Source: a virus
Strand: one strand, 5' to 3'
DNA length: 23,628 nt
IMG/VR virus record: IMGVR_UViG_3300025101_000196
Coordinates: 1-23,628 of that record
Every line of letters begins with the position of its first letter. Position 1 is the first letter of the stretch. The translations under genes were made by a program, and so were the position numbers. Of the stretch, positions 1-23,628 are shown one piece after another. Under the pieces are notes generated by a model that was not told where the DNA came from, ran no database searches, and was given only the letters and a program-made list of their open reading frames with translations.

Positions 1-150
1 GGTATCCCTGATTTGTTAGCACTACACCCCAACAATAAGGTTCTTTTCGTTGAGGTTAAAACTAAAAAGGGTAGAGTGTCGAAGCTCCAGGAATATCGAA
101 TGAAAGAACTTAAAGACCATGGATTCGAGACGCAAATTCACAGAGGTTAA
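1..150 (+). CDS. VRR-NUC domain nuclease, C-terminal part (partial at left edge)
   Basis: The frame is open from base 1 and ends at TAA 148-150, giving the last 49 residues of a protein that starts outside the window. The visible part has the PD-(D/E)xK nuclease core typical of VRR-NUC proteins: G-IPD (Asp4), a short loop, then V-L-F-V-E-V-K (Glu18, Lys20), followed by a basic segment with V-S-K-L-Q (around residues 26-30) and a helix. VRR-NUC proteins are Holliday-junction or flap-type nucleases, often about 100 residues long in phages, and usually sit with DNA metabolism genes. That suggests the middle/replication module lies to the left. Its 3' end overlaps the next gene by 32 bases in another frame. 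The family call is good; the exact substrate cannot be told. Confidence 0.85.
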   Translation, partial: GIPDLLALHPNNKVLFVEVKTKKGRVSKLQEYRMKELKDHGFETQIHRG

Positions 151-457
151 TACTAGCAGCTTTGAAGGTTATCTTTACACCTTCGACAGTGACTTTGTCT
201 TGGAACTAATGCGCCATGATTTATATACCTCAGTTCCTATTGTTATGCAAATAGAGAGGTATGTAGATAGAAACTATGTAGAATCTCCTGATGATGTCTT
301 AGAGTTGGCGGGTGTAATCAAAAGAAAAAATCCTTTTTATTTTGTTGTCGTACTCTCTCATTATGACGAAATGGTATTTGAAAATCTGCACGAGATTAGC
401 TCTGATGCATATTTAGATTATTATAATAAGAATATGTTGCTGAGTATTAAGGAGTAA
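119..457 (+). CDS. hypothetical protein, 112 aa
   Basis: I do not recognise this protein. It is a 112-residue, mildly acidic polypeptide with no signal peptide or membrane segment, and mixed alpha/beta character with a short hydrophobic strand (F-Y-F-V-V-V-L around residues 74-80). The ATG at 119 lies inside the end of the VRR-NUC frame (32-base overlap). The next in-frame ATG is at 209 (Met31), which would remove the overlap but also a plausible N-terminus. Neither has a clear Shine-Dalgarno; an A-rich stretch precedes 119. The tight overlap suggests co-transcription with the nuclease and probably an early or middle accessory role. Function unknown. Confidence 0.7.
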   Translation: MDSRRKFTEVNTSSFEGYLYTFDSDFVLELMRHDLYTSVPIVMQIERYVDRNYVESPDDVLELAGVIKRKNPFYFVVVLSHYDEMVFENLHEISSDAYLDYYNKNMLLSIKE

Positions 458-497
458 GGTATTTTTTTTATTCAAAATAATTTATATCTTAGAGGGC

Positions 498-689
498 ATG
501 AATGGATTAACTCCAATTGAGCACAAACGCATCAAGCATATAAATTATGTTATGGCTGATCTTCATGCTTCGCTGAACTCAATTTACGAACACCTTATGG
601 ATAAAGAATATACCCCTCTAAAGGGAGAGGTTAATTCATTAACTAAAAAGCTTCGTAGTGTTGGCGAGTCGGTAACCGATGAAGTTTAG
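498..689 (+). CDS. small helical hypothetical protein, 63 aa
   Basis: This is a 63-residue, largely helical and charged protein with no membrane segment. Its heptad-like hydrophobic spacing (I-x-x-V-M-x-x-L-x-x-S-L-x-x-I-Y) suggests a short coiled coil. The start ATG at 498 follows AGAGGG almost directly, too close for a good Shine-Dalgarno, with a long A/T-rich leader upstream. It is separated from the 112-residue gene by 40 bases and overlaps the next tiny gene by 11 bases. It could be a small regulator or a partner of the following membrane peptide. Function unknown. Confidence 0.65.
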   Translation: MNGLTPIEHKRIKHINYVMADLHASLNSIYEHLMDKEYTPLKGEVNSLTKKLRSVGESVTDEV

Positions 690-765
690 TCCAGACTATG
701 ATTTTATAGGCGCTGTGTGCATCACTGTTTTAGCGATGTACTTACTTTCTATTCTTATTTTCTAG
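679..765 (+). CDS. putative 28-aa single-pass membrane microprotein
   Basis: The ATG at 679 opens a 28-codon frame ending at TAG 763-765. The first eight residues are polar and charged (M-K-F-S-P-D-Y-D), and the remaining 20 form one continuous hydrophobic segment long enough to span a membrane. The start lies inside the end of the preceding 63-residue gene (11-base overlap in another frame), as expected for translational coupling. Its own 3' end overlaps the convergent 3' end of the large minus-strand internal-protein gene by 11 bases. It is too short for normal gene callers. It could be a small lysis- or superinfection-related membrane peptide, but nothing specific supports a role. Confidence rests on the overlap geometry and the clean hydrophobic segment. 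Confidence 0.45.
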   Translation: MKFSPDYDFIGAVCITVLAMYLLSILIF

Positions 766-3700
766 CGTTTCGTTTTCTTTTTAATTCTCTTTCTCTTTTT
801 TTACGCTTACCTTCTGGTGAATCTGGACCGTATAATCTTTTATATAAATCAGGATTTATTTTTCTTAATTGAGATTTAGAAATAGGCTTACTTTTTTTGT
901 CTTCATCAAATCTTTTCTTAAGTTGTATACGTCTAGCGTCTTTGTAAAAAGGCACTAATCCAACTTGTCCTAGAGCCTCAAATGTCATTCTATTGGTAAG
1001 CTCTTCAAGAGCTCGATTTCTAGCATCTTCAGTTTTTCTTGTTTGAGATCTAACCGCTAAATCAAAAGCCCTATTTGCACTTCTATATAACGGAGTTATA
1101 GGACCTAATAAAACAGGAAGACCAATTTCACCTAAAGATTTTTTTCCTAGTTGATCAAGATTTATTAAGCTTAAAACTATACTGTTTTCATATGAATTGT
1201 AATCAGCACCTGCTCTTAGACTTTCTAAATAGTTTTTATTCAAATATTCTATTCCTAAATTTATAGGTAATGATGGAATATTACCTAAGCTTTGTCTAAA
1301 CATAAGAGTACTTACTGCTCCAACCATTTGCCTTGCTGCAAACAAATCATATCTGTCTTGCTCGTCTTCTGGAGCTCCAAACAATTGATCCATAAAGTCA
1401 GCGAATAATTTATATAAAACCACGTATGAAGACATTCGAGCAAATACTCCAGCTAGTAAACGCCCGGCTTTACCTTGAGATATTTTTCCTTCTTTTGTCA
1501 ATGCTCCTATGGCAAATTTAGCGGTGGCATATTCATTAAGAGTAAAGTTTGCCATAAAAGAATTTATAGTTCTATAATAATTCATCAAACTTTTTCTAGA
1601 TTCTGGACGTGCCATGTTTTTTATTATACCATTCAAGGGATTACTTGACGTGACTAATTCAACACTAGTACGGTCAGCTTCTCTAACTGCTTCTTTTAGA
1701 GCTTTGTCATATTTAGGATCTAGATATATAGATTTAGAATTCTTTTTACTTAATTCATCGAAATCTTTAACCGACAAATCTATATCTTCATTATTAAATT
1801 CTTTTACTTTATTTTTAAATTCAAACGCAAATTTACTAACCCAAATTGGGCGAGCTATAACTCTATCAGCACCACCCATTAAAAAATCACTAGCTTTAGC
1901 AATCGCTTGATAAGTTTGTTTTGGACCAATAGACGCTAGATATTCCATTTTTTGAGCTACTGGTCCTTGCATGCTAGTTGGCGATTCACTTAAATTTAAA
2001 AAATTACCCTCATCTGCATATTTAGTTTGACCATCTGAGTCTAATATTTTTTGTCCTCGCCTGCCAGCAAGTTTGACTGATTCAGCAGAGTTAAGATTTT
2101 TAAGTAAGTTTATAAAAGTATCATTTGGCTTTGCACCTACCTTACTCCAAACTGGAGCATATTTTCCATATGCATTGCTTACAACCTCAGCTGGCTGCGC
2201 AACTAACATGGTGGCATTACCGATTAATTCAGCGCTAAACCTTGGGGCTGAAGATAATAATTGTCGGTATGCTATACGCTTTATTTCTTTTATGGCCGAA
2301 CGTGATAAATTATTATCCGCCTGCATGTATGTTCTTAGATAAGTAACACGTAAAAGTTCTCTTATTGCTCTTGACAAAGCTATAGCACCTTCCTTTTGTC
2401 CCTTATTACCATTCTTGTATTTTTTTTCTAAAGCCCGCGTTAAATCTTGAACTTCAAGCACTGAAGGAGTTAATTCATAATCTATTAATGTTTCTTGTGC
2501 ACCTCTTTTAGATGATTCAAAAGGGTTGAATTGAATAGCTCTTGGTCCCGCAATCCTTTCTATTATAGTTCCCCCAAAAGTTGAAGGAGCAGCGAATTTG
2601 CTTGACTTGTCAAGAACATCTACATCTGAGGCCTCTTTACTCATTAATACCTGTCTATGAGTATAGTCCTCTATGGTAACAAAAGGTATACCTCTTCTTT
2701 GAGAAGCTTCTTTAGCCTTTTCATATAGAGAGTTGTTCAGTTCAATTACTTTATTAGCAGCAGCTAATTGTTCTTTACTCAATCCTTTTTTAACATTTTC
2801 AGCAGTTATTTGCCCATCTACCTCATACTTGTCAAGAAGTTCTTGTAATGCCGTTGCGTCTCTCATAGTCAGTATAGAGCCATCTTCAATTAATTGTATT
2901 GTAGATCTTAGCATAGCCGCAGCAGGGGGAGAAGTTTCACTTGCCATGTTTGCTTTTATATTGCCTTCATGTTCACGCGCTACTAAATAAATGCCTATTT
3001 CATACGCGTCTTTTAGCTGCTGGTTAGAAGAGACACCTTTCTTTTTTAGTGTATTATAAGCAGCATCCATTTCCTCTACTTTATCTTGCAGCTCAAAACT
3101 CATTTTTGCGTACCCCTCAACCACTGGTCTAAAAACTTTATCGTAAACAACAGTGCTATTTTTTATACCGAGCGTCTGATCAACATATGGTGTAGGTGTG
3201 CTTCTTATACCCTCTAATATTCTACCTCTACCTGTTATTGCAGATTTTAAATTTCTAGCAAATTTTATATTAAAAGCTGAAGCAATTTTTTCTGTGATGG
3301 TGTTAAAGGCGGGTGTAATTTCATTTAAAGATTGTTTTACTTTTTGTTTGATTTCTTCCTTAAATTCTTTTTGCTTTTTTGTTGACTCCTCCTCTATCAC
3401 CGTTTGACTTTCTTGAGACGTTGGCTCAACTTGAGGGCTATCTGGTTGTTTAGGGGTTATCACTACTTCAGCTTCAAATTGCCCATCTCCATCCCTTACA
3501 GCTAGAGTAGCAGTATTTACCTTTCCATCCTTAGTTCTTTTTATTTGTCTTACACCTATTATTTCTAAGCCTTCAATATTATTGTCTTCTAAGTTTAAAT
3601 CAAACTCGTCTAACACAGAAATGGGCGCTAAAGAATTTGGTCTTTCTCTTCCTTTTATTGTTTTAATAAATGTTTGTACAATAACGTCCCCATCTGTCCT

Positions 3701-5932
3701 TATAGCACCCTTAACTTCGCCTTCTACTAGAGGTCTAGGTGCTAAACTAGCATCATCAACATTTAATATGTTGTTTATTTCATCTGAGGTTTTTAATTTA
3801 TAATAAAAATCCCCTCCATCATTAATTGCGACTGAAGTTACTGGTACTTTGGTTGCTAAATTCTTATTTACCAAGGACTCAAATATATCTTGAGTATAAG
3901 GATCAACACTTAAAGAGTTTACATTGAGAGATATAATATTTGAAGAAGGATTTTTTTTAGCTGCTTCTAAAATAATTTTTTCGCCAAAAGGTATTGAATT
4001 ATTAATAGTTTCGCCTTGGTTTATTTCTAATTCAACCTCTAACTCGTTGAAAAGAATGTCATTTTGATTAACATCTATTCCTAAATTTTCAACCATTTCA
4101 TTAATAGCGTTCCCTTCTGGCCCTTCCGCTTTACTAAAAATAAATTCACCTATAGTTTCACCATTTTTATCTACAACAACAGCGTTGTTTTTAGAAAATT
4201 GAAGAATAAATTCTTTACCTACCTCCTCGGTCTCTGAAATTTCAGTTTCAACCTCGCTCTCTTGGGCTGGTTGGCCGGGCGTTTCTTTTTGGGCTTGTGT
4301 AGTCTCTCCGGTAAGCTCTGTGGGTTGATTGTCTCCTTCAACCACTGTTTCGCTAACGTCGGATTGTTCTTCATTAAGTACCTCAGCTGGGCTTTCGATT
4401 GGATTGGCATATCTGTCTGTTATTTTTTTAATATCACTTTTAAGTTGTTCTTCTTTCGAGGCTGTATCTACTGGATTATTCTTTGCATTATCTAAATCTC
4501 TTTGTAAAGGAATTAATGTGTTTAAATCATCCTCCGATATATCAGGATAAGCCCTCTCAAAATTTTCTTTTATTTGTACGTTTTGCTGTGCTTCAGTTTT
4601 TTTATTTTGCAGTTTTTGTTTTAATGAGGAGTCATTTTCAATATCTACTTTAAAGTTAACAAGATCAGTGTCTTCGGCTTTATCAATAAAGTCTTCTACA
4701 AATTCTTTGGTTACACTTTGACCATCCTTAGTATATTTTGCCCTTCCAGGAATAGCTTTTTTTGCAAGCCTGTACGCGGGATTTAAAAACTTTGCAAAAG
4801 TTATCGGGCCACCACCGACTGCTTCTAAGCCTATTTCAGCTGCATCCACTTCTTGACCTGCTACTGCCATACCTGCTCTTTCACCAAGGGCTCCTCCTGC
4901 ACCTTCAACTACACCCGAAGCCAAAACACTAGCAGGTCGGCTTATCCCCTTAGGTATTGCAGACTTTACTATTTTAGTTCCTAGTTTACCTGCCAAGCCC
5001 GAGGTTAAAGCTTCTATAGCTCCTATAGTAACTCCTCTGCCTACAGATTTTCTTTTAATACTACTTATTTTATCATCGTCCTCTAAGACTGCGCGTATGT
5101 TTTCATTAGTGAATGGCTTGCCGTCTAGCTCTTTTTGCAAAAGTTCTGTGAAAGTAGTAGCGGTTTCAAGCATTCCGCTTGCACCAAAAAATGCACCCCC
5201 TAAGGCACCTGTTCCCGCTCCAAACAACGCCCCTGGCCCTGATATTGATGTTAAGGCAGCCCCTGCAGCTGCTCCTGTGCCTGCGCCAGCAATTCCTGCA
5301 GCTATTGATGTAGGATTGACTAGACCCGTAAGAGATGAAATTAATACTTGTGGTGCAACACCAAAGTTTTTTCCTAAAGCTTTTACTGTACCTAGTATAC
5401 CCCCGCCCTCTTTTTGAACATCTTTATAGTATTGTCTGAGCTCATCAGTTGGCCCTTGACGCTGCATAATATCAACAGCTTCACGAAAATCATCTAAGGC
5501 TTCATCAGTTACTTCTTTACCTTGACCGAAAACTGCAAATGCGTCATCCACGCTTGCACCTTGAGAAACACCTGTTTTGTAGGAGCGGTACATATCCCCA
5601 AAAAAATCAGTCACAGGGTTTTTGCCAAATGTTCTTTCTAAAGCAGTATCAGTCTCCCCCGTTTGGATTCTTGGAGTTGTGGGTGATGCGGGTTGCACCG
5701 AAGTGCCATCTTCCAATTCTGATTCCCCATCTCTGTTTTGGCTTGCGTTTTTTTTTTCGGACCAAGCGGTCTTAAAAGTATTTAAATCGGTTGTGTCAAA
5801 TAAACCTTGAGCTAAACCGAGATCATACAAGCCTTGCTGTTGTTGCTCATTAGATTGGGAAAACATATCGTAAGTGATTGCGTCACTAATAATTTCGTTA
5901 TCTAAATAAAGTTTGTATAATTGTTCTAACAT
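755..5932 (-). CDS. very large internal virion / ejection protein (T7 gp16-like position)
   Basis: This 1725-residue protein is last of three internal-protein genes. Its ATG directly follows the TAA of its neighbour with no gap, so translation is coupled. Visible regions: an N-terminal ~60-residue helical module (L-Y-K-L-Y-L-D ... L-G-L-A-Q-G-L-F) of a type I recall from large marine-phage virion proteins; a Gly/Ala-rich, glycine-zipper-like segment at about 205-255 suited to membrane insertion; a long acidic Q/E/T/P-rich, probably disordered stretch (about 430-620); a helical region (about 930-1200); a segment at about 1380-1570 (A-D-R-x-I-A-R-P ... N-Y-Y-R-T-I-N-S-F) resembling 'large polyvalent protein-associated' (LPD38-like) domains; and a strongly basic tail (about 1665-1725). 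I see no lysozyme or transglycosylase motif. By position and build it should be packaged in the head and ejected with the DNA. A second ORF is nested at 4219-4410. The family name is inference; coding status is certain. Confidence 0.85.
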   Translation of the reverse strand: MLEQLYKLYLDNEIISDAITYDMFSQSNEQQQQGLYDLGLAQGLFDTTDLNTFKTAWSEKKNASQNRDGESELEDGTSVQPASPTTPRIQTGETDTALERTFGKNPVTDFFGDMYRSYKTGVSQGASVDDAFAVFGQGKEVTDEALDDFREAVDIMQRQGPTDELRQYYKDVQKEGGGILGTVKALGKNFGVAPQVLISSLTGLVNPTSIAAGIAGAGTGAAAGAALTSISGPGALFGAGTGALGGAFFGASGMLETATTFTELLQKELDGKPFTNENIRAVLEDDDKISSIKRKSVGRGVTIGAIEALTSGLAGKLGTKIVKSAIPKGISRPASVLASGVVEGAGGALGERAGMAVAGQEVDAAEIGLEAVGGGPITFAKFLNPAYRLAKKAIPGRAKYTKDGQSVTKEFVEDFIDKAEDTDLVNFKVDIENDSSLKQKLQNKKTEAQQNVQIKENFERAYPDISEDDLNTLIPLQRDLDNAKNNPVDTASKEEQLKSDIKKITDRYANPIESPAEVLNEEQSDVSETVVEGDNQPTELTGETTQAQKETPGQPAQESEVETEISETEEVGKEFILQFSKNNAVVVDKNGETIGEFIFSKAEGPEGNAINEMVENLGIDVNQNDILFNELEVELEINQGETINNSIPFGEKIILEAAKKNPSSNIISLNVNSLSVDPYTQDIFESLVNKNLATKVPVTSVAINDGGDFYYKLKTSDEINNILNVDDASLAPRPLVEGEVKGAIRTDGDVIVQTFIKTIKGRERPNSLAPISVLDEFDLNLEDNNIEGLEIIGVRQIKRTKDGKVNTATLAVRDGDGQFEAEVVITPKQPDSPQVEPTSQESQTVIEEESTKKQKEFKEEIKQKVKQSLNEITPAFNTITEKIASAFNIKFARNLKSAITGRGRILEGIRSTPTPYVDQTLGIKNSTVVYDKVFRPVVEGYAKMSFELQDKVEEMDAAYNTLKKKGVSSNQQLKDAYEIGIYLVAREHEGNIKANMASETSPPAAAMLRSTIQLIEDGSILTMRDATALQELLDKYEVDGQITAENVKKGLSKEQLAAANKVIELNNSLYEKAKEASQRRGIPFVTIEDYTHRQVLMSKEASDVDVLDKSSKFAAPSTFGGTIIERIAGPRAIQFNPFESSKRGAQETLIDYELTPSVLEVQDLTRALEKKYKNGNKGQKEGAIALSRAIRELLRVTYLRTYMQADNNLSRSAIKEIKRIAYRQLLSSAPRFSAELIGNATMLVAQPAEVVSNAYGKYAPVWSKVGAKPNDTFINLLKNLNSAESVKLAGRRGQKILDSDGQTKYADEGNFLNLSESPTSMQGPVAQKMEYLASIGPKQTYQAIAKASDFLMGGADRVIARPIWVSKFAFEFKNKVKEFNNEDIDLSVKDFDELSKKNSKSIYLDPKYDKALKEAVREADRTSVELVTSSNPLNGIIKNMARPESRKSLMNYYRTINSFMANFTLNEYATAKFAIGALTKEGKISQGKAGRLLAGVFARMSSYVVLYKLFADFMDQLFGAPEDEQDRYDLFAARQMVGAVSTLMFRQSLGNIPSLPINLGIEYLNKNYLESLRAGADYNSYENSIVLSLINLDQLGKKSLGEIGLPVLLGPITPLYRSANRAFDLAVRSQTRKTEDARNRALEELTNRMTFEALGQVGLVPFYKDARRIQLKKRFDEDKKSKPISKSQLRKINPDLYKRLYGPDSPEGKRKKRERELKRKRNARK
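4219..4410 (-). CDS. candidate nested gene: 63-aa 'SKAQ ... LPER' small phage protein
   Basis: This ORF lies entirely within codons 508-571 of the 1725-residue internal-protein gene, on the same strand but in the +1 frame. It starts with M-P-I-Q-S-K-A-Q-L-R-Y-L, continues to N-P-x-L-A-K-x-W-L-K-E-T and then S-L-P-E-R-L-H-K-P-K-K-K. From memory this is the consensus of a widespread family of very small phage proteins: SKAQ, an aromatic/Leu pair, P-x-x-A-K, a T/P turn, LPER-x, then a basic tail. The match runs over roughly 40 residues and begins exactly at an ATG. The ATG is preceded by an A-rich, Shine-Dalgarno-less leader (ATTAAAAAAATAACAG), like the starts of the other minus-strand genes. 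The host-frame protein is low-complexity E/Q/T/P-rich here, which suits overprinting. The last 20 residues are simply basic and may be a by-product. Role unknown. Confidence 0.55.
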   Translation of the reverse strand: MPIQSKAQLRYLMKNNPTLAKQWLKETINPQSLPERLHKPKKKRPANQPKRARLKLKFQRPRR

Positions 5933-7603
5933 TTAGTTTGTTTTGAATAAATTGTCCCCCGCTTTCGAGTTATCACCACTAGTAGCTTCTAGGTCCGGAT
6001 TATATATTTTGAACAGTTCTTCTGAACCAAATATTTTAATGTAATCATCACGATTTAATTTACGTTTATTGTCTTTGTTTGCTTTATCCAAAACATCAAA
6101 AAAGTTTACAATGAACTGTTGTTTTTCACCTGCGTCAAGTGGCAAATTGATAGACTTATCCATTAGTTTTGGAACTTTTAAGGTTGTATACTTAACGTTT
6201 TTGTCTAAGGTTATTGGTTGGCCGCTTTGCGGACCATATATACTACCTGTTCCAACTTGCATTTCGTCTGTATAGTCTCTCTCACCAAAATCCACTTTTA
6301 TATCTTTCATATTAAAACCTTCAAAAGTGTTGCTATTATCAAACATACTTTTAATAGCCTCGCGAGTTGTTGGTTGGTTTTCAATATCTATAGCTTCATC
6401 ATCTAAGTTCCTTAATCTCACCTTGGCAACTTCTCCCGCACCCTCTGCTGTGCCCAATATATTTGAATTTGACATAAATTCTACATAATTATCTGTATCC
6501 TCTTCTTCTTTTTCAGACTTGCGTAAATTAAGAATTTCTTTTTGATACTCAGTTAAAGCTGGAGGCTCTAATATCGATGCGCCAAGTTGTTGTTGGAGTT
6601 TTCTCCTTACTAAATCTTTCGCATCTTGAAGTTGTTTATCAGTTAATACTACTTGACCGTTAGGACTATAAGCTATATCATTAGTTTCTGCCTTAGGATT
6701 TTTGAGGGTTCCGTCTTCATTAAATAACTTAGGGTCAAACTTTAAATTGTATTTTTTACCACTATGGTCAGCAAGTATACTAGCAGCTGCTTGTGAGTTT
6801 TTGTCACCCACAATAGCTTCTACCTCATCATTTAAAGCAGTGTTTAATTTGTCTTGAAAAGCTTCGTCTCTCTTAAATTTTTCTCGTTCTTTTTCTGTAA
6901 GCAATCCTATGTCAAACATCGAAACGCTTTTGGTCGTGCCGTCTTTAGCCCTGTAAGTTATCTTGCCTAAATTATCAGTAACATTTTTTACCGTATTATC
7001 TAATTCAAAGTTTTTAAAATCTGTAGTAGAAAGCTTCAGTAGCATACCTGCGTTCATGAAGTTAGATGGATCAGTTGATACTGTACCATCGGGGTTTAAT
7101 TTAGAAACATTGACAGATGCCGTAGCAGGATTTATGTACGCACCACTATCTGCAAAATTTAAATAACCTTGCATCTGAGATTTTAAATCAGAAAGCAACA
7201 CACTAGACTTGCCGTCTAATATATTTTGCATAGCAGAGTCGTAGTTCTCATTAAATTTATTCACCGCAGTAAACATAAGGTCAGTACCTGATTTTAAATT
7301 TGCTCTACGGTTATAATATTCTCTTTCGCTTATTGCATTGTTTTTAAGTAATCTTAAATCCGCTAATGCTTGTTGTTGTGCTTGTGATGAAAAATCAGAA
7401 ACAAATCTGTTTGCTTGTTCATACTGACCAACAGGAGCGTCTAACAAATTCTTTGCGATTTCTGCTGATTGTTTTTCAATATCAGACTTTCTCGCTTCTC
7501 TGTCTGTAAATTCATCGGTAATAACTTTACCCATGTCCCTACCCACTTGTGCCCAATCTGTTACGACAGGCTTTGTATCTCTTACATATCCAAATCCAGA
7601 CAT
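5933..7603 (-). CDS. internal virion protein, 556 aa (T7 gp15-like position)
   Basis: This 556-residue soluble, mostly helical, charged protein has no signal peptide or membrane segment. It starts with M-S-G-F-G-Y-V-R-D and has a helical, Gln/Ala-rich N-terminal third (E-Y-x-x-x-x-x-F-V-S-D-F-S-S-Q-A-Q-Q-Q). A charged helix with an E-K-E-E-E-D-T-D patch falls around residues 365-375. It lies 3 bases after the gp14-like gene and directly abuts the 1725-residue gene, so the three form one translational unit. The size and middle position match T7 gp15, the periplasmic tube component of the ejection apparatus. No sequence motif proves this, and crAss-like 'cargo' proteins are an alternative description. 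Confidence 0.75.
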   Translation of the reverse strand: MSGFGYVRDTKPVVTDWAQVGRDMGKVITDEFTDREARKSDIEKQSAEIAKNLLDAPVGQYEQANRFVSDFSSQAQQQALADLRLLKNNAISEREYYNRRANLKSGTDLMFTAVNKFNENYDSAMQNILDGKSSVLLSDLKSQMQGYLNFADSGAYINPATASVNVSKLNPDGTVSTDPSNFMNAGMLLKLSTTDFKNFELDNTVKNVTDNLGKITYRAKDGTTKSVSMFDIGLLTEKEREKFKRDEAFQDKLNTALNDEVEAIVGDKNSQAAASILADHSGKKYNLKFDPKLFNEDGTLKNPKAETNDIAYSPNGQVVLTDKQLQDAKDLVRRKLQQQLGASILEPPALTEYQKEILNLRKSEKEEEDTDNYVEFMSNSNILGTAEGAGEVAKVRLRNLDDEAIDIENQPTTREAIKSMFDNSNTFEGFNMKDIKVDFGERDYTDEMQVGTGSIYGPQSGQPITLDKNVKYTTLKVPKLMDKSINLPLDAGEKQQFIVNFFDVLDKANKDNKRKLNRDDYIKIFGSEELFKIYNPDLEATSGDNSKAGDNLFKTN

Positions 7604-7606
7604 ATC

Positions 7607-8386
7607 TTAACTTATTATTATAGGATCAAGATCTTCTTCCATCACTTGAACACTGTTGGCGTCTACTATAGGTGCCGCAGTTACTGAGCCAAACACATCT
7701 TGAAAAGACATTTCTTCAGCTGTATTGGATATTGCAGCAGGATCGACCGCATTATTACCTCCGAACAATGGTAAAGCTTTTAAGCCAGCAGCTCCTGCTG
7801 AAACTAACCCTTGTGCTCCTGATGCCATTTGTTGTTGCTGTGCTTGCCTTGCATCTGCTGCCATAGATTGATAACCTCTAGCCTCTTGTTGTCTTAATCC
7901 TGATTTAACACCTGCAATCCTTGCGTCTTCAGCGGCTATGGCTTTATTTAAACCAAACTGCATGTTAGCTAAATTTTGTCTAGATCTTGCTTGTGCTTGT
8001 TGGTTAATCGCATTCGCTCTTCCTGCCACTGCAATAGCACCTCTTTCTTCTCCCTCTTGCCCTGCTTGCACGATTTGTTGTGTGCCCATTAGGCCAGACA
8101 ACCTTTCTTGTTCAAAAGCCTCTAATGGCGCCGTCACATTCTCAAGATAGTTTGGTTCTATTAAATTTATTGCTGTATCAAAAGCTGTGCTTGCTTTGTC
8201 CGCTGCTTCATTTGCTTTACGTTTTTGTTTGCCAGCTTGTAAAAAATTTAAACCAGAACCAATCAAGCTACTTCCTGCACTAGCTAAAGCTGCAAGAGCC
8301 ATTGGCGCTATAGCCTTGTAAACCGTTACATGTTCTGAAAATAAATTTACTAATATTTCTTGTGCGGCTAATAAGATTCCTGCCAT
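7607..8386 (-). CDS. internal virion protein, 259 aa (T7 gp14-like)
   Basis: This is a 259-residue Ala/Gln/Gly-rich protein. The N-terminus is hydrophobic: M-A-G-I-L-L-A-A then, at residues 29-45, an Ala/Gly/Ser segment able to enter a membrane. A long helical body follows (about 50-190; Q-A-Q-A-R-S-R-Q-N-L, A-R-Q-A-Q-Q-Q-Q) and a Gly-rich stretch near 190-210. T7 gp14 has the same build (hydrophobic start, long Gln/Ala helices) and forms the outer-membrane channel of the ejection machine; the gene order 14-15-16 is also kept here. The start at 8386 fits a -7 promoter box at 8412-8419 about 26 bases upstream. Met29 (8302) is an alternative start. No Shine-Dalgarno is present; the leader is A/T-only. 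Confidence 0.75.
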   Translation of the reverse strand: MAGILLAAQEILVNLFSEHVTVYKAIAPMALAALASAGSSLIGSGLNFLQAGKQKRKANEAADKASTAFDTAINLIEPNYLENVTAPLEAFEQERLSGLMGTQQIVQAGQEGEERGAIAVAGRANAINQQAQARSRQNLANMQFGLNKAIAAEDARIAGVKSGLRQQEARGYQSMAADARQAQQQQMASGAQGLVSAGAAGLKALPLFGGNNAVDPAAISNTAEEMSFQDVFGSVTAAPIVDANSVQVMEEDLDPIIIS

Positions 8387-8411
8387 ATTAAATATTTTTA
8401 GTTGATAAAAA

Positions 8412-8419
8412 CAAAGATA
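8412..8419 (-). promoter_or_regulatory. Bacteroidetes-type -7 box before the internal-protein genes
   Basis: On the minus strand the 40-base gap between the fibre gene and the gp14-like gene contains TATCTTTG, a perfect match to the Bacteroidetes -7 consensus TAnnTTTG. It sits about 26 bases ahead of the ATG at 8386. I see no TTG at the usual -33 distance, so activity may depend on a phage factor. It would give separate transcription of the three internal-protein genes. Confidence 0.5.
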
Positions 8420-8426
8420 CTAAATT

Positions 8427-9821
8427 TTAAGGATAGCTTTTCATGATCTGTGCTTGTATGGCAAAGAGCTCCGTAGGCGATGGACCAGTGTTTTCCAAAA
8501 CAAAACGACAGAAGTGACCAAGCAGCCCGTAGGACTCAGCTGTATTGTTCTTTACGCTAACTAAGTAAGGGTCTACAGTAGTAGGTGAGGTCGATCCAGA
8601 AACACTTGCATCTACAACTATATTATTTATATTTTGTTGTAAGTTTATATTTACTGCCGTTACTTGTCCTGCAAGCTCAGGTATATTAGTAAATTCATTA
8701 TTGTAATATAAAAAATCTCCAATACTCAGGATAGATCCAATCTCAAAAAGAGGATCTGTAGAAAACTCAAACTGTCTTGAGCTTGGAGCTCCTGAGTAAC
8801 TAACACATCTTCCCAAACCATTTATAGCTCTTGATGAAAAGTTAGCAAGAAGAGCAGGCGACTGTGTTGTATTTTTTATTGCTGCATACCAAGAACCCTC
8901 TTTGAGTTCAAACCAATTATTACTTATAAAACCATCTGCTTGCAAATCAGTTTGAAGAGTCACATTCCAAGGCTCATCAGATTGTAGGTTTATTGTTTTA
9001 AATAATTTACTAGCAAGAGGCAACTCGTTTATCACACTTGTAATCTCAGAATTATACTGTTCACCATAAAAATTATTTCTTAGTTCGTTAGTGTTATGTC
9101 TCCATAGGTTCCCACCATTAAAGGTGTAAAAATAGTTATTCATCCCTATCATATAGTCAGGATTATAAGAATAGAATGATGGCCATCCTTTTGCCTTCTC
9201 ACTATAGGTTAAAGTAAATTGTGGCCCTAAAGGCACTATAGGTTCAGGCACAGGGTTACTAGGTATAGGAGTAGGTGTAGGGGTTGATGTTGGCACCGGT
9301 GTCTGCCCCGCTGGCGTCGGCGTAGGAGTCGCAGTTGGAGTAGGTGTTATAGGGGTTGCTGTGGGCGTGGGAGTAGGAACAAATGTAGGGGTAGGAGTTG
9401 GTGTATTGGTAGTAACTCCTTCAACACATATTTGTCCTGATCCAAATGCTCCACTATTTTGTGTCTCTAATTTAAATGTATTTACTGTATAGTCACCAGC
9501 TGCTAATGAGCCAATGCTTGTTTGGCTAAACGCAGTAACAACACGGTTAGTTGAATCGGCAACGGGAGCTTGATTAGAAGGATAAAACCTTATCATTTCT
9601 ATACCGTTGGAGTCCAATATTACTCCTAAGGTTCTTACATATCCTTGTCCAGAAATAAAAGTGGCTGTAGCAAATGGTTGAGTAGCTGCGGTAAAAGTTA
9701 ACTCTGGAACTTTTATAGTGGAGATATTGACCACCTCATAGGTAACTCCATCATTAGCTGTATAGGTTGAAACAGCGCTTTGTGAGTTAGTTATTTGAAG
9801 TCCACAATATCTAGCGATCAT
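8427..9821 (-). CDS. tail fibre / nozzle-associated protein with Pro-Thr linker and 'EKAKGW' C-terminal domain
   Basis: This 464-residue protein has three parts. Residues 1-137 form a beta-rich domain with paired Gly/Ala-rich strands. Residues 138-195 are a mucin-like linker almost wholly Pro, Thr, Ser and Ala. Residues ~200-464 begin S-E-K-A-K-G-W-P-S-F-Y-S-Y and contain N-N-Y-F-Y-T-F-N-G-G-N-L-W-R-H and N-N-F-Y-G-E-Q-Y. From memory, this last part matches the segment that normally ends tail stabilization/nozzle proteins of Bacteroidetes podoviruses (consensus like EKVKGW-S-F ... YYTF-xx-G-LW-H ... FYG). Here it is encoded about 5 kb away from the rest of that protein, on a separate fibre-like gene. 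It has its own -7 promoter box at 9841-9848. It is probably a tail surface protein acting in receptor contact; that is inference. Confidence 0.8.
   Translation of the reverse strand: MIARYCGLQITNSQSAVSTYTANDGVTYEVVNISTIKVPELTFTAATQPFATATFISGQGYVRTLGVILDSNGIEMIRFYPSNQAPVADSTNRVVTAFSQTSIGSLAAGDYTVNTFKLETQNSGAFGSGQICVEGVTTNTPTPTPTFVPTPTPTATPITPTPTATPTPTPAGQTPVPTSTPTPTPIPSNPVPEPIVPLGPQFTLTYSEKAKGWPSFYSYNPDYMIGMNNYFYTFNGGNLWRHNTNELRNNFYGEQYNSEITSVINELPLASKLFKTINLQSDEPWNVTLQTDLQADGFISNNWFELKEGSWYAAIKNTTQSPALLANFSSRAINGLGRCVSYSGAPSSRQFEFSTDPLFEIGSILSIGDFLYYNNEFTNIPELAGQVTAVNINLQQNINNIVVDASVSGSTSPTTVDPYLVSVKNNTAESYGLLGHFCRFVLENTGPSPTELFAIQAQIMKSYP
9237..9413 (-). repeat. degenerate Pro-Thr codon repeat (linker of the 464-aa protein)
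   Basis: The plus strand reads as an irregular run of GGNGTNGGNGTN hexamers, translated on the minus strand as P-T-P-T with Ala, Val, Ile and Ser interruptions (residues ~138-195). The same hexamer repeat occurs at 14189-14350 and 15548-15666, so three separate genes share similar repetitive DNA. Confidence 0.85.
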
Positions 9822-9840
9822 AACATTAAATTAGTACACA

Positions 9841-9848
9841 CAAAAATA
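9841..9848 (-). promoter_or_regulatory. Bacteroidetes-type -7 box before the 464-aa fibre gene
   Basis: The 39-base gap between the glycosyltransferase gene and the fibre gene carries TATTTTTG on the minus strand, matching TAnnTTTG, about 20 bases ahead of the ATG at 9821. No TTG is found at the usual -33 distance. The region is very A/T-rich, so a chance match is possible. Confidence 0.35.
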
Positions 9849-9860
9849 CGATTTTATTTT

Positions 9861-12158
9861 TTAAGATATTTTTAACCGGTCAATTGGTATCTCCCACAGA
9901 AAGTTTTGATTATCTTCTATACCACCTGATATGATCAAGTAGTCACCATCTTCAATCATCGTGGTAATAAACATAAGACTATATCCTACATATGAATTTA
10001 TAAAAGGAACGGGATTGAGAAATTTAATTTTAAAGTCTTTATCAAAGCCAACAGCATAATGATTATACTTGCGTTCTGAATATATTTTTGTGTGTATTAA
10101 ATATACGTAGCAATCATGCTTTTCAATGTAGATAGGATTAGTGGATCCACCTGTAGTTGTGTTGGATGAAAAATATAATTGATCTCGAGGTAGTAATGAA
10201 CTTAAATTATTTATTGTGTTAATGTGTTCCTTAAAAATAAGCTTGTCAAAATCATAACATTTATATATTATTAGACTTGGCGTGGTTGAGTATACAAAAT
10301 ATAGCTCAGTCTCATGCTCAAAAAATAACCAGTTCTTTTCCCAATAAACTTCTTTGTTACTTACAAAAGCCATTCTATGATACTTCTCTATATTTATTTT
10401 GCCAAGAAAATTGTAATCAGAATCTAAGACACCCATGTAAGTATTAAAGTCAGTGTCTATATATGCTGTGCATAAATATGTCCCCCCTTGGTATGTAAAA
10501 GCTCTATAGTCTTCAAACTTGTGTAATTGATCTGCCCCTTGTATTTGTTTTATTTTTTTCGTTTGTAATTTTAATGAGGCATCAAAGTTATATTCGACTA
10601 GTTGAGTACAAGCTCCTAGTTGTTTCATAAACTTTGTCCTAGATGTATCTTCATCATATCTCGCCACACCTCTGTATCCCTCTTGCGTGGTGTGTATAGT
10701 AATATTATGAGAAACTGTTGGCGCATCCTCGCGACTTAGTAAGATTATTTTTTTTCTTTCGTTATTACCTCTCCATGTCCCTGCAAACATGTGTGTCAGA
10801 TACACATCACCTCTGTCTACAGCAAAAGGATTTTCCGATTTGAAGGAGTTGCTATGGCTTTGGTTAGAACCAAAAGCGTTTATGGGCAACAAGTGGCTGT
10901 CCTTTACTTGTTGTTTGCCTCCAAAGTAACTTATCATGTGTTTGCTAAATCTACCTGGACCTGTATTTTTTAGGACACCATCAACGGGGTTGTTTATTAT
11001 ATCATTGATAATTAAATTAAGAGGCATTTGTTTGGGTGCAGCTGCAAAAGCCCAGTTGCAAACGCTTTTGATTTTGCCATTTACATTGACACCTATACCA
11101 TCAAAGAAAGTATCTTGCTGTTCTAGGTCTGCTTCAAGGCCTACAACAAGCTCTTGGTCTTTGATCCAATTACGCAATGGCTGATTACAGTATATATCCG
11201 CATCTACATATACACCGCCGTTTTCCCAGATGTAGCAGTAACGAAAAAAGTCTGAGCGCTCCCCTCTTTCTTTTAAGCTTTTGTATGCTTCATTGTATAT
11301 GCTACTAGCAAACCACGCATCAACTTTTTCTTGATTAAAATATATCATTTCATATTCTGGGTTGTGCTTTTCAAAAGACTGTATCATGTACTCATTTAAG
11401 TCTAAACTATCGTAAGTTGTAAATATTATAGTGTTAGGTATTTTTTTAAACACCTTGTTGTTTTGCACATAATCAAAGAAAGGTTTATTGTTAAGAGCTT
11501 TCATCTCTTCTCGATAAGCAGGGTACTCAACGTGTAAGACAGGCTCACCGTTGTATTTAAACTGTGTAGTAGTAAAGTCGTGTTGTAATATTTTGACACG
11601 TTCCTTTCCAATTCGTTGATCGCCAAGTTCGTATTCAGTTTCAATATCTCTACCGCAGACTCTGTTTAAACACTTGCCTAACAATCCAGGGCCTGTGTAA
11701 TCTAAATAAAACTGTTCGTGTTTAGATTGAATGTTTTTTACAGCTTGATTGATTGCCTCCCACATTAAAGGATGTTTTGGAGTGACAGCAATAAACGCAT
11801 TGGCTAGCCATTTTTTAGCCATTGGATCATCTCTTACTACCACTAGCTTATCATTAGAATTTATATACTTGTCTATACTAGTTAGACATATTGTGTCGCT
11901 GTCGATATATATACCACCTCTGATATAAAGTACACAGTAACGAAACAAATCAGCTTTGAAAGCACCTGGAAGTATAGTGTCGTATGCTGTTAATACAGGT
12001 TTTTCAAAATGCTCTTTTATAAAATCTATTCTTTCTGCTGCATCATAAAAAAGATACACATAGTCATGATTGTTTACTCTCCAGCTTTCGCAAGCTTTAG
12101 CCATGCCCACGGGTTTGTTCTTGGTTTCAAATGTTTGATGAATTATTTTTGGTATCAT
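9861..12158 (-). CDS. two-domain GT32-type glycosyltransferase fused to a beta-propeller domain
   Basis: This 765-residue protein appears to be a three-part fusion. Domain 1 (1-~230) opens I-P-K-I-I-H-Q-T-F and has F-K-A-D-L-F-R-Y then G-G-I-Y-I-D-S-D (Asp86-Ser-Asp88), the DXD sugar-nucleotide/metal site of GT32 (Gly_transf_sug) enzymes. Domain 2 (~238-470) repeats the plan: R-S-D-F-F-R-Y then G-G-V-Y-V-D-A-D (Asp319-Ala-Asp321). Both DXD motifs are intact. Residues ~485-765 contain F-E-D-Y-R-A-F, E-K-N-W-L-F-F-E-H and G-G-S-T-N-P-I-Y, spaced like the blades of five-bladed GH130/GH43-type propellers; this part is tentative. The start overlaps the upstream GT60-like gene in an ATGA. Its likely role is extending a glycan in the cytoplasm, possibly on the Pro-Thr linkers of the neighbouring fibre proteins (inference). 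Confidence 0.85.
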   Translation of the reverse strand: MIPKIIHQTFETKNKPVGMAKACESWRVNNHDYVYLFYDAAERIDFIKEHFEKPVLTAYDTILPGAFKADLFRYCVLYIRGGIYIDSDTICLTSIDKYINSNDKLVVVRDDPMAKKWLANAFIAVTPKHPLMWEAINQAVKNIQSKHEQFYLDYTGPGLLGKCLNRVCGRDIETEYELGDQRIGKERVKILQHDFTTTQFKYNGEPVLHVEYPAYREEMKALNNKPFFDYVQNNKVFKKIPNTIIFTTYDSLDLNEYMIQSFEKHNPEYEMIYFNQEKVDAWFASSIYNEAYKSLKERGERSDFFRYCYIWENGGVYVDADIYCNQPLRNWIKDQELVVGLEADLEQQDTFFDGIGVNVNGKIKSVCNWAFAAAPKQMPLNLIINDIINNPVDGVLKNTGPGRFSKHMISYFGGKQQVKDSHLLPINAFGSNQSHSNSFKSENPFAVDRGDVYLTHMFAGTWRGNNERKKIILLSREDAPTVSHNITIHTTQEGYRGVARYDEDTSRTKFMKQLGACTQLVEYNFDASLKLQTKKIKQIQGADQLHKFEDYRAFTYQGGTYLCTAYIDTDFNTYMGVLDSDYNFLGKINIEKYHRMAFVSNKEVYWEKNWLFFEHETELYFVYSTTPSLIIYKCYDFDKLIFKEHINTINNLSSLLPRDQLYFSSNTTTGGSTNPIYIEKHDCYVYLIHTKIYSERKYNHYAVGFDKDFKIKFLNPVPFINSYVGYSLMFITTMIEDGDYLIISGGIEDNQNFLWEIPIDRLKIS

Positions 12159-13384
12159 ATGTTGACCACTGTTCTTTCAAGCCAACCTTTAGACGCACTG
12201 TAAGGCCATAATACCCAATGATTAGGTTTTGTCCCATTAAACTCACGCCAAACAGTGAAGTTGTCATTGGCTCCTGACATAAAAGATTGCAATTCATTTT
12301 TGTCAATATCTTTTCTATACATCTCTTCGTTTTTGTGATTTTCAAAAATTAATGCAGCAAACTCAATATCTGATTCAGTAAAATGATTTTTAGTTAAATC
12401 TATACTATGTTTAAACTTAGGATGATAAATAGCATCAACACTTCCAGGGGGCTCAATGTTTTTGGAGCAGGCTTCGGTTATAGCTCTGTCAATAAATCTT
12501 ATGCCTGAATACTGCTCGTAATCTTTTATAGTCCTTACAGTTCCTACATTATAACCTTCAAAACTTTTAGCATTACATGGAGAACAAACCTCTCCATCTA
12601 CTCCTAGTAGCTGCTTTGTTCGATGGTGTGCTCTTTCGTTTTTCATACCCCAATTTTTGTCATCATCCCAATGCTTAGTTCTACCTTGCCGTGTATACTC
12701 ATGCCAAGCTAAAACTTTATGTGGATGAAATAGGTCATACCCCCAAGTAAACGCTCTTACTCCTATAGTAATTTCTTCACCATGAAAATAAAACAAAGGG
12801 TCATGTTGAACTTCTTTACAAAACACACCTAAAGTAAATGCAAAGTGTGCAGAATAAAACCTAGATTTTACAGGCTCTTTTACATAAGCCTCCATATGAT
12901 AAGGCATAAAAAACACTACACCCTCAGGTGTAAATCTATCAAAGGACATACCCCAAGCTTTTCTATGTCGATCTTGAGGGTCGTTAGCAGGGTTATAAGA
13001 TGGTATATAACTAGTCAGCAAAGGTTTAGAGTGACCTTTAGACTGTAGACTTTTCAGCATAGAGATACATTCAGTATCCCACCCTTTAATAAATCTATGA
13101 TGTGAGTCAAGCTGCAAAGTGTAGGTCTCACCGTTATAGTGTTGTTGTATTTGATTACGCGCCCAACATGCTCCTAAAGATTCTTCGTAAGGTATTTCTA
13201 TAATAATAAACCTTGAATCGTTTGCGTATTTTTGTAGGTTATCCCACTTATCTTCGGTGCTAAACTGATGAGCAATACATATGACTAAACGCTCAGGATA
13301 GTGAGCGTTATCAAGAAGATTATCAATTGTGGGTATAAGCTCTGGATCGCGATAACTCGCAATTTGTATAAATATAGATTCCAT
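12155..13384 (-). CDS. GT60-like (PF11397 type) polypeptide N-acetylglucosaminyltransferase homologue
   Basis: This 409-residue protein has the layout of GT60-type GlcNAc transferases: I-F-I-Q-I-A-S-Y-R-D-P-E-L at 4-16, G-A-C-W-A-R-N at 71-77, G-E-T-Y-T-L-Q-L-D-S-H-H-R-F at 85-98 (Asp93/His95 in the place of the DxH-type metal site) and, later, F-H-G-E-E-I-T-I-G-V-R-A-F-T-W-G-Y-D (200-217). Characterised GT60 members (Dictyostelium Skp1 GnT1; Trypanosoma cruzi mucin alpha-GlcNAc transferase) transfer GlcNAc from UDP-GlcNAc to hydroxyproline or Thr of proteins. The C-terminal ~80 residues are outside the core and unrecognised. It overlaps the GT32 gene by 4 bases and lies 21 bases after a Pro-Thr fibre gene. 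Family call is firm from motifs; substrate is inference. Confidence 0.85.
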   Translation of the reverse strand: MESIFIQIASYRDPELIPTIDNLLDNAHYPERLVICIAHQFSTEDKWDNLQKYANDSRFIIIEIPYEESLGACWARNQIQQHYNGETYTLQLDSHHRFIKGWDTECISMLKSLQSKGHSKPLLTSYIPSYNPANDPQDRHRKAWGMSFDRFTPEGVVFFMPYHMEAYVKEPVKSRFYSAHFAFTLGVFCKEVQHDPLFYFHGEEITIGVRAFTWGYDLFHPHKVLAWHEYTRQGRTKHWDDDKNWGMKNERAHHRTKQLLGVDGEVCSPCNAKSFEGYNVGTVRTIKDYEQYSGIRFIDRAITEACSKNIEPPGSVDAIYHPKFKHSIDLTKNHFTESDIEFAALIFENHKNEEMYRKDIDKNELQSFMSGANDNFTVWREFNGTKPNHWVLWPYSASKGWLERTVVNI

Positions 13385-13405
13385 TAGATTTCATTAGATT
13401 AAATT

Positions 13406-14527
13406 TTAAAAGCCTGTTGGCGGTGGTGTGCTAAACGTTGGTCTTGATCCGCTAGAAGATGACGTTGTGCTGCTTGAATTAGTGCATTGACTACAACTAG
13501 ATAGCGTATATGCTATTCCACTAACATATACAGCACTTCCTACGTTACTTACAGTACCGCTTATTGTATAGCAAGTATCAGTATCTGATGAGTATACGAC
13601 ATCACCTATATTAATGCCTCTTTGTTGTAAATCAATAGCTGTTTCTTGTGTCAATTCTGTTCCTCCGTAACCAAAACATCTAGTAAGGATGTAATGTTCA
13701 GCTGTGGGACAGTTGTAATCACAAGTAGTAAATCCTGCGTCTCCTTCTTTCACACCATTAGCATCTTCACAAGACAAGTTGGTAAGCTCTGTATATCCTG
13801 TTGTTCCTGTCACTTGACTGTTAACGAGATAATTATTGTTAGACCCGTCGACCAATCTGACGTTTAATGCATAAGTATTTGTAGTCGCAAACACATAATC
13901 TTCATTGGTATTACAATTTCTTACAACATAATAATTTGTAACTGGTTGAATTGGTTGAGATGGACACCCTGCAATGTTTGGCACTAATTCCATAGTAGCA
14001 GTACACACAAGTGAAGAGCTGACATTGTTTTTAGCTGTCGTTGAGCTATTATAAGTATAATAATCTTGAGTATTTGGATTTAAATAGCGAGCTCCTCCAC
14101 CTAATGCAGTTTTGCTAAATATGTAACATGATTCACTTACACTACTTCCAGGACATGGATCGAGTTGATAGTATTTACCAGCCACAATAGGTGGTGTCGG
14201 AGTTGTTGGAGACGGTGTTGGAGTCGGTGTAGGTGTAGGTTGTGACGGCACTGCTGTTGGGGTGACTGCGCTTGTTGGTGCAGGTGTATGAGTTGGTGTA
14301 GGTGTAACGGTTGGAGTTGGAGTTGGAGTTGACGTAGGTGTAGGTGTTGGTCCAGCGCAATTACAATTTTCCTCTACTTGTAATAAGCAATTTACTTGTT
14401 CTCTTGAAATAATACTATCAGAATAAAAGCCATCAGGGGCACATTGCGTTAATGCAGAGTCTGTAAATAATGCAGTTGCTGTCGCAAAGCTGTTAGAGTC
14501 AAAGTAGAATGTTCCTAGTGTAGCCAT
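13406..14527 (-). CDS. Cys-rich tail fibre/adhesin-like protein with Pro-Thr linker and three ~80-aa repeats
   Basis: This 373-residue protein has an N-terminal module (1-58: F-Y-F-D-S ... L-F-T-D-S-A-L ... A-P-D-G-F-Y-S-D), then a mucin-like linker (60-113), then three tandem modules. Each module starts with an aromatic-Tyr-x-(Leu/Val)-x-x-Cys motif, at residues 119 (Y-Y-Q-L-D-P-C), 199 (Y-Y-V-V-R-N-C) and 278 (H-Y-I-L-T-R-C), a spacing of 79-80. It ends in a Ser/Thr-rich tail. Such modules are typical of exposed adhesin parts of Bacteroidetes phage tails. It has no signal peptide, so the many Cys are unlikely to be oxidised before lysis unless assembled in a special way. It follows the nozzle-type gene by 6 bases and precedes the GT60-like gene by 21, so it is a natural substrate candidate for that enzyme (inference). 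Confidence 0.8.
14189..14350 (-). repeat. degenerate Pro-Thr codon repeat (linker of the 373-aa protein)
   Basis: The plus strand holds GGNGTNGGNGTN-type hexamers, encoding Pro-Thr-rich residues ~60-113 on the minus strand with Ser, Val, Ala and His interruptions. It is the second of three such tracts in the window. Confidence 0.85.
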
Positions 14528-14533
14528 TACTTA

Positions 14534-17500
14534 TTAACAATTAGATAGATTATTTACCGTTGAATTTATATTTATTCTAGCAGATTGTCCATTTCCTGAG
14601 CCGCAAGGAGAAGGCTGATACCAATAAAGCCCTGATCCTGTTCCTCCTGAAATTGGCGCAACATCGCTAAGTTTTTGTTTTTTAGCCGTATCAACATAAA
14701 CAATATCATTCAAAGATAAACAACTTGTGTTACCTGTATGATAAAATGTTTGTGTTGGTGAGGAGCTTCCATTTGTGCATGCATTAGATGATGTCGTCCA
14801 AAAATAATTATACGCCGTCATTGTAAATTCTTGCAAGCATGTCTCGTAATAACTAGATCCGATAAAGTTAACGATTCCATTTGCACCTATATAAAATTTT
14901 AATCCTGGTGCACCAGACGTTTGTAATGCTGATCCATAATACATAGGTAGTCCTGTTCCTGCATCGCTGCCATTAAAGGTGTTTTGTTGTAACGCATCAG
15001 TATATGCAATAACCGCATAGTTATTAGAATAAGCAAAATCTAAATCTGCCGTGCTCTGTATATTAACTGGCGAGCCTCCACCTGGGCTGTAGAACAAGTA
15101 CATAAACGCTCCGCTAGCTACATTATAATTACACGAATCTGATTTGTTAGTAAATCCATTTTGCTCACCGCCATTTAAATACCAAGCTACTGGAGATGGA
15201 TTAGCTGTAGGTGTAGGCGGCGGTGAACATGTTGATAAATTAGACACTTGTCCGTAATTACCGCTAGGATCACCACCCAACAAAAATGTTTGTCCTGTAT
15301 TTGGTGGATATGCGGTTTTAAAATACGTGTCAAACCCATTGTAAGGAACGTTAAAAGTAGGAGTAGTATAAATAATTAAATTGTTATTTACCACGTCTTG
15401 CCAAGATGTTACGTTTTGCGTAAAATATGCAGTTTGGAAATTTGAAGCGACTTGTCCGTTGCAAGCGCCTGAAGCTGTTGAATACCCTGAAGATGGATTT
15501 GTTCCGCCTCCAGTATTGCTAGGATAAAACGGTAACGTGTTGGCTAAAGGCGTTACGGTAGGTGTCGGAGTAGGTGTAGCAGTCGGAGTTGGCGTAGGTA
15601 CGTATGGAGTCACAGTAGGTGTTGGCGTAGGAGTCACAGTAGGTGTTGGCGTAGGAGTGGCTACTCCACCAGGGCACCCTAAAGTATACTGCCATGTGCT
15701 ATTAGAAATTGGTGCAAAAACTTTTACTGTTGCCGTTGTTGTAGCGGTAGATTTTGTAAACGATGCTGTGCCCGTGCCTACGCCTTGAATTGTTTCTGCT
15801 GGCTGTCCTAAGTTTGCAAGAGCCGCATTTAAATCTCCTTGTTGTGACGAATTGCCTCTATAACCTGTATTAATAACCTCAACACCATCAAACTCTACAA
15901 TAAATTTATCAGGCTCTCCTAATGCAGCATAAGACAGTTCTACTGTTCCCGTACCTGTTCCGAGATCTACATTTCTTATATCTGGATAAGCATAACCGCC
16001 GCCTTGTACCGTGTTACAATTTATTGTTGGACCAAGAGGTTGACCATTACAACATGCATCGTATGCAGATACTCCTTGGTTTAAGAATATTTCTGTTGGT
16101 TGTCTGTAATCCCAAATCATATAAAGTATATCCCCTACATTGTTTGGCATAGCGAATTCCGCAGAGAATTTATTTCCTGAAGTAACTATTGGTGTTGCTT
16201 CGTCTGATGCGCCTAATAATAAATTAATAGAAGAAGTGTCGTTTGGATATAAAGTGTTTGTTCTTAAATATCTAAACTTATTTAGTGAGGTGTTAAAGTT
16301 GAAGTTATCACTGAGTATTTTGTTGCTTATCATGTTAACTAACGCACCTTGGTTTGGTATTACACCAGTTCCTATAACTCCAGAGACACTTTCGTATTGT
16401 GATACAATTGGGTTGTTTGTAGAGCTAGCAAAAGTTACTAAGCTAGAGTGGAGCGGTGAACTAAATATATTGTCAGTCCACGAGTATTGATTGTGTATTG
16501 ATAAGCCTGCATCACTTGCGCTTGTTAAAGCTATATTGTATATAGTCAAAATATTTTGTATTGGGCACTCAGTTGTTATTTGTATGGTGTCAGAGACCAA
16601 CGAATTAGTAGTAACAATTAAAGTAACTTGAGTTGCTTCGACACTATTTTTATTTATTGTTAATGTTCCGCTAACATATACTAATCCTGTTGTGTGTTCC
16701 ACATTGTTATAAATAGCTTTTATTGTGTAGCCCACACCAGTCGTAGTGCCTTCAGTTCCTATGTCGATACCTTGTTCTGTAACTAACTGTTCGTTTCCTG
16801 TGCCTGATTCAGAAAATATATCATCTTCATAAGAGTTCGGAATAACATAATTAATAGCTACGTTGCCTACGTTTTCTGTTACATTAACACAATAAATAGT
16901 TTCCGCCGCAGGATTTACTACAACGTTTTCTGTGACACCACAAGGTAAACAGTTTGTAAAGCCAGCAATATTTTCACCGTTGCTTGCTAATACATACTCA
17001 TTCATGTATGGGTCATATCCACCAAGTTTTTGATTGCCTATGGTATCAATAAAGAAATCTCTAAACCATCCTCGCATTCCCACTTCTGATATAACCGCTA
17101 AGACTTCAGGACCAACTTCACCACCTTTTAATTGTAATACTGCACCTCTTTTTGCATCAGTAAAAAACTTGTCGTTTCCATATACCGCAAAACTTTCAGG
17201 GTTATTACTGATGCCGAACTCTTCGTCTCTTGCTATCTGCTGACCCAAAACTGTAGGAACAGAAGTCAAAGTACCTCCTCCTCCTGCGTCAGTTAGTATA
17301 TCTTTGCCCTGTAATACGTATGATATTTTATCTTCTTGAAATGTAAGTATGTCCGTTCTTCTGGCATGAAGCTTCTGTATAGGGCCATAGATGTCTTCTA
17401 ATGGCTTAAAATTAGCTAAGCCTAGGTTGAACTCATTTAATTTATTTACGTTCGACTCATCGTTAAAAACACCGCTATACGTAAGGTCTGCAAATCTGTG

Positions 17501-20125
17501 GGCTCTTTTATAAATCTGAGCCGATGTTGTAAACACTCTATTACCAAAATTCATAGGCTTGCCTACAATAGAATCTCTTATCTTAAAGCTTTCAATACCA
17601 TCGCCGAATGCTATACAGTTATAAAAGCCTGTATCAATTATTGCATCTTGCGGTGTTACGTTTGCAGCGTTTTGAAAGTTAACAACTTGGTTCTGAACAT
17701 TACCTGTGTGTTGCCCTAGTGAATCTATATCAAAAGACAAATCGTTTTCATACCATATATCTGGAGAAGCATCTGTTGGTATTGTTTCAAATACGCAAGT
17801 GGAACTTGCTCGTATAACTTCAATTTGTAAACTTACACGAGACGTGGCATTATCGGCAGATCCACAAGCGCTTGTTCCTGTTGCCATTAAATATTGTTTT
17901 CCAGTAGCCGTATTTTTATAAAACCTCCAATAGTTTACTGTCTCCGCTGCATCAATAATTGAATTACCTACATTTACAACAAACGGAGGAACATCGTTTA
18001 CGTTTGATGTAGTGTATGCGGTGCTATTAAAACTGTTGGTTGTATCAGGAAAACTACAAGTTCCTCTTGGCCATCCGTTACATGACTCACCATTATTAAG
18101 TAAAGATGCTACATTATCATTTATAAAAAAATCTTCAAAATCTGAGAATTCTCTAGTTGCTGTAAGATTTAATAATAATTTATATGATCTTTCTTCACAC
18201 GCTGTGCTTCGTCCTCTTCGAGTATTACTGTATGTAATTTTTATGCGACTACCTGCGGGGATAGTGTAAACCTCGTCCGTTAAAGGTGATGTCAATCCTC
18301 CATTTGATACTGTAACAGGGAAACTTACAACAGGATAATAGTTGGCTTGTTTTGCAGTCCAAACTTTTGCTGGAAATGAAACAAAGTTTCCACCAGGATC
18401 CTCATTAGTGGTAGCCGAAAAGTTATTAGGGTTTAACTTCATGTATGGCCCAGAAGGAATCTCTATAGTTGCGTTGGCCACTAAAGGATCCTTAATAGTT
18501 AAAAAGTTTTTTTCTTTAACTTCTTTTTCTAAAACAGTTGTAAATACACAAGTTGATAATGATCCATCATTGTCACGTTTTACAATAAGCCTATCACCTG
18601 CGTTTACCTTCTGTGCATTTTCCCCTTCTAATAAAAAGTATACTGCATTACCATCGGGCTCCTCATAGAATATGTTTGTGTAGATGGTTTCGTAATTATC
18701 TCTGTCAGCTTTTATTACAAACTTGTATCTCTCTGCCCAATATGGAGCTATTTGTGCGGGTATAATTCCACCGCCAGGAATGGTTACTTGTATTTTATTT
18801 ATAAGATTTGAGTTGGAGCATGGTACGCTAACCGTATCAAACTGACTAATTTGTGCAGTAGACGATCTGCCAAACTCGTCCATATAAACAATACCAATCT
18901 GATATCCACGATTACTATGTAAACTATAGTTGTTTGTAGTCTCTCTATAAGAAACGGTACCAGCTGTTACCTCATAGTATTCATAAAATGTTTGAGTTGG
19001 AACACCTATATTATCTACAAACTGCATTGCAGGAAACTGTAAGCCTATCTCTGTACTGTTCGCGCTAGTATATATTTGAATAGGCTGATCTACAGCACTT
19101 ATACCACTTGCTTTTTTATAATACGCATCTAGTTGATTTGGTATTTCACAATTAAAAACGTCTGTAAAGGTAGAGCCTGTACAAGAGTTTGCTACTGTTG
19201 AAATAGTTGTTGCACTACCAATCTTTGCTACAAAATCAGGATCTGTGGCTAAATTAAATACTGAGCTAAAGTCTTGCTGTAGTATGTATGTGAAATTAAG
19301 ATTTTTATCAGTGGTAGTATCTGTCGGAAAAGGAGTGTTACCGCTAAATGAATTGTGCAAAATAGATATATCAAACTCTATAGAGGCTCCTTTTACTAGC
19401 TTAGTTCCTTCTAAATCAAAATTAAATCTTGCATTTGGTTTATTAATCCATCCATCAATTACGTACTGTGCATCTGCTTGAGAAAATGGTAGTGTTTCAG
19501 CACCCACCTCACTTGTTTCCAAAGTAGTGCTATAATTAAATTGAACTGCATCGTTGAATTTATCAACTAAATTATATGACTCAACATAGTTACCGTAAAA
19601 CAAACGGTTACCCATTATTGTTTGAGCTTGAGCTTTTAGAGGAACGTTATCGTACAACCTAAGAATCTCAGTCTCAGGTAATACAGTAAATATTTTTTGA
19701 TTGTCAAAAACAAATGTAGCTATATCATTGTCAGCTAATCCTAAATCTAATTTATTTAGTTTTTCTACAACCCTAATTACAGGGTTGTCCATTTCTTTAA
19801 ATAATATCTCAACGTCTTTGACTAATGGACCTCCTGTATTATAAGATAAAGTAACCGCATTCATTACATTGAGCATTCCCTCATTTAAAAATGTGCTTAT
19901 GTCAAATTGAAAATTACCAGCAATAAATGCAGGGTCACTAAACTGTGAAGTTGCCGAATACTCTCCGTCTGCATATTGATAACGATACGCAAAACAAATG
20001 AACCTGTCTTGTAAATAAGTATTGTCGCCATTATTTTTAAATGGTACAATAGTAGGCGCTTCTATCGGAGGCTTTTTTATAACCAGTAAAGATTCTGCGG
20101 TAAATTGATCTATATATGCAGCCAT
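14534..20125 (-). CDS. tail nozzle/stabilization protein, main part, with C-terminal adhesin extension
   Basis: This 1863-residue protein starts I-D-Q-F-T-A-E-S-L-L-V-I-K-K-P-P and has F-A-Y-R-Y-Q-Y-A-D-G-E-Y-S (about 45-57), D-K-I-S-Y-V-L-Q-G-K (about 930), A-R-D-E-E-F-G-I-S-N-N-P-E-S-F (about 960), D-K-F-F-T-D-A-K-R-G and G-G-Y-D-P-Y-M-N-E-Y (about 1035). From memory these are hallmark motifs of tail stabilization (P22 gp10/T7 gp12-like nozzle) proteins of crAss-like and related phages. From ~1055 the protein turns modular: an Ig-like domain, an I-W-D-Y-R-type beta domain (about 1200-1345), a domain with P-D-K-F-I-V and N-T-G-Y-R-G (1385-1485), a Pro-Thr linker (1487-1527), a second short Pro-rich hinge (about 1632-1649) and Gly/Ser/Asn/Tyr-rich terminal modules to 1863. 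The usual N-terminal part is on the preceding gene (1-base gap). It is probably nozzle plus receptor-binding arm. Confidence 0.8.
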   Translation of the reverse strand: MAAYIDQFTAESLLVIKKPPIEAPTIVPFKNNGDNTYLQDRFICFAYRYQYADGEYSATSQFSDPAFIAGNFQFDISTFLNEGMLNVMNAVTLSYNTGGPLVKDVEILFKEMDNPVIRVVEKLNKLDLGLADNDIATFVFDNQKIFTVLPETEILRLYDNVPLKAQAQTIMGNRLFYGNYVESYNLVDKFNDAVQFNYSTTLETSEVGAETLPFSQADAQYVIDGWINKPNARFNFDLEGTKLVKGASIEFDISILHNSFSGNTPFPTDTTTDKNLNFTYILQQDFSSVFNLATDPDFVAKIGSATTISTVANSCTGSTFTDVFNCEIPNQLDAYYKKASGISAVDQPIQIYTSANSTEIGLQFPAMQFVDNIGVPTQTFYEYYEVTAGTVSYRETTNNYSLHSNRGYQIGIVYMDEFGRSSTAQISQFDTVSVPCSNSNLINKIQVTIPGGGIIPAQIAPYWAERYKFVIKADRDNYETIYTNIFYEEPDGNAVYFLLEGENAQKVNAGDRLIVKRDNDGSLSTCVFTTVLEKEVKEKNFLTIKDPLVANATIEIPSGPYMKLNPNNFSATTNEDPGGNFVSFPAKVWTAKQANYYPVVSFPVTVSNGGLTSPLTDEVYTIPAGSRIKITYSNTRRGRSTACEERSYKLLLNLTATREFSDFEDFFINDNVASLLNNGESCNGWPRGTCSFPDTTNSFNSTAYTTSNVNDVPPFVVNVGNSIIDAAETVNYWRFYKNTATGKQYLMATGTSACGSADNATSRVSLQIEVIRASSTCVFETIPTDASPDIWYENDLSFDIDSLGQHTGNVQNQVVNFQNAANVTPQDAIIDTGFYNCIAFGDGIESFKIRDSIVGKPMNFGNRVFTTSAQIYKRAHRFADLTYSGVFNDESNVNKLNEFNLGLANFKPLEDIYGPIQKLHARRTDILTFQEDKISYVLQGKDILTDAGGGGTLTSVPTVLGQQIARDEEFGISNNPESFAVYGNDKFFTDAKRGAVLQLKGGEVGPEVLAVISEVGMRGWFRDFFIDTIGNQKLGGYDPYMNEYVLASNGENIAGFTNCLPCGVTENVVVNPAAETIYCVNVTENVGNVAINYVIPNSYEDDIFSESGTGNEQLVTEQGIDIGTEGTTTGVGYTIKAIYNNVEHTTGLVYVSGTLTINKNSVEATQVTLIVTTNSLVSDTIQITTECPIQNILTIYNIALTSASDAGLSIHNQYSWTDNIFSSPLHSSLVTFASSTNNPIVSQYESVSGVIGTGVIPNQGALVNMISNKILSDNFNFNTSLNKFRYLRTNTLYPNDTSSINLLLGASDEATPIVTSGNKFSAEFAMPNNVGDILYMIWDYRQPTEIFLNQGVSAYDACCNGQPLGPTINCNTVQGGGYAYPDIRNVDLGTGTGTVELSYAALGEPDKFIVEFDGVEVINTGYRGNSSQQGDLNAALANLGQPAETIQGVGTGTASFTKSTATTTATVKVFAPISNSTWQYTLGCPGGVATPTPTPTVTPTPTPTVTPYVPTPTPTATPTPTPTVTPLANTLPFYPSNTGGGTNPSSGYSTASGACNGQVASNFQTAYFTQNVTSWQDVVNNNLIIYTTPTFNVPYNGFDTYFKTAYPPNTGQTFLLGGDPSGNYGQVSNLSTCSPPPTPTANPSPVAWYLNGGEQNGFTNKSDSCNYNVASGAFMYLFYSPGGGSPVNIQSTADLDFAYSNNYAVIAYTDALQQNTFNGSDAGTGLPMYYGSALQTSGAPGLKFYIGANGIVNFIGSSYYETCLQEFTMTAYNYFWTTSSNACTNGSSSPTQTFYHTGNTSCLSLNDIVYVDTAKKQKLSDVAPISGGTGSGLYWYQPSPCGSGNGQSARININSTVNNLSNC
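15548..15666 (-). repeat. Pro-Thr codon repeat with a perfect 24-base tandem duplication
   Basis: This is the most regular of the three Pro-Thr tracts (residues ~1487-1527 of the nozzle protein). It contains an exact tandem duplication of 24 bases, 15607-15630 and 15631-15654, each adding an eight-residue P-T-P-T-P-T-V-T-type unit. The perfect identity suggests recent copy-number change by slippage or recombination. Confidence 0.9.
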
Positions 20126-20126
20126 G

Positions 20127-21173
20127 TTAACTAGTTAATGTATAAGTTACTTGATCCGTTAAAGTTAATCCGTTTATTATTACAGTGCCCCCCGATTCAG
20201 GATTTTGTGTATCACCGTTCCCATCTGTATATGAAAAAATTGAAGGCGTGTAGTTTGCCGTAAAAGTTCCTGTAGAACCATCATCACCTTTTATTGATCC
20301 AGCTATGGCGGATGCGCCTGGATTTGAAATAGTGTCAGCATTTATTAAATTAATTGTAGATGTTCCCGAATTTGTGTTAGTTGAAAATTGAGTGAGTGCT
20401 AAGCCTTGAGCAAAGTTGGAACCTTGTATACCATAACCTTTTGTAATAGGCAACCCCAAATTATCTGTATAACAATCTACACCAGGTAAAGGTATTTGAT
20501 TTAAACTTGGGCTTACACCTTGACCAAAACCTGACAATGGATTTGGACAACCCAACAACGTACCTCGATGAAATCCTATAAACTCTGTGCCTGCCACTAA
20601 TAATGATTCAGCCTTAAATTTCCACAAAGCTGCAATAGGCCCTGGAGGATTACCATCTAGCAATGGCTCTTTGTAAGAACGATTAACGTTTATAAATCTA
20701 GGTGCATTTAAGTTGTCAGTAAAAAAAAGTAATTCACCAATAATATTTATACCTGTTATTAGATTCTGTGGATTAAAATTAAGAGTTGTATTTATACCGC
20801 TGCCGTCATCCGTACTAACTACATGATATGTTACTTGCGCTGTTTTAGTATCAAAAGATACAATCATATCACATTTACCTGTATCGGCCAAAGTAAAATT
20901 TGGATCATGCACAAACCAATATATGGTTTCATTTGCACTATCTTGAAAAGCCCCGATACATCTAGCTTTAGGACTTAACGCTTGTTTATCTAAAAAGAAT
21001 AGCGCGCTAAGTTGAGAGTTACCTTTGGTGTTTTCTACTGAACCTATTTCGGATGCCTCAGTAGAACCAAGCCTTACATTTAAAGCATCTTCATATTCGC
21101 CATTAGGTATAAGCCTTTCATCAAGGCTTTTATTCATACGGCCTGCAATAAAATTTCTTTGCGATTTTGCCAT
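20127..21173 (-). CDS. tail nozzle/stabilization protein, N-terminal part on a separate gene
   Basis: This 348-residue protein has N-F-I-A-G-R-M-N-K-S-L-D-E-R-L-I-P (about 6-22), G-E-Y-E-D-A-L-N-V-R, S-V-E-N-T-K-G-N and, later, L-L-F-F-T-D-N-L-N-A-P-R-F-I-N (about 150-165). From memory this is the conserved start of Bacteroidetes-phage tail stabilization proteins, where the chain would normally run on into the I-D-Q-F-T-A-E-S-L-L-V-I-K-K-P-P segment that here begins the next gene. Instead ~180 extra Gly/Ser/Thr/Asn-rich residues follow and the frame stops one base before the next ATG. ATG overlaps the previous TAA by one base (TAATG), so this gene is translationally coupled to the ring-protein gene. 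The two halves probably assemble together at the portal-distal tail. Confidence 0.8.
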   Translation of the reverse strand: MAKSQRNFIAGRMNKSLDERLIPNGEYEDALNVRLGSTEASEIGSVENTKGNSQLSALFFLDKQALSPKARCIGAFQDSANETIYWFVHDPNFTLADTGKCDMIVSFDTKTAQVTYHVVSTDDGSGINTTLNFNPQNLITGINIIGELLFFTDNLNAPRFINVNRSYKEPLLDGNPPGPIAALWKFKAESLLVAGTEFIGFHRGTLLGCPNPLSGFGQGVSPSLNQIPLPGVDCYTDNLGLPITKGYGIQGSNFAQGLALTQFSTNTNSGTSTINLINADTISNPGASAIAGSIKGDDGSTGTFTANYTPSIFSYTDGNGDTQNPESGGTVIINGLTLTDQVTYTLTS

Positions 21174-22087
21174 TACTTAATCCACTTATTCTCTCCTCTT
21201 AAGTTCATTAACAACCTACCAGGATGAATATCACTTAATCGGATTTTTGCATTTCTTAATAACGCTGATTTATCTTTTCGTGCTCTGTTTATTATGTACT
21301 CTTGAACACCAAATTTATTATTTAATAACGCATATTTTATATATGCGTATATGTAATCTTCAAATAGTTTATTCACACTTATTTTTGAATCGTCTCCATT
21401 TTCCATACCATCAGATATGTATTCTAAAATACATTCTTGATTAGCCATAGTAGAATCAAAATTTATTACACCTGCTTTTTTATCAATAGTAAAAGTAGGA
21501 TTCATGTTTGCTGTTTCAGTATTTAGTCCATAACGAGCTCCTATGTATGTGTCGTAATAATCTTCATTAAAAGGAGGCATATCCACTCCCTCCATCCTTG
21601 CTTGATTGAGATAGATACTGTTTAGAGCACCGTCTTGTCTAGCTGTATCTAATGAGGAGGTTTTGGTATTAACATTACCGCTGCCGTCATATGTAAACGT
21701 TGCAGTTGCGGATTGCACATACGAGAGAGCAGATTGAACTTGAATGTTTTCAACAAGAGGAAATATAGTGTTGTCTTTAAATAGAGATACACGGACCCAA
21801 TTAACAAAATCGGAGGGTAAAACAAATCTTAAATCAGAATAAACTGTAAGCTGTAAAGATTTAATTTCTTTGAATGCATCATAATTTAGTTCTTGAACAC
21901 CTCTTTTGGCGTGAAACAATATCTTATACCTTTCCTCGTTATTAATAAGAGAGTGGTTTCCATTGTACATTAACAAAAAGTTTGTAACTATATCTGCGAG
22001 ACTTACATATTGATAAGAACCCCAATTTTCATTAGTGGGGTTTATGTTATCATTAGTGTAATATTTTTCCTGATTTATGTATGCCAT
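21173..22087 (-). CDS. head-tail connector / ring protein, 304 aa
   Basis: This is a 304-residue soluble protein with Y-V-S-L-A-D-I-V-T-N-F (about 27-37), H-A-K-R-G-V-Q-E-L-N-Y-D (about 59-70), S-D-L-R-F-V-L-P-S-D-F-V-N-W-V (about 83-97) and a basic C-terminus, A-K-I-R-L-S-D-I-H-P-G-R-L-L-M. I recall this pattern from a conserved protein next to the stabilization protein in Flavobacteria and crAss-like podoviruses, usually called tail tubular or ring protein. It lies 2 bases after the 330-residue gene and shares one base with the nozzle N-part gene. The role as a ring below the portal is inferred from neighbours and recalled similarity. Confidence 0.75.
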   Translation of the reverse strand: MAYINQEKYYTNDNINPTNENWGSYQYVSLADIVTNFLLMYNGNHSLINNEERYKILFHAKRGVQELNYDAFKEIKSLQLTVYSDLRFVLPSDFVNWVRVSLFKDNTIFPLVENIQVQSALSYVQSATATFTYDGSGNVNTKTSSLDTARQDGALNSIYLNQARMEGVDMPPFNEDYYDTYIGARYGLNTETANMNPTFTIDKKAGVINFDSTMANQECILEYISDGMENGDDSKISVNKLFEDYIYAYIKYALLNNKFGVQEYIINRARKDKSALLRNAKIRLSDIHPGRLLMNLRGENKWIK

Positions 22088-22089
22088 AA

Positions 22090-23082
22090 TTATTGTTCTT
22101 GATTTTGTGTCTGTTCTTCAACTTGTCCAAATTTAAATACGTCTCCCTCTCTGATTGATATACCTGCGTATTGTAATATTTTAGATACTAGATCATTCCC
22201 ATCGTCTAATGGTAATTCAAAGTCTTGATAATCAGGTTGACTCTGATCGAATACTGGATCTCCATTTGATATAGTGGTAAAAGTCCACTTAGGGTCTTTT
22301 GGATACCTTATGTATTGTGCAACCACTTGCCCCATGTTAGATACTAATGATGGGCTTAAAGTTATACTATTACCTTCTTGCGTGTAAGCAGGATATGTAA
22401 TGTTTGGCTGCGTAAGCATGGAATTGTTTAATAAAGTAATCTTACTATTATTTACTAGTTCTGCTTCAGCCGTTAAATTAGATTTTAAGTATATACTGTA
22501 ATTTTTTCCTGTAGAAGTTATAGCTGTTGTGTTTACATTCAAAGTGTTTGCATCTACAAATCCTGTTATTAATGCTGTGGTAACTACATTGTTATTTAAC
22601 ACAATAGACACAACTCCTCCGACCATGCTTGCAGTAAAAGTAGCTGTTGCATCAATTAATTGATTTCCTGCACTAGCCGCAGCTGTTCCTGTATTTATAC
22701 CACTTGCTGTAAGAGTATTGTATATTAAAACCTTGTTTATTAAATAATAATCTGTTCCTGTAGTTGCCTTCGTAGGCATTGTGTATACATTAGCAAGACC
22801 TGATGGTGAAACTGCTGTGGATGTTGTATATGTTTGTGCTAGAGTTGCTGTTTCAGAAAAAAAATCTATAACTTCTTCATAACCTTTTTTTATATCAGCA
22901 TATCCAGTTCCCGATAATCTAGCATTTTCTTCATTAATCTGTTGATTATATTGAAAAAAATATTCATCAAATAAATCTAGTTGTGCTTGTTTAGCGAAAA
23001 GGTTAAAATCGTTAGGAGATAAGTATCCGTAATTATTTTTATTAATAATCGCTAAGACAGTATTTCTAACAGAATTTATCAT
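22090..23082 (-). CDS. head-tail connector / ring protein, 330 aa
   Basis: This is a 330-residue protein when started at ATG 23082 (M-I-N-S-V-R-N-T-V-L). The frame extends six codons further to a TTG at 23100, but that TTG is part of the promoter -7 box, so ATG is preferred. The N-terminal ~75 residues are helical (N-N-Y-G-Y-L-S-P-N-D-F-N-L-F-A-K-Q-A-Q-L-D-L-F), a pattern I recall from Bacteroidetes-podovirus connector proteins. The middle is Thr/Val/Asn-rich and beta-like. The end has V-A-Q-Y-I-R-Y-P-K-D-P-K-W and an acidic/Gln-rich tail. No Shine-Dalgarno is present. It is the first gene after the terminator/promoter at 23098-23142 and is followed two bases later by the second ring protein. 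Confidence 0.75.
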   Translation of the reverse strand: MINSVRNTVLAIINKNNYGYLSPNDFNLFAKQAQLDLFDEYFFQYNQQINEENARLSGTGYADIKKGYEEVIDFFSETATLAQTYTTSTAVSPSGLANVYTMPTKATTGTDYYLINKVLIYNTLTASGINTGTAAASAGNQLIDATATFTASMVGGVVSIVLNNNVVTTALITGFVDANTLNVNTTAITSTGKNYSIYLKSNLTAEAELVNNSKITLLNNSMLTQPNITYPAYTQEGNSITLSPSLVSNMGQVVAQYIRYPKDPKWTFTTISNGDPVFDQSQPDYQDFELPLDDGNDLVSKILQYAGISIREGDVFKFGQVEEQTQNQEQ

Positions 23083-23097
23083 TGTTATTCTTTTACA

Positions 23098-23126
23098 CAA
23101 AGATAAGTAAAAAAAAAAGAGGTCAA
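23098..23126 (-). promoter_or_regulatory. Bacteroidetes-type promoter for the connector-nozzle-fibre operon
   Basis: Read on the minus strand, TTG at 23126-23124 is followed after 18 bases by TATCTTTG at 23105-23098, matching the Bacteroidetes consensus (TTG, 17-23 bases, TAnnTTTG). Transcription would start about 10 bases before the ATG at 23082, giving a very short leader. It is the best promoter match in the window and would serve the genes from 23082 down to at least 9861. The -33 TTG lies in the loop-proximal 3' arm of the terminator hairpin. Confidence 0.7.
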
Positions 23127-23142
23127 TTTTTCATGACCTCTT
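23109..23142 (-). terminator. rho-independent terminator after the small virion-protein genes
   Basis: On the minus strand, AAGAGGTCA (23142-23134), an 8-base loop and TGACCTCTT (23125-23117) form a perfect 9-bp stem followed directly by an uninterrupted T run (to 23109). It lies 25 bases after the stop of the 80-residue gene and should end the transcript coming from the right edge. Confidence 0.9.
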
Positions 23143-23167
23143 CTTAGATTTTCGACTGAAACGAGTT

Positions 23168-23410
23168 TTATGAAATCGTTGTTATCGCTTGACTTAAAGT
23201 TACGTCAATGGTTGCGTTAGTATAACCTTGACCCCAAACACTTACAAGAGCAGCTTCGATAGCCGTTTTGTCTGCGGCAGTCATATTTCCTGAACCTGCT
23301 AAAGTTATTTGCTTATCACGATAGTTCAAAACAATATTGTTTGTAACTAATCCAACGTATAATACATCGCCTCCAAAAACATAATTTCCAATTACTAAAA
23401 ATTTATTCAT
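23168..23410 (-). CDS. small putative virion protein, 80 aa
   Basis: This 80-residue neutral protein has a beta-rich first half (F-L-V-I-G-N-Y-V-F-G-G-D-V-L-Y-V) then N-I-V-L-N-Y-R-D (25-32), a Gly/Ser turn, a helix (A-A-D-K-T-A-I-E-A-A-L) and an end with T-L-S-Q-A-I-T. The end of the neighbouring upstream gene has the same order of elements (D-I-V-I-D-Y-I-D, A-x-G-S, Q-A-D, A-L-S-Q), so the two look like tandem paralogues. It starts 12 bases after that gene and is the last gene before the terminator. Position suggests an abundant small capsid or tail component, such as a decoration protein, but that is inference. Confidence 0.7.
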   Translation of the reverse strand: MNKFLVIGNYVFGGDVLYVGLVTNNIVLNYRDKQITLAGSGNMTAADKTAIEAALVSVWGQGYTNATIDVTLSQAITTIS

Positions 23411-23422
23411 AATTTCTAAGAT

Positions 23423-23628
23423 TTAAAAGGTGAATGTAAAGGCGTTTACCGTTTGGCTCAAAGCCGGTATAACGTATAATACTTGAGTCCATTTCTCCTG
23501 TTGAGCACTTTTAATACCATCAAATACGATGTCTACGTCTGCTTGTACTAAGGCCGAGCCTGACGCAATTTTACTTTGAGAACCATCAATGTAATCGATT
23601 ACAATATCATCTGAACTATCTAAATAGC
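23423..23628 (-). CDS. small putative virion protein, C-terminal part (partial at right edge)
   Basis: The minus-strand frame is open from the right edge to TAA at 23425-23423, giving the last ~67 residues. They contain D-I-V-I-D-Y-I-D, then A-S-G-S, A-L-V-Q-A-D-V-D, E-K-W-T-Q-V-L-Y-V-I-P and end A-L-S-Q-T-V-N-A-F-T-F-T-F. It resembles the following 80-residue protein in the order and spacing of these elements (61 residues from the D/N-I-V motif to the end, against 56). The start is outside the window. Function unknown; probably a structural protein from context. Confidence 0.7.
   Translation of the reverse strand, partial: YLDSSDDIVIDYIDGSQSKIASGSALVQADVDIVFDGIKSAQQEKWTQVLYVIPALSQTVNAFTFTF

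What the first reader, a model, noticed from the sequence alone, without database searches (positions are those of the whole stretch)
4219..4410. Nested gene in another frame: SKAQ/LPER small protein inside the giant internal-protein gene
A 63-codon ORF on the same strand, shifted by one base within codons 508-571 of the 1725-residue protein, begins at its ATG with the conserved core of a very common small phage protein family (SKAQ-x-R-Y-L, P-x-L-A-K-x-W, LPER followed by Lys). A ~40-residue family match starting precisely at an ATG is very unlikely by chance in a shadow frame. The main frame is low-complexity here, as if overprinted on an older small gene. A-rich leader before the ATG resembles the real starts in this window.
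Basis: partly seen in the sequence, partly recalled or inferred. Interest (0 to 1): 0.8.

Follow-up and report, generated by a model that had tools for sequence, protein, structure and literature searches.

The report
Conserved small gene inside giant gene
This phage carries a small, unannotated gene hidden inside a much larger gene in a shifted reading frame; dozens of related phages keep it there, and evolution protects it more strictly than the large gene around it, so standard annotation very probably misses a protein these phages use.

Summary
On the minus strand, 4410->4219 encodes a 63-aa protein in the +1 frame inside codons 508-571 of the 1725-codon gene 5932->755. Direct Pfam/PHROGs/NCBIfam scans give no hit, but a profile of its relatives does: it belongs to the SKAQ...LPER family, phrog_1375 (function unknown). 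Every giant-gene homologue found by the first scan that reaches the site carries it, starting at ATG, always +1. Over the scans, 101 of 101 distinct embedded members (host ORF >=250 aa) lie at +1, in giant genes and in a ~400-aa gene between portal and a major structural gene. Within the overlap, fourfold-degenerate sites of the host frame are nearly frozen (0/25 versus 48% elsewhere in one pair), and the small frame is better conserved than the host frame, the reverse of the rest of the gene. In sister phages the same gene sits free directly after the giant gene. AlphaFold gives two short helices plus a basic tail; the host protein turns disordered where the overlap begins. I conclude: a genuine embedded late gene, probably internally initiated, analogous in arrangement to Rz1 in Rz. 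Expression is not shown; a role in virion assembly or packaging is inferred only.

The parts
4219..4410 (-). Embedded SKAQ/LPER gene, 63 codons, ATG at 4410-4408, TAG at 4221-4219; basic protein (pI 12, charge about +17)
755..5932 (-). Host gene: 1725-codon giant gene of the late/structural module (phrog_32588, function unknown)
4411..4440 (-). A-rich leader of the embedded gene without Shine-Dalgarno motif (aaagtgatattaaaaaaataacagacagat|ATG)
4219..4411 (-). Host-frame segment, codons 508-571, acidic disordered linker (pI 4.1, charge about -17); a confidently helical region ends just at its start

Best explanation
The ORF is a genuine gene of a small phage protein family (phrog_1375-like), embedded in the +1 frame of a giant late gene of a flavophage-type podovirus. 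SHOWN: the reading frame, its start codon and its protein sequence are conserved in relatives and under purifying selection stronger than that on the host frame; the host frame there is predicted to be only a disordered acidic linker; close relatives carry the same gene free-standing right behind the giant gene. INFERRED: ribosomes start at the internal ATG on the giant gene's mRNA (A-rich leader without Shine-Dalgarno motif, like most other genes of this window), so the small protein is made alongside the giant protein. The small gene is the older partner and was enclosed when a giant ORF came to read through it. INFERRED, weak (about 0.3): the product, a two-helix hairpin with a basic tail, works in virion morphogenesis, for example as a head/portal-binding or cargo-loading factor, because the family sits beside portal, scaffold-position, major structural and giant-protein genes, and also occurs as the N-terminal part of larger proteins. 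The confidence given is for the coding claim, not for the function.
For: Giant homologues that reach the site carry the ORF at +1; 101/101 distinct embedded members at +1. Fourfold host-frame sites in the overlap: L005-L009 0/25 vs 48% gene-wide (P = 8e-8), L006-L022 1/11 vs 63%, L017-L010 1/16 vs 50%; scaffold-type hosts 19.7% vs 50.1% over 462 non-independent pairs. Window vs L034/L035/L036: small frame 94/92/84% identical, host frame 68/76/68% over the same bases. One copy per record in 14 of 15 records searched plus MW202828; in an elemo phage record and in MW202828 it is embedded +1 in a giant gene. Sister phages with the gene free behind the giant. AF2: small protein mean pLDDT 83, helices 6-15 and 17-26; host segment pLDDT about 30-50 in the overlap after a helical region above 90.
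Against: No expression data. The window protein has no direct library hit. No SD motif at the start. Related Cellulophaga, Maribacter and Tenacibaculum phages lack any member, so it is not needed by all such phages. Function rests on gene neighbourhood only, and neighbours vary (next to a holin gene in Streptomyces phage FlowerPower). Most relatives are metagenomic contigs.
Confidence: 0.85

Rival explanations
1. Chance shadow ORF: the giant protein's own sequence is conserved and the +1 frame is open incidentally.
For: Shadow ORFs of 50-116 aa are common in this window; low-complexity host segment.
Against: Host-frame identity is lower than small-frame identity in the overlap, and host-frame fourfold sites are nearly frozen; the same protein is encoded by free-standing genes; recoding the peptides with this phage's codons leaves the +1 host frame open with probability about 1e-3 to 1e-4.
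Confidence: 0.02
2. The SKAQ stretch is made not by internal initiation but by +1 ribosomal frameshifting from the giant frame, giving a truncated giant with a SKAQ tail.
For: Always the same +1 offset; few codons between the last in-frame stop and the ATG.
Against: M1 is invariant in all aligned members including free-standing ones; upstream sequences share no obvious slippery motif (by eye); free-standing genes have their own starts.
Confidence: 0.05
3. An RNA or DNA signal rather than a protein explains the suppressed synonymous change.
For: Nearly frozen fourfold sites alone could reflect any sequence constraint.
Against: What is conserved is the amino acid sequence of the +1 frame, across different hosts and codon choices, with free-standing homologues. 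RNA structure was not tested separately.
Confidence: 0.03
4. The small gene is real but not a virion-assembly factor (for example a host-takeover or lysis-related protein) that merely rides in the late operon.
For: Family function unknown; variable neighbours, including one next to a holin gene.
Against: Many sampled members lie beside portal, scaffold-position, structural or giant genes.
Confidence: 0.4

Closest known systems
PHROG family phrog_1375 (unknown function), SKAQ...LPER/LPEK small phage proteins
   Same: Same N-terminal core (M-P-x-x-S-x-A-Q ... P ... A ... T ... L-P); relatives of the window protein hit it at E 3e-6 to 1e-3
   Different: The window protein itself does not reach the model; a large branch is embedded in other genes, and in the annotated records seen here it is not annotated
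Lambda Rz1 (o-spanin) embedded in the +1 frame of Rz; spanin genes with embedded, overlapped and separated architectures (PMC6139136)
   Same: Complete same-strand +1 embedding of a small late gene; embedded, overlapping and separate versions exist; embedded ones are usually missed by gene callers
   Different: Unrelated proteins: no Cys for a lipobox here; host is a giant gene, not an i-spanin
Long phase-1 overlapping genes in general (PMC2542354)
   Same: The +1 preference matches the known excess of long phase-1 overlaps, attributed there to NAT-GNN codons making ATG starts
   Different: That work treats bacterial gene pairs; here one family is embedded in several different genes
Giant gene of Flavobacterium phages vB_FspP_elemoA-F (Elemovirus)
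   Same: Late giant 'structural protein' gene with the same small ORF at +1, not listed as a feature
   Different: Giant is about 3700 aa and has no detectable direct BLAST similarity to the window's giant, only to its homologues; small protein is 42 aa

Membership tests
phrog_1375-like SKAQ/LPER small proteins | Direct hit of the window protein to the PHROG model | tested here: not met
   No family at E <= 1
phrog_1375-like SKAQ/LPER small proteins | Continuous profile similarity to members that do hit the model | tested here: met
   One alignment with invariant M1 P2 S5 Q8 P17 L33 P34; L042, L053, L057, L072 and others hit phrog_1375
phrog_1375-like SKAQ/LPER small proteins | Known biochemical function | not testable with these tools
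   PHROGs lists unknown function; no paper found under that name
Embedded overlapping gene (Rz/Rz1-type arrangement) | Complete same-strand out-of-frame embedding | tested here: met
   +1, codons 508-571
Embedded overlapping gene (Rz/Rz1-type arrangement) | Selection on both frames | tested here: met
   Small frame strongly constrained; host frame kept open in nearly all homologues although random recoding would close it; host residues themselves weakly conserved
Embedded overlapping gene (Rz/Rz1-type arrangement) | Both proteins produced | not testable with these tools
   No expression or peptide data
o-spanin (Rz1) | Lipoprotein signal peptide with lipobox Cys | tested here: not met
   The 63-aa sequence has no Cys and no hydrophobic signal (translation)

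The most novel reading that the evidence does not exclude
The SKAQ gene is a recurrent overprinting module: in several phage lineages it has been enclosed independently by different late genes, always in +1, because that phase turns its basic coding sequence into a soluble, acidic, disordered linker (charge about -17 against +17 for the small protein). The linker may also hold the small protein, so that one stretch of DNA encodes a binding pair.
Probability: 0.15. Interest if true: 0.85.

Novelty: new variant of a known kind. Interest (0 to 1): 0.62.

Why it matters
It adds a well-supported embedded gene to dsDNA phages outside the lysis cassette, in a lineage with cultured relatives (elemo phages of Flavobacterium) where expression can be tested at once. 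It shows that a branch of a widespread small protein family is missing from annotations, since gene callers do not report it inside giant genes. The same gene seen embedded, partly overlapping and separate in related phages gives a natural series for studying how overprinting starts and what it costs.

Tried and rejected
Direct Pfam, PHROGs and NCBIfam scans of the 63 aa gave nothing. PDB sequence-profile search returned only repetitive beta-propeller chains with per-repeat scores near zero and two unrelated chains: spurious. Foldseek of the model against PDB: one match, E 7.6, none usable. phrog_1384 (Mom-like) match to one member, E 0.08: too weak. A below-cut-off Pfam match on the DarB-like host giant L085 was not used. 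I first expected the +1 bias to follow from stop-codon composition; recoding showed the opposite (+2 would be open far more often); the published start-codon explanation (PMC2542354) fits better. I expected a clean insertion/deletion of the small gene between relatives; alignment instead shows an unrelated linker of about 40-80 residues (29-81 depending on the pair) at the site. Tree of the small proteins: only 50 columns; 7 label changes on the best tree, few forced by well-supported branches, so the number of independent embeddings is uncertain. Papers: nothing on this family or on the elemo giant gene.

Full report
OBSERVATION. The ORF is on the minus strand, 4410 (ATG) to 4219 (TAG), 63 codons: MPIQSKAQLRYLMKNNPTLAKQWLKETINPQSLPERLHKPKKKRPANQPKRARLKLKFQRPRR. 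It lies in the +1 frame of the 1725-codon gene 5932..755, from codon 508. Same-strand shadow ORFs of similar length occur elsewhere in the window, so length proves nothing; conservation has to.

FAMILY. Single-sequence scans of Pfam, PHROGs and NCBIfam gave no hit. tblastn against annotated phages pointed weakly to 68 Flavobacterium phage records (elemo group); in the one read in detail the matching ORF (42 aa, MPFKSKAQMKACYSQDNPKWDCKKWSKETPNKKSLPNKVKKK) is also in the +1 frame inside an 11-kb 'structural protein' gene and is not annotated. Scans of IMG/VR with the giant protein and with the small protein gave 30 and 16 loci. A profile of the small ORFs then found a member in every giant homologue of that set that reaches the site; those without one are short fragments that end before it (L024, L028, L029). 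Alignment of 37 members: invariant M1 P2 S5 Q8 P17 L33 P34. Several relatives hit phrog_1375, unknown function, at E 3e-6 to 1e-3.

EMBEDDED OR FREE. A wider scan classified by reading frame gave 88 embedded hits, all at +1, and 33 free-standing plus 4 partial. A further scan seeded with a different member gave 31 new distinct embedded members, again all +1, and 39 free-standing. Pooled, 101 distinct embedded peptides in hosts of >=250 aa, 101 at +1, 71 of them in ORFs of >=600 codons. Many share ancestry, so these are not independent events. Hosts are: the window-type giant genes; a second cluster including a DarB-like giant (L085, phrog_10089); a giant with a histidine-phosphatase domain (L052); and a ~400-codon gene between portal (phrog_6547) and a major structural gene (phrog_13704), i.e. 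the scaffold position. A 50-column tree needs 7 changes between giant, scaffold-type and free states, but few are forced by well-supported branches.

SELECTION. In ten homologues of the L005 clade, host-frame fourfold-degenerate sites inside the overlap differ in 0-3 of 11-26 sites, against 15-63% gene-wide; for example L005-L009 0/25 against 48%, binomial P 8e-8. Small-frame identity is at or above host-frame identity in the overlap in nearly all pairs and below it elsewhere; for many pairs no other window of the gene reaches the same value. For the window's own nearest small-gene relatives L034, L035, L036 the small frame is 94/92/84% identical and the host frame 68/76/68% over the same bases, and against L035 and L036 the overlap is the only stretch of the giant that BLAST still aligns. 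One search pairs were chosen by small-protein identity, which favours the small frame; one search has no such selection. The scaffold-type hosts show the same trend: 19.7% against 50.1% fourfold differences over 462 non-independent pairs.

ANATOMY. The leader is A-rich without a Shine-Dalgarno motif, as in nearly all genes of the window; the ATG ranks 4th of 90 internal ATGs by A content. That fits a Bacteroidota-type host; a structural protein of the window (21173-22087) matches phages of Flavobacterium, Cellulophaga, Maribacter and Tenacibaculum. AlphaFold2 gives a two-helix hairpin (6-15, 17-26) with a basic tail, mean pLDDT 83, no PDB fold match. The host protein around the site is helical with pLDDT above 90 up to about residue 510 and low-confidence (disorder-like) from there on. 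The overlap encodes charge +16.6 in the small frame and -17.2 in the host frame. Recoding the small peptides with this phage's codons leaves the +1 host frame open with probability about 1e-3 to 1e-4, the +2 frame 0.05-0.17, so the open host frame is maintained, and the +1 phase is not explained by stop codons. A published start-codon argument (PMC2542354: ATG arises from NAT-GNN in phase 1) fits the observed host residues Asp/Asn-Ala at the start.

HISTORY. In five sister phages (L142-L146; several proteins about 45-73% identical to window proteins) the SKAQ gene is free, starting from 17 nt before to 10 nt after the giant's stop codon. Their giants align with embedded-type giants on both sides of the site, but the segment between aligns at background identity: an unrelated linker, mostly 40-80 residues. 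L148, a more distant phage, shows a partial overlap of a small upstream ORF at the same phase. Thus embedded, overlapping and separate states coexist, as known for spanin genes (PMC6139136). Fifteen records searched with the profile each held one copy, except a 105-kb contig with two, both embedded; complete MW202828 has one, embedded +1. Cellulophaga phi38:1 and phi19:3, Maribacter Panino and Tenacibaculum Gundel_1 have none.

FUNCTION. Not shown. Gene neighbourhood (portal, scaffold position, major structural gene, giant gene) argues for virion morphogenesis. Members also occur as N-terminal parts of longer proteins, for example before DUF5661 (L165) or before glycine-zipper and metallopeptidase-like segments (L169), which would suit a targeting or loading module. 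I put this at about 0.3.

CAVEATS. No expression data; most relatives are metagenomic contigs; pair counts are not phylogenetically independent; the AF2 host segment rests on 14 sequences.

Noticed in passing
window 8427-9821, 13406-14527, 14534-20125 (-): Three late genes encode Thr-Pro repeat tracts (TPTPTPTP), and two glycosyltransferase-like genes (9861-12158, 12155-13384) lie between them; possibly glycosylated virion linkers. Enzyme identity judged by eye, not by HMM.
   Followed up: no
L147 (contig IMGVR_UViG_3300030101_004148, 105 kb): One contig holds two giant genes, each with its own embedded SKAQ gene; either two related late modules or a chimeric assembly.
   Followed up: partly
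L021 about 7614-7676 and L008 about 8991-9345: The giant frame is interrupted (in L021 just before the embedded gene, with a frame change) while close relative L030 is intact; sequencing error or real split not resolved.
   Followed up: no
L165:3498-4493, L169:5001-6275, L183, L184, L190, L192, L193, L205: SKAQ segment as the N-terminal part of longer proteins, one with DUF5661 and one with glycine-zipper plus metallopeptidase-like matches.
   Followed up: partly
L148:15501-15954: A 127-aa ORF overlaps the first half of a SKAQ gene at the same +1 phase: a possible intermediate state of enclosure.
   Followed up: partly
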